Origin: Candidatus Methanoperedens sp. | GTDB lineage: Archaea > Halobacteriota > Methanosarcinia > Methanosarcinales > Methanoperedenaceae | Assembly (NCBI GenBank): GCA_030650845.1 | Contig: JAUSDC010000187.1 | Coordinates: 1-52,381, forward strand | DNA: 52,381 nucleotides | Direction: 5' to 3' | Shown here: positions 1-52,381 of the stretch, piece after piece | Layout of the letters: each line of letters opens with the position of its first letter | Position numbering within the stretch: position 1 is the stretch's first letter | Translations under genes and position numbers: made by a program | The notes under the pieces: generated by a model | Seen by the model: the letters and a program-made list of their open reading frames with translations, nothing else | Databases searched by the model: none | What the model was told of the DNA's origin: nothing

Positions 1-1
1 A

Positions 2-997
2 AGACAAAAAAATATATTTTTGAACAATAGTGATTTTGAGAAAATTGGTGAGTTAAATCAGAAGATACAGCAACGGAAACAATTAATCATTGATAAAAAC
101 TTACCTAGTGCTGAGTTGAGAGTAATCAATTTTGAAAAACATTATCAGGTTGCAAGAGTAGATTTTGATGATTTGAAAAGACAAGCAGAATTTCTTCAAA
201 AGGATTGTGAACCAGAGTATATTGAGAATTTTTATGGATTTAACGAAAAAGGATTATCTAATGCATCACAGAGTAACGAAAAGCAAGCTGAAGAGATAAA
301 GAATCGTATAGAGGAGCTAAAAAAGAAATTTACTAGGGAGCGAGCAAGGGCGGATTTCAACTCATTTGAAACTCAAAAATCTATTATTGGGGAGAAAAGA
401 GTAGCCTTAAGGAAACAAGAGGAACAAGCTAACCAGTTAAAGGCTGAATGGATCAAGGCCCAACAATCATACAAAATGATGGCAAATCAGATATTTAATC
501 AGGCAAATTTAATCTTTCATGAGCTTTATAAAAAACAAGGTGAAGATCTAGAAGGTCAGATAACTCCAAACTTTAACATAATGCCTCCAGAGCTTGAAGT
601 CAAAATAAAAACTGGAAAAAGGAAAACAATTGTTCCCATTAACGCAAAAGTGGGAGGACCAAGTGGGGGAGAACGGTTAGCAGCTATTGTAAATTTGATA
701 GTTAGTATTCTCAAAGCTCGTAGTCTGCTTGCTAAGATGGAGCCAAGCCTCCATCAGCCCCAACCTTTTATTTGCATAGATGAACCGCAACAGGATATGG
801 ATGACCCATCATTTGGAAATGCAATATTAAACTTTAAAGAGGTAATGGAAGATACGCAGATCGTAATTTTGACCCATAGGGCCTTAACAGATCCAGAGCT
901 ATGGCAATTATGGGTTTTTCTTCATCCAGAGCTAGGTACTATCGGTAGATCTCATCAAGGAGAAATACAAAAATTAGTTGATAAGAATGCCTCATAA
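2..997 (+). CDS. SMC/ABC-type ATPase, C-terminal part (5' end outside window)
   Basis: The frame is open to the left edge with no stop, so this is the C-terminal part of a larger protein; a TTG at 20 is the first possible start inside the window but need not be used. A long charged, coiled-coil-like stretch (first ~150 visible residues) is followed by an ABC-ATPase C-lobe: signature motif GGPSGGE (about residues 212-218 from the TTG), Walker B FICIDEPQQDMDD (250-262) and a switch-type TH (285-286). The Walker A lobe must lie outside the window. This arrangement fits SMC/RecN/Rad50-like ATPases, which include many defence-associated members. The next gene starts 11 bases before this stop, so the two are probably translated together. 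Exact family not recognised. Confidence 0.75.
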   Translation, partial: RQKNIFLNNSDFEKIGELNQKIQQRKQLIIDKNLPSAELRVINFEKHYQVARVDFDDLKRQAEFLQKDCEPEYIENFYGFNEKGLSNASQSNEKQAEEIKNRIEELKKKFTRERARADFNSFETQKSIIGEKRVALRKQEEQANQLKAEWIKAQQSYKMMANQIFNQANLIFHELYKKQGEDLEGQITPNFNIMPPELEVKIKTGKRKTIVPINAKVGGPSGGERLAAIVNLIVSILKARSLLAKMEPSLHQPQPFICIDEPQQDMDDPSFGNAILNFKEVMEDTQIVILTHRALTDPELWQLWVFLHPELGTIGRSHQGEIQKLVDKNAS

Positions 998-2357
998 ACA
1001 TATATGCTCATGCGGCGGGCCTCAAAATCAAGATGAACAGATCACTTTGCCTCGTTCCGAAAATAAGGGAGGATTAAAACACGAATTTGAAGAGGTATTT
1101 AATGTTTGGAAATGTGTGTTTTGTGGAAAAAAAGATAACATTTTAACAAGGGCTATTCGCCGAAGTAATGGGATAAACCCACCTCGAAAATTTATTGTAA
1201 ACCAACACGTTTCAGCTCTAGTAAAAATACCAAGAAGTCATGACCATATCAGGGCCAGAACCTTTATCAAAATCTTGGAAGAACAGTTTCTAGAGAAGCC
1301 TCCAAATGAAATACTAGAGGACATGCTTTTTGAAGGTATCATTCAAATTGATTACCTCATGAGGAATGCAAATCGAGATTCGTTTATTCCTATTCATATT
1401 CGCCTTAATCCAATTTTTGATTACGAAATCCAAGAAATTATTGACGAGTACAGGGGAATAGAATCTATTGAATGCAAAATAAAAAGAATCAAACAGTTGT
1501 TTCCAACTGTTGATTATGGGCAAATCAATAATCCTCAAAGCGAAAAGATTCTATCGATTCTCAAAATACAAGAAAATCTCCTATCAACTAAAGAAATCCC
1601 ATATTTTAATTGCGGAACAAAAAAATGTAAAATAAAAAAAGATAATGACCGCTACGAGATCCTACTAAAAATGTTACTTGCCCTATTAGAAGGCGTTAGA
1701 AAGGAATCCATTGTCGTATCTTCAGACTTTTATCGCTCAATAAATTTAGATGATACTGACATATCGGAGTATAGGTCAGACATAGAATCAATTTTAGGCA
1801 CTAGATTAGTTTTCTTTGGCATATTGAGGAATATCGAACCGCTTTACACCCCGCCGAGTAAAATTCCTAAGGAGGTATCTACAGAAATTGAACTCTTTGA
1901 AACAGACCTACGCAATTTTATTAAGATAAATCTATTAGATTATTATAACTCCATTCAGAAGGTAATTTTTGAGACACTTAGAACCATTTTTCCTGGTAAG
2001 GCATGGGATCAGATCAATAAAAAAATGATACAAGATTTAGAATCTGATTATGAAAAAACTAAAAATCCTAATATCAAAGATGCTTTAGACATTGCAACAA
2101 AGTCACAGTTATATGATCCACTTCTATTCGATAGGTTTTTTGAGGCAATGGTAATGGGAGACCTTACCAAAATAATAGGCGATGAATGGGATCTTATTTT
2201 TTCAAAATATTTCGATAATTTTGGAAAAAATGATATTGTAGCAAAATTAAATATAATAAGAGAGGATAGAAATATCAAATCGCATCAAAAAAGTAAAATT
2301 CCTACCACTTTCAAAACTATAACATATATATATGAATTTAAAAATTTCATATATTAA
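987..2357 (+). CDS. Hypothetical protein with N-terminal zinc-knuckle-like cysteines and a C-terminal HEPN-type motif
   Basis: The start is placed at the ATG at 987; a TTG at 978 is in frame three codons earlier. The ATG overlaps the end of the upstream ATPase gene by 11 bases. The N-terminus has CSCGG and KCVFCGKKD cysteine clusters that could bind a metal. The middle is unfamiliar. Near the C-terminus (about residues 431-436 from the TTG) is RNIKSH within a helical, charged stretch. This fits the R-N-x3-H signature of HEPN ribonuclease domains of toxins and Swt1-like proteins. An ATPase paired with a HEPN protein is a common design of prokaryotic defence modules, so the pair may be such a system. 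This is motif-level inference; no known name is claimed. Confidence 0.65.
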   Translation: MPHKHICSCGGPQNQDEQITLPRSENKGGLKHEFEEVFNVWKCVFCGKKDNILTRAIRRSNGINPPRKFIVNQHVSALVKIPRSHDHIRARTFIKILEEQFLEKPPNEILEDMLFEGIIQIDYLMRNANRDSFIPIHIRLNPIFDYEIQEIIDEYRGIESIECKIKRIKQLFPTVDYGQINNPQSEKILSILKIQENLLSTKEIPYFNCGTKKCKIKKDNDRYEILLKMLLALLEGVRKESIVVSSDFYRSINLDDTDISEYRSDIESILGTRLVFFGILRNIEPLYTPPSKIPKEVSTEIELFETDLRNFIKINLLDYYNSIQKVIFETLRTIFPGKAWDQINKKMIQDLESDYEKTKNPNIKDALDIATKSQLYDPLLFDRFFEAMVMGDLTKIIGDEWDLIFSKYFDNFGKNDIVAKLNIIREDRNIKSHQKSKIPTTFKTITYIYEFKNFIY

Positions 2358-2519
2358 TATATGACCATAGGAACTACAATGTAAGTAAGTGAATGAGAAT
2401 AAATATAAATCTTGATGTGACAACTGGCAGCTGCGGCCTATATTTCCGAAAAAAAATTAGCTGTGAGGATATTTATACGTTCTTCCCTACCTTTCTTTTT
2501 CTTAAGATGGTTTTGGGTA

Positions 2520-2846
2520 TCATAGAATAATTATGTCATTAGGCGAAGCCCACAAACGAGTTGTGGAGGATAGCCAAGCCTTTATACCTTCCCCACCAAA
2601 CGATGGTTCAAATTGTGCTTCCCTGATGTAATCAACGTTCCAACCTTTGCCGAATGTAGCCCGTATCTCAATCTGAGTAACCCTTTTTGGACCATACGAT
2701 TCCGGTTCATGTTCCCTGAAACAGAGCATAAAATACTTGCCACCAGGATAGAGAGCAGAAGATAAACTTGCAGCGAAAATCGGACGTTCCTAATCCGAGA
2801 ACACATGAAATAGGCCACAATCGATTAGTATTGAACTTAGATTGAA
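2520..2846 (-). pseudogene. Class I SAM-dependent methyltransferase remnant
   Basis: Read on the minus strand from 2846, the frame encodes the C-terminal half of a thiopurine/UbiE-like methyltransferase: DCGLFHVF, then ERPIFAASL, LYPGGKYFMLCF, GPKRVTQIEIRATF and the end AWLSS. A TAG at 2790-2792 interrupts it exactly where these proteins usually have an acidic residue in FHVFSD-E-ER, which suggests a GAG-to-TAG change. The SAM-binding N-terminal half is absent, and a TGA lies just upstream of the preserved part. The downstream section from 2729 is open and could look like a short gene, but it is only the tail of the family. The remnant is dead by both truncation and nonsense mutation. Confidence 0.75.
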
Positions 2847-2856
2847 GTAACTAGGT

Positions 2857-2940
2857 CACCCGAAGGGTGCCGGTCCCGCAGGGATGAAAGAGACGAGCTA
2901 AGACAATATCAACGAGAGAGAGAAGCATCCTCACTGATGC
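2857..2940. other. Cluster of three short hairpins, possible structured RNA
   Basis: Three compact inverted repeats lie in a GC-rich patch within AT-rich DNA: CACCC-GAA-GGGTG at 2857-2869, CCC-GCA-GGG at 2875-2883, and GCATC with GATGC around a six-base loop at 2925-2940. No reading frame covers them convincingly. They could be a structured RNA, a terminator, or debris beside the methyltransferase remnant. Strand and function cannot be decided from sequence alone. Confidence 0.25.
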
Positions 2941-3077
2941 CTTTCAATTAGTCGATCCTTTTTCAGCCAAAAATAAATCTATTTACTCAAAATGTTCCCG
3001 GCAACATTCGCAGATCGTGGCTCCCACAACATTAATCCCGCATATATGCTTCCACCTCAATATTACAAATAGATTTT

Positions 3078-3803
3078 TTAAAAAATAGCTGCTATTACCT
3101 TTGATCCAACTTCATAGTATGTATGACTATGAGGTCTATCAATTTTTATATCTTCATCTTCTAAAGTAGTTCCATAATAATCTTTAATTAAATTAAATTG
3201 TTCGTCGGAATAGATATATGGATAATAACTAGCTATATGATCCCCCTCAATCAAATCGTCTATCGCATCAGAGAGTTTGTTTACTCTCAATTTTATATCT
3301 TTAAAATCATACCAAATTATTTTTTTCCCTTTCCCTGATTTTGCAAATCTGGCTCTTAAAACTATGAAAATAAGTCCAATTCGATATGAATGACTTTTTA
3401 CACCTTTTTCTTCACTCGAATAAACAACATCTTGATCTATATCTGATAACTGACTTTCGATTTTTTCCAATTGTCGTTTTATTTGATTTATTTTGCCTTC
3501 TGTTATTTTTTCGACAATATCGATATTGACTTTTTTGGCTTCAATAATTCCTGTTAATGTTTTGGATTTTGAACGTTCCATTATGAAAGCATCTACTCTC
3601 CTTGTTTTGAACTTTTCTTTATCGGTGGGTACTCTATAACCCATCTCTAAAAAACAATATCGATTGTTTGTGTTTATACCTCTAGAAAATATCGACAAAC
3701 ACGTTTTTTCATCCCCCCAGCCAAGAATGCTATCATGTGAACCATTTTTACTACAATATTTTTTTGCAGTGTCATAAAACTCTTCAACTGCTTCATCTAA
3801 CAT
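3078..3803 (-). CDS. Hypothetical protein, possible PD-(D/E)XK nuclease-like fold
   Basis: This 241-residue protein starts at an ATG and has low-complexity, AT-rich codon use like its accessory neighbours. The segment RRVDAFIM...LTGIIEAKK (roughly residues 67-91) places an Asp in a strand about 20 residues before an E-A-K strand. That resembles the D-(x)n-ExK core of restriction-endonuclease-like folds. A Lys/Glu-rich helix follows (about 95-120). The rest is unfamiliar, and the nuclease suggestion rests on one motif. It stands alone between a dead methyltransferase and a DUF2971 gene on the other strand. A methyltransferase remnant beside a nuclease-like gene could be a decayed restriction-modification pair, but this is speculative. 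Confidence 0.5.
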   Translation of the reverse strand: MLDEAVEEFYDTAKKYCSKNGSHDSILGWGDEKTCLSIFSRGINTNNRYCFLEMGYRVPTDKEKFKTRRVDAFIMERSKSKTLTGIIEAKKVNIDIVEKITEGKINQIKRQLEKIESQLSDIDQDVVYSSEEKGVKSHSYRIGLIFIVLRARFAKSGKGKKIIWYDFKDIKLRVNKLSDAIDDLIEGDHIASYYPYIYSDEQFNLIKDYYGTTLEDEDIKIDRPHSHTYYEVGSKVIAAIF

Positions 3804-4168
3804 TTTTATTACTTTTTGATTACCATGAATGGCTTTGGTCTTAATTTCTGAGTCATAAATTTCAATAACAATTTTTATAATGCTAATAGCAAATCAATTA
3901 TATCTATCATTTTCTGCCGTCTGTATATGATATTTCAACCTCGATTATTTACATATTCTTCAACTACTTACTATTTAAAAATAACTATTTTATTTCTACA
4001 TGTAATTACCATCAAACCTCATAAATGCGATTTGGCGCAATTATACAATAATTGACCGTCAAAAGCGGAGGGGAGGAGGATGAATTTTATGAGAGTAGTG
4101 CAAAATTGAAAAGCTTAATACACTAAGGAGAATATTTATTTTGAACGAGATTAGATAAAGGATTTATC
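3804..4168. other. AT-rich intergenic region
   Basis: No coding sequence is seen between the divergent genes at 3803 and 4169. It is very AT-rich up to about 4020. It then holds the left copy of a 21-bp direct repeat (4042-4062), followed by a purine-rich GGAGGGGAGGAGG run. Promoters for both flanking genes should lie here, but no clear TATA box stands out from the background. Confidence 0.5.
4042..4062 (+). repeat. 21-bp direct repeat, left copy
   Basis: TATACAATAATTGACCGTCA plus a final A is repeated exactly at 5114-5134. Both copies are preceded by GCGC-containing sequence and followed by a G/A-rich tract. The two copies enclose the DUF2971 gene. Confidence 0.8.
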
Positions 4169-4993
4169 ATGTACAAAGGACAACCTATTGGCAAAATATC
4201 AGACGAAAATATAAAAATATGGAGATATATGAAATATGAACGGTTTGAGGAGTTGCTAAGGGAAAGAACATTATATTTTGCTAGGGTTGATACATTTGAT
4301 GATGCATTCGAAGGTTGGGTTCCAGGAACTAGTCCAAAACGACACAACCTTTTCGAGATGTATAGAAAACATACCTATGCGAATTGCTGGAATGAAAAAG
4401 ACCATGAATCCTATCTTATGTGGAAGAAATATGAAATAGATAAACGAATTCCTATTGTTATTCAATCAACTTTTAAACGATTAGTAGATAGTTTGGGGAA
4501 TTCGAACATTGATGAATATATAGATAAAGTGAATTATATTGATAACGATATGGTTTTAGAAATTGAAGATAATATTCGAATACCTTTTTTCCTCAAAAGA
4601 AAAGAATATGACGACGAACATGAAATAAGAGCGATAATTCAGATAATGAATCCTGAATCGTGGGAGTCTTATGGTAAAGGAATACATATTCCAATTTTAT
4701 TAGATGAACTAATTGAAAATATATATATTTCCCCTATTGCTCAAAAAGATTTTATTGACTCGGTTCAAGCTATTGTTGATAAGTCCAGGTTGGGGGTACA
4801 TGTAATCGAATCTTGTTTGAGCATGGTTCGAAGAAAGATATATCTGCCGGAAAATGTAAAAGTGACTTCTATACCAAATAGTCCATTAAACCCAGACCCA
4901 TCTGGGAATTACAATATTTCCGGCAATACTGCTTATGTCATAGACCAGATACCATATAATAATGAGAGAAAGGTTGTTGCTTTTAGGAAATAG
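4169..4993 (+). CDS. DUF2971 family protein
   Basis: The 274-residue protein has the usual hallmarks of DUF2971 as I know them. There is an N-terminal IWRYMKYERFEELL and LYFARVDTFDDAFEG block (about 12-50), where the family has a short strand-helix followed by F-x-D-x-FEG. Then comes ANCWNEKDHESYLMWKKY (about 71-89), equivalent to the conserved cfs...s-lMW-Y stretch. A later E(I/L)RAIIQ strand (about 152) fits the family's E-x-R segment. The molecular activity of DUF2971 is not known to me; members often occur in mobile and defence-rich regions, as here. The ATG at 4169 is the first in frame. Two exact 21-bp repeats flank the gene, so it may have moved as a unit. Confidence 0.75.
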   Translation: MYKGQPIGKISDENIKIWRYMKYERFEELLRERTLYFARVDTFDDAFEGWVPGTSPKRHNLFEMYRKHTYANCWNEKDHESYLMWKKYEIDKRIPIVIQSTFKRLVDSLGNSNIDEYIDKVNYIDNDMVLEIEDNIRIPFFLKRKEYDDEHEIRAIIQIMNPESWESYGKGIHIPILLDELIENIYISPIAQKDFIDSVQAIVDKSRLGVHVIESCLSMVRRKIYLPENVKVTSIPNSPLNPDPSGNYNISGNTAYVIDQIPYNNERKVVAFRK

Positions 4994-5113
4994 GCTCTAT
5001 TTTAATGTGGCTTAATAGGAATAAACGTGGCTACAATTAACCATAACCCATATTTGAAGGATCCGCCGCCAATAAAGGCTTTTACCGCAATTCCACTTAT
5101 GGGGCGCTGCTCA

Positions 5114-5134
5114 TATACAATAATTGACCGTCAA
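5114..5134 (+). repeat. 21-bp direct repeat, right copy
   Basis: Exact copy of 4042-4062, 1072 bases downstream, between the DUF2971 gene and the membrane-protein gene at 5223. Confidence 0.8.
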
Positions 5135-5222
5135 GATTGGGAGGTGGGTTTTTGCTAATTATTTTTGATATATTAATTATTATAGACAGCTTTATATACG
5201 ATGGTAGAAAAATTAAGCTGAA

Positions 5223-5699
5223 ATGAAAAAAATCGAAACCGCAATTAGAATATTCGCCATTTTTATTTCTTCGCTTTTTAAAGTCTCTGCTTTAATATTG
5301 CTTCCATTAATAATTTATTTTATAATTTATTTATCACTCAATAAACCAATGGACGAATTTTTCAAATTACCAGAATGGATGTTTATTTCTATTATTCTTT
5401 ATGGAGTTACTCTTTCTGATACTATTAGTTTCATTCATAAATCTGAGAAAAACCTGGTATCTTTGAGCCTTTGGGAGGGTATTGAGGAAGAATCGCAAGT
5501 AATGGTCTATATGGGAATATTAGGTATAACTATTTCCTCGGTTCTTTTGATGTTTATTATTATTGGCGAATATGAGAATTTAACTATGCCAAGCAGCTTT
5601 TATTTTGTCGAATGGTTCGTATTTTCGTTTGCTCTAGTAACTTCAATAGTCTTTGAAATAATGAAAAAACTTGTTTCCAGAAAAAAACCTGAGGCATAG
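5223..5699 (+). CDS. Small integral membrane protein
   Basis: The 158-residue protein has about four hydrophobic helices: residues 9-32, 48-63, 92-113 and 125-143. The C-terminus is short and basic (KKLVSRKKPEA), so it should be cytoplasmic. No catalytic motif or known family is recognised. A polar Glu-rich loop (EGIEEESQ) lies between helices two and three. It is followed on the same strand by a second small membrane protein and a soluble PH-like protein, so the three may form one complex. Confidence 0.65.
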   Translation: MKKIETAIRIFAIFISSLFKVSALILLPLIIYFIIYLSLNKPMDEFFKLPEWMFISIILYGVTLSDTISFIHKSEKNLVSLSLWEGIEEESQVMVYMGILGITISSVLLMFIIIGEYENLTMPSSFYFVEWFVFSFALVTSIVFEIMKKLVSRKKPEA

Positions 5700-5874
5700 G
5701 ATTTTTGAATTTATTTTATGAGATGGGTAGGACTGTCTTTATTAAATATATGTATTACCTAAAAATATACGCAATTTTTCAAAATTTTATTATAAAAAGC
5801 CGTAATAGATCAATAAATATCATAATCATTCGGACAACAACTATTAATAGTTTAAAGGTTTTTAACAGAATTTG

Positions 5875-6264
5875 ATGGTATTTTGGCAAGATTTTTATAT
5901 GCTCATTGCAGTAGATTTGGAAAAACCATTAATGTTTGGGATATTGGCTGCTTTTTTTGGATTTTTGGCCATTATTTTAGATATTGGCACTTATTACTTA
6001 TTTCGCCATAAATCATTTCTTAAGATTGATTGGAATCTTAATAGTTTCAATTTTACATCTATAGTTTTAATTCTAATATCTTATATATTCTGTGCAGGTA
6101 TTGTCGGTTTTTTGGGGAGTATTGTAAATGTTTTGAATTTTAATATTCAATCTGCTTTAATGACAGGGTTTGTCTGGCCTACTATTTTATCTCGAATAGT
6201 AAAAGCCAGTGATGCAGAAGCTGAAGAACAAACACATCGTCCAGAGGAAGAGGAGGGAATGTAA
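5875..6264 (+). CDS. Small integral membrane protein with acidic tail
   Basis: The start is placed at the ATG at 5875; a TTG lies one codon earlier. About three hydrophobic helices are visible (residues ~18-42, 58-80 and 88-105), followed by a hydrophilic tail rich in Glu (AEAEEQTHRPEEEEGM). The stop codon overlaps the next start as TAATG, which indicates translational coupling to the gene at 6264. No family is recognised. Confidence 0.65.
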   Translation: MVFWQDFYMLIAVDLEKPLMFGILAAFFGFLAIILDIGTYYLFRHKSFLKIDWNLNSFNFTSIVLILISYIFCAGIVGFLGSIVNVLNFNIQSALMTGFVWPTILSRIVKASDAEAEEQTHRPEEEEGM

Positions 6265-6701
6265 TGGAAGAAGAAGAGTTAATTGCGAAACTTCTAGGCA
6301 GACGTGATTTTTTCTCGATGCCTGATATTATAGAATTTGTAAAAAATTCCGGGAATTATACTGATGATAATTTGAAAAAAGCGAGAGCTCTTAAAATATT
6401 CCAGACCTCAAAACAACAGACGTGGCTGGTATCAACAGATAAAGCGATATATTGCATTTTAGATGATAATAGAAAAGATAAACCAATAGTAAGATGGTCA
6501 AATCCTAAAAGTGTTATACTTACTGATAATACTATATCTATCGAGATTAAAGAACGGGATTATTCAGAGAAATCGGGTTTACTTAGCATTGGAAAAAGAA
6601 TGGATTGGTTATATACCAAAAAATTATTTAAAGGTTCAGATATTAAAAAAGAGATTAAAAATTTAATAAAAAATACTATGCTGTCTTCTGATTTCCCATA
6701 A
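6264..6701 (+). CDS. Soluble protein with possible bacterial-PH/YokE-like domain
   Basis: The 145-residue protein overlaps the upstream membrane-protein stop by one base (TAATG). The N-terminal ~45 residues are helical. Residues ~50-130 look like a beta-rich domain ending in a helix: QTWLVSTDKAIYCILDD, PIVRWSNPKSVILTDN, TISIEIKER, SGLLSIGKRMDWLYTKKLF, then a Lys-rich final helix. This 'W-L-V-T-D-R-ly' pattern resembles prokaryotic PH-like domains that often partner small membrane proteins. The family call is tentative. Confidence 0.6.
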   Translation: MEEEELIAKLLGRRDFFSMPDIIEFVKNSGNYTDDNLKKARALKIFQTSKQQTWLVSTDKAIYCILDDNRKDKPIVRWSNPKSVILTDNTISIEIKERDYSEKSGLLSIGKRMDWLYTKKLFKGSDIKKEIKNLIKNTMLSSDFP

Positions 6702-6774
6702 ATCCGTGTTGCAAATTAGGGCAATTACCAACAAGAATTGAAACGATCTAAAAGTTAAATGATACTTTGCCATG

Positions 6775-7355
6775 TTAATAGCCAGGATATGAACGTGACA
6801 AAATATGTTCATAATCAGGCTCATATCCTGAATCGAATACATATCCAAATAATTTGGTTTTAGCATAAACCGTATCAAGACGTTTTAACGGTTCTTTCAT
6901 TTCAAGTACACTTTTTATGGTTCCTTTTGCTAAATAAGATTTTATAATATCATAATCTACAAGAACTGGCATGGTTTCTAAATGTATAACATTTAAAATA
7001 AATAAACCACCCAAAGCATTAAGAGTTGACTGAAATGTGGCTTCTTTCTGATTTTTAAATCTATCATGTTTAACGTGATTATATGCTTCCCACCAGTCCA
7101 GTTTTTTATTTGAACTCCAATTAGAGAAGGGAGTAATTGGCTCAAATGTCCGAAGTTCATATATTTTTTTAGAAGATAGTTGATAAAAAGGGTCGAAAAC
7201 TACCCTATGCGTTCCCATGTTAATATTTTTATCATCATATGCTCTGTACATTTTTATGTCAGTAGCCTTATCTAACTTAGGACTAAAAAGTGCTCTCTTA
7301 AAAAATGAATCTAAGATACTACAAGTTCTTATTAACAAATCACCTAAATATAAAG
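6775..7355 (-). pseudogene. Hypothetical protein gene truncated at its 5' end by the IS element
   Basis: The frame reads from the IS edge at 7355 without a good start: it begins S-T-L-Y-L-G-D-L-L-I-R, and a TTG at 7338 is the only candidate initiator. The N-terminal helix therefore seems to continue into the space now filled by the insertion sequence. The core motif is DWWEAYNHVKHDRF followed by NALGGLFIL (about residues 81-113 from the TTG). I have seen this pattern in uncharacterised helical, possibly HEPN-like, proteins, but a full R-x4-6-H motif is not present. The C-terminal part looks intact. It converges with the gene ending at 6701. Confidence 0.6.
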
Positions 7356-7393
7356 TGGAGTGCGCCCCTCAAAGTAGACAGTTAGTTAAGGTG
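7356..7393 (+). repeat. IS3 left terminal inverted repeat
   Basis: Begins TGGAGTGCGCCCCT and ends GTTAGTTAAGGTG; complementary to 8604-8641 with a few mismatches concentrated in the middle. Confidence 0.88.
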
Positions 7394-7412
7394 TGTCTCA
7401 GAGAGGGAAACC

Positions 7413-7736
7413 ATGGGAAAAACATCAAGAAAAAGATATACACGTGAAATCAAGCTCTCCCTGATCAGGGAACTTGAAAGTGGAAAGAAATTGGGGCAAC
7501 TTAGTCGTGAGAATAACCTCCATCCGAATATGATATCCAGATGGAAATTGGAATACGATAAGGATCCAGAATCAGCCTTCAAGGGAAATGGCAATACTTA
7601 CAAGGATGCTGCTCGCAGTGAAGAACTGGAACGGCTCGTGGGAAAACTGTATGCAGAGAATGATTTTTTAAAAAAAGCCTTAAGTACCCTGGAAAAGAGA
7701 GTGCAAGAAGAGAAGGAGAGATTGAAAGCATGGTGA
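7413..7736 (+). CDS. IS3-family OrfA (HTH transposase subunit)
   Basis: The 107-residue protein has the OrfA layout: a basic start (GKTSRKRYTREIK), a helix-turn-helix with LIRELESGKKLGQLSRENNLHPNMISRWK (about 15-46), and a C-terminal leucine-zipper helix (EELERLVGKLYAENDFLKKALSTLEKR, 68-95). It binds the terminal repeats and supplies the N-terminal part of the OrfAB transposase after frameshifting. The start ATG at 7413 follows GAGAGGGAAACC, a fair ribosome site. It overlaps orfB by 7 bases. Confidence 0.9.
   Translation: MGKTSRKRYTREIKLSLIRELESGKKLGQLSRENNLHPNMISRWKLEYDKDPESAFKGNGNTYKDAARSEELERLVGKLYAENDFLKKALSTLEKRVQEEKERLKAW
7670..7677 (+). promoter_or_regulatory. Programmed -1 frameshift site A-AAA-AAA-G
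   Basis: In orfA the run reads (tt)A AAA AAA Gcc. The orfB frame is open from this site to the orfB ATG with no stop: after slipping it continues through S-L-K-Y-P-G-K-E-S-A-R. A -1 shift here would therefore give the fused OrfAB transposase. The A7G run is the usual slippery type in IS3 elements. Confidence 0.75.
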
Positions 7737-8611
7737 AATTCATGATAATTTCAGAAAATTTGGATTGCATCTCTATCAATCGAGCTGCGGGATTGCTTGA
7801 AGCGAGCATATCTGGATATTACAAAAGGCTGCACAATTCACATGGCTCTGAAAGTGAAAAGGATTCAGATATCACAATCAAAGATGAAATGCAAAAAATC
7901 GTAATCGAGTTCCCTGGATATGGTTACAGAAGGGTCAAAGTTGAGCTTCGGAACAGGGGGCATTTAGTTAACCAGAAAAAAGTCCGCCGCTTCATGAAAG
8001 AAGACAATCTCATTTGTGTGAAAAAGAGATTCAAATTGCAGACGACAGATTCAAATCATGGAGAAAAAGTATATCCGAATCTCGCCAAATACCTGGAGGT
8101 TACAGGTATAAATCAACTATGGGTTGCTGATATTACATATATCCAGTTGTCGAAAGAATTCGTATTTCTGGCAGTGGTATTAGATGTTTTCAGCAGACGT
8201 TGCGTTGGTTGGGATCTCAGTCGCAACATCGATACGCAGCTCACATTGAATGCTTTGCTCAAGGCTCTTCAAACACGAAAGACAGATGATCTGAAGAATC
8301 TGATTCATCATTCCGACCAGGGCGTTCAATATGCGTCAATGGAATATGTGAACTATTTGAAGGATATTGGTATTCAGATCAGCATGAGCCGCAAGGGTAA
8401 TCCTTACGATAATGCGTTTGCTGAGAGCTTCATGAAGACTCTGAAATATGAGGAAGTCTACTTAAACGAATACGGGGGATTTAATGATGCACTCCAGAAC
8501 ATTGAACATTTTATTGAAGAGGTATACAATTTAAAACGCCTTCATTCATCGATCGGTTACAAATCGCCAGTTGATTTTGAGAAGACGAAAAGTTTAAATA
8601 TGCCACCTTAA
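7730..8611 (+). CDS. IS3-family OrfB transposase (DDE, rve domain)
   Basis: The 293-residue protein starts with the HTH_21-like region (residues 1-100, including FPGYGYRRVKVELR and KKVRRFMKE). The integrase core follows, with the DDE triad in WVADITYI (about D131), HHSDQGVQY (about D192) and DNAFAESFMKTLK (about E228). The end RLHSSIGYKSPVDFE is typical of the IS150/IS3 groups. All catalytic residues are present. It is probably made mainly as an OrfAB fusion through the slip at 7670-7677. Confidence 0.93.
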   Translation: MVKFMIISENLDCISINRAAGLLEASISGYYKRLHNSHGSESEKDSDITIKDEMQKIVIEFPGYGYRRVKVELRNRGHLVNQKKVRRFMKEDNLICVKKRFKLQTTDSNHGEKVYPNLAKYLEVTGINQLWVADITYIQLSKEFVFLAVVLDVFSRRCVGWDLSRNIDTQLTLNALLKALQTRKTDDLKNLIHHSDQGVQYASMEYVNYLKDIGIQISMSRKGNPYDNAFAESFMKTLKYEEVYLNEYGGFNDALQNIEHFIEEVYNLKRLHSSIGYKSPVDFEKTKSLNMPP

Positions 8612-8641
8612 CTAATTGTCCTCTCGAAGGGGCGCAGTCCA
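8604..8641 (-). repeat. IS3 right terminal inverted repeat
   Basis: Reverse complement begins TGGACTGCGCCCCT and ends ATTAGTTAAGGTG, matching the left end at 7356-7393. It overlaps the last codons of orfB. Confidence 0.88.
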
Positions 8642-9331
8642 GAAATCAACCTTATATCGATCTTGGGAAACCACGATGAGTCTTTTCTTTACGATTGGCC
8701 AATGTCTGGTGATGATGAAGACAGCATCAGGGCGCAGGAAGATTTTAAATGTGCAGGGCTTGTTGGGAGTAATCGCAATAAAGTATGCTTGGATTTTTTG
8801 AAGAAGCTGCCGCAGTATTATATAGATAAAGAGGAGGATTTTTTAGCAGTGCATGGAGGTCCGCTTGACCCTGAAAAGATAGCTCCTCCAGGCCTTGAAG
8901 ATTACGATAAATGGCTATATAAGCGGACGTGGCAGAGGATTTCGGAATATGATTTCGAATATCTGGATGATTACGGGTATCACTATCTGCCTGAGAACGC
9001 TTTTTTGCATGCGAGGGAATTTTTTGATAATGGCTTTATGATCTTCTGCGGGCACCAGCATAGAGAGGCTGCTTACAGGAATACGGGAATGAAAACGGAG
9101 CGCATATTAGAACATATAATGGTAAAGAAGGAAGAGCTTGCTGGGCGGATGGTTCGGGTAAAGGAGCTTGTTAGAGAGCAAGAAGCAAATTATCTCATCA
9201 GGGTAGGCATTGCAGGACCTGCGGGATATTACAGTAGGTATGGATGGACTAAGACCCATTTTGGATTGATGTGGTGGGAGAAGGGGACGCAGAAAGTCGG
9301 GCTGTTTGAGAGTGAGTTGGAGTATGAATAA
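8642..9331 (+). pseudogene. PPP-type metallophosphatase gene, 5' end removed at the IS edge
   Basis: The frame runs out of the IS right end (E-I-N-L-I-S-I-L-G-N-H-D). The first preserved motif is LGNHDE, followed by FLAVHGGPLDP and MIFCGHQHREAAY. These are the third and later metal-binding motifs of the calcineurin-like PPP/ApaH family (GNH[E/D], HGG, final His). The earlier GDxHG and GDxxDRG motifs, about the first 60 residues, are missing, so the remaining 222 codons from a TTG at 8663 should not give an active enzyme. The family includes protein Ser/Thr phosphatases and Ap4A hydrolases. The gene is convergent with the kinase block ending at 9395, only 63 bp away, so it may once have served as the opposing phosphatase. 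The GC-richer codon use differs from the AT-rich IS. Confidence 0.75.
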
Positions 9332-9394
9332 TGATGGAAATGCCTGCTAACTCCACAGCTTTGCCAGCGACATGCCGCCTTTTTTAATTTATAT

Positions 9395-11644
9395 TTATGG
9401 GATTTGACTGAGTATTTGAAGGCATGCGTTTTTAATCTGCTCTGTGCCTATGGGATATCTCATGCAAATCTCAAGTGCGTCTTTTAATGCTCTCTGTGCC
9501 TTGGTGAAACCATGAATACTGATATACAAAATCCCCAGGTTCATAAAGCATCTTGCCTGTTCTATGGGTATATCTTTAAATTCCCTCAATGCTTTTTTGA
9601 AATTTGTTTCAGCCTCATTGAATCTGTATGTGTTCCTATAGACACTCCCCAGGTTCATAAGGCATCTTCCCTGGTCTATCTCTGTTCCTAGTATGGCTTT
9701 ATACATCATCAGTGCTTCTTTATAATTTTCCTCCGCTTCATTCAACCTGTCGTTATTTTGAATGGCATTTCCCAGATTCATAAGACATCCTGCCTGATCT
9801 ATCTCTGTTCCAGGTATCGCTCTAAACATCATCAGTGCATCTTTAAAATTTGCTTCAGCTTCATTGAATCCGCCCGTCCTTCTATAGACAACCCCTAAGT
9901 TCATAAGGCAATTTGCCTGTTTTATCTCAGTTCTGGGTACAGCTTTAAACGCCCTTAGCGCATCTATGTAATTTTCTTCAGCTTCATGAAGCCTGCCTGT
10001 GCTCCCATAGATATTCCCCAGATTCATAAAGCATACTGCCTGATCTATCTCTGTTCCAGGTATCCCTTTAAACACCCTCAGAGCATCTATATAATTTGCC
10101 TCAGCCTCATAGAATCTACCTGTGATACCATAGGAATTCCCCAGACTCATAAGGCAATCTGCCTGTTTTATCTCTGTCCCTGGTACAGCTTTAAACGCCC
10201 TCAGCGCATCCAAGTAATTTTCTTCAGCTTCATGAAAACTGCCTGTCATCACATAGACATTCCCCATATTCGCAAGGCAATTTGCCTGTTTTATCTCAGT
10301 TCTTGGTACAGCTTTAAACGCCCTCAGCGAATCTATGTAATTTTCTTCAGATTCATGAAGCCTGCATATGTTTCTATGGACAGTCCCTAAGTTCATAAGG
10401 CAATCTGCCTGATCTATTTCTGTTCCAGGTACAGTTTTAAGAATCCTCAACGCATCTTTATAATTTTCTTGAGCCTCATGAAACCTGTCTGTGCTTTTAT
10501 AGACAATTCCTATGTTAATAAGACATTTTGCCTGATCTATCTCTGTTCCTGGTATGGCTTTAATCCTTCTCAGCGCTTCCCTTAAGGGCATCTCACCACT
10601 ATTATAGTGGCCTATGTTGCAGAAAGCAAGACCTCTATTGAACCACCATACTGGTGAATCATCTATTTCCACTTCTGGGAAGCGATATTCTTTCTTAAAT
10701 TCCCCTTTATATGCATTAAGCATCTCATTTTTTAGTTCTGAAACATCATCGAAACGATTTTCTATCCCAAGCTGAAAGCAGCGAGTAATTATGCCTCTTA
10801 AGGATGCAGGCAAGTTATCTGAGACAACTTCTTGTATTCCATCATTTGTAAACCTTTCCGGGTGTGATCGAATATACTCAGCTCGATTTATCTGCTCATT
10901 CTGAGTATCTCCTCCCTTAAAGACATCATGCATGATCAGACCTATAGCAAACTGATCGGCACGATGGTCTACTTTCACTCCCACCAACTGTTCAGGCGCC
11001 ATATAACCAGGACTACCCAAAACCCCAGCACTGAAATCTGTAACCTTATAGATTCCAAATTTATAGACCATGATATTCTCAGGCTTCAAGTCCTTATGAG
11101 CAGAAATGCCGTGTTTATAAGCATGAAGCAAGCCCTCACATATCTGCAAACCCACACTGAAGGTTTCTTCCAGAGACAAACTTCCCTTTTCTATAACCAG
11201 AAGTCTCAGGTCTCCCCTTTCCACGAATTCACTGAAGACAAACGGCACATTTCTCTTTGTTGTATGATGGACGACATTTTCTAAAAGGTGAACTGAAACA
11301 ATGTTTGGATGCTGCCCCATCTCAAGCCAGGGAAGAGCTTCTTCCAGAAAATCTTTTGCTATTCTTTCTTGCTTGTAAGTAGGCAGTTCAAGGTAATCCT
11401 TTTGCAGGAATCGCTGCAAGGTTTTGGCAGCATATATCCTTTCACCAAAGCGAGTGGATTTTACAAAGAAGACCGCTCCAAATCCACCTGCGGTCAGCGC
11501 CAGAACTTTGAAGTCATCTCCAAAGCTATCGTTATAGTGCCATGGTAGAAAGATGCCTTCCTTCTCCAAACGCTCTTCAGATCGCTGGCTTGATTCATTT
11601 TGCCAGGGATGTTTAGGCGCTGATTTATTATAAAATATATACAT
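9395..11644 (-). CDS. Ser/Thr protein kinase with ~41-residue TPR-like repeats
   Basis: This 749-residue protein has an N-terminal protein kinase domain: Gly loop TAGGFGAVF (~51-59), ATP lysine in YAAKTL (K74), catalytic loop AHKDLKPENIM (HKD at 183-185 instead of HRD), metal loop VTDFSAG (DFS instead of DFG) and MAPEQ (215-219). HKD and DFS are unusual but keep both aspartates, so activity is plausible. From ~330 to the end come about ten repeats of ~41 residues of the type CLMNLGNVY-x-x-TGRFHEAEENY-x-DALR-x-FKAVPGTEIDQA. These are TPR-like and probably bind proteins. No membrane segment is seen, so it should be cytoplasmic. It is the last gene of the minus-strand block, 102 bp after the preceding kinase. 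Confidence 0.85.
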   Translation of the reverse strand: MYIFYNKSAPKHPWQNESSQRSEERLEKEGIFLPWHYNDSFGDDFKVLALTAGGFGAVFFVKSTRFGERIYAAKTLQRFLQKDYLELPTYKQERIAKDFLEEALPWLEMGQHPNIVSVHLLENVVHHTTKRNVPFVFSEFVERGDLRLLVIEKGSLSLEETFSVGLQICEGLLHAYKHGISAHKDLKPENIMVYKFGIYKVTDFSAGVLGSPGYMAPEQLVGVKVDHRADQFAIGLIMHDVFKGGDTQNEQINRAEYIRSHPERFTNDGIQEVVSDNLPASLRGIITRCFQLGIENRFDDVSELKNEMLNAYKGEFKKEYRFPEVEIDDSPVWWFNRGLAFCNIGHYNSGEMPLREALRRIKAIPGTEIDQAKCLINIGIVYKSTDRFHEAQENYKDALRILKTVPGTEIDQADCLMNLGTVHRNICRLHESEENYIDSLRAFKAVPRTEIKQANCLANMGNVYVMTGSFHEAEENYLDALRAFKAVPGTEIKQADCLMSLGNSYGITGRFYEAEANYIDALRVFKGIPGTEIDQAVCFMNLGNIYGSTGRLHEAEENYIDALRAFKAVPRTEIKQANCLMNLGVVYRRTGGFNEAEANFKDALMMFRAIPGTEIDQAGCLMNLGNAIQNNDRLNEAEENYKEALMMYKAILGTEIDQGRCLMNLGSVYRNTYRFNEAETNFKKALREFKDIPIEQARCFMNLGILYISIHGFTKAQRALKDALEICMRYPIGTEQIKNACLQILSQIP
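9560..10600 (-). repeat. ~123-bp coding tandem repeats (TPR array)
   Basis: The repeat part of the gene is built of about 123-bp units encoding the 41-residue motif. Recurring blocks on the plus strand include CTGATCTATCTCTGTTCC and TTTTCTTCAGCTTCATGAA. Units differ by scattered substitutions, which suggests expansion by duplication followed by drift. Boundaries are approximate. Confidence 0.7.
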
Positions 11645-11746
11645 ATTTATATCTACCTATATTTACCTCTTTCCACCTCGCTATACTCTAATAATCTCTC
11701 TTGCTCCATCTTTCGTTGCTTGCGTTCTTATATTCTTTTTGAGATT

Positions 11747-13459
11747 TCACCTTATTTTTTCCAAGTATTTGCGTGCAGTTTCAACAATTTCTTCATCCCT
11801 TGAAAAACTTAGTGCATTTTCAAAGCATTTCTTAGCTTCCTTATCCTTGTCTAAAACGTATAAAGCAATTCCTTTTCCTATCCATGCCTCCGCACCTGTA
11901 TGATTTATCTCCAGTACTTTATCAAAGGATTTAATTGCATTTTCAAATCTAAACATATTTTTATCTTGCGATCCTAAAAGATGACTTGCATAACCTCTTT
12001 GTAGCCAAGCATCAGCATTCTTTGGATCCATGCTTATTACCTTTTCAAAGCTTTCAATTGCATCATTAAATCTTCCTAAATCCGAGAGTATTATTCCGAT
12101 ATTAATCAAACACTCGGTTGATCTTGGATACAACCTTAGAGCTTCATTTATGCAATCTAAAGCAGGTTGGTATTTTCCTAACCTGAGTAAGCAAACACTT
12201 TTATTTGTCAGTAGAGGCACTCTTTCTAATAAATAATTTAATTGATCAAATGGTCTCTGTAATCCCTTATCAAGATATTCTAATGCGTCTTCATATCGAT
12301 TTGCTTTAATTAAGCATGCTGCTTTTGCATTTAATATGATATTATCATTCGGCTCAATTTTCAAAGCCTGATCTATATATACTAATGCTTCCTCTACTCT
12401 ATTTAGCATAAGTAAAGATGTTCCTTTTCCAGAAAGTGCCTTAGCATTCTGTCCATTCTTTGTAAGCATGATATCAAAGCATCTTAAAGCATCTTCAAAC
12501 TGCTCTAACTGTCCATAAGAAAATCCTTTATTTAACCAGTCTACTTCATCTAATTCCTCTTTTTTTCCAATTATTATATAATCATCTGTGAAAATATTAC
12601 GATGCATCTCAATTAATTCATCTCTTAGTTCTTTAAAATTTCGAGGTCTTTCATCGGGATTTTTTTCTAAACATCGCATTATCAATTTGTCAAGTTGATA
12701 AGGAATTGTTTGATTAATTAATTTAGGATTCACTGGATCAGTCTTGAAGATTTCATCTAAATTCGAAAATGGACGTCTACCAGTAGAAACTTCATATAAA
12801 GTTACACCAAAAGAGTAAATATCCGAGCGAGTTGTTATTGGTTTGGGGTTGAACGAATAACGATTTAGAAATTTTCCGGGGAATTGTTCAGGAGGCATAT
12901 AGGGCCATGTACCTATTCCATGAGAAACTTGCTCTGACAATATTTTCAATTTTTTTTCCTGATATGCGTCTTCCAAAATAGCCACTAAACCGAAGTCAGT
13001 AGTTTTGTATATTCTTTTATTATTACATTTACTAATCAATATATTTCCAGGTTTGATATCTCGATGAATGATTCCAAGTTTACTGTATGCATAGTCCATA
13101 CCGTCACAGAATTGAATAGCAAAGTCAAACAGCTCAAAGATGTTAAGTTTTCCAACCAATTGCGCAAGATTTCCTCCTTCAATATATTCTAATAAGATGT
13201 GAGGCTTTCCATCTATAATAATTGTGATAATTGCAAAAACAATGTTTGTATGCTTTTCAAGATTTACCCATGTATCCGCTTCTTTCCTAAATCTTTTGAT
13301 TGCTTCATCGTCCCAGAAAATTTCATCCTTAAGAGTTTTGATAGCAGAGTACATTTTCCATCTATGATCCCAGACTACATAAACGATCCCCATTCCTCCC
13401 TCATGCACTTTAAGTATTTCATAGTAACCTAATATTTTTTCTCCAATGTTCCATCTCAT
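11747..13459 (-). CDS. Ser/Thr protein kinase with TPR repeats
   Basis: The 570-residue protein has a complete Hanks-type kinase domain: Gly loop EGGMGIVY (20-27), K41 in SAIKTL, HRDIKPGNIL (132-141), TDFG (154-157), and YMPPEQF (187-193, PPE in place of APE). It ends near ~280 with ERPRNFKELRDELI. Residues ~310-570 form about seven 34-residue TPRs (for example A-L-R-C-F-D-I-M-L, A-L-V-Y-I-D-Q-A-L-K-I-E-P). The motifs are canonical, so it is probably active. It is followed by the 9395-11644 kinase and preceded by two TPR-only proteins on the same strand. Confidence 0.88.
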   Translation of the reverse strand: MRWNIGEKILGYYEILKVHEGGMGIVYVVWDHRWKMYSAIKTLKDEIFWDDEAIKRFRKEADTWVNLEKHTNIVFAIITIIIDGKPHILLEYIEGGNLAQLVGKLNIFELFDFAIQFCDGMDYAYSKLGIIHRDIKPGNILISKCNNKRIYKTTDFGLVAILEDAYQEKKLKILSEQVSHGIGTWPYMPPEQFPGKFLNRYSFNPKPITTRSDIYSFGVTLYEVSTGRRPFSNLDEIFKTDPVNPKLINQTIPYQLDKLIMRCLEKNPDERPRNFKELRDELIEMHRNIFTDDYIIIGKKEELDEVDWLNKGFSYGQLEQFEDALRCFDIMLTKNGQNAKALSGKGTSLLMLNRVEEALVYIDQALKIEPNDNIILNAKAACLIKANRYEDALEYLDKGLQRPFDQLNYLLERVPLLTNKSVCLLRLGKYQPALDCINEALRLYPRSTECLINIGIILSDLGRFNDAIESFEKVISMDPKNADAWLQRGYASHLLGSQDKNMFRFENAIKSFDKVLEINHTGAEAWIGKGIALYVLDKDKEAKKCFENALSFSRDEEIVETARKYLEKIR

Positions 13460-13513
13460 TTTTCGTATTCCTATATTTTTAAATAAAAATATGTATCACT
13501 TAAAACACTTATT

Positions 13514-14032
13514 TTATATTCCATAATGTTTTAGTAACGATTCGACAGATTGTCTCATCTCTGGATTTAACAGGCATACTTTATCGAAACATCGTTTAGC
13601 TTCTTCTTTCCTATGCATAATATACAAGATAGATCCTTTATTGAACCATGCTCTAACATTTTGCGGATTTATTTTTACAGATTCAGAACAGCAATCTAGT
13701 GCTTCATTAAACCTACTTAAAGATATTAAAGAATTCCCTTTATTGATCATTATATCCCCATATTTTGAACTGTTTTTTGGAAGACTGTCCAAAGATTTAT
13801 CAAAGCAATATATAGCTTCGACATGTTTACCTAATTTAGCTAAAGTATCACCTTTATTGTTCCACGAATAAACATGTTGTGGATTGATTTCCAATGCTTT
13901 ATCATAACATTCCAACGATTCCTCAAGCTTTCCGAATTTTACTAAAGATTCCCCCTTACTAAACCAGTCTGAAGCTGAGGTTATCTCTTCGTTTATTTTG
14001 TTGTTTTTCTTAAATTTGTTAAATATATTCAT
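13514..14032 (-). CDS. TPR-repeat protein
   Basis: The 172-residue protein has about four 34-residue TPR units after a short basic N-terminus (FKKNNKINEEI). Motifs such as WFSKGESLVKFGKLEESLECYDKALEINP (about 23-51) and WNNKGDTLAKLGKHVEAIYCFDKSL are clear. There is no kinase or membrane segment, so it is probably a scaffold. It lies 54 bp upstream of the kinase at 13459 and 27 bp downstream of the next TPR gene. The sequence is AT-rich, like the 14060-15193 gene. Confidence 0.85.
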   Translation of the reverse strand: MNIFNKFKKNNKINEEITSASDWFSKGESLVKFGKLEESLECYDKALEINPQHVYSWNNKGDTLAKLGKHVEAIYCFDKSLDSLPKNSSKYGDIMINKGNSLISLSRFNEALDCCSESVKINPQNVRAWFNKGSILYIMHRKEEAKRCFDKVCLLNPEMRQSVESLLKHYGI

Positions 14033-14059
14033 ATATATACAAATTTGTTTTTATGGAAT

Positions 14060-15193
14060 TTATATTATGGATAGTCTACTTATTTCTTTTGAGATTTTCT
14101 CTCTAAATTCTCTAGCATACTTAATAGAAGGATCGATTTCTAATACCCTATCAACGCATTGCATAGCTTCATCGAATTTTAATAACTCATATAAACAAAT
14201 CCCCTTACTTAACCAAGCATAAGAATTATTTGGATCTATTTGTATAGTCCTCTCGTAACATTGTATAGATTCTTCATATCTATTTAAACTAAGTAAAGCA
14301 GCACCCTTATTGTGCCATGTGGCGGGATTTTGGGATTCCAATTTTAAAGCCATATCCAGACTTGTCAGTGCTTCTTCGGATCTACCCATGTCACACAAAA
14401 TTTTTCCTTTTTTTTCCCAAGCTTCGGAAAGTTTAGGGTTTATTTTTAGTGCCTCTTCGAAACATTTCAAAGCATTGTTAATTTTACCTGAATTTAACAA
14501 TGTTTCTCCCTCAAAGTTCAAAGCTCTTGCCGATAAATTTTCTTTTTCTTTAATGGAACGTTCATGTTTTGTAGATTCTTTTTCGATTATATTGTCTATT
14601 AAATCGAGTATTACTTTTATTTTTTTTGGACGTTCACTTTCAGGAATGACTTCCATTGTTCGTTCAATATATTCAATAATTTTATCTTTGTTACCTGAAT
14701 AAACACACGAAAGGGCTATGTTGGACAACACCACATAATTTTGTGGGTCTAAAGCTAAAGCCAATTTGAAACATTCATCTGCCTCTCGTTTTCTGTCTAT
14801 AATTGATAACAGACCCCCTTTTTCTGCTAATACACTGGCTTTTATCAAATCTTCAGGGTGTGACTTTAAAACTTTATCATATAAGAGTAAAGCCTCTTCT
14901 GTTCTTCCCAAATCAGCTAGCACATTCGCCATACCATGCAAAGGGTGCCAATCTTCCGCATTTAATCCTATAGCCTCTTCGAAGCAATGCAACGCTTCAC
15001 CAAATCTTCTCAAACTCCTTAAGGCATTCCCCTTATTGTTCAAAGCTATCCATGAGGGCTCAACTTCAAGTACTTTATCATAATATTTTATTGCTTCCTC
15101 AAATCTCTCAGCATTATATGATAAGATTCCCTTTTCAATCCATCCATCCATCTGATTTCTTTTTGATGTTTTAAGGCCACTAAACAGGCTCAT
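14060..15193 (-). CDS. TPR-repeat protein
   Basis: The 377-residue protein has two TPR groups (about residues 15-185 and 225-365) separated by a Lys/Glu-rich helix (NIIEKESTKHERSIKEKENL, ~208-227). The repeats are of the classic W-x-x-L-G-x-x-Y/F-A-x-x-P type, for example GWIEKGILSYNAERFEEAIKYYDKVLEVEP. The start MSLFSGLKTSKRNQ lies 11 bp after the stop of the membrane coiled-coil gene, so the two are probably co-transcribed. It is likely an adaptor within the kinase/Clp module. Confidence 0.87.
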   Translation of the reverse strand: MSLFSGLKTSKRNQMDGWIEKGILSYNAERFEEAIKYYDKVLEVEPSWIALNNKGNALRSLRRFGEALHCFEEAIGLNAEDWHPLHGMANVLADLGRTEEALLLYDKVLKSHPEDLIKASVLAEKGGLLSIIDRKREADECFKLALALDPQNYVVLSNIALSCVYSGNKDKIIEYIERTMEVIPESERPKKIKVILDLIDNIIEKESTKHERSIKEKENLSARALNFEGETLLNSGKINNALKCFEEALKINPKLSEAWEKKGKILCDMGRSEEALTSLDMALKLESQNPATWHNKGAALLSLNRYEESIQCYERTIQIDPNNSYAWLSKGICLYELLKFDEAMQCVDRVLEIDPSIKYAREFREKISKEISRLSII

Positions 15194-15204
15194 TTTTTCT
15201 GCTC

Positions 15205-16425
15205 CTAATAAATATTATAAGTAACCATAACTGCAAAAATCACAGCAATTAAAATTATCACCAGGCTCGTCGCGAACAGTTTCCATTCTCTGTTCATATA
15301 AGCATGTGCTCCCCAAGGTACGAAAACAGCAAGACTTGATCCAATCATAATCTTATAAATTGAGGGAATAGCTGCCAATTTTTCTTCTCCAATTATGAAA
15401 TGCCATGCACCCATAGAGTAGTAAAATACAAATATAATCTCCACAACTCCCAGAGCAGCCTGCATTGATACTCCCCTGCTCTGGATCGCTATAGAACTCA
15501 TGCCCCTTAGCAAATCAAGCCCTGTATGGACGCTGCTTATTGTAGATTGACAGTAGTTCAGGTCGTATTTTATCTGGTTGAGTGATCTTTCAAATCTTTT
15601 TATTTGAAAGTTATAAACCTGGTCGTTCTCCCTCCGTAGAATCTCTAATCTATCCTTATAATTATCAATGTTAATCTGGAGCGTATTTTGGAGCTTATTA
15701 ACCAGTGATACCTTTTCTACAAAGCTAATGTATTTTTGAGTCACTTCGCTCAATGTTTCCTTCTGCTTTCGGGCATCCTTATTCCTAAGAGTATCGAGTA
15801 AAGTTACCAATTCTTCGTCAAGTTTCTTTGCGCCCCCCAGCAGTTCCTCCTGAACTTTTTCATATTCTCTTATCTCGGTGCTTGCCTTATGAAAATGCGA
15901 CTCGATTTTCACGAGTCCATAATTCATTGCGAAGAGAAAATTCTTCCTTGTTATATCCTCTAAATTCCTGGGTGTTTGCAGAATATACGCAATCTCTCTT
16001 TCCTTCATTGGTCGTGCAGCCTGCCATAAGTTCCCGAACTTGGTTATAGTTGGGGGAACTGTCCCATCTTTTTCAACTTCCAGACCATCAACCAGCCCCC
16101 AGTGCACAATGCTTGACCCCAGAAAATTGTATACATCGACAGAAATTTCTAAATCTTGAATTATCTGATATAAAGACTTTTGCTGATCAAGCCATCTCTG
16201 CGAAGAGAATTCTCCATCTTCTCTTATATAGAACCTCAATACAATGGTATCATAATAGGTTAACCATTCCAGTTGATATCCATTACCATTAAAGACCTTG
16301 TGGTCTGCTGTATCCTCTATTAAAGCTAATTTACTTTTCAGTCTATCTGGCGGCGCCTTATTGGTATTATCATGTTTAAAAAAATAAAGGGCAATTAGCG
16401 AGGGATTAGTAATTATTTCTTTCAT
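15205..16425 (-). CDS. Coiled-coil protein with C-terminal membrane helices
   Basis: The 406-residue protein has a beta-rich N-terminal part (about 1-140, e.g. YDTIVLRFYIREDGEF). A long coiled-coil-like region follows (about 160-300: EYEKVQEELLGGAKKLDEELVTLLDTLRNK through FERSLNQIKYDLNYC). Three or so hydrophobic helices follow at ~325-345, 350-375 and 385-405. The shape recalls CorA-type channels or sensors, but no GMN motif is present, so transport is not inferred. Its start overlaps the FHA gene stop by 4 bases (ATGA), which indicates coupling. It may anchor the FHA/Clp/kinase module to the membrane. The family is not recognised. Confidence 0.75.
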   Translation of the reverse strand: MKEIITNPSLIALYFFKHDNTNKAPPDRLKSKLALIEDTADHKVFNGNGYQLEWLTYYDTIVLRFYIREDGEFSSQRWLDQQKSLYQIIQDLEISVDVYNFLGSSIVHWGLVDGLEVEKDGTVPPTITKFGNLWQAARPMKEREIAYILQTPRNLEDITRKNFLFAMNYGLVKIESHFHKASTEIREYEKVQEELLGGAKKLDEELVTLLDTLRNKDARKQKETLSEVTQKYISFVEKVSLVNKLQNTLQINIDNYKDRLEILRRENDQVYNFQIKRFERSLNQIKYDLNYCQSTISSVHTGLDLLRGMSSIAIQSRGVSMQAALGVVEIIFVFYYSMGAWHFIIGEEKLAAIPSIYKIMIGSSLAVFVPWGAHAYMNREWKLFATSLVIILIAVIFAVMVTYNIY

Positions 16426-17069
16426 TTATGTTTCTTTAATCCCTCCTTAAAAAGAATCAACTCATTTCTAATGCTCTGTAGATCCTGATCATTTACTTCA
16501 GCGGGGCACATTCTAATGGGTTCTGGTGGTGGTGTTTCCAGTGCCTTACTGAGTTCATTTTTCATTTCATTAATAACTTTGAAAATTTCTTCAACTTCTG
16601 TAGTTTTTTCAACTTTTTGCAATTTCTTAATGAAATTATTGAACAGCTTTTCAAACTCTGCCTTCGAAAGTTTTTTGCCTGCCTCCTCAAATTGTCCTCG
16701 TATATCCTTAGCATCTTTTTGGAGCGTCTTAATATCATCTTTACATTCGAACTTCAGCCATACGGGTCCCAATTTTAAGATTGCACCAGAAAATACAATG
16801 GTGGGGCTTCGGGGGGGAATAAGCTTGGCGGCTTTATCCTCTATAATATAAGTCTTATTAGCACTCCCTTTTCCTTCTGGACCCACATCCTCTATAAAAT
16901 AGTTAACTTTTTCTTTTGTGATTCGTGCATGATGTCTGGAAACTTTATTATCAAAACGTAAGTATACATCGTCTTTTTCGTGTCTCCCCAGCACGATTGG
17001 AGTACTCTCGAACTCGAATACTTTTCCATCTTCTGCACCGCTCATTATGGTGATAAATATATAGCTCAA
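16422..17069 (-). CDS. FHA-domain protein
   Basis: The 215-residue protein has an N-terminal forkhead-associated domain (about 1-110). The key residues are present: LGRHEKDDVYL (GR at 28-29), VSRHHARI (S-R-H at 44-46, the phosphothreonine-binding core) and an ED-x-GP loop, where the usual N-G is less clear (GSANKTYI). The C-terminal half (about 115-215) is helical and charged. FHA domains bind phosphothreonine peptides, so the natural targets are the kinases in this cluster or their substrates. It overlaps both neighbours by 4 bases, so the Clp-FHA-membrane genes are tightly coupled. Confidence 0.88.
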   Translation of the reverse strand: MSYIFITIMSGAEDGKVFEFESTPIVLGRHEKDDVYLRFDNKVSRHHARITKEKVNYFIEDVGPEGKGSANKTYIIEDKAAKLIPPRSPTIVFSGAILKLGPVWLKFECKDDIKTLQKDAKDIRGQFEEAGKKLSKAEFEKLFNNFIKKLQKVEKTTEVEEIFKVINEMKNELSKALETPPPEPIRMCPAEVNDQDLQSIRNELILFKEGLKKHK

Positions 17070-19900
17070 TTCCTTGCCTCCTTTTTTAATTTTATTTCAT
17101 CACCTACTGTATCAATATTAATCGCATCTCCATATGTAAGATCGTCTTTTAATATCTTTTCACTCAGAGGCTGAACAACCATTCTCTCGATTTCACGTTG
17201 CATCGGCCTGGCTCCATTGGCAGGATCATAACCTTTACGACAGATAAGGTCAATTGCATTTTGAGTGACCTGAAGGCTTATTCCTTTTTCTTTTAATCTG
17301 CTGCTTAGGCTTTCCAGTATTATTTGTGCTATCTTATATATATCCTCCCGGCTGAGGGGTTTGAATAAGATTAGTTCATCTATGCGATTGAGGAACTCAG
17401 GCCGAAAGACGCTTTTTACCTTTCGGAGCATTTCTTCCCGATGGTTCTCTGTATAAACCCCATAAGGTATCTCTGGCCCCTTGAAATAAACCTCAGATCC
17501 AATATTAGAGGTCATAATGAAAATAGCATTCTTTGCATCAATCGTCCTCCCTTTAGAATCTGTAAGCCTGCCCTCATCAAATACCTGAAGAAATATATCA
17601 AAGACCTCGTGATGAGCTTTCTCAAATTCATCAAGAAGGACAACAGAATATGGTTTTGTTCGTAAAGCTCCTGTCAGTTGTCCTTCCTCATCATGCCCTA
17701 TATACCCAGGCGGAGCGCCGATCAATCGAGAGATGCTGTGCTTTTCCATGTATTCGGACATATCTATCCTGATCATCACCCTCTCAGAGCCAAATAGAAA
17801 AGCTGAAAGAGCCTTAGCAAGCTCGGTTTTCCCCACTCCTGTAGGACCCAAGAACAAAAACACTCCAACAGGGTGGTTCCGGCTGAGAAGCCCGGCTTTT
17901 GCCATCCTGATCCTCCTGGAAACTTTCTCTACCGCATCATTCTGTCCAATCACCCTTTCCTGGATTGCATCTTCCATGTGCGTAAATCTCTGTTGCTCTT
18001 CTTCGGTGAGCTTCTTAACAGGCAGACCTGTCCACTCCGCGAGAACCACAGCGATATCTTCATCACTGACTTCCATAGAAATGCCCTCTGGTATTTTTCC
18101 GTGCATGCTCAAAATGGGAACCTTTTTCCTGGTGCAAGCTCTATCAAGAAGGTCTATTGCCTTATCTGGAAGGCGCCTGTCCAGTAAATATCTGGCTGAA
18201 AGCTCAACCGCTGCTTTTATTGCAGAGTTGGTTATTTTCACATGATGATGCTTTTCATACTTTTCTCTGAGACCTTCCAGTATTTTCTTGGCATCCTCGA
18301 TGTCTGGCTCCTTGACCGTTATCGGCTGGAATCTTCGCTCTAAAGCAGAGTCTTTCTCGATATATTTCCTGTACTCCTTTATTGTGGTCGCACCTATGCA
18401 TCTTATCTCCCCCCTGGCAAGGGCAGGTTTTAAAATGTTGGAAGCGTCAATAGCTCCTTCAGCAGCGCCTGCGCCCACAAGAGTATGGATTTCGTCTATG
18501 AAAAGAATAATCTCTGGATTACTGGCTTCCTTTATGATCCCTACAAGGCGCTCTTCGAACTCGCCTCTGTACTTGGTGCCTGCTATAAGGGATGCCATGT
18601 TAAGCTCAATAATCCTCTTCCCGATAAGTTCGGGAGTTATGTTGCCGCTTATAATCCTAATAGCTAACCCCTCAACTATCGCGGTCTTGCCTACACCAGC
18701 TTCACCAACAAGGAGAGGGGCATTTTTAGTCTTTCTCGTTAGAGTTCTGACTAATTCAAGGATCTCGTCTGTTCTGCCAATAACCTTCTCAAGCTTTCCT
18801 TCTCTTGCCAGTTGAGTGAGGTCTCTGCCATATTTTTCTAGCATAGTTTTTGCATGAGTAATTGGGTTCTTTTTTTCAGCGAGGTGTATTTTTTTCTCGC
18901 CAGCCTTGACTTTTCCTTGCGCAATCAGCATGATAATCTCAGAAATGGAAATTTTCATTTCTTTAAGCACTCTGACGGGAATTCCTCCACCTTCTTTGAG
19001 GATTCCCAAGAGAAGGTCTCTATCTTCTATCTGGGATTTTCTTTTTACTGCTTCCTCTTCAGCTAATCTTAAAATTGTCTGACATCTGGGTGTAACAATG
19101 AATCCTTTCCAGTACTTTTCTCCATCGCCTAAGAATAAAGTTTTTCTAATAGCATCTATGATCTGTTTCTGATCAAGATTCAAATGCTTGAACACTACCT
19201 CTGTTATACCATTTTCAACCATGGTCAGAGCGATGAAGATATGTTCTGTACCGAGATAGAGGTGTTTTAGATTTGAAGATTCCTGCTCTGCCAGCGATAA
19301 AATCTGTTTTGCTTCCAGGCTGAGATTATCTGGACTGCGATATGCTCCGCCCACAATCGTTTTGAATTCCTCCTGATGGACGGGTTCGTGAACATGTTCC
19401 AGCTTCATAGCTGTGTGGGCACGCACACGTTCTCGTAATTCCACAGGTTTTACACCTGCTTCGTTAAGAACGCTGCCGATAACGTCGCCCTCCTCTAATA
19501 TAGCCGCAAGAAGGTGGAGGCAGGAAACTTCTCCTTCTGTTGCAAGCTCGTTCGCCCGCTTGAAAACATTTTTGCATGCTTCACTTCTGTGGATAACTTT
19601 CTCGGTGTGCTCGTAGTTGCCTTCTCCAAGCTTCTCACGCACCTGGTGGCGCAGTTGGGTTGGGTTGAGGTTGAAATTCTTCAATAGAGCTTCCACAGCG
19701 TTATGTTCGGCTTGCAGTGCTTGCTTTGCTTGTGGATTAAGTCCGATTTTCTCTGAATCCAGCATGAGCACTTTTTCAAGGCTGCAGATGCCTATGAATA
19801 TGTGTTCCTTCTCAATGTATTGATGTTTTGCAGTGGCAGTTTCTCCAGCTGCTATCTTCCAAGCCATAGATGTCCCAACCGAAAGCTCAGTAATATTCAA
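17066..19900 (-). CDS. Clp/Hsp100-type AAA+ unfoldase with duplicated N domain
   Basis: The 944-residue protein has two AAA+ rings: D1 Walker A GEAGVGKT (399-406) and Walker B ILFIDE (465-470); D2 Walker A GPTGVGKT (685-692) and Walker B VVLLDE (753-758). The first ~330 residues contain four Clp-N half repeats (EHIFIGI ~32, LHLLAAILEE ~128, EHIFIALTMVE ~219, RDLLLGILKE ~294), i.e. two Clp-N domains instead of one. The D1-D2 linker around 590-615 is short, so the ClpB middle domain is missing. I see no IGL/LGF-type ClpP-docking loop after TSNIG (798). It probably remodels proteins without a ClpP partner. The start is a TTG at 19900 just after GGAGG; no ATG is in frame upstream, and the frame continues open to the TGA of the kinase gene before it. 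Confidence 0.88.
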   Translation of the reverse strand: MNITELSVGTSMAWKIAAGETATAKHQYIEKEHIFIGICSLEKVLMLDSEKIGLNPQAKQALQAEHNAVEALLKNFNLNPTQLRHQVREKLGEGNYEHTEKVIHRSEACKNVFKRANELATEGEVSCLHLLAAILEEGDVIGSVLNEAGVKPVELRERVRAHTAMKLEHVHEPVHQEEFKTIVGGAYRSPDNLSLEAKQILSLAEQESSNLKHLYLGTEHIFIALTMVENGITEVVFKHLNLDQKQIIDAIRKTLFLGDGEKYWKGFIVTPRCQTILRLAEEEAVKRKSQIEDRDLLLGILKEGGGIPVRVLKEMKISISEIIMLIAQGKVKAGEKKIHLAEKKNPITHAKTMLEKYGRDLTQLAREGKLEKVIGRTDEILELVRTLTRKTKNAPLLVGEAGVGKTAIVEGLAIRIISGNITPELIGKRIIELNMASLIAGTKYRGEFEERLVGIIKEASNPEIILFIDEIHTLVGAGAAEGAIDASNILKPALARGEIRCIGATTIKEYRKYIEKDSALERRFQPITVKEPDIEDAKKILEGLREKYEKHHHVKITNSAIKAAVELSARYLLDRRLPDKAIDLLDRACTRKKVPILSMHGKIPEGISMEVSDEDIAVVLAEWTGLPVKKLTEEEQQRFTHMEDAIQERVIGQNDAVEKVSRRIRMAKAGLLSRNHPVGVFLFLGPTGVGKTELAKALSAFLFGSERVMIRIDMSEYMEKHSISRLIGAPPGYIGHDEEGQLTGALRTKPYSVVLLDEFEKAHHEVFDIFLQVFDEGRLTDSKGRTIDAKNAIFIMTSNIGSEVYFKGPEIPYGVYTENHREEMLRKVKSVFRPEFLNRIDELILFKPLSREDIYKIAQIILESLSSRLKEKGISLQVTQNAIDLICRKGYDPANGARPMQREIERMVVQPLSEKILKDDLTYGDAINIDTVGDEIKLKKEARN

Positions 19901-19999
19901 GACCTCCAGGTAAGGCGGATGTTTCGATCCGAAGTAGAAAGATGCATGTTCTGCCAGGATAAAATCTGTTCTGCCTTCGGACTGATTTAAGTAGCATGA

Positions 20000-22009
20000 T
20001 CAAACAATCTCCTCAAGCTGGCGGATAGTTTCTTTAACGCCCTCGATATATACGGCATACTTGGGTGGTGCAAATTTGATAAAATTCTTATAAGATAACA
20101 GTGCTTCCTGATTCCTGCCAAGGTTAGACAGCACATTTCCTTTGTTAATCAAGGCCTCAGAATATCTTGGATTTATCTCAAGGGCTTTATCAAAGCATGC
20201 TACTGCATCCTCGTGTATGCCTAATATAACCAATGCAACCCCTTTGTTAGCCCATGCCTCATCATCTCTTGGATTAATCTCAAGGACTTTGTCGAAGCAT
20301 ATTACTGCTTCCTGATGCATACCCAGTTTTAGCAACGCATTTCCTTTGTTATACCAAGCCTTAACATGTCTAGGATTAATCTCAAGGGTTTTATCATAGC
20401 ACATAACTGCTTCCTGATGCATACCCAGATTACTCAGTTCATTTCCTTTGTTATACCAAGCCTTAACATGTCTAGGATTAATCTCAAGGGCTTTATCATA
20501 GCATGCTAATGCTTCCCGCTTACCCAGCGCATTTCCTTTGTTATACCAAGCTTCATCATCTCTAGGATTAATCTCAAGGGCTTTATCATAGCATGCTAAT
20601 GCTTCCTGATGCCTGCCTAGGTTTTGCAGCGCATTTCCTTTGCTATTCCAAGCCTCAGCATGTCTTGGATTAATATCAAGAGCTTTATCATAGCATGCTA
20701 ATGCTTCTTGATGCATACCCAGCTCATCCAGCGTATTTCCTTTGTTATTCCAAGCCCCAGCATATCTTGGATTAATCTCAAGAGCTTTATTATAGCATGC
20801 CAATGCTTCCTGATACTTGCCCAGATCATGCATCACATTTCCTTTGTTATACCAAGCCCCAGCATATCTTGGATTAATCTCAAGAGCTTTATTATAGCAT
20901 GCCAATGCTTCCTGATACTTGACCAAGTTTCGCAGTGCATTTCCTTTGTTATTCCAGGATTCAGCAAATCTTGGATTAATCTCAAGGGCTTTATCATGGC
21001 ATGTAAGCGCTTCCTGATACCTGCCCAGATTATCTAGTGCAATTCCTTTGTCATTTAGTTCCCATATTTCGATTTCTTCAGTTGGCTCTTCAATAATTCT
21101 TTCACCAGTTAAATCAAAATATATTTTTGAAAGTTTCACTTTTAGATCTCTGAAGTTCTGGTATCTCCTGCCCGGTTCTTTCTCCAAGCATTTTTGTATT
21201 ACAGCATTCAACTCCCGAGGAATATTCTGTTTAATAGACAATGGAGATTCTTTTAAATGCATCTCCTTCCATGGACTCTTCCTTGGGTAGGGATAACTGC
21301 CAGCAACCATCTGGTACAGAACTATCCCAAAAGCATAGATATCAGCCCTTGTATCGATTTCTTTGCCTGTGAACTGTTCAGGAGCCATATAAAGTAGTGT
21401 ACCAGCAGGACCACTCTGGATATAGCTTATATCATTTGGAACTTCTGTCATTTCTGGTGTTGTTTCTCTTGCCTTTGCCAGACCAAAATCTGTTATTTTT
21501 AAAGTTTTATCACTGGTAAGTAATATGTTACCCGGCTTAATATCTCTATGAATGAGCTGCATTTTTTCATATGCATATTCCATCCCATTGCAGAACTGGA
21601 CAGCGAAGTTCATGGCTAAAGGAAGATCTAACATTTTTGTATAAAGCCAGTCATCCAGATTACCACCAGCTATGTATTCCAGGAAAATATAAGGCTGATA
21701 TTCAATGTTTTCTACGTATATTGCTTTGACAATGTTCTTATGCTTATCAAGCTTTATCCAGGTGAGAGACTCCCGGGTAAAATCATCCCTTGCCTTCTGA
21801 CTGTGCAGAAACCTTGCCTGAAATGTTTTAATTGCAAGCGGCATTTTGTATTCATGGTCATAGCATATATACACAATCCCGAAACCGCCTCTCTTTATAT
21901 CGTGTATTTCATACCTGTTCTCAATTATATCCCCTATCTGCCATCGCTCCTGCTCGTCTGCTCCGGCGATATCCTCTTTTTTCCTCCTCAAATTGTCAAG
22001 CAGTCCCAT
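20000..22009 (-). CDS. Ser/Thr protein kinase with ten TPR repeats
   Basis: The start is chosen at the ATG at 22009, which has GGAGAG eight bases upstream; an in-frame ATG at 22051 lacks a ribosome site. The 669-residue protein has a canonical Hanks kinase: RGGFGIVY, AIKTF (K61), LIHRDIKPGNILL (HRD 154-156), ITDFGLAKA (174-176) and MAPEQFTGKEIDTRADIYAFGI. Ten TPR units follow from ~325, almost identical to each other (N-K-G-N-A-L-x-N-L-G, EALACYDKALEINPR). The sixth unit lacks 4 residues (NALGKREALACY). It is the first gene of the minus-strand block and is likely to be the main kinase. A TATA-like box lies at 22052-22062. Confidence 0.9.
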   Translation of the reverse strand: MGLLDNLRRKKEDIAGADEQERWQIGDIIENRYEIHDIKRGGFGIVYICYDHEYKMPLAIKTFQARFLHSQKARDDFTRESLTWIKLDKHKNIVKAIYVENIEYQPYIFLEYIAGGNLDDWLYTKMLDLPLAMNFAVQFCNGMEYAYEKMQLIHRDIKPGNILLTSDKTLKITDFGLAKARETTPEMTEVPNDISYIQSGPAGTLLYMAPEQFTGKEIDTRADIYAFGIVLYQMVAGSYPYPRKSPWKEMHLKESPLSIKQNIPRELNAVIQKCLEKEPGRRYQNFRDLKVKLSKIYFDLTGERIIEEPTEEIEIWELNDKGIALDNLGRYQEALTCHDKALEINPRFAESWNNKGNALRNLVKYQEALACYNKALEINPRYAGAWYNKGNVMHDLGKYQEALACYNKALEINPRYAGAWNNKGNTLDELGMHQEALACYDKALDINPRHAEAWNSKGNALQNLGRHQEALACYDKALEINPRDDEAWYNKGNALGKREALACYDKALEINPRHVKAWYNKGNELSNLGMHQEAVMCYDKTLEINPRHVKAWYNKGNALLKLGMHQEAVICFDKVLEINPRDDEAWANKGVALVILGIHEDAVACFDKALEINPRYSEALINKGNVLSNLGRNQEALLSYKNFIKFAPPKYAVYIEGVKETIRQLEEIV
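20120..21060 (-). repeat. ~102-bp coding tandem repeats (TPR array)
   Basis: Nine to ten units of 102 bp encode the 34-residue TPRs of the first kinase. Adjacent units are nearly identical over long stretches, with GGATTAATCTCAAGGGCTTT recurring on the plus strand. One unit is short by 12 bp. Such identity at DNA level suggests recent duplication or gene conversion. Confidence 0.8.
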
Positions 22010-22051
22010 TGCTATCTCTCCTATACATATGCATGAGAAATATCCATTCAA

Positions 22052-22062
22052 ATTATAATAAG
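22052..22062 (-). promoter_or_regulatory. TATA box of the kinase/FHA/Clp block
   Basis: Reads CTTATTATAATTT on the minus strand, about 43 bp upstream of the ATG at 22009. A start about 25 bp downstream would leave a ~20-base leader containing the GGAGAG ribosome site. No other equally good promoter is seen inside the eight-gene block, although gaps of 50-100 bp could hold weak ones. Confidence 0.5.
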
Positions 22063-22302
22063 TTTCTCATTTGACATTCAAACATGCATTCAATACCATC
22101 AAATGAGGTCATTCATACTCGTATGCCAGATGTACGAACTCATACTAAAAACTCGCCTGGTAAATAGCTAATAAATAGACACAAGAAATCAAAGAAATGA
22201 AAGTATGAACTGACTCCTTTTACCATATGAACTATCAATTCATGATTAGTTTCACTCTACTCTTACCATATGCTTTAAAGGATAGAAGTTATTGCATAAA
22301 CT

Positions 22303-22749
22303 ATGGAACAACAGACAAATGCCAAAGAACTTCGCCAAGACAGGCATACAGTGTCGTTGTTGTCGGATCATATGGTTTTCGCCCCTTAATATCGAGGGAA
22401 AATACTGATCGGAGATGTCGCAATGATTACAGAAGGCATTATCTGTAAAACCTGCAAAGAACTGGATATTGAAATAATCGAAATTGCGGTAAATCCAGAC
22501 CATGTACATATTTTCTTTAAATACCCTCCAAGGTATTCGCTCAGTTTTATTGCCAAAAGACTGAAAGGCAGGACAAGCAGAATACTCAGGAAAGAATTCC
22601 CTCATCTCAAGGAATGGTGCGGCGAACACATGTGGGCGCCGAGCCGCTTTCATGGTTCAGTGGGAAATGGATGGGATGTCGTAAGTAAATATATCGAGAC
22701 ACATGATCTACATCATGCCAATAACGCTAGCTACAGGCCTCGTACTTAA
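22303..22749 (+). pseudogene. IS200/IS605-family TnpA (Y1 transposase) with in-frame stop
   Basis: From the ATG at 22303 the frame gives MEQQTNAKELRQDRHTVSLL and SDHMVFAP. A TAA follows at a site where the family has Lys (AP-K-YRG), so an AAA-to-TAA change is likely. After the stop the frame continues intact with YRGKILIG, the HUH motif in NPDHVHIFF, WAPSRFHGSVG and the catalytic tyrosine in VSKYIETHD. An internal ATG at 22423 could start a partial protein that keeps HUH and Tyr but lacks the first strand. The element ends (subterminal hairpins) were not identified. Confidence 0.82.
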
Positions 22750-22878
22750 GTCCGGGGTTTGTGACTGAAGGCGAACTAATCCTCATGCTCCCGAAAGGCT
22801 ATATAAACCAGACAACTTTTCTTCAAATTCTAAAAATAGGCGCGTATAATGTGAAAAAAGTTATATAATTCCATTACT

Positions 22879-23559
22879 TTAGTTCGTATTTAATCTATTT
22901 TTCTTTAAGCTGCCTACCATTGATTTTAATCTAATTAAAAATAGCATGAGTCTTGATTCAGACCATTCTATTAGTTTTAAATCATCCGAAATGTGAATCC
23001 ATACTTGTTCCGAGTATTTTCTAGTTGTACTTATTGCTTCAAATTTTAAAACAATAGTACCTCCTTTCAGAGTATAATTCCAAATTTTGGTATCAACCGG
23101 AAAATTCAATATTATTGGCTCTGTCTCTTCATGAGCTAACGAAATTTCTTTTTCAATCACAAAAGGACGATCATGTTTTGGATAGGTCATATAATATCTA
23201 ATCTCATTTATATTTGCTTTAATCAATCCTAAATTAGTTATCTTGTTTCCTATTATTAAAAAAAGTGGTTTTTCTTTGCATCTGACTTTCTTAACATAAG
23301 TAGGAAATTTGATAGAATAAACATCAGTTCTTACTTGGTATGTTCTATCTTCCAGAAAATCTTCTTCTGCAATTGATTTAACTTCTCCTCTCTCATTAAT
23401 CACTGGGTTTATAAAGAAACCCATGAACTTCAATTCTGACATTTGATAAAAATTATAATAAACCAAAAATGTGGTTAGAATAGCTGTGACTAAAGATGAA
23501 CCTATTGAACTTATATTTTTTAATCGTTCTAATGAATCGTCAATTGTAAAATAGCTCAA
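22879..23559 (-). CDS. Hypothetical membrane-anchored protein
   Basis: The 226 codons begin at a TTG (23559). The frame stays open upstream to about 23690, reading K-L-G-G-E-N-I-R-K-I-N-K-I-F-G-L-I-F-F and another hydrophobic stretch, but has no ATG, GTG or TTG there. The true N-terminus may therefore be longer with an unusual start, or the gene may have lost its start. One clear membrane helix lies at residues ~18-36; the rest is a soluble beta-rich domain (FPTYVKKVRCKEKPLFLIIGN, LKGGTIVLKFEAIS). No family is recognised. It stands between the IS200 pseudogene and the RNase III-like gene. Confidence 0.5.
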   Translation of the reverse strand: MSYFTIDDSLERLKNISSIGSSLVTAILTTFLVYYNFYQMSELKFMGFFINPVINERGEVKSIAEEDFLEDRTYQVRTDVYSIKFPTYVKKVRCKEKPLFLIIGNKITNLGLIKANINEIRYYMTYPKHDRPFVIEKEISLAHEETEPIILNFPVDTKIWNYTLKGGTIVLKFEAISTTRKYSEQVWIHISDDLKLIEWSESRLMLFLIRLKSMVGSLKKNRLNTN

Positions 23560-23869
23560 ATATAAAATAAAACCAAAGGAAACTATTTCAATAAAAAATA
23601 TTAATCCAAAGATTTTATTAATTTTTCTAATATTTTCACCACCTAATTTGTATATATAGTTATTATTAGATAAACTTCTCGCTTTACCTTAACCGCACTA
23701 AATCGAATCAAATAAGCAAAGAACGGATAGAAATGCCAACTATCGAGCATTTACAGGATGCTCCCGACATTTGTCGGGGTAATGACTGCAGGATTGCCAG
23801 TCTGTGCATCCTATATATTCTTGTATCAAACAAACCATTTTTAGTATGATAAATAGGGTAGGGTTATGG

Positions 23870-23881
23870 ATTAATATATTA
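23870..23881 (+). promoter_or_regulatory. TATA box for the RNase III-like gene
   Basis: ATTAATATATTA lies 20-30 bases before the ATG at 23901, the distance at which archaeal transcription normally begins. No ribosome site precedes that ATG, so the mRNA is probably leaderless. Just upstream (about 23763-23778) CCCGACA-TT-TGTCGGG forms a hairpin that could end transcription from the left. Confidence 0.45.
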
Positions 23882-23900
23882 TGAGTGTCGAATAATACAT

Positions 23901-25025
23901 ATGATGAACCGGGCTGAAATTCAGAAGTTCTTTTTACTCGAAAATGACCCACAATTTTTTGAAACCGCCCTTCGTCCCCGATCATGTGGGGGCGGAGCAG
24001 AATTTGAACAGCTCGCCCTGTATGGCGATATAGTAATTGACATGCATTTGCTCGACTACTTAATAAACGAAAATTTTCAACAGAATGGAGATATCACGAA
24101 GCGTAAGGGTAAAATCCACCATAAGAATGTGATCATAGCGTTTGCAGATTATTTGGGCATTTCAGATATTTTAACTCCATTAGATTCGACATATCACCCT
24201 AAAGACAACGATTTGGCGGAAACAGTGGAAGCCTTAATTGGAGCCGCGTTTCAAGCCAATGGTTTAGAGAAATGTAAACCCATAATTCTCACGTTTGCAA
24301 AATTCGCCCAAAAAATACAGGAAACATCACAAAAACAGGGCGAATTTGACATATCAAAAAATTACAAGGGAGATTTATTTGATTTATTCCAAAAAAAGCA
24401 TTTAGTTTTGCCCAATCTCGAAGCAACCCGAATAGGAGGCCCGGATAACTCCGCTATCTTCCAATTTGAAGGTGATGTAATTTTCGATGGAAAAAAACTT
24501 GAAATACCCACCCATGATTGGCCAAGAAAGGATTTAGCAGAACAAGAAGCCGCATATCTTGCCCTTTGCGCCATTACTGGCAATAATCCAGAATATTCAA
24601 AGTTCGATCTTACAAGGGACAACATGCCAGTATCACAAGAAAAAACGGTGCATCCTACAACATCCATCGATAATGAAGAACTTATTTTCCGTAAATCTGG
24701 TCACCAGAATATATCAATGGAAGCGAATCAGAACACTGGTGAGTTGTTGGTAGAATATGTGAATCGAAAGGCTAAGGAAAATGTCTTTGGCATGTTGAAA
24801 CTGCTCAGTGGCCGACTGGACACCGTAAGTGGAGCATCTTGGACTTGCGAATTCTCTTCAGGTGTGTTGGTCCTCATAAATTTGCAACTGGGGGAACAGA
24901 ATTATTTTGCACTTGGGTTTGGGACGTCAAATACAAAAGCCCGAAAAGCCGCAGGAGAGAACATGCTAATGAATGTAAACCTTACCGAATGGCTTGAGAA
25001 ACACTATCCGAATCATAAAATTTGA
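23901..25025 (+). CDS. RNase III-like protein with two dsRBD-like regions, altered catalytic site
   Basis: Residues ~1-145 match the RNase III fold: EFEQLALYGDIVIDMHLLDYL (34-54) corresponds to the family signature ExLEFLGDxxL. DLAETVEALIGAAFQANG (104-121) corresponds to the second signature LADTVEALIG. By eye alignment to E. coli RNase III, E38, D45 and E117 are kept (E36, D43, E110), but catalytic E41 is Ala (A39) and D114 is Glu (E107). Two dsRNA-binding-like regions follow (~168-235 with KDLAEQEAAYLALCAI; ~285-370 with SNTKARKAAGENML). The protein may bind dsRNA with little or no cleavage. RNase III is uncommon in archaea, which points to transfer. The start is ATG-ATG at 23901, probably leaderless. 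Confidence 0.75.
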   Translation: MMNRAEIQKFFLLENDPQFFETALRPRSCGGGAEFEQLALYGDIVIDMHLLDYLINENFQQNGDITKRKGKIHHKNVIIAFADYLGISDILTPLDSTYHPKDNDLAETVEALIGAAFQANGLEKCKPIILTFAKFAQKIQETSQKQGEFDISKNYKGDLFDLFQKKHLVLPNLEATRIGGPDNSAIFQFEGDVIFDGKKLEIPTHDWPRKDLAEQEAAYLALCAITGNNPEYSKFDLTRDNMPVSQEKTVHPTTSIDNEELIFRKSGHQNISMEANQNTGELLVEYVNRKAKENVFGMLKLLSGRLDTVSGASWTCEFSSGVLVLINLQLGEQNYFALGFGTSNTKARKAAGENMLMNVNLTEWLEKHYPNHKI

Positions 25026-25069
25026 CCACACTTAGAATTATTTCTGAATTATTGCAGCATAACAGAGAT

Positions 25070-25090
25070 ATTGGAGAGGTTTCTCCCAAT
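25070..25090 (+). terminator. Hairpin after the RNase III-like gene
   Basis: ATTGGAGAG-GTT-TCTCCCAAT is a near-perfect stem with one bulge, 45 bp after the stop codon. No T-run follows directly, so its role as a terminator is uncertain; it could also be a processing site. Confidence 0.35.
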
Positions 25091-25189
25091 GTAATAATTA
25101 TCAGTCTCTCCAAATTATTGAAATAAGGGTATTTTAAGTGGCACCATCAAGGATAGTACCAATATACATAAGAAATTTTCATTAGTAAA

Positions 25190-25245
25190 ACCCTCGTTCA
25201 CTCGTGCTGGGATGCCCCGGATTACCAATCCCGCCGGTCCGTGGC
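25190..25245 (+). repeat. ~55-bp imperfect repeat, copy A
   Basis: CCCTCGTTCACTCGTGCTGG and the following GATGCCCCGGATTACCAATC resemble 30345-30403 at roughly 70 percent by eye. The core CGGATT-N-CCAATCC is self-complementary. The two copies flank the GHKL-HNH gene. Confidence 0.45.
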
Positions 25246-25453
25246 TGAAGACGATGAGTGTTGTGTGCATCCTTTGAATAGCTTGAACCAGAATAACATT
25301 CGTGGCGCTAAAATTGGGGCACGGATAAAACTACAAAAAAAGACTTGTGGAGAAATAGAGTGTATTCATTCTCCAATTTTTACGCTGAACCTGTATTTGA
25401 TATCTTATCAACCAAAGAAATGACTTTTCCATGGAAAAAATGAGAACTCTCAT

Positions 25454-25663
25454 TTGAGGGTTCGAAGTTTAGAGAAAATATTTGATAATGCTGTGAGAAG
25501 TGCTGGAGTAACAAAAGACATTTCCATTCACAGTCTCAGACATAGCTTTGCCACATATCTGTTAGAAAGCGGGGTAGATTTAAGATATACACAGGCTATT
25601 GTGGCATATAAGTGGCAAGAAACAGAAATATATATAATTGGGCATTTGGTAGGACTTCAATAA
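25454..25663 (+). pseudogene. C-terminal fragment of a tyrosine recombinase (XerC/D-like)
   Basis: The fragment encodes RSLEKIFDNAV, then DISIHSLRHSFATYLLESGV with the H-x-x-R pair, and DLRYTQAIV followed by TEIYIIGH. This matches the end of archaeal/bacterial Xer-type integrases (normally LLGHKSSKTTEIYTHV). The usual GHK is degraded to AYK. The N-terminal two thirds, including the first catalytic Arg, are absent. It is a relic of an earlier integration near the GHKL-HNH gene. Confidence 0.75.
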
Positions 25664-25713
25664 TAGTTGAAATACTGAGATGATTAAGTACCAATACCAA
25701 AGTTGTGATAAAA

Positions 25714-28700
25714 ATGGACAATGAAGATGAACTATTCAAGGAGGGGGAATTCAGCCAAAAATTAGGACCAAACATTATTGAACAATTTGTTAAATCTCAT
25801 GATTTAATTGGTATGATTGCCGAGCTAATTCAAAATGATTTTGATGCAAAAAGTAGAATAACCAAGATTCATTTTCAAAAAGATAGACTTATTATCACAG
25901 GTTATGGAATGAAAATTGATAAAAAGGGATGGGAGCGTTTATCTTATTGGTTAGGTGTAGGACAGGAATCTGAGAAAAAGGGAGATATTGGTAGGAAAAA
26001 CTTCGGGTTAAGATCATTATTTCTGATAAGCAATACAATTATAATATCATCAGGGGGATATAAAACAGCCTTGGATATTGAAAGAGGAGCAAGAAGAGAA
26101 AAAATTAAAGTAACTGCAATTTATCAAGAAGATTCTTCATTTAAATTAGAAGCAGAATATAGAACTGAATCATTAGGAAAACTTTCTGTTTTTACAAAAG
26201 AGCGAGAAAAGGAATTATTTGCTTCACTTGAAAAATACCTTCCTTCTTTTATCCAATTTCTTGTTTGTTCAAAAAAACAAAAATTATGCGCACTCAAAGG
26301 CGGACAAATATTACTTAAACCTTATGAGATTGAAATCTTTTCAGATCGTCTAGACAAATCTATAACAGGCCACGTTAAAATGTGGGAAGACAAGTATGTT
26401 CGAGAGTTATTGAATCGAACAATAGATTATAAAGTAATCGAAGATGATAAAACCAAATCAGACGAAAGTAGAATCACGGAAATTTTACTTCCAATTAAGC
26501 ATTTTAGCAATATGTCCCTGAGCGAAATTCCAGATTATTATTTATCTAAAGACAAAAAAAATGTAATTACTGGCATTTCATTTGCTGTAGATACAAAAGG
26601 CAAGAACCCATTAGTTACGCATGGAGGATTATTTTATCCAATCGGGATGAAAGAGCAATACACAGGGCTGAGTTTTTCAATAAATGCTCCATTCTTATTG
26701 GATATGGATAGAGACCGCATAGTACATAATGATGACTGGAATGAATATCTATTGACTCAAACAGGCAAAGAATTGGGGAATATATTTTCGACTAAAATTC
26801 TTCCGAAATATGGTGCTAACGCTTATTTATTGTTTGTTTCAAATAACATAGATAATGCTTACTTAAAGTTCTATGAAAATGCTTTAAAATCAGTGAAAGA
26901 GTATGTAATTAATGATCTCTACGATCCCAAGAAAAATTTAGAGAAAAGACAGTTTTGTGGATTAAATGAACAAGGGGAACTAAAAGCATACCTACCCTCA
27001 AAGTTATTGAATGGTAAAATTACTCCTCTTCTTGATTTATATCCAATAACGGTTTCTCTTACGGGGAAAGAACGAGCATTATCCCACCAGTTAGCCAAAT
27101 CTTTAATGAAGTTTGATGAGAATACTATTCAAAATTTCTTAGGCAATTTTAAAATTAAAACATTTACGATACACAATATTTGTGAGTTGCTTGTCAATGA
27201 TGGAAAAACAAAGCATACCTTCAGTAAAGATGGTGGATGGCATTATCCCAGTAAAGAATCGTTTGAAAAATATTTTTCAAATATTGATTACATTGAACTT
27301 CATCTTGATACACTCCACAAGTACTGGGATTTATTAACCAAAGAAGAAATAGGAGCAATTAAAGAATCGGATTGGTTACAAGATGCCAACAGCGACCCCC
27401 AATGTTTTGAATATCTTACCCTTTGGGAGGGGGATATTAAAGATTTCATTTGGCCTGTAAAAGATTCAATAATTCATCCTAAATTAGCTAAACATCCCAT
27501 ATTTCAAAGAAGAATGTTTAAACTTCCAACCTTTAATATAATAGAAAAAATCAAGGAAAAAGCAGAGGGATGGAAGGAATTAGATGATAATGAAAGAGAT
27601 GTCATTTTCAAATTCATAGTGAAAAACTGGAGATATATTCTAGGTGAAAAACACAGAAAGAATCAAGGATTGACCAAGGAGTTGAAAAAACTAAGAGAAC
27701 TCGTTTCAGAATATACTGTTTTGAAAGATTCGGGAGGAGAATGGGTAAAAATCCATGATTTAAGAGTAATTGATGAAAAGCTAAAATTAATTTTCGGATC
27801 ATCTATGCACTATCCTCATCCGGACATACCCAAACGGCTTTTATCGGTACTTAAAGCACCAACAAAATTGAAACTACCTGAAGATATAATAAAAAGATGT
27901 GACACACTTAAATCAGCAACAAAAGAAGAGATATTTTCTTTTGAGGACTATCTTTCAAGGAGAGGATTCAAAGAAGAAGTAAAAAAAGAAATATATGAAC
28001 ATCTATGGTCTGTTAGTAGACTTGGAGAAAAAGAACAGATTATTAAAACATCTGATGCATACATCCCATCAGGAAGATTAGAGAGACTACTTGGAACGAC
28101 CGTATTTCCTTATTTGGTTATTAGAAATGATCATATTAAAGAGTTCTTTCAACGCATCGAAGTTAGAGAAAATCCCACTTTTGAGGATATGGTTGAGTAT
28201 CTGAATTACTTGAAGAATAATAGAGGATATTTGAAAGATAGGAAATTGTTCTATATAGAACTGGCTAAATCAGCAGAGCGTGATAGTCTAAAAAAAGAGG
28301 ACATTTCCACTCATCCTATTATTCTCATTGGCCAGGAATTATTCCCACCGGAAAAAGTGATAATTACTAGAATTTTATATAAATATTTTAAGAAAGGGCT
28401 ACGCTACTGGCCCGAAAGCAACATAGATCCTATTCTTCGAGATAGTTTAAAGAAGCTAGGCTGTAAAGAAAAGGTTGTTAAAGAGCATTTAATAGATTAT
28501 TTGAAATGGATCGCCGAAGAGTATAAAATAAATAAACAAATTGGTTTGGAAGAAAAAGAGGGAATCCATAGGGCTTATTCCGAGTTAAAAAGTTACCCAT
28601 CTGATGAAATATCGAATGAAGCAAAAATATTTTTATCTAGATCAAATAAATTATTTTCGAAGAACGACATTGATAATGAAATTTTATGTTTTGATGATAT

Positions 28701-29958
28701 GTCTGAATTAGCAGAGAAATTAATCGAACAAAATAAAAACATAGAGTTTGCTGATTATGGTGAGGGAAGGCAATTCATTGATAGTAGTGGGATTAAAACC
28801 ATATCTTCTTTAATTGAAAATGTTGAAGTTAAATTGGGGAAGAGAGTAAAGCAAGACCGGGAGTTGACCAAAAAAATTGCATCTCAATATATAAAAAATG
28901 CTCTTATCTCTGCAAATATACAGGAATTCAAAGGAATAATGAATCAAGATATTATTAAGGATTTGAAGAAAGTGGAAGTATACGAAGAGATCTCAAAGGT
29001 TTATACTGTCAAATCCAATGAGATGGAGATGTCTGATAAGATCGGTATAAAATGGGACAGTGAAGCGAATTGCTTTGTCTTATGCATAGTCGATGATGAA
29101 ATAGACAATTTATCTATAGCTAAGGAATTTTCTTCCTTCCTAATCAAAAAACCCTATGAAAGATATAGGGCAATAGATTTCCTTATTATTCTCTTGTCAT
29201 ATGAGAACGAGCAACAAATCCAAGATTATCTAAAGTTCAAGAACATAGATTATGTGAATTATTTCAAGCCTAGTATCGAGGAATATCAAGATACAGAAGA
29301 AGAGCCTTTTGAAGAGGAGATAAAAGAGATAGAGGGCGTTGAGGATGATAAAGAAGAGGATGGATATGAGAATATAGAAGGAGAGGAAAAAACGCCAAGA
29401 GAGCTGAGAAAGGGAGGGCAAAGACAAAGGAAGGTGCCAACAGATGATATTGGGGAGAAAATCGAGGATGAGATTGATGATTTAGACGAGGAGGAGGAAA
29501 CCATAGAAGAATTAAAAAGAAAAAGAGGCACGACTAAAGGGGAGTATGTCCCCACTTCCATAAAGAAAAGGCCCGAAAGTGTAATCCATCTCCAGATACA
29601 GATCAAAAGGAAATATGACAAATGCCAGATATGTGGTTTGCCTGTTTTTGAAGGAATAGACCAGTCTAAAGTATATGGTCATTTACGAGGGCATCATTTA
29701 ATACCATGGCAAGAAAAGGAAACTGTTTTTAATGGCCTATTATGTTTGTGTCAACCTCATCATCACATGATTCATCACGCAAGAGAAGTTATATTTAAAA
29801 TCCGTAAAGGTAATAAAACAATCGAGGTATTTGTAAATGGAAAAAATTTGGGGGCCATACAAATATTGCCTGGACACGATATTTTAAAATATTTTCTCGA
29901 AGGCTCAGAACAAATTATGCAATTCTCAGAAAATGTAAAAATCGAAATATTAGAATGA
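25714..29958 (+). CDS. Giant GHKL ATPase-HNH nuclease protein
   Basis: The 1414-residue protein starts at the ATG at 25714 (a GTG at 25705 is in frame). The N-terminus is a Bergerat/GHKL ATPase: AELIQNDFDAKSR (E40, N44, D48 counted from the GTG) and GDIGRKNFGLRSLF (93-106). The motif that should read D-x-G-x-G is IITGYGM (63-69), so the adenine-contacting Asp is missing. A long middle (about 200-1190) is unrecognised, and an acidic, low-complexity linker follows (about 1190-1300). The C-terminus is an HNH nuclease with C1307-x2-C1310, HH at 1330-1331, N1343, C1347 and HH at 1353-1354. ATPase-HNH giants of this kind resemble sacsin/MORC-like conflict proteins. It probably cuts nucleic acid in response to invasion; the exact system is not recognised. 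Confidence 0.8.
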   Translation: MDNEDELFKEGEFSQKLGPNIIEQFVKSHDLIGMIAELIQNDFDAKSRITKIHFQKDRLIITGYGMKIDKKGWERLSYWLGVGQESEKKGDIGRKNFGLRSLFLISNTIIISSGGYKTALDIERGARREKIKVTAIYQEDSSFKLEAEYRTESLGKLSVFTKEREKELFASLEKYLPSFIQFLVCSKKQKLCALKGGQILLKPYEIEIFSDRLDKSITGHVKMWEDKYVRELLNRTIDYKVIEDDKTKSDESRITEILLPIKHFSNMSLSEIPDYYLSKDKKNVITGISFAVDTKGKNPLVTHGGLFYPIGMKEQYTGLSFSINAPFLLDMDRDRIVHNDDWNEYLLTQTGKELGNIFSTKILPKYGANAYLLFVSNNIDNAYLKFYENALKSVKEYVINDLYDPKKNLEKRQFCGLNEQGELKAYLPSKLLNGKITPLLDLYPITVSLTGKERALSHQLAKSLMKFDENTIQNFLGNFKIKTFTIHNICELLVNDGKTKHTFSKDGGWHYPSKESFEKYFSNIDYIELHLDTLHKYWDLLTKEEIGAIKESDWLQDANSDPQCFEYLTLWEGDIKDFIWPVKDSIIHPKLAKHPIFQRRMFKLPTFNIIEKIKEKAEGWKELDDNERDVIFKFIVKNWRYILGEKHRKNQGLTKELKKLRELVSEYTVLKDSGGEWVKIHDLRVIDEKLKLIFGSSMHYPHPDIPKRLLSVLKAPTKLKLPEDIIKRCDTLKSATKEEIFSFEDYLSRRGFKEEVKKEIYEHLWSVSRLGEKEQIIKTSDAYIPSGRLERLLGTTVFPYLVIRNDHIKEFFQRIEVRENPTFEDMVEYLNYLKNNRGYLKDRKLFYIELAKSAERDSLKKEDISTHPIILIGQELFPPEKVIITRILYKYFKKGLRYWPESNIDPILRDSLKKLGCKEKVVKEHLIDYLKWIAEEYKINKQIGLEEKEGIHRAYSELKSYPSDEISNEAKIFLSRSNKLFSKNDIDNEILCFDDMSELAEKLIEQNKNIEFADYGEGRQFIDSSGIKTISSLIENVEVKLGKRVKQDRELTKKIASQYIKNALISANIQEFKGIMNQDIIKDLKKVEVYEEISKVYTVKSNEMEMSDKIGIKWDSEANCFVLCIVDDEIDNLSIAKEFSSFLIKKPYERYRAIDFLIILLSYENEQQIQDYLKFKNIDYVNYFKPSIEEYQDTEEEPFEEEIKEIEGVEDDKEEDGYENIEGEEKTPRELRKGGQRQRKVPTDDIGEKIEDEIDDLDEEEETIEELKRKRGTTKGEYVPTSIKKRPESVIHLQIQIKRKYDKCQICGLPVFEGIDQSKVYGHLRGHHLIPWQEKETVFNGLLCLCQPHHHMIHHAREVIFKIRKGNKTIEVFVNGKNLGAIQILPGHDILKYFLEGSEQIMQFSENVKIEILE

Positions 29959-29989
29959 CAATAGTGGTAAGAAGATGAAAATGAAACAA

Positions 29990-30568
29990 CAAAAAGAATG
30001 CCCAATGCTCTACGAAACGATGATTTCACTCATAATTCGCGGAACCTTCGGTTTCCTTGCTTCGCCTTCGGCTCGGTAATATAACAGGAGGACATACGGC
30101 TCCAGATGTCGCAGGTCTTCCGCCCAAGTTGTTCGCTTAGCTATCAAATTCACATGTCTGCCAGACATTATGCTCACTTCATAAAAAGTTCATAGTTGTA
30201 TGAACTCAAAATCTAAACTCGTTGATTTTCAAAGCATATGGAATTTTATATCCCACACGTTATTAGGGATTGTAAATACTGAAAGCTGCCACCTTCACTA
30301 TTTATGTGCCCATGTTTGCTGATAAAAGACAAAAAAACAATAGAAGCCCTCATGCACCCGCGCCGGAATGCATCGGATTTTCCAATCCGTCCGGTTCTGG
30401 ACGAGATATTGATGCTAGTTAGTTTGATAAACCACAGACTTTACAAATCCTTGTATTAGTAATGGGCATTTTGAATTAGCTGCACACGTGCTTTCAAGGC
30501 TTGCACGACTGCATTTCGAGCCTAATATTATTGACCTCGCTAGATGTGAAGAGGATAAGATAGAGGTA
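29990..30568. other. Intergenic region with UUCG-type hairpins and a repeat copy
   Basis: No gene is seen. At 30041-30080 GGAACC-TTC-GGTTTCC and GCCTTCGGC form short hairpins of the stable UUCG kind. This could terminate the GHKL-HNH transcript or belong to a small RNA. Copy B of the 55-bp repeat lies at 30345-30403. The rest has no recognisable frame, and the cytochrome gene ends at 30569 on the other strand. Confidence 0.4.
30345..30403 (+). repeat. ~55-bp imperfect repeat, copy B
   Basis: CCCTCATGCACCCGCGCCGG and the following AATGCATCGGATTTTCCAAT resemble 25190-25245. Here the core is a perfect inverted repeat, CGGATT-TTCC-AATCCG (roughly 30373-30388). Confidence 0.45.
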
Positions 30569-31933
30569 TTATTTACCTCTGTTCCTCAGTATAACACCTG
30601 CAGACAGCACCAAAGCTATAGCTATTATTCCCTCAAACCCGGGTACTGCTGAAAGAGCTATTTTCATCACCAGGGTTATCAGTTCTATTTCCTCTGGAGC
30701 GAATGCAGTGTTTACCTCAGCCGAAGATACTGAACTGATGCCCAGTTCTCTTGCCTTTTCCTCCTGGCTTATCTTTGCATAGGTTACTTTCAGCGGGACT
30801 TCTATATCCCTCCCTGCAACGATTTTAACCGCGTATTGGGCTATGTGCTCCTTTCCTGGTTCGATCTCTCCATTCCATGTAATCGTATTTCCTGTCTGTT
30901 CGCTTCCTGAAAGGACTGTTACCTGAAGCTCCGAGGGATTATTTATTGTCAGGTTTACTTTGGTTGCCGTAGCGTTGCCTATATTTTTAAGATGGACTGA
31001 TACCATGGGTTCCTGCTTTGTTTTCCCTGTGCCGATTTCGTAGGTTACCTGCAATTGCGCTCTCTTTTTAGGCGTCTGAACTGGCACCGTTGAAATGGAA
31101 GCAACGGTTGATGCAGGAGTTGAAGAGGGCGTTGATGATACCAGAGATTCTACAATAATAGCTCCCGTTGCATTTTTATTTTCATTTAGATAGAAATTAA
31201 AAGTTGCAGGTTTTTTGAAGATGTACGATGTGCGTTTGCCGTTATCCAAGAATTTTGGCTCAAATAGGTTATCGACGCTGACTAGAGTAACCGGGTATGT
31301 TCCCTCATTTGTCCAGATGACTTCATCACCTGCTTTGATTTTAAGGGTGCCCTGCATGAGGTTGAAGAATCCCCTGGAATAGTCTAATTTTACGATCATG
31401 ACTGAGGTTATGGGTGCAGTATTGGTTATAGGCACGGTTTGTACTGGCGCATTTTTTAAAGTTGCATTCTTGTCGCCGTGGCAGTCTAAACAATATTTTC
31501 CTCCGTTGACATGTGATGTGATGTCTTGAGGATTGACATGACAGTTTTTACAAACCTGCAATGTCCCATTTTCTGATCTTATTGACGGGTGCGTGGGAGT
31601 AATGTTATCAGTATCATGGCAGTTTGTACAAGAGGTATTTCTTGACAGATGTATTGTGATCAGGTTACCCATACTTGGCTTGAAAGAATCCGGCGGCGGC
31701 GCGTGACAGCTCTCGCAAACAATATATTCACCGGGTTTAGATCCGTTCTGTACCTGTACAACATTTGGCGGGAATCCATGGCAAGTATCGCAATTCAGGT
31801 TAGCAGTTCCTATCCCGATATGTGCGTTGTGAACCTGACTCTGCGGGTTCATGTTAGTGGCGTTAAATCCTGCATCTCCGGTCAACTGGAGCATCAGAGT
31901 TATAAGCAGAATTAAACTTACAAATTTTCTCAT
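30569..31933 (-). CDS. Secreted pentaheme cytochrome c with cupredoxin-like domain and PGF-CTERM anchor
   Basis: The 454-residue protein starts with a signal peptide (residues 1-22, FVSLILLITLMLQLTG). Five heme-binding CxxCH motifs follow at C48, C73, C102, C128 and C148. Residues ~175-265 resemble a cupredoxin (LKIKAGDEVIWTNEGTYPVTLVS, ATGAIIVES). The His, Cys and Met copper ligands are not there (YP for PH; FYLNENKNATG at the C-terminal loop), so it probably binds no copper. A Ser/Thr/Pro linker (~265-290) leads to a DUF11/CARDB-like beta domain (~293-395). The C-terminus VPGFEGIIAIALVLSAGVIL followed by RNRGK fits the archaeosortase PGF-CTERM signal. The protein should sit on the outer cell face and pass electrons, for example to extracellular acceptors. 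It is divergent from the regulator at 32058. Confidence 0.88.
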   Translation of the reverse strand: MRKFVSLILLITLMLQLTGDAGFNATNMNPQSQVHNAHIGIGTANLNCDTCHGFPPNVVQVQNGSKPGEYIVCESCHAPPPDSFKPSMGNLITIHLSRNTSCTNCHDTDNITPTHPSIRSENGTLQVCKNCHVNPQDITSHVNGGKYCLDCHGDKNATLKNAPVQTVPITNTAPITSVMIVKLDYSRGFFNLMQGTLKIKAGDEVIWTNEGTYPVTLVSVDNLFEPKFLDNGKRTSYIFKKPATFNFYLNENKNATGAIIVESLVSSTPSSTPASTVASISTVPVQTPKKRAQLQVTYEIGTGKTKQEPMVSVHLKNIGNATATKVNLTINNPSELQVTVLSGSEQTGNTITWNGEIEPGKEHIAQYAVKIVAGRDIEVPLKVTYAKISQEEKARELGISSVSSAEVNTAFAPEEIELITLVMKIALSAVPGFEGIIAIALVLSAGVILRNRGK

Positions 31934-31967
31934 TTTGTCTCCTTCTTTGCTTTTTATGGAATGTACC

Positions 31968-31980
31968 CTATTTAAAATAT
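31968..31980 (-). promoter_or_regulatory. TATA-like box of the cytochrome gene
   Basis: TTATATTTTAAATA on the minus strand lies about 35-45 bp upstream of the cytochrome ATG, directly beside the AACGTA palindrome on its upstream side. Confidence 0.4.
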
Positions 31981-31994
31981 AACGTATTTACGTT
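31981..31994. promoter_or_regulatory. Perfect palindrome between cytochrome and regulator genes
   Basis: AACGTA-TT-TACGTT is perfectly self-complementary. It sits between two divergent promoters: the cytochrome TATA at ~31968-31980 and TATATAAATATA at ~32021-32034 before the regulator. This is the expected place for an operator bound by the divergent winged-helix protein. Confidence 0.5.
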
Positions 31995-32057
31995 AATACC
32001 ACTCTATTTATCTGATTATTGTATATAAATATACTGGTTCTATTTTATAAAGCTATA

Positions 32058-32318
32058 ATGGAATTCAATATTAATGATGAGATTAAGTTAAGAGTTTTGA
32101 AAAAATTAAGTGACGGAAAAATTTACTCTTTTTATATGCTGGCAAAAGAGGTTGAGGCTAACAACACTACGGTTAAAAAGAACTGCAATTTTCTGCATAA
32201 AATAGGGCTGATCGAAATAAATAAAGTCACAGCAGGAGAAAGTGCCTCAGGAAGACCATCTTATAGGGTCAAAATAACGCCAGAAGGTATAAAGGCACTT
32301 AAACATGCAGGACTTTAG
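32058..32318 (+). CDS. Winged-helix transcriptional regulator
   Basis: The start is taken at the ATG at 32058; the earlier TTG at 32019 overlaps the TATA box and is unlikely. The 86-residue protein is a single winged helix: EIKLRVLKKLSDGKIYSFYMLAKEVEANNTTVKKNCNFLHKIGLIEI (recognition helix in NTTVKKNCNFLHKIG), a wing with Gly/Ser (TAGESASGRPSYRVKITPEG), and a short C-terminal helix. No ligand domain is present. By position it likely controls the divergent cytochrome gene through the palindrome at 31981-31994, and perhaps itself. Confidence 0.8.
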   Translation: MEFNINDEIKLRVLKKLSDGKIYSFYMLAKEVEANNTTVKKNCNFLHKIGLIEINKVTAGESASGRPSYRVKITPEGIKALKHAGL

Positions 32319-32550
32319 TTATTTCCTGCGATTGTTGAATCTGGTTTCCCATGTCCTCAAAATTCAAACGCGGGGCACACCAACCGCAGCAGAGCTGTGG
32401 AGTATAGCGATTAAGAGCTAAAGAAGTTGATGAGCATAAAAGCTGGTGATGACGGGGTTCGCATGCCAAGTGACCGGCGCGCTGTAACAGCCATTGTAAC
32501 ACCCAAACTCAGGATTTTTTATATAGGATGATGCCCAATTGATACTTGCA

Positions 32551-32712
32551 ATGAGATATACAAGAGAAGAAATTCAGGATATCGCCGATGAATCAGGTCA
32601 GCCCGTAGTAGTTGTTAAAAAAGAAGAGGGACTGACGCCCAAGCAAAAGAAAATCCTGGAAGAAACGAAGCGCAGGCATGATAAGGCTTTCAGAAGATTG
32701 GCCCAAATGTAG
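32551..32712 (+). CDS. Small basic protein, possible antitoxin or Doc partner
   Basis: This 53-codon frame begins MRYTREEIQDIADESGQPVV, continues VVVKKEEGLTPKQKKILEET, and ends in a basic helix KRRHDKAFRRLAQM. The composition (acidic helix, short strand, basic helix) looks like a folded small protein. It ends inside the 3' end of the Doc gene on the other strand, overlapping it by 23 bases. Phd-type antitoxins normally precede doc on the same strand, so this convergent order would be unusual; its partnership with Doc is inference from position only. Confidence 0.5.
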   Translation: MRYTREEIQDIADESGQPVVVVKKEEGLTPKQKKILEETKRRHDKAFRRLAQM

Positions 32713-33058
32713 TTTCTCTGATCCATTTTTCTATTGTTTTGACAGTGCATTTATATTCAGCAATTTTCTGCATCAAATTAACGATTTCGTTCTCTCCCGC
32801 GTCCAAATAGTATCCAGCTTCTCCAAGCACGTTTTCCGCCGCTGCAAATGCAGTCCTCTTGTTTCCATCGAAAAAAGGATGTTGTGCAGCTATAGTATGC
32901 AAGATTAAGGCTGCCTGCCCAAACAAATCTTTTTCACGGTTCGCCTTATAAACCAGTAATTCGAGCGTGCCCTGGGTTAATAAACCACCGGTTCCACCGT
33001 ATTCTTGTATGATGTCGTCATGGATTCCGATTATTCGCTTGACTGTTAATTCAGCCAT
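32690..33058 (-). CDS. doc: Doc-type Fic-family toxin
   Basis: The 122-residue protein contains the Fic/Doc active-site motif HPFFDGNKRTAF (about 60-71), matching H-x-F-x-D/E-G-N-K/R-R. It also has the Doc-type N-terminal segment IIGIHDDIIQEYGGTGGLL and a C-terminal helix. Doc of phage P1 phosphorylates EF-Tu, while other Fic proteins AMPylate targets. The size and the K in GNKR fit the Doc branch. No Phd-like antitoxin gene is clear directly upstream; only a short open stretch (RRVGYCNILSLEDLTEPEK) is seen on the minus strand near 33080-33190. The catalytic motif is complete, so the toxin may still be active. Confidence 0.82.
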   Translation of the reverse strand: MAELTVKRIIGIHDDIIQEYGGTGGLLTQGTLELLVYKANREKDLFGQAALILHTIAAQHPFFDGNKRTAFAAAENVLGEAGYYLDAGENEIVNLMQKIAEYKCTVKTIEKWIRETTFGPIF

Positions 33059-33201
33059 GAAATATACATTTGCGCGGGCGTGCTTAAAACCTACTTTTTT
33101 CCGGTTCTGTCAGATCTTCGAGGGATAGGATGTTGCAGTACCCGACGCGCCTGCTCACTGCTACGAAGGGCGATGCCGGGGCAGTTGCTATAATTGGAAT
33201 A

Positions 33202-33223
33202 CTATTGTAATAAGTTACAATAG
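33202..33223. promoter_or_regulatory. Perfect inverted repeat upstream of doc
   Basis: CTATTGTAA-TAAG-TTACAATAG has two 9-bp arms that match exactly around a 4-base spacer. It lies between doc (start 33058, minus strand) and a small plus-strand frame at 33303, in the position of a shared operator. Confidence 0.5.
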
Positions 33224-33302
33224 GAAATTGAGTGAGTTAATCGCTGTGCAAATCTTAGGTCGATAAATTATTTATCTCAATGGTTTTAAAAGGAAGTGGT
33301 AT

Positions 33303-33510
33303 ATGGTAGAGTTAAAAAAACAGATGAAGTGGGCAGAAGAAGAACAGTCGCTTCGTATAGCGTATAATAGAAAATTAATGGAATCTGGAAGAACTCGTAT
33401 ACACTTGGCAATTTTTTTTAATTTTTTATTCAAAACTACGACAAGAACAAAGGAAAGAATATAAGATTAGGAATAAGCTGAATGAGTTTTATTCAATGGA
33501 TGTTGTATAA
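33303..33510 (+). pseudogene. Small protein gene with a frame change in a T-run
   Basis: After AAGGAAGTGG, a fair ribosome site, the ATG at 33303 opens MVELKKQMKWAEEEQSLRIA and a further 33 residues, with a stop at about 33464. A neighbouring frame, entered in the T/A-rich run near 33410-33430, continues YSKLRQEQRKEYKIRNKLNE and ends FYSMDVV at 33510. The two parts together would make one charged helical protein, so a small deletion or slippage in the homopolymer is likely. It could instead be just a 53-residue protein. Confidence 0.35.
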
Positions 33511-33618
33511 TGGCTTCTGCTCTAATGTTTCCTTGACGATTTTTTCTGTGACTTTTCGTCCTTCTGGAGTCAGGCAATAGAAGAGACCGGCGCGCTTCCC
33601 TGCGTCAGGACATGACAT
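33493..33618 (-). pseudogene. C-terminal fragment of a winged-helix regulator
   Basis: The 41 codons read KRAGLFYCLTPEGRKVTEKI and then VKETLEQKPLY. This is the wing and last helix of an archaeal wHTH protein (usual pattern G-L-Y-x-L-T-x-E-G). The DNA-binding part is missing. Confidence 0.5.
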
Positions 33619-33755
33619 CCCCTTAAAACGCTCCGAAGGGCTAATGGGGATTTTTAAAGGGAGCTTAGTGACTGAGTTAGATATCCTTAACTTACCGGGT
33701 AAACTCGCTTTAAATCGCCCGACAAGGGTGTAGAGCTTTAAAAAAGACCTCTAAA

Positions 33756-33940
33756 TCATAATCCCAGCTCTCTGTTGACTTCTTCAAAAGTGTGGAACTT
33801 CTCTGCCTTTATCTCAGTACGGGCTTCTTCTATCTCCCTTTTGTCTCTTCGCTTAGTTCCTGGTTATCCTCGTCCTCAGACTTCCCGCACTTGATAGCCG
33901 CCATTCCTGCACCCTTATTCCTTTCGTCCTCGTCCAGCAT
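33756..33940 (-). pseudogene. Antitoxin-like small gene with a frameshift
   Basis: From the ATG at 33940 the frame reads MLDEDERNKG through EDNQELSEETK, then a TAG. One base away the frame continues REIEEARTEIKAEKFHTFEE and VNRELGL to the stop at 33756. That ending (E-E-A-R-x-E-I-x-x-x-x-x-x-T-F-E-E-V-x-R-E-L-G-L) is typical of RelB/Phd-like antitoxins. A one-base loss in the AAAAGGG run would explain the break. A palindromic operator sits just upstream at 33957-33975. Confidence 0.5.
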
Positions 33941-33956
33941 CGTTCCTTCCTCTCTT

Positions 33957-33975
33957 AGTTGCAGTTACCGCAACT
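33957..33975. promoter_or_regulatory. AGTTGC...GCAACT operator-like palindrome
   Basis: AGTTGCAGTTACCGCAACT lies 17 bp upstream of the antitoxin-like pseudogene start. It shares the half-site AGTTGCAGT with the operator array at 38350-38440. Confidence 0.5.
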
Positions 33976-34021
33976 TAGTAGGACGCTGCCTCTATATTAG
34001 ATTTTTTAAAAAAATATAGGA

Positions 34022-34136
34022 TCTATGGTATCTATGGTATCTATTGTATATATGGTATCTATTGTATCTATTGTATCTATGGTATCTATGGGTTTTAAAA
34101 AATATGGGATATATGGTATCTATGGTAAGTATGGTT
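34022..34136. repeat. Array of 9-bp repeats (TCTATGGTA type)
   Basis: Eight contiguous 9-bp units (34022-34093; consensus TCTATGGTA with TCTATTGTA and TATATGGTA variants) are followed by three more at 34110-34136. On the minus strand the unit reads TACCATAGA, related to the 9-bp units before the promoters at 35530 and 36421. The array lies just beyond the 3' end of the small-gene operon. Confidence 0.8.
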
Positions 34137-34176
34137 TTTATAGATAAGAAAGAATAACCCCACACCTGACTTGACC

Positions 34177-34383
34177 CTATCTGCCGGTTTTCTTCCAGAC
34201 TGCGCTAAGAACCGGGGTATCTCCCTTGACCGACTGGTAAAGGGTGAGCAGGAACTTTAAGAACTGATCCTGATCAAGGTTGCTCTCCCCGATCCGTCCA
34301 GCCTCCTGTGCCTTCATCTCGTTTAAAAGCGCAAGGGTGGGCTTTTTTACCTGAATTGTGGTATATCCTTCTGGTCTGCCCAT
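34177..34383 (-). CDS. Ribbon-helix-helix-like small protein (copy 1)
   Basis: The start is the ATG at 34383, one base after the stop of the preceding gene (TAAcATG). The 68-residue protein has a strand YTTIQVKKP, a helix TLALLNEMKAQEAG and a second helix LDQDQFLKFLLTLYQSVKG. This beta-alpha-alpha order fits ribbon-helix-helix DNA binders. It is clearly paralogous to 35956-36165 (same K-K-P-T-x-A-L-L-N, GES-N, F-L-L-T-L-Y-Q, VWKK). It may be the repressor that binds the 9-bp repeats. It is the last gene of the six-gene operon. Confidence 0.65.
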   Translation of the reverse strand: MGRPEGYTTIQVKKPTLALLNEMKAQEAGRIGESNLDQDQFLKFLLTLYQSVKGDTPVLSAVWKKTGR

Positions 34384-34384
34384 G

Positions 34385-34600
34385 TTATAACCCCAGCCTG
34401 TGCTTCTCCTCGATCCTGAACCTGAGCGTATCCCTTCTGACCTGCCCGCTAACCTCGTCATTAAGAGCGAACCTGCCCTCAAAGGTCTGCCATATCTGCC
34501 GTGCCTTCAAGTAATGCCTGATGGCTCCGGGAAGGTTTACAGGGGGGGTTTGGGGAGCCTGAGGGGAAAATGGGGGATATGAAGATTGTATCACTAACAT
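34385..34600 (-). CDS. Small protein, first of the duplicated pair (copy 1)
   Basis: The ATG at 34600 overlaps the stop of the upstream gene (TAATG). The 71 residues begin with a Pro-rich stretch (SSYPPFSPQAPQTPPVNLP). A conserved block follows, GAIRHYLKARQIWQTFEGRF and ALNDEVSGQVRRDTLRF, shared almost unchanged with the gene at 36167-36352. The helical, basic C-terminal half could bind DNA, but the family is not recognised. It always precedes the RHH-like gene by one base, so the two probably work together. Confidence 0.6.
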   Translation of the reverse strand: MLVIQSSYPPFSPQAPQTPPVNLPGAIRHYLKARQIWQTFEGRFALNDEVSGQVRRDTLRFRIEEKHRLGL

Positions 34601-34797
34601 TACAATCCCTTCCCGTTGCACTCTGTGCCCCTTAAACATGCGGGTAACTCTTTATATCCTGTGGTGATCCATATGCTATCATCGGGTACTGATTTGGCGC
34701 CGTATTCCTCGCTGTCCTTAAAGAAATGCACCTCAAGTGCGCTTGTATTCCCTGCGTAGCTGTCAAGTCTCACGGGGAGTATTACTTTATTGCTCAT
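34600..34797 (-). CDS. Small hypothetical protein of the element operon
   Basis: The 65-residue protein starts MSNKVILPVRLDSYAGNTSA and continues with LEVHFFKDSEEYGAKSVPDD and SIWITTGYKELP. It looks beta-rich. Its stop overlaps the next start, so it is translationally coupled. No known family. Confidence 0.55.
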   Translation of the reverse strand: MSNKVILPVRLDSYAGNTSALEVHFFKDSEEYGAKSVPDDSIWITTGYKELPACLRGTECNGKGL

Positions 34798-34837
34798 ATT
34801 TTTTCATTCCTCATGTTGTTTGTTTTTCTTGGGTTCC

Positions 34838-35125
34838 TCACGGTAGTTTATCTCCTCTGGATCGGTAAGGTGATGCAGGCTGCAATTGAGTTGTTTTATT
34901 GCGCTCTTCCGGCTTTCCATGAAGGTAAGTATCCCTATCGCCTTTAACATGGGACTGCCAGTTTATGCTCTGGAAAGACCACTTACCGCTATAGATGTCA
35001 AACCTCAGGTCTGAAACTTCTACCTCTATAGCTCCTGCTAACTCCTCAAGCACCTGCAGCTTGGTTTTTTCCGGCGTCCCGTCATTGAAAATCAGGCTGC
35101 CGACTACAAGGGATTCCCCGCTCAT
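34838..35125 (-). CDS. Small hypothetical protein of the element operon
   Basis: The 95-residue protein has LVVGSLIFNDGTPEKTKLQV, a helix LEELAGAIEVEVSDLRF, then IYSGKWSFQSINWQSHVKGD; the last ~25 residues are polar and probably disordered. The ATG overlaps the stop of the 42-residue gene upstream as ATGA. No known family is recognised. Confidence 0.55.
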   Translation of the reverse strand: MSGESLVVGSLIFNDGTPEKTKLQVLEELAGAIEVEVSDLRFDIYSGKWSFQSINWQSHVKGDRDTYLHGKPEERNKTTQLQPASPYRSRGDKLP

Positions 35126-35250
35126 TTCGATCCCCCCATGAATACTTCTACTGCCTTTTTTGCGTCCAGTATGTGCTGCCCGTGTATTTCATGAACCTGC
35201 AAGCTCTCCAGATGTTCCTTAACTGTTTTTTCGTCATTTTTATATTGCAT
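35122..35250 (-). CDS. 42-residue protein of the element operon
   Basis: MQYKNDEKTVKEHLESLQVH continues with EIHGQHILDAKKAVEVFMGG and SK, giving two amphipathic helices. It begins 12 bp after the previous gene and ends in an ATGA overlap with the next, so the spacing supports a real gene despite its size. Confidence 0.55.
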   Translation of the reverse strand: MQYKNDEKTVKEHLESLQVHEIHGQHILDAKKAVEVFMGGSK

Positions 35251-35262
35251 AATCAAGCCTCC

Positions 35263-35466
35263 TCACATTCCGTATTCGTATTCGACAAGGCAAGCAACTT
35301 CATCCCCTTCAATGGATTTCACGGTTACATCATCGATGATAAAAATCCCGTTCTCGCTGTCCATCTTGCCCGCCAGTCCTTTCTTTCCCAGAGCCTCCTT
35401 GAGTGCTTCCATCAGGCTCTTCCCTTTTGTCAGGGTGATAGTTGTGTTATCGAACTGTGTTCCCAT
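35263..35466 (-). CDS. First gene of the element operon, small hypothetical protein
   Basis: The 67-residue protein has FDNTTITLTKGKSLMEALKE followed by ALGKKGLAGKMDSENGIFII and VTVKSIEGDEVACLVEYEYG, a beta-alpha-beta-beta pattern. GAAGGT lies five bases before the ATG. It is the first gene after the promoter with three 9-bp repeats, so it should be the most strongly expressed of the set. No known family. Confidence 0.6.
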   Translation of the reverse strand: MGTQFDNTTITLTKGKSLMEALKEALGKKGLAGKMDSENGIFIIDDVTVKSIEGDEVACLVEYEYGM

Positions 35467-35486
35467 GTTTTACCTTCGACTATGTA

Positions 35487-35500
35487 AGGGCGATAGCCCT
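35487..35500 (-). promoter_or_regulatory. Leader hairpin in the element operon mRNA
   Basis: AGGGC-GATA-GCCCT, read on the plus strand, lies between the TATA box and the first start codon. The same hairpin is at 36376-36389 before the duplicated pair. It would be near the 5' end of both transcripts. Confidence 0.4.
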
Positions 35501-35520
35501 AAGGTCTTATTAGGCTCTCA

Positions 35521-35556
35521 TGATATATATACCCATAGTTACCATAGTACCCATAC
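35521..35556 (-). promoter_or_regulatory. Promoter with three 9-bp repeats upstream of TATA
   Basis: On the minus strand GTATATATATCA (35521-35532) is the TATA box. Immediately upstream on that strand are three 9-bp units (plus strand: TACCCATAG, TTACCATAG, TACCCATAC; 35530-35556). The same layout is at 36411-36447. Confidence 0.65.
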
Positions 35557-35867
35557 AGGATTTTAAGCTATTTTTAGCCGTTTATCCTGCGATCCCCGTT
35601 AACGTTCATTTTTTGATTTGTTTTTCGGCAGAGCGTAACGATTCCAGATAAAAAACCTGAAATGAATTACCGGTTTCAGGTGCATCCTGGATAAACCCGA
35701 TTTTTGGGTTTTTTTCATAAAACAGAAACCAGAGAAGACCAGGACAGCCAGAGATCAAGAAGATCAGAAAATGGGTGGCCTCTCAAATTATATCCCCGTC
35801 CTCCTTCAGATGGAGCATCCCTGGCATCAAACCTTGTTTTAGTGGATGTGCCTTTCGAATAAATATT

Positions 35868-35894
35868 ATGGATAATATGGATAATATGGATATG
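35868..35894. repeat. Three 9-bp repeats, ATGGATAAT type
   Basis: ATGGATAAT, ATGGATAAT and ATGGATATG in tandem; the reverse complement (ATTATCCAT) matches the TATCCAT core of the promoter repeats at 36421-36447. They lie in the ~490-bp gap between the first operon and the 3' end of the duplicated pair. Confidence 0.6.
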
Positions 35895-35955
35895 TGTAAA
35901 GCTGGTGAGTTACGAAAAGAAAAAAATCCTCTCCCCGGTTTTGCGCTTAACCTTG

Positions 35956-36165
35956 TTACTCCTTCTTACCCATTTTCTTCCATACTGAACTGAGCACAAG
36001 GGTATCGCCTTTAACAGCCTGGTAAAGCGTGAGCAGGAATCTTAAAAACTCATCCTGCTCTATGTTGCTTTCTCCTAAGCGTCCAGCCTCCTCAGCCCTC
36101 GTCTGGTTGAGGAGAGCCATAGTGGGTTTTTTGACATTTAAGGAAGTATAGCCTGGCGTGACCAT
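35956..36165 (-). CDS. Ribbon-helix-helix-like small protein (copy 2)
   Basis: The 69-residue paralogue of 34177-34383 has YTSLNVKKPTMALLNQTRAE, EAGRLGESNIEQDEFLRFLL and TLYQAVKGDTLVL. The ATG at 36165 is one base after the stop of the preceding gene, exactly as in copy 1. It probably binds DNA and may repress the shared promoter type. The sequence differences look like normal drift with a preserved frame, so both copies seem maintained. Confidence 0.65.
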   Translation of the reverse strand: MVTPGYTSLNVKKPTMALLNQTRAEEAGRLGESNIEQDEFLRFLLTLYQAVKGDTLVLSSVWKKMGKKE

Positions 36166-36166
36166 G

Positions 36167-36352
36167 TTATAATCCCACCCTGAACCTTTCCTCTATCCCG
36201 AACCTCACCGTATCCTTTCTTACCTGCCTGCTAACCTCGTCATTAAGGGCGAACCTGCCCTTAAAGGTCTGCCAGATCTGCCGTGCCTTCAAGTAATGCC
36301 TGATGGCTCCTGGAAGGTTTACAGGGAGTTTTTGGGGAGCCTTATATGCCAT
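36167..36352 (-). CDS. Small protein, first of the duplicated pair (copy 2)
   Basis: The 61-residue paralogue of 34385-34600 shares NLPGAIRHYLKARQIWQTF, GRFALNDEVS and QVRKDTVRF, but has a shorter N-terminus (MAYKAPQKLPV). Preservation of the core at both protein and DNA level shows a recent segment duplication. The leader before it is also a copy of the first operon's leader. Confidence 0.6.
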   Translation of the reverse strand: MAYKAPQKLPVNLPGAIRHYLKARQIWQTFKGRFALNDEVSRQVRKDTVRFGIEERFRVGL

Positions 36353-36375
36353 TTTCTTTGACCTCCGATTATGTA

Positions 36376-36389
36376 AGGGCGATAGCCCT
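36376..36389 (-). promoter_or_regulatory. Leader hairpin before the duplicated pair
   Basis: Same AGGGC-GATA-GCCCT hairpin as at 35487-35500, in a duplicated leader. Confidence 0.4.
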
Positions 36390-36410
36390 AAGGTCTTATT
36401 AAGCTCTCAT

Positions 36411-36447
36411 GGTATATATATATCCATGTTATCCATGTTATCCATAC
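36411..36447 (-). promoter_or_regulatory. Promoter of the duplicated pair with three 9-bp repeats
   Basis: TATA-rich sequence at 36411-36422 is followed, upstream on the minus strand, by TATCCATGT, TATCCATGT and TATCCATAC in tandem (36421-36447). Confidence 0.65.
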
Positions 36448-36751
36448 TGGATTTTAAGCTAGTTTAAGTCGTTTATTCTGCGATCCCCGTTATCATTGAA
36501 TTTATACCATGTTTTACAGCGTGGAGTAATGAATCCAGATGAAAAACCTGAAATGTATCACCGGTTTTAGATGCGTCCAGGATAAGCCTGATTTTTACAT
36601 TTCGACAAAGATGGTATTAGAAAACAAATTGGATAAGGATATACATATCCAAGTTTATTTTTTTATACCTTTACTGTTATCCCCGCACACCGCTTTTTTA
36701 TCATCCAAAAAGCTTCCACGTCTGTTTTTTTAACTGTTTCGCCAAAATGTA

Positions 36752-36918
36752 TCCAGCTTTATCTTTAACATATCCAGGTTTAACGCTAAACCGCTCCAGC
36801 TTTACTTTTAACATATCCAGGTATGAAAGCCAATCAAAGCAAACCTCTCCAGCTTTATCTTTAACATATCCAGGTTTAACGCTAAACCGCTCCAGCTTTA
36901 CTTTTAACATATCCATGT
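36752..36918. repeat. Four 28-bp iterons, candidate replication origin
   Basis: Copies of a 28-bp unit beginning TCCAGCTTTA and ending AACATATCCAGGT start at 36752, 36795, 36848 and 36891. They form two 71-bp composite repeats 96 bp apart with nearly complete identity. Single related ATATCCAAGT elements lie at ~36647 and ~37210. An AT-rich stretch follows. The 71-residue minus-strand frame across the repeats is judged to be a by-product. Confidence 0.75.
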
Positions 36919-37559
36919 TTTGGGGCGCAAAGGGCCGGGACAGGCGCAGGAAGCACTATGATCAATCCCAAAAGCACTCCAGAACGAGAACAGTATTAAC
37001 ATATTTTGTAAAAAATATTTGATTTTTACGCATGTATAAGCGTAACTTAACATTTTTAAAATGAGGTTTAGACTGTTTTTTTCGCTATGCACCGAACAGT
37101 ATTAAAAACATTCCACACTCAAAAAACGCTGTTAGTAACCCTTTTAAAAATAATTTACACTTAACTTTAGACAGTAAAAAACACAAAGCGCAGGATTTTT
37201 ATAATAAAACATATCCAAGTATGACTTCCCCCTTATATTTTTACAGAACCGCTCCGCCTCGGTTCTTTAACTTGAACTGTGTAAAACCTGGATACCCTAT
37301 CTTATATAAATCCGTTGTATATCGGTTTTCACTTTGTAAACAAAACAACCTTTCACGCTTGCTGGTTTTGTTCCCTGCATTGTGATTTTTTAAGACTTGT
37401 TCAGGTATGTTGTATTCTCTTCATATCTTTGCCTTTTTACTATTTAGTCTTTTTCTTATTAGGTTTTGTCAAGTCTTCGGTGGCTGGGCATACCTGTCAA
37501 AAATCGGTTGCTGCCTGATATTCTTTGTATGAATAGTTTCTGTGTATAAAGTTGACTTT
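36919..37559. other. AT-rich region without genes beside the iterons
   Basis: No convincing gene is present. It is rich in A/T runs, with CGAACAGTATTAA and GAACAGTATTAAC repeated (about 36977-36990 and 37086-37100) and one more ATATCCAAGT element near 37210. It could be the unwinding element or a control region of a plasmid-like origin. Confidence 0.4.
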
Positions 37560-38048
37560 CTATTTTGGATAAAATTTCTTTCTTATCTTTCTTGATTCTT
37601 CGTTGTAATCGTTAGTAATGTTCAAAATTAATAGTGGGGTTTTTAATTTTTTACAAATATCTCTGATGTTTGATATGTCATATGAAGAATCGCTATAATC
37701 TTTTTCGATTACTGCAACTTTCACATGGAAACTTTGACTCCTCGCATTTTGTATGTACTTGTCAAGACTGTATTTTTCCCACGTATTCAGTTCAAAAGGA
37801 CAAATTAGTATTTTGTACTTGTTTCTATTAACATCAAACCGTTTTTCTAAAGAATCTGGGAATTTATTTGGGGGATTTTCGTTACCACCAAGTTCCGTTA
37901 TAGCCGAAAGAACCACAAACGCCATTAGAGGCTTTTTGTTAAGACTCCTCACCGTCCACAATCCATTTCTGCTACATCCAGTCAAGCTTTTAATTGTGGA
38001 TGTTTTGCCACTACGCCTGTCTCCAACAATAAAAATGCAAGTTTTCAT
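37560..38048 (-). CDS. P-loop NTPase, small
   Basis: The 162-residue protein begins MKTCIFIVGDRRSGKTSTIK, a clear Walker A (GDRRSGKTS, residues 9-17). Other strand-like segments are YKILICPFELN (~78-88), HVKVAVIEKDY (~107-117) and TPLLILNIT (~136-144), giving a small Ras-like or KAP-like P-loop fold; no G-protein NKxD motif is visible. A TATA box (TTATATAC, plus-strand 38076-38083 region) about 25 bases upstream suggests a leaderless mRNA. The frame is open upstream into a transposase remnant, probably by chance. Role in the element unknown. Confidence 0.65.
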   Translation of the reverse strand: MKTCIFIVGDRRSGKTSTIKSLTGCSRNGLWTVRSLNKKPLMAFVVLSAITELGGNENPPNKFPDSLEKRFDVNRNKYKILICPFELNTWEKYSLDKYIQNARSQSFHVKVAVIEKDYSDSSYDISNIRDICKKLKTPLLILNITNDYNEESRKIRKKFYPK

Positions 38049-38103
38049 ATCGCTTGCTAATATTTTGTTAGAAAGTATATAAAACCAACTATTATTATTC
38101 TGC

Positions 38104-38201
38104 CTGGCATTCTGAATCAGAGTAATCCACTTGTTATCGTCTTCGACTATTATCCCGCAAGCTTCGGCAGGGGTCTTACCATCGAGACCTTCGTCCGAAA
38201 G
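38104..38201 (-). pseudogene. Transposase C-terminal remnant
   Basis: The frame reads LSDEGLDGKTPAEACGIIVE and then DDNKWITLIQNA. This matches the end of archaeal DDE transposases (P-H-E-G-L-x-G-K-T-P-A-E-x-x-G-I-x-I-E-G-x-N-K-W-x-T-L-I-Q-N-A). All upstream parts are missing, and a stop lies just before it. Confidence 0.6.
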
Positions 38202-38349
38202 TTAAAAATAAATAATGAGTTTTACTGAACATTAAACATCCATCGCAGGAATATATATTTTATGATTATTTGGAGAATTGCATCCTCTGATAATCGCTGC
38301 GGGTTCAGGCTTATTTTTACTGATCCCCCCTCTCGGTGATTGACCATTC

Positions 38350-38440
38350 TAGTTGCAGTAAAATGAATATACTGTAACTTAGTTGCAGTGTTTTAAATTT
38401 ACTGAAACTAAGTTTCAGTAAACTGGATTTATTGAAACTT
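38350..38440 (+). promoter_or_regulatory. Phased operator array (19-bp palindromes every 30 bp)
   Basis: ACTGTAACTTAGTTGCAGT (38371-38389) and ACTGAAACTAAGTTTCAGT (38401-38419) are palindromes centred at 38380 and 38410. Half-sites AGTTGCAGT (38351-38359) and ATTGAAACT (38431-38439) fall where further palindromes centred at 38350 and 38440 would be. The last touches the TATA box, so a repressor bound here would block transcription of 38480-38689. Confidence 0.7.
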
Positions 38441-38449
38441 ATAATATAA
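38440..38449 (+). promoter_or_regulatory. TATA box of the small gene at 38480
   Basis: TATAATATAA lies 30-40 bases before the ATG at 38480, directly after the operator array. The transcript would have a very short leader. Confidence 0.55.
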
Positions 38450-38479
38450 ATAGCAAGAATCCCATATTTGGAATTAATC

Positions 38480-38689
38480 ATGGCAAAAATAACACAACCG
38501 GACTTTCCTACTATTTTCGTGGAGTATGCCAGGGAAAAGCTGAAAACGGACAGGGATCTGGTTGAATATCTGGCGCAGTTCGGGCCGCCTTTCCTGAAGA
38601 GCGGGCCGCAGATGGTCCTTATGGCTGCGGGGGAAAAACTGCAAGAACCACACTATGCAAAAACTATTTTACCGCCACTGGTTTTGTGA
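38480..38689 (+). CDS. Small hypothetical protein beside the integrase
   Basis: The ATG at 38480 is preferred over the one at 38468 because of the promoter spacing. The 69 residues read MAKITQPDFPTIFVEYAREK, then LKTDRDLVEYLAQFGPPFLK and a helix MVLMAAGEKLQE. It is mostly helical and not a recognised family. Its last 26 bases overlap the 3' end of the convergent integrase gene. The strong operator array before it suggests tight control, as expected for a switch or excision-related gene, but this is inference. Confidence 0.55.
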   Translation: MAKITQPDFPTIFVEYAREKLKTDRDLVEYLAQFGPPFLKSGPQMVLMAAGEKLQEPHYAKTILPPLVL

Positions 38690-39845
38690 TGTTCTTTAGC
38701 ATCTCCACCAGCCTGGGTTCTCTCTGAATAAGATCCATTAATTCAAGTGCCATTCCTGATTCTCCTTTGTCGATCTTCATTGCAGTTTCCATGTCTAAAG
38801 CCATACCGCAGCGATAGCAGAAGCGCGCGGTTGAGGGGTTATTCTCCCTGCAGCGCGGGCATGGTATAGGTTTGAGAATATCGCTTTCTTTATTCTTTTC
38901 TTCTTTTGTGATTATTCCTTCGGCTTCCAGTTGCACCCTGTCCACGTCAGCCCCAGACCTGTGTATATATACAGATGCCATTTTACTATCTGCGGTCCAG
39001 CCAGCAAACACCTTCAAATCAGCTTCCTTGAAAAAACCTGCAACTTCGGTCAGCCGGGTATGCCTGAGCAGATGCGGGTGTATATTCTTTTTTATATCTG
39101 TTTTTTTGGCGATCGAAATAATCAAGCTGTACGCCCTGGATACTGAAAGTGCGGCATTCAGTGAATCATGGGTTATCCATAGCGGCTCAGTATCACCCTT
39201 ACTGGGGCGGTTATTGATGTAAACTAACAGATCCGGGACGCACCGTATCAGCCGCACCCTGCGCATTCCGGTTTTCCCGTTGAGGATAATAACCGCCCCG
39301 AACTGGTCAAATATCAGGTCTTTCAGCATCACGGGAATTGTTATATTCCCTTTCTTTTTCTCATGGACTACCATCTCCTCAACACGGGCTGCACTCTCGT
39401 ATAGAACAGATACAAACGCCCGATCCCTGGGATTATCCCCCGCATCTATCAGGGCTTTGACCTCGGCAGCCGTGAGAATATCGTCAGGCAGCATCCTTTT
39501 TTTATGATTTGAGATTTTAATCCACCGAACCATGTCCGGGTACGTATCGCTCCTGTAAAGCCATTTGAAGAATTTCTTGATGTAGATCTTGTACTGGTCA
39601 AGAGTGCAGGTCTCAACATCAAGGCTGTAAAGGAACTCCTCAATGTCTTCGCGATCCATCTTATCAAACGGTTTCCTGACAGCCAGGGCAAGCGGCACGA
39701 TCTTGAATAGCTGCCCTGCCCTTGTGGACGGGACGATGTTCTCGTTCTTTTCGCATTCCCTGTCCCACCGCTCCAGGACTTTCCTGTGTTCCGGGAGTAG
39801 CTCGGGCATGTTTAGCCGCTTTCGGATCTGGTTTTCTCTATCCAT
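38664..39845 (-). CDS. Tyrosine recombinase (phage/plasmid-type integrase) with C-terminal zinc ribbon
   Basis: The 393-residue protein has a SAM-like N-terminal DNA-binding domain (about 15-105) and a catalytic domain. Catalytic residues are R154 (ESAARVEEM), K191 (LNGKTGMRR), H258-x-x-R261 (HPHLLRHTRL), W283 in place of the second His (FAGWTADS) and Tyr293 (VYIHRS). A zinc ribbon C329PRC332...C343YRC346 follows, a feature of archaeal phage-type integrases. All core residues are present, so the enzyme may be active. Its 5' end faces the truncated aminotransferase 82 bp away, so this end is probably the attachment junction. GAGG lies six bases before the ATG. Confidence 0.92.
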   Translation of the reverse strand: MDRENQIRKRLNMPELLPEHRKVLERWDRECEKNENIVPSTRAGQLFKIVPLALAVRKPFDKMDREDIEEFLYSLDVETCTLDQYKIYIKKFFKWLYRSDTYPDMVRWIKISNHKKRMLPDDILTAAEVKALIDAGDNPRDRAFVSVLYESAARVEEMVVHEKKKGNITIPVMLKDLIFDQFGAVIILNGKTGMRRVRLIRCVPDLLVYINNRPSKGDTEPLWITHDSLNAALSVSRAYSLIISIAKKTDIKKNIHPHLLRHTRLTEVAGFFKEADLKVFAGWTADSKMASVYIHRSGADVDRVQLEAEGIITKEEKNKESDILKPIPCPRCRENNPSTARFCYRCGMALDMETAMKIDKGESGMALELMDLIQREPRLVEMLKNITKPVAVK

Positions 39846-39860
39846 TCTTATCCTCTTATG

Positions 39861-39901
39861 AGTGTTGACACTACTCCTGACGCCGTGATGGAATATATAG
39901 G
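39861..39901 (-). promoter_or_regulatory. Integrase promoter with palindrome
   Basis: CTATATATTC on the minus strand (39891-39901) is the TATA box. AGTGT-TG-ACACT (39861-39872) is a perfect palindrome between TATA and the start codon, at the likely transcription start, and could be a repressor site. Confidence 0.5.
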
Positions 39902-39927
39902 TTACTATTCAGTCATGACTTCTGGTA

Positions 39928-40914
39928 TATAATCAGTATTCCATAACCTGGGGCGCTAAAGACCTGCGCGAAGAGATCTCCCGAAAAGTCCTCAAATACA
40001 ATCATATTGAGGCAGATCCTGATACCGAGGTTACTGTAACCTGCGGCTCCACAGAAGCTATGATGGCTTCCATGCTTGCTCTTATCAACGAAGGTGAGGA
40101 GGTCGTGGTATTTGAGCCATTCTATGAGAATTATGGTCCAGATGCAGCAGTCTCAGGCGCAGTGCCGCGCTTTGTGCCATTGAACGATGACGGCAGCATC
40201 GATGAGAATGCCCTTGTTTCAGCTTTCAATAATAAAACCCGTGCACTTATCCTGAATACGCCCAACAACCCATGCGGGAAAGTATTCACAAGGGATGAGC
40301 TGAAATTGATCGCAGACCTGTGCGCTGATCATGATGTTATCGCTGTGACAGATGAGATCTATGAATACATACTGTACGATGGAAAAAAGCACATCAGCAT
40401 CGCATCACTTGATGAAATGAAAGACAGGACCATTACAATAAGCGGTTTCTCAAAGACATACAGCGTTACAGGGTGGCGAATCGGTTATGCGGTCGCGCAA
40501 AAGGAACTTACCTCTGCTCTCAGAAAGGTGCATGATTTCCTCACTGTTGGAGCGCCTGCGCCGCTCCAGCATGCCTGCGTAACAGCATTGCGGTTCCCTG
40601 ATTCATATTACAAAGAGCTTGCGAATATGTATGATGCGAAGAGAAAACTGCTCTATGATGCCTTAATAAAAGCAGGATTCAGATGCATTCTGCCAGAAGG
40701 TGCATATTATATCCTTGCTGATATCCCTGATAGCATTGGGATGGATGACATGACATTTGCAAGGTATCTTGTGAGCGAGATTGGTGTGGCAGCTGTGCCT
40801 GGAAGCAGTTTCTATAAGAGTGAAGCAGGAAAGCATAAACTGCGCTTTACATTCTCAAAGAAAGAGGAAACACTGATGGAAGCTTCGAAAAGGCTTGAGA
40901 GATTAGAACTGTAA
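39928..40914 (+). pseudogene. Class I/II aminotransferase lacking its N-terminus
   Basis: From about 39928 the frame reads YNQYSITWGAKDLREEI and continues without a break into the long open frame. An ATG appears only at 40060, well inside the conserved part (TCGSTEAMMASML). Key residues are present: NTPNNPCGK (substrate loop), TDEIYEYILYD (PLP Asp/Tyr), SGFSKTYSVTGWRIGYA (PLP-binding Lys) and the C-terminal RFTFSK with Arg. About the first 70 residues, including the substrate-covering N-terminal arm, are missing. The break lies beside the integrase, so integration probably cut the gene; the other half would be at the far end of the island. A shortened protein may still be made but is unlikely to work normally. 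Confidence 0.8.
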
Positions 40915-40987
40915 TAAATGTCACGAACCAGTTGAACCAGCTGCTTTTACGGTGTTATTCAATAGCACCAGGTTAGCTTCAACTGGC

Positions 40988-41197
40988 TCAGATTCTCTCC
41001 CAGGAAAATTGCATCTGGGACGGTTTTTGGTTTGTAGGAAGACTTGAATTGTAAATGGAATAAATTGAATACTTGAAATCAGGTGCCATTTTCTTACAGA
41101 CCCTGGATATGTATCGCTCTGCATCTTCTTTTGATCTGAATCCTTTAACTGAACCACCGTTCCATTCAACCTCAATAGATACATCTTCTTTCATCAT
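40988..41197 (-). CDS. Small hypothetical protein
   Basis: GGAG lies five bases before the ATG at 41197, which decides the start (a GTG at 41203 is in frame). The ~69 residues begin MMKEDVSIEVEWNGGSVKGF and continue RSKEDAERYISRVCKKMAPD and FKYSIYSIYN. The last third is low in structure. No family is recognised; it stands between the aminotransferase and the XTP pyrophosphatase. Confidence 0.45.
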   Translation of the reverse strand: MMKEDVSIEVEWNGGSVKGFRSKEDAERYISRVCKKMAPDFKYSIYSIYNSSLPTNQKPSQMQFSWERI

Positions 41198-41285
41198 ATT
41201 CACTCCTCCTCATATCCCACGACTCATATGATCTCCAATAAATAATACAACTATTTAGTTTAAATATTTTTCTATTGTCCTTCGT

Positions 41286-41825
41286 TCAGCCACGTGCAAA
41301 CTTCAAAAGCGCCCTGTACCTGTGAGAAAGCAGGTTTTTCTCGTAATCCCCCATGTCCCCAAAAGTCCTGCCGCCCACCTCAAATATCGGGTCGTACCCG
41401 AAGCCCGCGTCTCCCCTGCCAACAAGTGAGATCTCACCTTCCACTTCTCCTGAAAACAAAAGAGCCTTCTCCCCCGGTCTGCAGTATCCTATGACGCATC
41501 TAAACACTGCCGCTCTGTCTGTCCCCCCTTCCATCATTTTGAGTATCCTCTCATTCCCCAGCGTATCAAAAACGTAGGCAGAATACGGACCCGGGAATCC
41601 CCCAAGAGCCCTGATGAACAGCCCTGAATCATCCACCATTACCTCGCCTCCCAGGTGGTCGGCAGCACATTCTGCTCCGTAGGCAGCTATTTTTTCAAGT
41701 TCATCCTCCTGAAGTTCAGGATATCCGCAATTGTTCTGTTCAACGGTTATGCCAAGTTTTAAGAGGATGTTACTTGCTTCTTTTACTTTATGAGCATTAC
41801 CGGTCACGAAAATTATTTTTCTCAT
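41286..41825 (-). CDS. rdgB: XTP/dITP diphosphatase (RdgB/HAM1 family)
   Basis: The 179-residue protein removes non-canonical purine triphosphates (XTP, dITP, ITP) by hydrolysis to the monophosphate and PPi. The family motifs are all visible: IFVTGNAHKVKE (5-16, phosphate loop), VMVDDSGLFIRALGGFPGPY (about 62-81, metal-binding Asp pair), GRGDAGFGYDPIF (136-148, base recognition) and SHRYRAL (166-172, usual SHR-RA). Length fits archaeal members. Its ATG overlaps by four bases the stop of the small membrane protein gene upstream. Confidence 0.95.
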   Translation of the reverse strand: MRKIIFVTGNAHKVKEASNILLKLGITVEQNNCGYPELQEDELEKIAAYGAECAADHLGGEVMVDDSGLFIRALGGFPGPYSAYVFDTLGNERILKMMEGGTDRAAVFRCVIGYCRPGEKALLFSGEVEGEISLVGRGDAGFGYDPIFEVGGRTFGDMGDYEKNLLSHRYRALLKFARG

Positions 41826-42010
41826 AATCTGTTTTTCACTTTGCTACGCGCAAGTGTCCTTTTTACAAATTCCCTGTATTCCGGACTGTATTTCATCAAT
41901 ATCAGCATTATCGGGTATTTCATCAACAGAACGAATGAAACAAATCCTATCCCAAAACCGATAAAAAGAATAATCTTTGAATATAAAGGTAAACTGCCAA
42001 TATCGATCAT
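41822..42010 (-). CDS. Small membrane protein
   Basis: The 62-residue protein has one long hydrophobic stretch (residues ~11-38, IILFIGFGIGFVSFVLLMKY), probably one or two helices, and a basic tail (EFVKRTLARSKVKNRL). It overlaps the XTP pyrophosphatase start by four bases (ATGA) and begins just after the aspartate kinase stop, so it appears to be a real operon member. Function unknown. Confidence 0.6.
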   Translation of the reverse strand: MIDIGSLPLYSKIILFIGFGIGFVSFVLLMKYPIMLILMKYSPEYREFVKRTLARSKVKNRL

Positions 42011-42015
42011 AAATA

Positions 42016-43428
42016 CTATATCTCTTTATCCAGCCCGAATTCCTTATGCAGCACCTGGACTGCTTTTACTGCATCGCTCTCGCTGACAGCGAATGAGATA
42101 TTATGCTGTGATGAACCCTGGCTTATGATGATAACATTCACGCGGGCTTTTCCAAGCGCTCCAAAGACGCGTCCTGCCACCCCTGGTGTATTAGCCATCC
42201 CAGCCCCGACCACAGCGACCACACAAATATTCCTGTCCTGAGTAACATCTTTGATTATTCCGTTCTTGAATTCAGCCTTGATCCCTTTCACAGCCTTATC
42301 AAGATGGCTCTCGTCCACAACCAGTGAAATATTGGCTTCCGAAGAACCCTGGCTGATCATGATGATATTGACTCCCGAATTTGCAAGTGTAGTAAAAACG
42401 CGCGCTGCAACTCCTATGGTCCCGACCATCCATGCTCCTGATATGTTGATGAGCGCAACGTTCCTGATAACTGTCACAGCCTTCACGATATCTTTGCTCT
42501 GCTTCAGGTCTTTTACAATGATGGTACCCGGGGAGGAAGGATCGAATGTGTTCTTGACCCGTACAGGTATCCCGTGCTTGATAGCAGGTTCGATGGTCTT
42601 TGGATGAAGCACTTTTGCACCGAAATATGAAAGTTCCATGGCTTCAATATAGGAAATGACGGGAATAGTGCGAGCTTCCGGGACAATTCTTGGATCAGTA
42701 GTCAATATGCCATGCACCTCTTTCCAGAGCCAGATCTCGTCAGCTTTTAATGCAGCGCCGATAATAGATGCAGAGAAATCTGATCCGCCGCGTCCAAGCG
42801 TCGTGATAATACCGGCTTCATTCTCTCCTATAAAACCTGTAATGACAGGGATGCCATCCTTCAGCATGGGTTCGATACGTTCCTTAACAAGTGAATATGT
42901 TATGTCAAGGGGCTTGGCATTGCCATATTCTTCAGAGGTAATTATGCCTGCTTCTCCTCCTGTGAATGACCTGGACTTTATCCCCATCGAGTTCAATGAC
43001 CCGCACAGTATTGGCGCAGCAAGTCTCTCACCGTATGATGAAATATAATCAATGGATCGCACAGTAAGCTCGCCAAGATAGCATATCCCGATAAGGGCTT
43101 TTTCCAGTTCCTCTATGCGGGAGTCGAGTTCTCCTGTCACGACCTCAGCTATCTTTTTTCCGTTCTTAGTGCCGTCAATAGCTTCATGCGCTGCCCTGTG
43201 GTGCTGCTTTGTAAGGTCTGCGATGAATTCTTTGATAGATGAGGTTTTTCCGGTCTCGGAAGCTTCCTTTGCATATTTCAGGAGCGAATCCGTGACTCCG
43301 CTTAAGGCTGAGGTCACAAGCACGACCTCGTTACCGCTATCCCTGTAAACTTTTGCAAGTTCTGCGACGTGCTTCATACGGTTTCCATCGCCAACTGAAG
43401 TTCCGCCGAATTTCATCACGAGTCTCAT
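42016..43428 (-). CDS. lysC: Aspartate kinase
   Basis: The 470-residue enzyme phosphorylates aspartate in the first step of Lys, Met and Thr synthesis. The signature KFGGTSVGDG is at residues 6-15, the ATP/aspartate site TTLGRGGSDFSA at about 209-220, and W-K-E-V-H-G-I-L-T-T-D-P-R follows. The last ~160 residues hold two ACT domains (SGAWMVGTIGVAARVF and VGAGMANTPGVAGRVF) that bind regulators such as lysine or threonine. Threonine synthase lies 1.2 kb upstream on the same strand, so part of the pathway is clustered. Confidence 0.95.
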   Translation of the reverse strand: MRLVMKFGGTSVGDGNRMKHVAELAKVYRDSGNEVVLVTSALSGVTDSLLKYAKEASETGKTSSIKEFIADLTKQHHRAAHEAIDGTKNGKKIAEVVTGELDSRIEELEKALIGICYLGELTVRSIDYISSYGERLAAPILCGSLNSMGIKSRSFTGGEAGIITSEEYGNAKPLDITYSLVKERIEPMLKDGIPVITGFIGENEAGIITTLGRGGSDFSASIIGAALKADEIWLWKEVHGILTTDPRIVPEARTIPVISYIEAMELSYFGAKVLHPKTIEPAIKHGIPVRVKNTFDPSSPGTIIVKDLKQSKDIVKAVTVIRNVALINISGAWMVGTIGVAARVFTTLANSGVNIIMISQGSSEANISLVVDESHLDKAVKGIKAEFKNGIIKDVTQDRNICVVAVVGAGMANTPGVAGRVFGALGKARVNVIIISQGSSQHNISFAVSESDAVKAVQVLHKEFGLDKEI

Positions 43429-43475
43429 AGGGCTTTTAAATCGTTGGATGTTCTATTAAAGATTTGCAAATAATC

Positions 43476-43485
43476 CTTATATAAT
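43476..43485 (+). promoter_or_regulatory. TATA box that sets the start at 43505
   Basis: CTTATATAAT overlaps the first in-frame ATG (43484). The expected transcription start about 25 bp downstream coincides with the next ATG at 43505, so the mRNA is probably leaderless and begins at 43505. Confidence 0.5.
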
Positions 43486-43504
43486 GAAAGTAAATAAGCT
43501 CCTC

Positions 43505-44266
43505 ATGAAAGTCAGTTTCTCATCACTTGCTCTTGTGAACAACCCTTTTGATTGGGCTTACGATCTCGAAGACCTGGGTTTTACAGGCTGGGAAATAGTA
43601 AGCGAAGGCAAACAGCAGTTGAATGATTCCACATTATCTCAGATAAAGGACATTATCGAGACAACGAACCTTGTTCTAACATTGCATCTTCCCTTTTCAG
43701 ACCTTAACCTAGGCAGCCTGAACCACCCCATCTGGAACGAAACCATCCGACAGATGACTAAATGTCTGGATAGAGCCTCGGATTTCATTGAGCTAGCAGT
43801 CGTGCATCCTGGTCATCTCTCACCTCTTGGCATGCAGCTGCCTGAAATGGCATGGAGGCAGAACATAGATGGGCTGCGGCAAATATGTGATTTCGCAAAC
43901 GAGCGCGACATAAGGATAGGCGTTGAGAACATGGTGAACATGCAGTTCATCCTTGGAAAACAACCTGGTGAGATCCTTGGTATGATAGAGTCGCTTGAGT
44001 GCGATAACGTGGGGCTTACGCTTGATATCGGACATGCTAACACGAATGGAATGGTGGATGAGTTCCTTGAGGACTTAAGTAAGGTAATTCACGTCCATCT
44101 TCATGACAATAAGGGTAGAAGTGACGAACATCTTTCACTCGGTAAAGGGACCATCAATTGGAAAAATGTCGTGAAGAAACTTGATGGATATAAGGGACGG
44201 GTCGTTACAGAAGCAAGGACGGTGGAAGAAGGAGTGGCAAGTTTGAAGGTTTTAAATAGCCTTTAA
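43505..44266 (+). CDS. Sugar phosphate isomerase/epimerase-like TIM barrel (AP endonuclease 2 family)
   Basis: From the ATG at 43505 the 253-residue protein begins MKVSFSSLALV, as usual in this family; the upstream ATG at 43484 would add seven residues but overlaps the promoter. Metal-ligand motifs of the xylose-isomerase-like barrel are present: LTLHLPFSDLN, AVVHPGHLS, IGVENMVN (Glu), LTLDIGHANTN (Asp, His), VIHVHLHDN (His) and VTEAR (Glu). The substrate is unknown. It stands alone, divergent from aspartate kinase. Confidence 0.85.
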   Translation: MKVSFSSLALVNNPFDWAYDLEDLGFTGWEIVSEGKQQLNDSTLSQIKDIIETTNLVLTLHLPFSDLNLGSLNHPIWNETIRQMTKCLDRASDFIELAVVHPGHLSPLGMQLPEMAWRQNIDGLRQICDFANERDIRIGVENMVNMQFILGKQPGEILGMIESLECDNVGLTLDIGHANTNGMVDEFLEDLSKVIHVHLHDNKGRSDEHLSLGKGTINWKNVVKKLDGYKGRVVTEARTVEEGVASLKVLNSL

Positions 44267-44344
44267 GAAATCATTTTTTTAGCTGTTAAAAAAAAGGAAT
44301 ATTTTTTCATTCGATAACGGCTTTGCGTCTCGCTTTTCTCAGGT

Positions 44345-44620
44345 TTATCCGCCGCTCACTGCTGGAAGTATCGATATTTCATCAGTACTTTTCACTGAAG
44401 TATCTTGACCTTTAAGATGCCGTATGTCCTCACCGTTCACATACAGGTTGACAAAACGCCTGACTTCGCCTTTGTCAAGAATGCGCTTCTCAAAATCAGC
44501 GCCGAACTGCTTAATAAGATTATCAAGCACAACTTTTACAGTAGTATCTCCGATGTCAAGAGTCGTTTCGCGAGCATGTGTCACATTGCTCAATGCAGAA
44601 GAAAATCTTATTTTGACCAT
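44345..44620 (-). CDS. ThiS/MoaD-family ubiquitin-like protein (SAMP-like)
   Basis: The 91-residue beta-grasp protein starts MVKIRFSSALSNVTHARETT, has GEVRRFVNLYVNGEDIRHL in the middle, and ends TDEISILPAVSGG. The C-terminal Gly-Gly and the LPAVSGG tail are the hallmark of sulfur carriers and archaeal small modifiers, which are adenylated there by an E1-like enzyme. Whether it serves molybdopterin synthesis, tRNA thiolation or protein tagging cannot be told. It lies 11 bp after the threonine synthase stop on the same strand, so the two are probably co-transcribed. Confidence 0.88.
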   Translation of the reverse strand: MVKIRFSSALSNVTHARETTLDIGDTTVKVVLDNLIKQFGADFEKRILDKGEVRRFVNLYVNGEDIRHLKGQDTSVKSTDEISILPAVSGG

Positions 44621-44631
44621 TTATATCACCT

Positions 44632-45903
44632 TTATGTTCGAGCCAGTAAGGGCTCTTTATGTTCATGAATATCGATCTTCGGCGCTGTGAGACGCTCGAA
44701 TTCTCCAAGTATGGGCTTGATGACAGGAGGGCGCTGCAACGATTTAAGAAGCGTTTCCTGCGCTTTAAGACCGTTGCCTGTTACATAGACCACCACGCGC
44801 TCATCGCGTTTTATATGACCGCTCTCTACCAGTTTCTTTAATCCTGCAACCGTAGTGCCGCCTGCGGGTTCAGTGAAAATGCCTTCTGTCCTTGCAAGAA
44901 GATGTATCGCATCTATGATCTCAGGATCCGTTGGGGTGGCTGCAAATCCGCCTGAATCAAGTATTGTCTTTTTTGCATAGTAGCCGTCAGCAGGATTTCC
45001 AATTGCAAGGCTGTGAGCAATGGTCTCGAATTTCCGCACAGGCACAACCTCGCTGTTGTTCTGCACCGCAGTTGATATGGGGGAACAGTTAAGCGGCTGG
45101 GAGCCGGAAATTTTCACGTCCGCGCTGTCAACAAGACCTACGCGTTCCAGTTCCTTATACCCGCGGGATATGGCGCAAAGAAGTGCACCGCTTGCCATAG
45201 GGGCAACGATGTGATCAGGGACGGTCCAGTTCAACTGCTCTGCAGTTTCGTAAGCCAATGTCTTTGAACCTTCGGTATAATAGGGACGGATATTGATATT
45301 TACAAAAGCCCAATCCGGATGGGAATCGGCCACTTCACTTGCAAGGCGGTTGGCATCATCGTATGTGCCTTCCACAGCGATGACATTAGGACCGTAGATG
45401 AGCATCTGTACGATCTTGCCGAGTTCAATGGTCGCAGGGATAAAAATATAAGCCGGAAGTCCAGCTTTTGCTGCATGTGCCCCCACTGCTGCTGCAAGGT
45501 TGCCCGTGCTTGCACATCCTACTGCTTTCACATCGAATTCAATGGCTTTTGAGATCGCAACTGATGTGACCCTGTCTTTGAATGAGTTGGTCGGGTTGAC
45601 GGATTCATCAATAATATATAGTTCATCAAGTCCGAGAGCCGCTCCAAGACGATGCGCATGGTGAAGTTTGTTAAATCCTGCGCCAAGGTCGATGCGTTTC
45701 TCGGATTCAAGCGGTAAAAGGTCTGCGTATCTCCATATTGATTTTGGTCCTGATGCTATTTTTTCCTTGCTGATATGGTCTGAGATATAGTCCCAGTCGT
45801 AGTTGACCTCAAGGGGTCCGAAACATTCATAACATGTATTCTGGATAACGGCAGGGTATTCAGCTCCGCATTCCCTGCATTTCAATCCAATGACGTGACT
45901 CAT
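44632..45903 (-). CDS. thrC: Threonine synthase
   Basis: The enzyme converts O-phosphohomoserine to threonine with PLP. The start is moved to the ATG at 45903, which has GAGGTGA four bases upstream; an earlier in-frame start at 45954 lacks one. The 423-residue protein has an N-terminal zinc-ribbon-like CRECGAEY...CYECFGPL. The PLP lysine is in NPTNSFKDRVTSVA, the phosphate loop in ASTGNLAAAVGAHA, and ends with VVYVTGNGLKAQE. The fit to archaeal/plant-type ThrC is good. A TATA box (TATATAA) lies at about 45936-45945. Confidence 0.93.
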   Translation of the reverse strand: MSHVIGLKCRECGAEYPAVIQNTCYECFGPLEVNYDWDYISDHISKEKIASGPKSIWRYADLLPLESEKRIDLGAGFNKLHHAHRLGAALGLDELYIIDESVNPTNSFKDRVTSVAISKAIEFDVKAVGCASTGNLAAAVGAHAAKAGLPAYIFIPATIELGKIVQMLIYGPNVIAVEGTYDDANRLASEVADSHPDWAFVNINIRPYYTEGSKTLAYETAEQLNWTVPDHIVAPMASGALLCAISRGYKELERVGLVDSADVKISGSQPLNCSPISTAVQNNSEVVPVRKFETIAHSLAIGNPADGYYAKKTILDSGGFAATPTDPEIIDAIHLLARTEGIFTEPAGGTTVAGLKKLVESGHIKRDERVVVYVTGNGLKAQETLLKSLQRPPVIKPILGEFERLTAPKIDIHEHKEPLLART

Positions 45904-46021
45904 TTTAACTTCACCTCTGCATAATACAACATTACCATATATAATATTTACCATATCAGTAGATAACTGCAGGTTATATTATTAAGGTATTATGGATTTA
46001 TAGTCAAAATACGGACGTTTA

Positions 46022-46090
46022 CAACGAACTGATACGAACTCGAACGAACTCCAGAAGCATGAGTTCGTTTCAGTTCGTACGAGTTAGTTG
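46022..46090. promoter_or_regulatory. 30-bp imperfect inverted repeat made of 10-bp ACGAACT units
   Basis: Left arm 46022-46051 and right arm 46061-46090 pair with about five mismatches around a 9-base loop. Each arm consists of three 10-bp-phased units: CAACGAACTG, ATACGAACTC, GAACGAACTC on the left, and the inverse on the right. It lies between the divergent promoters of thrC and the ferredoxin-geranylgeranyl reductase pair, a likely regulator-binding platform. Confidence 0.65.
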
Positions 46091-46143
46091 TTTATGAAAT
46101 CCTTTTGATCTAGTCTAAAATGCATTCTCCAAAAAGACCCGAT

Positions 46144-46154
46144 AAAATATATAC
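46144..46154 (+). promoter_or_regulatory. TATA box of the ferredoxin/reductase operon
   Basis: AAAATATATAC lies about 30-39 bases before the ferredoxin ATG at 46183, predicting a very short leader. Confidence 0.5.
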
Positions 46155-46182
46155 GTAGGGACTGCATTAGCAAATCAGATTT

Positions 46183-46359
46183 ATGAGTGTCGAAGTGAAT
46201 CGTTATAAATGCGGATATTGTGGCGCCTGTGTGGGCGTTTGCCCTGAAGGAGCCCTGGAGCTAATTGAGACCTGGATCGAAGTAGATAATTCTTGTACAA
46301 GTTGCGGCGTATGCGCAAAGATCTGTCCCGTAGGCGCTCTGGAGGTCAGGGTGAAATGA
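46183..46359 (+). CDS. 2[4Fe-4S] ferredoxin
   Basis: The 58-residue protein has two complete cluster motifs: [16 protein letters not shown] and [16 protein letters not shown], each C-x2-C-x2-C-x3-C-P. It overlaps the reductase start by four bases (ATGA), so it is almost certainly the dedicated electron donor for that enzyme. A similar ferredoxin next to geranylgeranyl reductase is known from methanosarcinal archaea. Confidence 0.95.
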
Positions 46360-47531
46360 AAGACAGCTATGATGTCATCGTGGTTGGGGCTGGACCCGGG
46401 GGTTCGATCACAGCAAAGACCTGCGCCGAAGGAGGCCTTGATGTTCTGCTTATTGAAAAAAGACAGGAAATCGGAGATCCGGTCAGATGTGCTGAAGGCG
46501 TTGGAAAAGATCAATTATTAAAGCACATAGCGCCAGACAAACGATGGATATCAGCCGAAGTAAAAGGTTCAAGGATCGTTGCTCCTGACGGAACTGAGAT
46601 ATTAATGTCCTGTGATGCTGCCATGAAAGACGTGGGTTATACGCTCGAACGAAAAGTGTTTGACAGGGTGCTTGCCCAGAAAGCTGCCATGGCAGGAGCC
46701 GAAGTTCGGGTAAAGACCCGGGCTACCGGATTATTGAAAAATAACGGAAAGGTGTCTGGCATCAAAGCAATGTATATGGGAGACATGTTTGATATCAAAG
46801 CGAATATCGTCATCGGCGCGGATGGGATCGAGTCCAAGATCGGAAGATGGGGCGGAATAGATACCTCGTTAAAACCGCATGATATAGAGACATGCGCGCA
46901 ATTTCTTATCTCAAATATCGATCCTGGAGAATATAGCAAATTCTACATCGGAGAAAAATATTCATCAGGTGGATATGTCTGGATTTTTCCGAAAGGAGGA
47001 AATACAGCTAATGTTGGGATCGGGATACTTGGCAGCAAATCAGGAAAGATCAGGGCACTATCTCTCCTTACTAAATTTGTTGAGACTTCCATACCCCAGG
47101 GCAAGATCATAGAAATGGTGGTTGGGGGGGTTCCTGTTAGCGGACCAATTAAAAAGACGATAGCTGACGGGCTGATGCTTGTTGGAGATGCAGCAAGGCA
47201 GTCAGATCCCCTGACTGGCGGCGGCATAACCAATGCTATGGATGCTGGAAAGATAGCAGGTGAGGTCTGCATTAAAGCGAAAGAGAAGGGAGATTATTCG
47301 GTTAAGACCCTGAAAGAATATGAAGACCGGTGGCGCGCCACTATCGGAAAAGAGATTGAAAGGTCGTTGAAGGTCAAGAACCTGATGGTAAACCTCAATG
47401 ATGAACAATTTAACAAGCTTGCACATTCTTTGGATGGCGTGGATGCGAGTAATATGGAACTGCCACATATGCTGGCTGTCATTTTCAAGAAAAATCCGAA
47501 ATTGCTCTGGGAACTCAGGTCGCTTTTCTAG
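46356..47531 (+). CDS. Digeranylgeranylglycerophospholipid reductase (geranylgeranyl reductase family)
   Basis: The flavoenzyme saturates the isoprenoid chains of archaeal membrane lipids. The start is the ATG at 46356, which overlaps the ferredoxin stop; an upstream TTG in frame lies within the ferredoxin gene. The 391-residue protein has the FAD motif [19 protein letters not shown] (6-24), [11 protein letters not shown] (the conserved Cys-containing loop of this family), [16 protein letters not shown], the YVWIFPKG motif, and [19 protein letters not shown] for FAD binding. Presence of this enzyme is strong evidence for an archaeon. Confidence 0.95.
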
Positions 47532-47608
47532 TAATTTTGAAGTGATAGTGTTGCATTAAAGAAATAGTATTATCATCTTTCACGCCAAAAATCAAGTGGT
47601 AGATATTT

Positions 47609-48874
47609 ATGTTCACTATAATCACAGGCGCACAGTTCGGGGACGAAGGAAAAGGCAAGATCGTAGATATGATGGCGGAACGATACGATATTGTTGCGCG
47701 CTTCCAGGGAGGTGATAACGCAGGACACACCGTTGTTGCAGAGGGAAAGACCTACAAGCTGCACCTTGTTCCTTCAGGAGTGCTTTTTGATTCCAGGCTG
47801 CTTATCGGTCCCGGGACTGTCATGAATCCTGAGATACTGATGAAAGAGCTCTCAATGCTTGCTGATAATGGTGTTGAAGTAACGCCTGTAAAGCTTGGTA
47901 TCGACGCAAAGACAAGCATTATAATGCCCTATCACATAGCTCTTGACACCCTTCGCGAATCAAAGCGCACAGTAAAAATTGGCACCACGAACCGGGGAAT
48001 AGGTTTTGCATATATTGATAAAGTAGGGCGCGACGAGATACAGATGGCTGACATCGCAGATAAAAAGCGCTTTATGAAACGGCTCGATGAACTTGCCCCT
48101 CAGAAGGAGAATGATATAAAAGAAATGGGCGGCGACCCGAAGATCGCGCGTCACGGGATTGATGAGTATATAGGGTTAGGTAGGAAATTAAAACCATTTA
48201 TCACAGACGTATCAAGGGAGATCAATCTTGCATTAATAGAAGGAAAAAAAGTGCTGGCTGAAGGTGCTCAGGGTACGCATCTTGATATTATCCACGGCAC
48301 TCAAAAGTTCGTAACTTCCTCAAGCACAATAGCAGGATCTGCCTGCGCAGGACTTGGTGTTGGTCCCACAAAAGTGGATAATGTGATCGGCGTGATAAAG
48401 GCTTACATCACCCGCGTGGGAGAAGGACCGCTTCCAACAGAGCAAAAAAACGTTGTTGGAGAGCATCTGCGAGAAAAAGGAGGTGAATTCGGAACGACCA
48501 CTGGACGTCCAAGAAGATGCGGATGGTTCGATCTTCCGCTTGCGAAAAAGTCCATAAACCTTAACGGATATACCGGTTTTGCTCTTACCAAACTTGATGT
48601 CCTTGGCGGACTTGCAATGTTAAATATCTGCACAGGATATGAACTGGATGGAACAATAATAGATTACCCCCCTGAATCATCTGATGACCTTGCAAGGTGC
48701 AAACCTGTATATACAGAAGTCAAAGGCTGGGACGAAGACATATCAGGAATTGAAAGTCTGGGTGGGCTTCCGGATAATGCAAGAAAATATATCGAATTGC
48801 TTAAAAAATTGATGGGAGTACATATAGAATATATTTCAGTCGGACCGGGGAGAAAGCAAACGTTTATGCAATAA
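47609..48874 (+). CDS. purA: Adenylosuccinate synthetase
   Basis: It joins IMP and aspartate using GTP in AMP synthesis. The signature GAQFGDEGKGKIVDM is at residues 7-21, followed by RFQGGDNAGHTVV (32-44), GTTNRGIGFAYIDK (125-138), LAEGAQGTHLDIIHGT and TTTGRPRRCGWFD (308-320), all standard for PurA. The 421-residue length fits the full-size enzyme rather than the shorter archaeal ~340-residue form. It precedes the CDC48 gene by 28 bp and is likely in one transcript with it. Confidence 0.96.
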   Translation: MFTIITGAQFGDEGKGKIVDMMAERYDIVARFQGGDNAGHTVVAEGKTYKLHLVPSGVLFDSRLLIGPGTVMNPEILMKELSMLADNGVEVTPVKLGIDAKTSIIMPYHIALDTLRESKRTVKIGTTNRGIGFAYIDKVGRDEIQMADIADKKRFMKRLDELAPQKENDIKEMGGDPKIARHGIDEYIGLGRKLKPFITDVSREINLALIEGKKVLAEGAQGTHLDIIHGTQKFVTSSSTIAGSACAGLGVGPTKVDNVIGVIKAYITRVGEGPLPTEQKNVVGEHLREKGGEFGTTTGRPRRCGWFDLPLAKKSINLNGYTGFALTKLDVLGGLAMLNICTGYELDGTIIDYPPESSDDLARCKPVYTEVKGWDEDISGIESLGGLPDNARKYIELLKKLMGVHIEYISVGPGRKQTFMQ

Positions 48875-48902
48875 CGTATTTATATTTAATTGGGGCAAGA
48901 TC

Positions 48903-51164
48903 ATGGAAAATAATGTTCGATTAAAGGTATCCGAAGCGGATCAGAGGGATGTCGGAAAGGGCATCGTCAGGATAGATGAGAAGTTCAGGAACGCCATCGG
49001 GGTCAATATATTCGATGTAGTTGAGATAAAAGGGGAACATCCGACCTCAGCCATGGTGGGCAGGGCATATCCGCAGGATGAAGGGCAGGACGTTATAAGG
49101 ATGGATGGGTTGATTCGCACAAATGCCAAGACAAGCATAGGAGAATTTGTTGAAGTCAGGAAAGCGGAGTGGAAAGAAGCGAAAAAGGTCACTCTTTCAC
49201 CTGTAATACAGAATATCCACATTTATGCGCCAAGTGAAAGCCTGCGCGCCATATTCCATAACAGGACGGTCTCAAAAGGAGATTTGATATCGACCACAAG
49301 CGTAAGGAAACCTAAAGAAACCATAGGCAGTGACGTTATGTTCGAACAGATATTCCAGGGGATGTTTCCCTCCTTTGGTCTTGGCGAGATAAAACTGCAG
49401 GTGGTCACGACTATACCTTCAGGGATAGTTAAGATCACTGATATCACGGAAGTTGAGTTGTTACCTGAGGCAGTTGCTCTTGAACAGGAGATCCCCGAGG
49501 TCATGTACGAAGACCTTGGCGGTATTAAACCTGCGATCACAAAGATCCGCGAGATCATCGAGCTGCCCCTCAAGCACCCAGAACTGTTCAACCGCCTTGG
49601 TATCGATGCTCCAAAGGGAGTGCTTCTGCACGGTCCTCCAGGGACAGGAAAAACCATGCTGGCAAAGGCTGTAGCTACTGAAAGTGATGCGTATTTCAAG
49701 ATAATCAATGGTCCTGAAATAATGTCAAAATACTATGGCGAGAGCGAGCACAAGCTTCGCGAGGCGTTCGAGGAAGCGGAAAAAAATACCCCAGCGATCA
49801 TATTTATCGATGAAATTGATAGCATTGCCCCCAAACGAGCGGAGGTTACTGGCGAGGTGGAGCGCCGAGTGGTGGCTCAATTGCTTGCTCTCATGGACGG
49901 ACTGAAATCCAGAAAGAACGTTATCGTTATCGCGGCCACCAACCGACCGGAAGCTATAGACATGGCGCTTCGCCGCCCGGGCAGGTTCGACCGGGAGATA
50001 GAACTGCGCGTACCCGACCGCGAGGGCAGGCGCGAGATATTCCAGATACATACGCGCGGGATGCCGCTTGCTGAAGATGTCAAGCTTGATGATCTTGCCA
50101 CCCGCACATACGGGTTCGTGGGGGCTGACATCGCTGCGGTGTGTCGTGAGGCTGCGATGAATGCCCTTCGAAGAGTGCTTCCTGAGATCGATCTTGATAT
50201 CAAGGAGATACCCAGGGAGACGCTTGATAAATTGATAGTTATGCGTTCAGACTTTGAAAGTGTCATGAAAGAGATTCAGCCGTCGGCACTTCGCGAGATC
50301 CTGTTCGAAGTGCCAAACGTTACATGGAATGATATAGGTGGTCTTGAGAAAGTAAAATCACTGCTCAAAGAGGCTGTAGAGTGGCCCCTGAGATATGGTG
50401 AATCTTTCAGGCGGATAGGAGTAGAAGCCCCTAAAGGCGTGCTGCTTTATGGTCCTCCAGGCACTGGAAAAACACTACTTGCCAAAGCCATAGCACATGA
50501 AAGTGAGGCAAATTTTATTACGGTCAAAGGTAGCGATATATTATCTAAATGGTATGGTGAATCTGAAAAACATATCGCAGAAATATTCAAAAAAGCGCGT
50601 CAAGTAGCGCCGGCGATCATTTTCCTGGATGAACTTGATGCCCTTGCCCCAATGAGGGGGTCATCCATGGGAGAGTCTCATGTGACAGAAAGGATCGTGA
50701 ATCAGCTGCTTTCTGAACTAGACGGTCTTGAGGAACTGCGCGGTGTAGTGGTTATCGCAGCGACCAACATGCCTAATTTAATTGATCCCGCACTCCTGCG
50801 AGCTGGCAGGTTTGATGAGATGATACTTGTACCTGTGCCTGATGAAAAGACAAGGCTTGAGATATTTAAGGTTCACACAACGAAAATGGCTCTTGCAAAT
50901 GATGTTAAACTTGATGAACTTGTCAAACTGACTGAAGAATTTACAGGTGCTGATATTGCTTCGGTTTCCATGAAAGCAGGAAGGTTCGCGATGCGGGAAG
51001 ATATTAATGCGAAAAACGTAAAGCAGTCCCATTTCCTTGCTGCGATAGAGGATACAGGCCCATCTGTCACCCCGGAGACTATGGATTATTATGAGAAAAT
51101 CAAAGGGGAACTTCGAAAGAAGAGATCCAAACAGATAGAAACAAGACCAGAGATGTATGCGTAA
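48903..51164 (+). CDS. CDC48/VAT-type AAA+ ATPase
   Basis: The 753-residue protein has the CDC48 N domain (about 1-185, with [19 protein letters not shown]), then two AAA rings. D1: [13 protein letters not shown] (about 245-257), [14 protein letters not shown] and [12 protein letters not shown]2: [13 protein letters not shown] (about 519-531), [14 protein letters not shown] and LRAGRFDEM. It unfolds proteins for the archaeal proteasome and other tasks. The usual C-terminal HbYX is not seen (ends RPEMYA). The next gene starts in its stop codon (TAATG). Confidence 0.96.
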
Positions 51165-52171
51165 TGATCAAACTTGGTGTTCTTTACGATGAGCTGCCTG
51201 GAAATAAAGTAAAATGCAATATATGCTCGCACAGGTGCATCATCGCTGAAAGCAAAGTTGGGATATGCGGGACGCGTAAGAACATTAATGGCAGGATACA
51301 CACGCTCATCTATAATATTGTATCAAGCGAAGCAGTAGACCCGATAGAGAAAAAACCGCTGTATCATTTCCTGCCCGGTACGCTCTCGTATTCCCTGGGC
51401 AGTATCGGATGTAATTTCAAGTGCCAGCACTGCCAGAACTGGAACATCTCACAGGTTTCACTTGAAGAAGCGTTCACAAAGGAAATAACACCTGAAGAGG
51501 CGATAAGAAGGGCGATAGCTTCTGGATGTAAGTCAATATCCTGGACGTACAATGAGCCGGCGATATGGCATGAATATACCTATGACAGCGCTGTGCTTGC
51601 GAAAAAAGCAGGGCTTAGGACGATATATGTTACGAACGGCTACATCACTCCCGAGGCACTTCGAAGGATGGCGCCGTATCTTGATGCATATCGTGTGGAT
51701 ATCAAATCATTCTCTGATGAGTTCTATAAAAAAGTATGCGGCGCAAAGCTAGTGCCTGTGCTTGAATCAACGAAACTCGCAAAGGAACTGGGGATGCATG
51801 TGGAAACGATCACGCTTATTATCCCCGGACGCAACGACTCGAAGGAGGAGCTGACGCAGATAGCAAAATGGGTGAAGGAAAACCTTGGAGAGGATACACC
51901 CATGCACTTCACGCGCTTTCATCCCATGCACAAAATGGATCATGTAGCGCCCACGCCTCTATCTACGCTTGAGATGGCGCATGGGATCGCAAAAAATGAG
52001 GGGATGAGGTTCGTTTATCTGGGTAATGTGGGAGGGCATAAGTATGAGAACACATTCTGTCCGCGCTGTGATACTCTGCTGATAGACCGTACAGGGTTCA
52101 GTGTGGGTGAGGTGAGGATCCAGGATGGGAAGTGCACGAGGTGCGGGGAAGAGATACCGTTGGTTATATAG
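51164..52171 (+). CDS. amrS: AmmeMemoRadiSam-system radical SAM enzyme
   Basis: The 335-residue protein has the radical SAM cluster motif CNFKCQHCQNWNIS (about 83-96), a cysteine-rich N-terminus (CNICSHRCIIAESKVGICGT), and a C-terminal zinc site (CPRCDTLLIDR ... CTRCGEEIP). These features match AmrS, earlier called PflA-like; the reaction is not firmly known to me. It overlaps the CDC48 stop by one base, so the two are co-translated. After its stop at 52171 about 210 bp remain without a recognisable gene. Confidence 0.93.
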   Translation: MIKLGVLYDELPGNKVKCNICSHRCIIAESKVGICGTRKNINGRIHTLIYNIVSSEAVDPIEKKPLYHFLPGTLSYSLGSIGCNFKCQHCQNWNISQVSLEEAFTKEITPEEAIRRAIASGCKSISWTYNEPAIWHEYTYDSAVLAKKAGLRTIYVTNGYITPEALRRMAPYLDAYRVDIKSFSDEFYKKVCGAKLVPVLESTKLAKELGMHVETITLIIPGRNDSKEELTQIAKWVKENLGEDTPMHFTRFHPMHKMDHVAPTPLSTLEMAHGIAKNEGMRFVYLGNVGGHKYENTFCPRCDTLLIDRTGFSVGEVRIQDGKCTRCGEEIPLVI

Positions 52172-52381
52172 GAAATAATTCTCAAAAGACACATTTGGCA
52201 ATCGCTTCATGCCTGATTCGAACATTTTAATCCTCCCTACCTATAGCATCGGAATGGAGTTGGAAAACACCATCAAAATTTGATAGTACCATCTACAGAT
52301 ATTGTTTTTTGGCAAAATGATATAATATGTATAGGTACATACTATATCATGTAAAACTATTTCTACTGCGAAATCTTAGAC

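Follow-up and report, generated by a model that had tools for sequence, protein, structure and literature searches.

Two diverged 9-bp repeat codes at duplicated small-regulator operons of a putative integrated archaeal element

Introduction

F55 of SSV1 is an archaeal viral ribbon-helix-helix (RHH) repressor whose targets are ATAGATAG units in tandem, found at early promoters and at the promoter of F55 itself (PMC5569661). Omega, the RHH-ParB of pSM19035, is both a repressor and a centromere binder; at its own and other promoters, it recognizes uninterrupted runs of short units in direct or inverted orientation. Its parS sites have 7 to 10 WATCACW units of 7 bp, at least four contiguous units are needed, and ParA is its partner (PMC9499535). 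PrpA of plasmid pMBL6842, an RHH antitoxin, binds its own promoter and the plasmid iterons (PMC7848731).

Here, we describe a locus with a similar anatomy in a 52,381-bp stretch of archaeal DNA, the whole of which is called the window below. Its likeness to the F55 system, compared by description, lies in a small archaeal regulator of putative RHH type and in short tandem repeats that overlap promoter elements, both those of early genes and those of the regulator's own gene. However, the ATAGATAG units come in pairs, whereas the 9-bp arrays here have 3 to 12 units, and F55 is a single regulator, whereas two paralogues with separate codes are present here, together with an iteron-like block of a kind not described for F55.

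Results

The four 9-bp arrays that the initial annotation had reported were all confirmed in place (Table 1). We scanned the whole window, against shuffles, for 27-bp intervals with at least 16 of 18 matches at lag 9. Only 34015-34092, 35862-35894, and 36419-36448 passed, compared with a mean of 0.02 loci in the shuffles; the promoter array of operon 1, made of three degenerate minus-strand units (TATGGG-TACTATGGT-AACTATGGG), fell under this threshold. At least four contiguous units occur only at 34021-34093, where the terminal array of operon 1 has eight, with an 11-bp A+T spacer and 3 or 4 more units beyond it (11 or 12 units altogether); the repeat units vary, and this long array contains an internal duplication. 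The remaining arrays have about three contiguous units. Borg-type tandem repeats were considered and rejected, since Borg repeats are perfect (PMC9879509), whereas the present ones are degenerate and lie at promoters.

The arrays frame two duplicated minus-strand operons, with an RHH-like gene in the last position of each. In both operons, the tandem repeats directly adjoin the TATA box, as would be expected of operators of the F55 type. The initial annotation had placed the arrays before promoters at 35521 and 36411; these positions proved to be the TATA boxes themselves, with the arrays directly upstream on the minus strand. The RHH-like genes do lie behind these promoters, but as the last genes of the operons rather than the first. 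A leader hairpin (AGGGC-TATC-GCCCT) is near-identical in the two operons. RHH68 and RHH69 are 70% identical, and their coding sequences, which differ at 35 of 67 third positions but at only 20 of 134 first and second positions, indicate that both are under purifying selection. For the two copies of ORF61, these counts are 11 of 61 and 16 of 122, which gives no clear sign of protein-level constraint; the predicted structure of ORF61 is a single long helix (pLDDT 65). No relatives of ORF67 were found in 33 genomes of the family.

Table 1. Positions of the features in the window
Feature	Coordinates	Strand	Remarks
Terminal array of operon 1	34021..34136	+	ATCTATGGT-type units
RHH68	34177..34383	-	68 aa; last gene of operon 1
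ORF61 paralogue	34385..34639	-	operon 1; 77% identical to ORF61 over 61 aa
ORF65	34600..34797	-	operon 1; no family
ORF95	34838..35125	-	operon 1; no family
ORF67	35263..35466	-	opens operon 1; encodes an acidic protein
Regulatory region of operon 1	35480..35705	-	comprises distal region, array, TATA, and leader; operon-2 homologue at 36366-36596
Promoter array of operon 1	35530..35555	-	TATGGGTACTATGGTAACTATGGGTA; abuts TATATATAT
Solitary CRISPR repeat	35824..35860	-	on the operon-2 strand, with 2 bp to the operon-2 terminal array
Terminal array of operon 2	35863..35892	+	ATGGATAAT x3; 3.3 units
RHH69	35956..36165	-	RHH-like; 69 aa; last gene of operon 2, 1 bp past ORF61
ORF61	36167..36352	-	opens operon 2; 61 aa; basic, pI 11; no family
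TATA box of operon 2	36413..36420	-	TATATATATA; next is the 5′ UTR with the leader hairpin
Promoter array of operon 2	36421..36446	-	three ATGGATAAC units (TATCCATGT x3); adjoins the TATA box on its upstream side
Inverted TATCCA pair	36630..36652		aligned with an inverted pair of G008:C259
Iteron-like block	36750..36920	+	eight sites of TATCCAGGT and CTCCAGCT types; spacing 21, 22, 21, 32, 21, 22, 21 bp
Conserved noncoding block	36921..37085		adjoins the iteron-like block; about 80% identical to G008:C259
Second inverted TATCCA pair	37212..37294		matched in G008:C259
Tyrosine recombinase (integrase)	38664..39845	-	C-terminal zinc ribbon; 5′ end toward the element border
Aminotransferase	39928..40914	+	lacks the first ~53 residues; homology starts abruptly at 39928

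Each operon has a repeat version of its own, ATGGATA at both arrays of operon 2 and TATGGTA at both arrays of operon 1, and in each the terminal array is inverted relative to the promoter array. The pair pattern ATGGATANNATGGATA occurs 4 times (0.08 expected), always within the operon-2 arrays, and TATGGTANCTATGGTA, with up to 2 mismatches, 13 times (0.09 expected), always within the operon-1 arrays; the two arrays of an operon share one code, and the other code is excluded from them. Between the operons, the array is identical at 18 of 26 positions, compared with 83 of 90 in its immediate flanks (Fisher p 0.005). Since each operon is framed by its own version of the repeat, and a related element keeps the layout with another motif (see below), the repeats are very probably binding sites for the small regulator proteins of the element. 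The pairing of codes with operons draws on two paralogues and one relative.

The small proteins are plausibly RHH-like. A strand-helix-helix pattern is present in them (S-L-N-V-K-K-P or T-I-Q-V-K-K-P), and the N termini of all three proteins compared alternate between polar and hydrophobic residues; at this place, the AlphaFold2 monomer shows no more than an extended segment. In the model of RHH69, which is weak (pLDDT 66), helices span residues 13-30 and 37-50, and there is a third helix. The strand residues differ among the proteins (S-N-K, T-Q-K, and T-T-E). No RHH profile match was found in Pfam, NCBIfam, PHROGs, or PDB sequences, although small divergent RHH proteins can escape profiles, and the RHH69 model, searched against the PDB and with Foldseek, returned nothing significant; a MazEF-mt1 entry (VIA-align, Z 2.8) was too weak a structural match for use. 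The RHH-like protein of the sister element C149 is likewise not recognized by Pfam, and a profile comparison with it gave no match. The RHH-like label of the initial annotation is plausible by pattern and model topology, against which stand the low pLDDT and the lack of a profile match.

The core of the operon-2 code, TATCCA, is also found in a noncoding block beside the integrase gene, as eight sites and two inverted pairs. There are 17 copies in 4.0 kb (2.6 expected), but the block sites are not all independent because of a 96-bp duplication within the iteron-like block. The repeated sites are in helical phase, and an A+T-rich block adjoins them. In the GTDB and order-wide searches, we found a single relative, G008:C259, and the integrase and the RHH-like protein were the only proteins that we found in both elements. 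The sites of the block match those of the relative one to one, with identical spacing, but the cores have changed together to the TGTTCA type. TGTTCA occurs 13 times there (1.5 expected) and TATCCA not at all, and each motif is at chance level or absent in the opposite element. Among 186 genomes, no other comparable match to 36921-37085 was found. The relative has no tandem 9-bp arrays, and there is no TGTTCA within ~750 bp upstream of its RHH gene. The initial annotation had counted the absence of arrays from related elements that keep the genes as evidence against its reading; this one relative indeed lacks the tandem arrays, but it retains a homologous network of sites with a changed motif.

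The integrase adjoining the operons, the iteron-like block, and the existence of sister elements bear out the earlier suggestion of an integrated element, and a plasmid- or virus-like one is the best reading. Because the aminotransferase homology starts abruptly at 39928, the right border of the element is probably at this position; the missing N-terminal part of the aminotransferase, sought in the window for the left border, is absent from it. The integrase had no match in IMG/VR, and no free plasmids, phages, or IMG/VR contigs encoding the RHH or ORF61 protein were found. Five IMG/VR matches to the 17-mer GGGACAGGCGCAGGAAG were coincidental, all lying in unrelated GC-rich or coding DNA, and a scan with a second pattern gave zero matches. 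At 33-40 kb, no initiator gene was recognized, and profile searches of the ORFs found no ParA/ParM-type gene; the sole ATPase there is a 162-aa P-loop protein with no ParA signature or profile.

Discussion

We favor, with a probability of about 0.6, a reading in which an integrated element of plasmid or virus type encodes two small DNA-binding self-repressors of the RHH type, with the arrays as their operators and with codes that diverged after duplication of an operon. The duplicated unit was an ancestral ORF61-RHH regulator operon, complete with promoter, operator, and leader, and the copies now differ in code: the RHH69 operon is paired with ATGGATA sites and the RHH68 operon with TATGGTA sites, at the promoter and, inverted, behind the operon. 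We infer that dimers would lie side by side on the 9-bp units by the TATA box, keep TBP/TFB off, and so limit expression of their own operon. The self-control proposed in the initial annotation is well supported by the anatomy: an array directly adjoins the TATA box in either operon, and the paralogous operons use separate codes. The RHH69-type code also extends over the helically phased block beside the integrase, which resembles an iteron origin or a centromere. Since this code is present in the block, the same protein probably acts there too, possibly in copy number control, origin silencing, or DNA bridging, and the code probably has a further role at an origin or centromere of the iteron type; the integrase or an unseen protein could also be the binder. 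The proposed dual action of an RHH protein at its own promoter and at iterons resembles that of PrpA, but pMBL6842 has a ParE toxin and a RepB initiator, neither of which is recognizable here.

Such a locus would be a natural experiment on how specificity shifts jointly in a small DNA-binding protein and in its sites, of which there are a dozen or more: within one element, the paralogues use separate codes, and the aligned sites of a relative have switched. It would also offer a small, testable regulatory module, which includes a possible origin as well as a solitary CRISPR repeat, from uncultured archaea, where such elements are poorly known.

The sites might instead serve mainly replication and partition, with the iteron-like block as origin or centromere, the arrays as extra centromere sites, and the RHH-like proteins as ParB/ParR-like centromere binders in the manner of omega. 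This is consistent with the helically phased, conserved sites beside the A+T-rich block and with the eight contiguous units at 34021, which resemble the parS of pSM19035 (PMC9499535). An MCM helicase is encoded on a sister element whose integrase is related, which argues that such elements are replicons. The contiguous short repeats at promoters, whether direct or inverted, are shared with the omega system. However, the period is 9 bp rather than 7, the arrays mostly have three units, short of the at least four contiguous ones that omega needs, and neither a ParA-type partner nor an initiator gene was found. We therefore consider this alternative unlikely, and the omega-type partition suggested in the initial annotation is unsupported given the short promoter arrays and the lack of a ParA-type gene at 33-40 kb.

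Two type II toxin-antitoxin pairs, with ORF61 as the toxin and the RHH-like protein as an autoregulating antitoxin, would account for the two-gene units with their 1-bp gap, which were duplicated together. RHH antitoxins autoregulate, and one of them binds iterons (PMC7848731). ORF61, however, matches no known toxin family, precedes the RHH gene, and has copies with no clear protein-level constraint, and this explanation is improbable. We also find it highly doubtful that the integrase binds the block as arm-type or excision sites and that the promoter arrays belong to an independent regulator system that merely looks similar: the block and the neighboring integrase gene are conserved together, but the block is ~3 kb from the 5′ border of the integrase, where the junction is, and shares the TATCCA core with the operon-2 arrays. 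Neutral slippage with no binder, which the varying units and the internal duplication of the long array might suggest, is most improbable in view of four arrays at promoters and operon ends with inverted symmetry and a shared code per operon, and of the concerted motif change at aligned positions in the relative.

The solitary CRISPR repeat is identical to the array repeats of sister genomes at about 32 or 33 of 37 positions, with an altered final part, and its core matches the array repeats of G004 and G008 at 23 of 24 positions; it is present here in a single copy. The Rfam family CRISPR-DR7 matched with 30 bits, under its gathering score of 37, while matches to SNORD59, MIR169_2, MIR408, and U6 were dismissed as chance. 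One host-type repeat in a mobile element near small-gene operons resembles the solitary repeats described as RNA anti-CRISPRs (PMC10651486) and the stand-alone repeats of archaeal viruses and plasmids (PMC6858448), but the present one, a candidate, differs in its altered final part. Aca8 and the regulatory sequences of early genes in archaeal viruses offer another likeness to the operons, as there, too, small unannotated genes, including those of small DNA-binding proteins, lie behind near-identical promoters and a regulatory sequence; however, Aca8 is a predicted wHTH protein, those genes are viral, and no known anti-defense gene was recognized here (PMC11065993). It is conceivable, though rather unlikely, that the element is an archaeal plasmid or provirus, now integrated, and that the two operons are its anti-defense regulon. 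Near-identical promoters would then drive their small early genes, an Aca-like RHH repressor would be encoded last in each, the CRISPR repeat that ends operon 2 would work as an RNA anti-CRISPR, and the RHH69-type repressor would silence the origin through the iteron-like block. In that event, one evolving operator code would couple anti-defense output, replication, and the integrated state, and the divergence of paralogues and elements would be accompanied by a concerted change of all sites.

Tandem 9-bp repeats mark two duplicated operons

The initial annotation described four arrays of a 9-bp unit, and these were borne out both by Tandem Repeats Finder and by a scan at lag 9. Lag-9 matches of at least 16/18 occurred at only three places in the 52-kb window, all within the 2.4-kb array region, versus 0.02 places in shuffled sequence. 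Two of the arrays do lie at promoters, as had been proposed, but the positions taken for these promoters, 35521 and 36411, are TATA boxes, with the two arrays directly upstream on the minus strand.

Coordinates of features in the window (arrays by Tandem Repeats Finder and lag-9 scan)
Feature	Position	Strand	Remarks
Kinase-TPR cluster, ClpC-like ATPase	9395-22051
1417-aa protein	25705-29958
Fic/Doc-type toxin gene	32539-33058
Terminal array, operon 1	34021-34136		8 + 3-4 units flanking an 11-bp A+T spacer
ORF61 paralogue, operon 1	34388-34570
Leader hairpin, operon 1	35480-35505	minus
Promoter array, operon 1	35530-35555	minus
Solitary CRISPR repeat ATTCGAAAGGCACATCCACTAAAACAAGGTTTGATGC	35824-35860	minus	strand as operon 2; 2 bp from operon-2 terminal array
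Terminal array, operon 2	35863-35892
ORF61, operon 2	36167-36352
Leader hairpin, operon 2	36373-36395	minus
Promoter array, operon 2	36421-36446	minus
Iteron-like block	36750-36920
30-bp tandem repeats	38350-38441
Integrase	38664-39845		5′ end faces an abrupt junction

Both operons, with their promoters, are on the minus strand. Operon 2 runs from its array and TATA box through a leader with a short hairpin to ORF61 and, after 1 bp, RHH69, and operon 1 from its array, TATA box and a like leader to ORF67, ORF95, ORF65, an ORF61 paralogue and RHH68; each ends in an array inverted relative to that at its promoter, the one in operon 1 being long. The regulatory regions (~230 bp; 79-92% identical), the ORF61 genes (77%) and the RHH genes (70%) are duplicates. 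Because RHH68 and RHH69 differ at 35/67 third positions and 20/134 first and second positions, the protein is under selection. The ORF61 copies (11/61 and 16/122, respectively) appear to be under no clear protein constraint; these counts suggest a younger exchange (gene conversion) or constraint at the DNA level. They differ little at third positions, though the adjoining RHH copies differ much. The leader hairpin is near-identical in both operons, and in the predicted fold ACCTT pairs with the ribosome-binding GGAGGT/GAAGGT, a possible translational control.

Each operon has its own code: the pair pattern ATGGATANNATGGATA is confined to the two arrays of operon 2, and TATGGTANCTATGGTA to those of operon 1. 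Comparison of the duplicated promoters shows more change in the array (identical at 18/26 positions) than in the sequence immediately flanking it (83/90; Fisher p 0.005). What sets the present case apart is this separate coding, together with a concerted switch of the motif in a related element.

A network of core sites and its counterpart in a related element

Between 33990 and 38000 there are 17 copies of the core TATCCA, versus 2.6 expected (0/1000 shuffles), some sites being explained by a 96-bp internal duplication. Apart from the operon-2 arrays, it forms, together with the variant core CTCCA, the iteron-like block of eight sites spaced 21, 22, 21, 32, 21, 22 and 21 bp, i.e., two or three helical turns, as well as two inverted pairs (36630/36646 and 37212/37289).

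Across 186 genomes of the order and a GTDB scan, a single relative was found, on contig G008:C259 (JAHIFK010000017, a euryarchaeal MAG). Two proteins were found to be common to the elements: the integrase (54% identical) and the RHH-like protein (31%). The relative has a homologous noncoding block with the same spacing and TGTTCA-type cores (13 copies versus 1.5 expected; TATCCA, 0). The simplest reading would be one DNA-binding protein per element, its specificity shifted together with its sites; three proteins in two elements are too small a sample to establish such co-variation. By alignment, the predicted DNA-facing strand residues, whose orientation is taken from known RHH proteins, are S-N-K in RHH69, T-Q-K in RHH68 and T-T-E in the relative. 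No TGTTCA site lies within about 750 bp upstream of the relative's RHH gene, so conserved autoregulation there is unsupported.

We infer that RHH68 and RHH69 are RHH proteins; sequence profiles gave no RHH match, and the AF2 model of RHH69 was weak. The closest archaeal precedent is F55 of SSV1, an RHH repressor that binds tandem-repeat operators at BRE/TATA (PMC5569661), and PrpA is an example of an RHH protein that acts on iterons as well as on its own promoter (PMC7848731). By analogy, the present system would work most like F55 plus PrpA. The initial interpretation is partly supported, without its partition role: the promoter arrays of omega double as centromeres but require ParA and at least 4 contiguous repeats (PMC9499535), and since no ParA gene was found at 33-40 kb, membership in such systems fails.

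Probable integration and the solitary CRISPR repeat

Homology to an aminotransferase begins at 39928, cut at codon YNQYSITWG, and the N-terminal part (first ~53 residues) is absent from the window; a longer copy, 83% identical, is on contig C138. In a sister element of the same genome (contig C149; L039 7549-12245), the 5′ side of the integrase adjoins a tRNA gene; that element also carries an MCM helicase and, behind an array of 12-bp direct repeats, an RHH-like gene. These features, with the integrase facing the junction, make it most likely that the window carries an integrated element of plasmid or virus type. Judging by gene content and relatives, the organism itself is probably a Methanoperedens-type archaeon. 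Three TAGTTGCAGTAAAATGAATTTACTGAAACT-type 30-bp repeats just before a small plus-strand ORF are possibly another operator.

The CRISPR repeat is single-copy in the window and scores 30 bits in Rfam, below the gathering score of 37; true arrays in sister genomes carry ATTCGAGAGGCACATCCATTAAAACAAGGATTGAAAC or close variants. Its core has one other match in the genome, with three mismatches, on C149. Stand-alone repeats are known from archaeal viruses and plasmids (PMC6858448), and some are RNA anti-CRISPRs, sometimes adjoining anti-CRISPR genes (PMC10651486); by this analogy, ours may be either. Archaeal viral anti-defence genes are small and unannotated, with near-identical regulatory sequence in common (PMC11065993), a description that the two operons fit loosely; on a speculative reading, they would be anti-defence operons with the repeat as a candidate RNA anti-CRISPR.

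TTGCATCCTCTG occurs at 38278-38289 in the window, L048 15466-15477 and 17680-17691, L039 9580-9591 and L049 1501-1512. In three elements it follows the integrase on the 3′ side, and on contig C145 it adjoins CRISPR repeats; at L048 17680, it lies within a fuller CRISPR-repeat-like sequence, with GTTTCAGCGCAAGTGCCTCTGAGAC next. A CRISPR-DR7 match (L048 13909-13945, plus strand; 40.3 bits, above gathering) is just 5′ of the related element's integrase.

Elsewhere in the window, the Fic/Doc-type toxin gene has a small neighbouring ORF on the opposite strand, and the clustered kinases have PD-T4-6/mad6-like PADLOC matches. The 1417-aa protein is a candidate defence protein: it resembles TmtA in PADLOC and weakly matches HATPase and HNH.

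Follow-up and report, generated by a model that had tools for sequence, protein, structure and literature searches.

The divergent intergenic region between thrC and a ferredoxin-geranylgeranyl reductase (GGR) operon of Candidatus Methanoperedens sp. contains a symmetrical inverted repeat, which raises the question of whether this repeat controls the neighboring genes, folds into a structure of its own, or is one copy of an element dispersed through the genome. The repeat lies in the window, that is, the whole stretch of 52,381 nucleotides that was analyzed (contig JAUSDC010000187.1). A preliminary description had reported a 69-bp symmetrical element of phased ACGAACT units at this point, and the element is real, with a measured length of 71 bp (46021-46091) and 3+3 units. 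The neighboring genes had also been named correctly, with matches of thrC to TIGR00260 and of GGR to TIGR02032, and a small ferredoxin, for which none of the models listed exceeded its cut-off. The features of the locus are as follows:

44632-45903, minus strand: thrC, threonine synthase, the divergent neighbor (TIGR00260)
45986-46110, no strand: inserted DNA, approximate full extent (inverted repeat plus non-repeat flanks), with uncertain ends, estimated from element-less syntenic relatives and related copies
46021-46091, no strand: phased inverted repeat of class A (ACGAACT), a gene-less copy of a dispersed family, 71 bp
46021-46051, plus strand: left arm, formed by ACA, three ACGAACT units at 46024, 46034, and 46044 (spacers GAT and CGA), and a final C
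46052-46060, no strand: loop of 9 nt, with a core-to-core gap of 11
46061-46091, minus strand: right arm, with units at 46062, 46072, and 46082, the last of which reads ACTAACT
46142-46153, plus strand: putative TATA region of the ferredoxin-GGR operon, ATAAAATATATA, identified by eye and similar in element-less relatives
46183-46359, plus strand: small 4Fe-4S ferredoxin, with none of the models listed above its cut-off
46356-47531, plus strand: geranylgeranyl reductase family protein (GGR; TIGR02032)

Dispersal and geometry of the ACGAACT arrays

The two arms of the window copy, of 31 nt each, are 84% complementary, and their units are spaced 10 bp apart. A three-unit pattern (up to 3 mismatches) has two matches in the window, both at 46021-46091, and none in 100 dinucleotide shuffles. 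The window also contains other repeats, such as the quasi-palindromic sequences with AGTTGCAGT and ACTGAAACT words at 38350-38441, which do not form a dispersed family (three BLAST matches genome-wide, two of them at the same place), and long tandem repeats at 9601-10580 and 20102-21051, with periods of 123 and 102 bp, which are probably parts of repeat proteins.

Rather than being unique, the ACGAACT repeat belongs to a family that is scattered through the genomes of Ca. Methanoperedens. The genome of the window (G000: 3.41 Mb in 258 contigs, 97.6% complete) contains 228 matches to a two-unit pattern (up to 2 mismatches), versus 30 for the reversed pattern, and BLAST searches with the 71 bp recovered at least 64 matches at a minimum of 40 distinct places, with 40 of the 79 candidates scored. 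Matches were found in 31 of the 40 relatives examined, with a maximum of 175 in one member of the genus, while the counts in most genomes from the order's other families were near the background, the high counts being those of Ca. Methanoperedens. Named genomes were also scanned for three exact units, and most of the matches listed likewise belonged to Candidatus Methanoperedens.

The geometry of the copies was evaluated in the stretches fetched, after deduplication of the arrays by sequence and the omission of 26 loci, comprising 20 bacterial records and six loci from other families of the order; the analyses of arm pairing, empty sites, intergenic location, and target-site duplication drew on the same reduced list. 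The unit order is exactly +++--- in 44 of 63 arrays in the window's genome and in 47 of the 123 arrays from elsewhere, and the core-to-core gap is most commonly 11 (73 of the 110 arrays whose arms each have two or more units), followed by 12 (18/110). The copies are intergenic, and only 3 of the 63 arrays of the window's genome lie inside an open reading frame of approximately 100 or more codons, versus 866 of 1260 random places taken from the same loci, and 21 of the 63 elements are found between convergent genes. The 20 bacterial records that were left out consist mostly of 10-bp tandem repeats in head-to-tail order or of isolated triplets, including the plain ACGAACT tandem repeats without inverted arms in Psychrobacter and a Schlesneria bin (L105, L119, L157, and L160). 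The +++--- pair occurs in only one of them (L142, Bacteroidales bacterium KA25), which has the same composite as the Ca. Methanoperedens copies and is probably a mis-binned Methanoperedens contig.

The proposal that units one helical turn apart behave as protein sites is supported by the pattern of variation. Among the copies in which both arms keep exact 10-bp spacing (33 elements), the cores are nearly invariant, and arm-to-arm pairing at the positions that vary, most of which are in the 3-bp spacers, is 0.35 within elements versus 0.53 between elements, although these elements share ancestry, and the anti-pairing may thus reflect a single asymmetric founder. Given that spacer pairing is not maintained, the stability of a stem does not appear to be what is conserved.

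The window's genome also has dispersed copies of other words, such as CACAGAG (66 matches vs. 0 in the control) and GCAGAT (48 vs. 1), which also form phased arrays, for example, at C77:809-871 and C56:9111-9272. In one ACGAACT subfamily (GGT), for which 24 copies from the window's genome were aligned, several copies are nested within arrays of other words. The copies of this subfamily inside CACAGAG or CGCAAAG arrays (L007, L210, L212, L016, and L056) may represent composites or preferred targets.

GxxExxY genes and their flanking words

The protein encoded beside the arrays belongs to the GxxExxY family (TIGR04256/PF13366), scoring above the curated cut-off of TIGR04256 and containing the GxxExxY motif. 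The Pfam name of PF13366 is PDDEXK_3, which denotes the PD-(D/E)XK nuclease fold. Proteins of this family are widespread, yet we know of no role assigned to them. A search of 31 genomes of the genus recovered 56 matches to the family, and ACGAACT arrays lie within 400 bp of 9 of the 50 matches examined; a broken gene of the family is located among ACGAACT arrays in Ca. M. nitroreducens. Many other GxxExxY genes are flanked by phased inverted arrays of different words, which include CGCAGAT, ACAGGAT, CGCAAAG, CACAGAG, and CGGAT. In the list of recurring neighbors, GxxExxY is the only small gene embedded between arrays, and the others are mostly ordinary chromosomal genes.

This association was quantified by the inverted match between the 300-bp flanks of each gene. 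Of the 40 complete genes in the first set, 26 belong to the genus and 14 were taken from other genomes; partial matches were left out, as were L236, L241, and L244, which are close to the ends of their contigs. A score of at least 14, a cut-off picked after this set had been seen, was reached by 30 of the 40 genes and by none of 255 control open reading frames, which were the other reading frames of the fetched loci rather than an independent genome sample; when direct matches were also counted, these values were 34/40 and 3/255. The same cut-off was reached in the two sets scored afterwards, by 4 of 8 plasmid GxxExxY genes of named bacteria, and by 17 of 29 GxxExxY genes from the same phylum as the window but from other families, versus 0 of 10 controls. 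The genes below an inverted score of 14 (10/40, 4/8, and 12/29, respectively) include several with one-sided or weaker arrays. The family was not found in phage records (one query) or in viral contigs (three queries, covering close relatives only).

The words track the phylogeny of the protein. Eight word classes, which had been defined by eye ahead of this test, require 11 changes on a tree of 41 GxxExxY proteins, compared with a minimum of seven and a mean of 27.5 in shuffles, none of which (0/200) was as low. Within the genus, six word classes require five changes, which is the minimum. The six complete class A (ACGAACT) genes of the tree form a single clade with a support of 100/100, and other GxxExxY clades sit among arrays of other words. 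The number of ACGAACT matches is nevertheless out of step with the presence of the class A gene, given that the search found no class A gene in a genome with 125 matches (G015), and that another genome has nine matches and an intact gene (G003). This mismatch is expected if the elements outlive the gene, although it does not constitute proof.

The residues that are invariant in all 17 aligned proteins include E29 (of the GxxExxY motif), D68, E78, K80, Q92, and Y96, and all are present in the class A gene of the window's own genome (C228; locus L241). Four of these residues, E29, D68, E78, and K80, suit a PD-(D/E)XK active site, with putative catalytic roles that derive from the fold family. 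A single-sequence AlphaFold2 model of the nuclease was of low confidence, with a pLDDT of 37, and a profile search of solved structures returned no significant match (best E 0.036), with T7 endonuclease I at an E of 1.0, which is a chance-level lead.

The gene-bearing forms vary in their anatomy. The units within 260 bp of the gene, as read by eye, are all + before and all - after it in 17 of 41 GxxExxY genes, while the reverse order (- before, + after) is seen in three of the 41, all of class A, and the arrays of the remaining genes are mixed, one-sided, or not detected. Three of the six class A genes have this reverse order, whereas + before and - after is the usual arrangement in classes B-F. 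Certain distances recur, with downstream units that begin at 48, 58, and 68 in three genes of class B, and upstream units that begin at -25, -16, and -7 in three genes of class D. At three loci (L242, L270, and L276), the GxxExxY reading frame runs into the array, which is then translated at the N- or C-terminus.

One ACGAACT copy (L154) is absent from a syntenic relative (L131) with flanks that are approximately 92% identical, and the missing piece, of approximately 127 bp, exceeds the inverted repeat and ends near GGTATGAA and TTCATACC. A complete array-gene-array unit of class B is also missing at a syntenic site, with a query gap of 863, a subject gap of 10, and flanks that are approximately 71% identical. 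These empty sites come from diverged genomes, and the ends of the elements are thus approximate. No target-site duplication was found at a constant offset in 89 elements, whose ends are uncertain; the best 4-mer agreement was 0.39, at the AT-rich edge, compared with maxima of up to 0.38 in a null of 12 permutations on a coarser grid (k = 5 and 8), and no longer duplication was prominent. In the window's genome, the element at C51 corresponds to that at C228 minus the gene, with the arrays remaining, and this deletion thus represents a route by which gene-less copies can arise.

Competing explanations of the repeat

The dispersal of the family, its prevailing 3+3 geometry, intergenic location, and presence or absence at syntenic sites, the linkage with GxxExxY genes, the tracking of protein clades by words, and the gene-deleted derivative are all observed directly. 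The repeat of the window is probably a copy of a non-autonomous mobile element of the REPIN or MITE type, the ends of which are the sites of a cognate GxxExxY nuclease that acts in trans. In this mechanism, the ends would be formed by triplets of phased 7-bp words, bound by a cognate protein of approximately 126 amino acids of the PD-(D/E)XK type. In other clades, many of the genes lie between two unit triplets, in an arm-gene-arm arrangement, while the gene-less copies, including that of the window, retain the arms and a short loop and would depend on a protein supplied in trans. The copy of the window would have landed between the promoters of thrC and the ferredoxin-GGR operon, in the lineage of the window only. 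Binding of the word by its GxxExxY protein, cutting at the element, and the spread of the element through this activity are inferred. Several observations speak against this reading, namely, the mismatch between the ACGAACT counts and the class A gene, the failure to find a target-site duplication, the mixed orientation of the class A arrays, and the genes with flanks that score below 14.

The arrays could instead be bound by a regulator of the host or by a chromatin protein, with the GxxExxY genes being parasites, similar to homing endonucleases, that insert in or beside them. Helical-turn units, conserved cores, and free spacers would suit a protein array of this type, and the order +++ gene --- would also result if a gene had entered the loop of a pre-existing inverted repeat. 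The empty sites, however, lack the whole array or the array-gene-array unit, rather than the gene alone, and the words vary with the GxxExxY clade, with six in a single genus, a pattern that one host regulator would not account for. Given this, and the lack of conservation of the array at the window's operon, this explanation is considered unlikely.

It is also improbable that the repeat is an ordinary MITE mobilized by a conventional transposase located elsewhere in the genome, with the GxxExxY genes as hitch-hikers. The MITE-like size and inverted ends are consistent with this possibility, and the present observations do not themselves identify the enzyme. Hitch-hiking would not tie a word to a GxxExxY clade, however, and the embedding of GxxExxY, and of no other recurring small gene in the list, between the arrays also argues against it.

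A selected cruciform or RNA hairpin, acting as a terminator, small RNA, or RNA-processing element, is very unlikely. Folding of the repeat as single-stranded DNA is favorable (z = -6.4), so that the cruciform suggested in the preliminary description is physically possible, and positions between convergent genes are frequent. The stability proposed for this structure is not reflected in the arms, however, given that their spacers are non-complementary and that the unpaired variant ACTAACT recurs in one arm. A search for a terminator-like site found none, and no Rfam family reached its gathering score, the matches being sub-threshold and mostly to microRNA families, as is typical of any hairpin.

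The remaining proposal, that the repeat is a control site for membrane-lipid saturation, was to be checked by aligning the region in relatives. Of the 31 genomes of the genus, 29, including that of the window, have a matching GGR gene, and the scan of these 29 loci found the array only at the window's own locus, the outcome that the description itself had set against its proposal; an operon-specific regulatory site was thus rejected, as no unit arrays are conserved upstream of the ferredoxin-GGR operon at the other loci (0/28). In most relatives, a AATAAAATTTATAT-like promoter region near the start of the ferredoxin gene is conserved, as judged by eye from the upstream sequences, and the insertion of the window lies approximately 50 bp farther upstream. 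The two relatives that show the thrC-side sequence (L181 and L183) retain the AT-rich region on this side and lack the element. Control of the ferredoxin-GGR operon or of thrC by the repeat is suggested by its position in a divergent intergenic region, some 50 bp upstream of the putative TATA region, but given its absence from the other 28 loci and the presence of the same element beside many unrelated genes, such control is so improbable as to be nearly negligible, and could now amount only to a side effect on transcription in this lineage. The operon is directly preceded in many relatives by a recurring open reading frame of approximately 60-70 codons, which starts like MLETSKERVKLLKAG (L189-L191, L193-L197, L199, L200, L202, L204, and L205).

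Relation to known systems and significance

The closest known system is that of the REPINs and RAYTs, described in the available text of Bertels and Rainey (2011; PMC3116915) as extragenic inverted doublets of several flavors, each beside its own gene. The features shared, as far as that text goes, are the short inverted pairs, their extragenic location and many copies, and the presence of several flavors per genome, each beside a dedicated partner gene, which is GxxExxY here, rather than RAYT. The partner of the REPINs is an HUH Y1 tyrosine transposase, as outlined in the same text, whereas that of the arrays is a PD-(D/E)XK protein (PF13366); a REPIN arm is a single palindromic REP, whereas each arm here is a triplet of phased 7-bp words; and the GxxExxY gene, unlike the RAYT gene in that account, is often found within the pair of arms. 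Given these differences in the enzyme class and the architecture of the sites, the ACGAACT element was not filed as a REPIN.

Like the MITEs, the gene-less copies are non-autonomous, with inverted ends and a gene-deleted derivative (C51 vs. C228), assuming that the gene-bearing form is autonomous. They differ in having ends of phased words, no known transposase, and no target-site duplication at a constant offset in the elements examined, and the core inverted repeat (71 bp) is smaller than the approximately 100-400 bp given for MITEs in the available text of PMC3116915. The tandem repeats of the Borgs of Ca. Methanoperedens are found in the same host genus, but the available text of PMC9879509 describes them as head-to-tail, perfect, and virtually absent from the host genomes, and the inverted +++--- geometry of the arrays rules out a repeat of the Borg type.

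A further parallel is provided by the homing endonuclease genes of the PD-(D/E)XK type, which, like the GxxExxY genes, are small nuclease genes that lie within their presumed recognition sequence. In the present elements, however, the recognition arrays appear to move together with the gene, and the gene-less copies are far more numerous.

In the literature searched, from which subscription journals were mostly absent, there was no report of flanking repeats in the GxxExxY family, so that a prior description is possible. This literature also contained no mention of six of the unit words, and nothing that combined Methanoperedens with miniature inverted repeats.

Belief and doubt are evenly balanced on the broader proposal that these forms represent an unrecognized and very widespread type of minimal mobile element in archaea and bacteria, in which one GxxExxY nuclease gene lies between two triplets of phased words, accompanied by swarms of gene-less inverted-repeat copies, with the enzyme and the word co-diversifying, and each clade having its own recognition code. 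If the GxxExxY proteins do mobilize the phased intergenic repeats of archaea and bacteria, a large unexplained class of repeats and an orphan nuclease family would be explained together, and the protein clades, each with a different 5-7-bp word, would represent a natural series from which a DNA recognition code could be learned.
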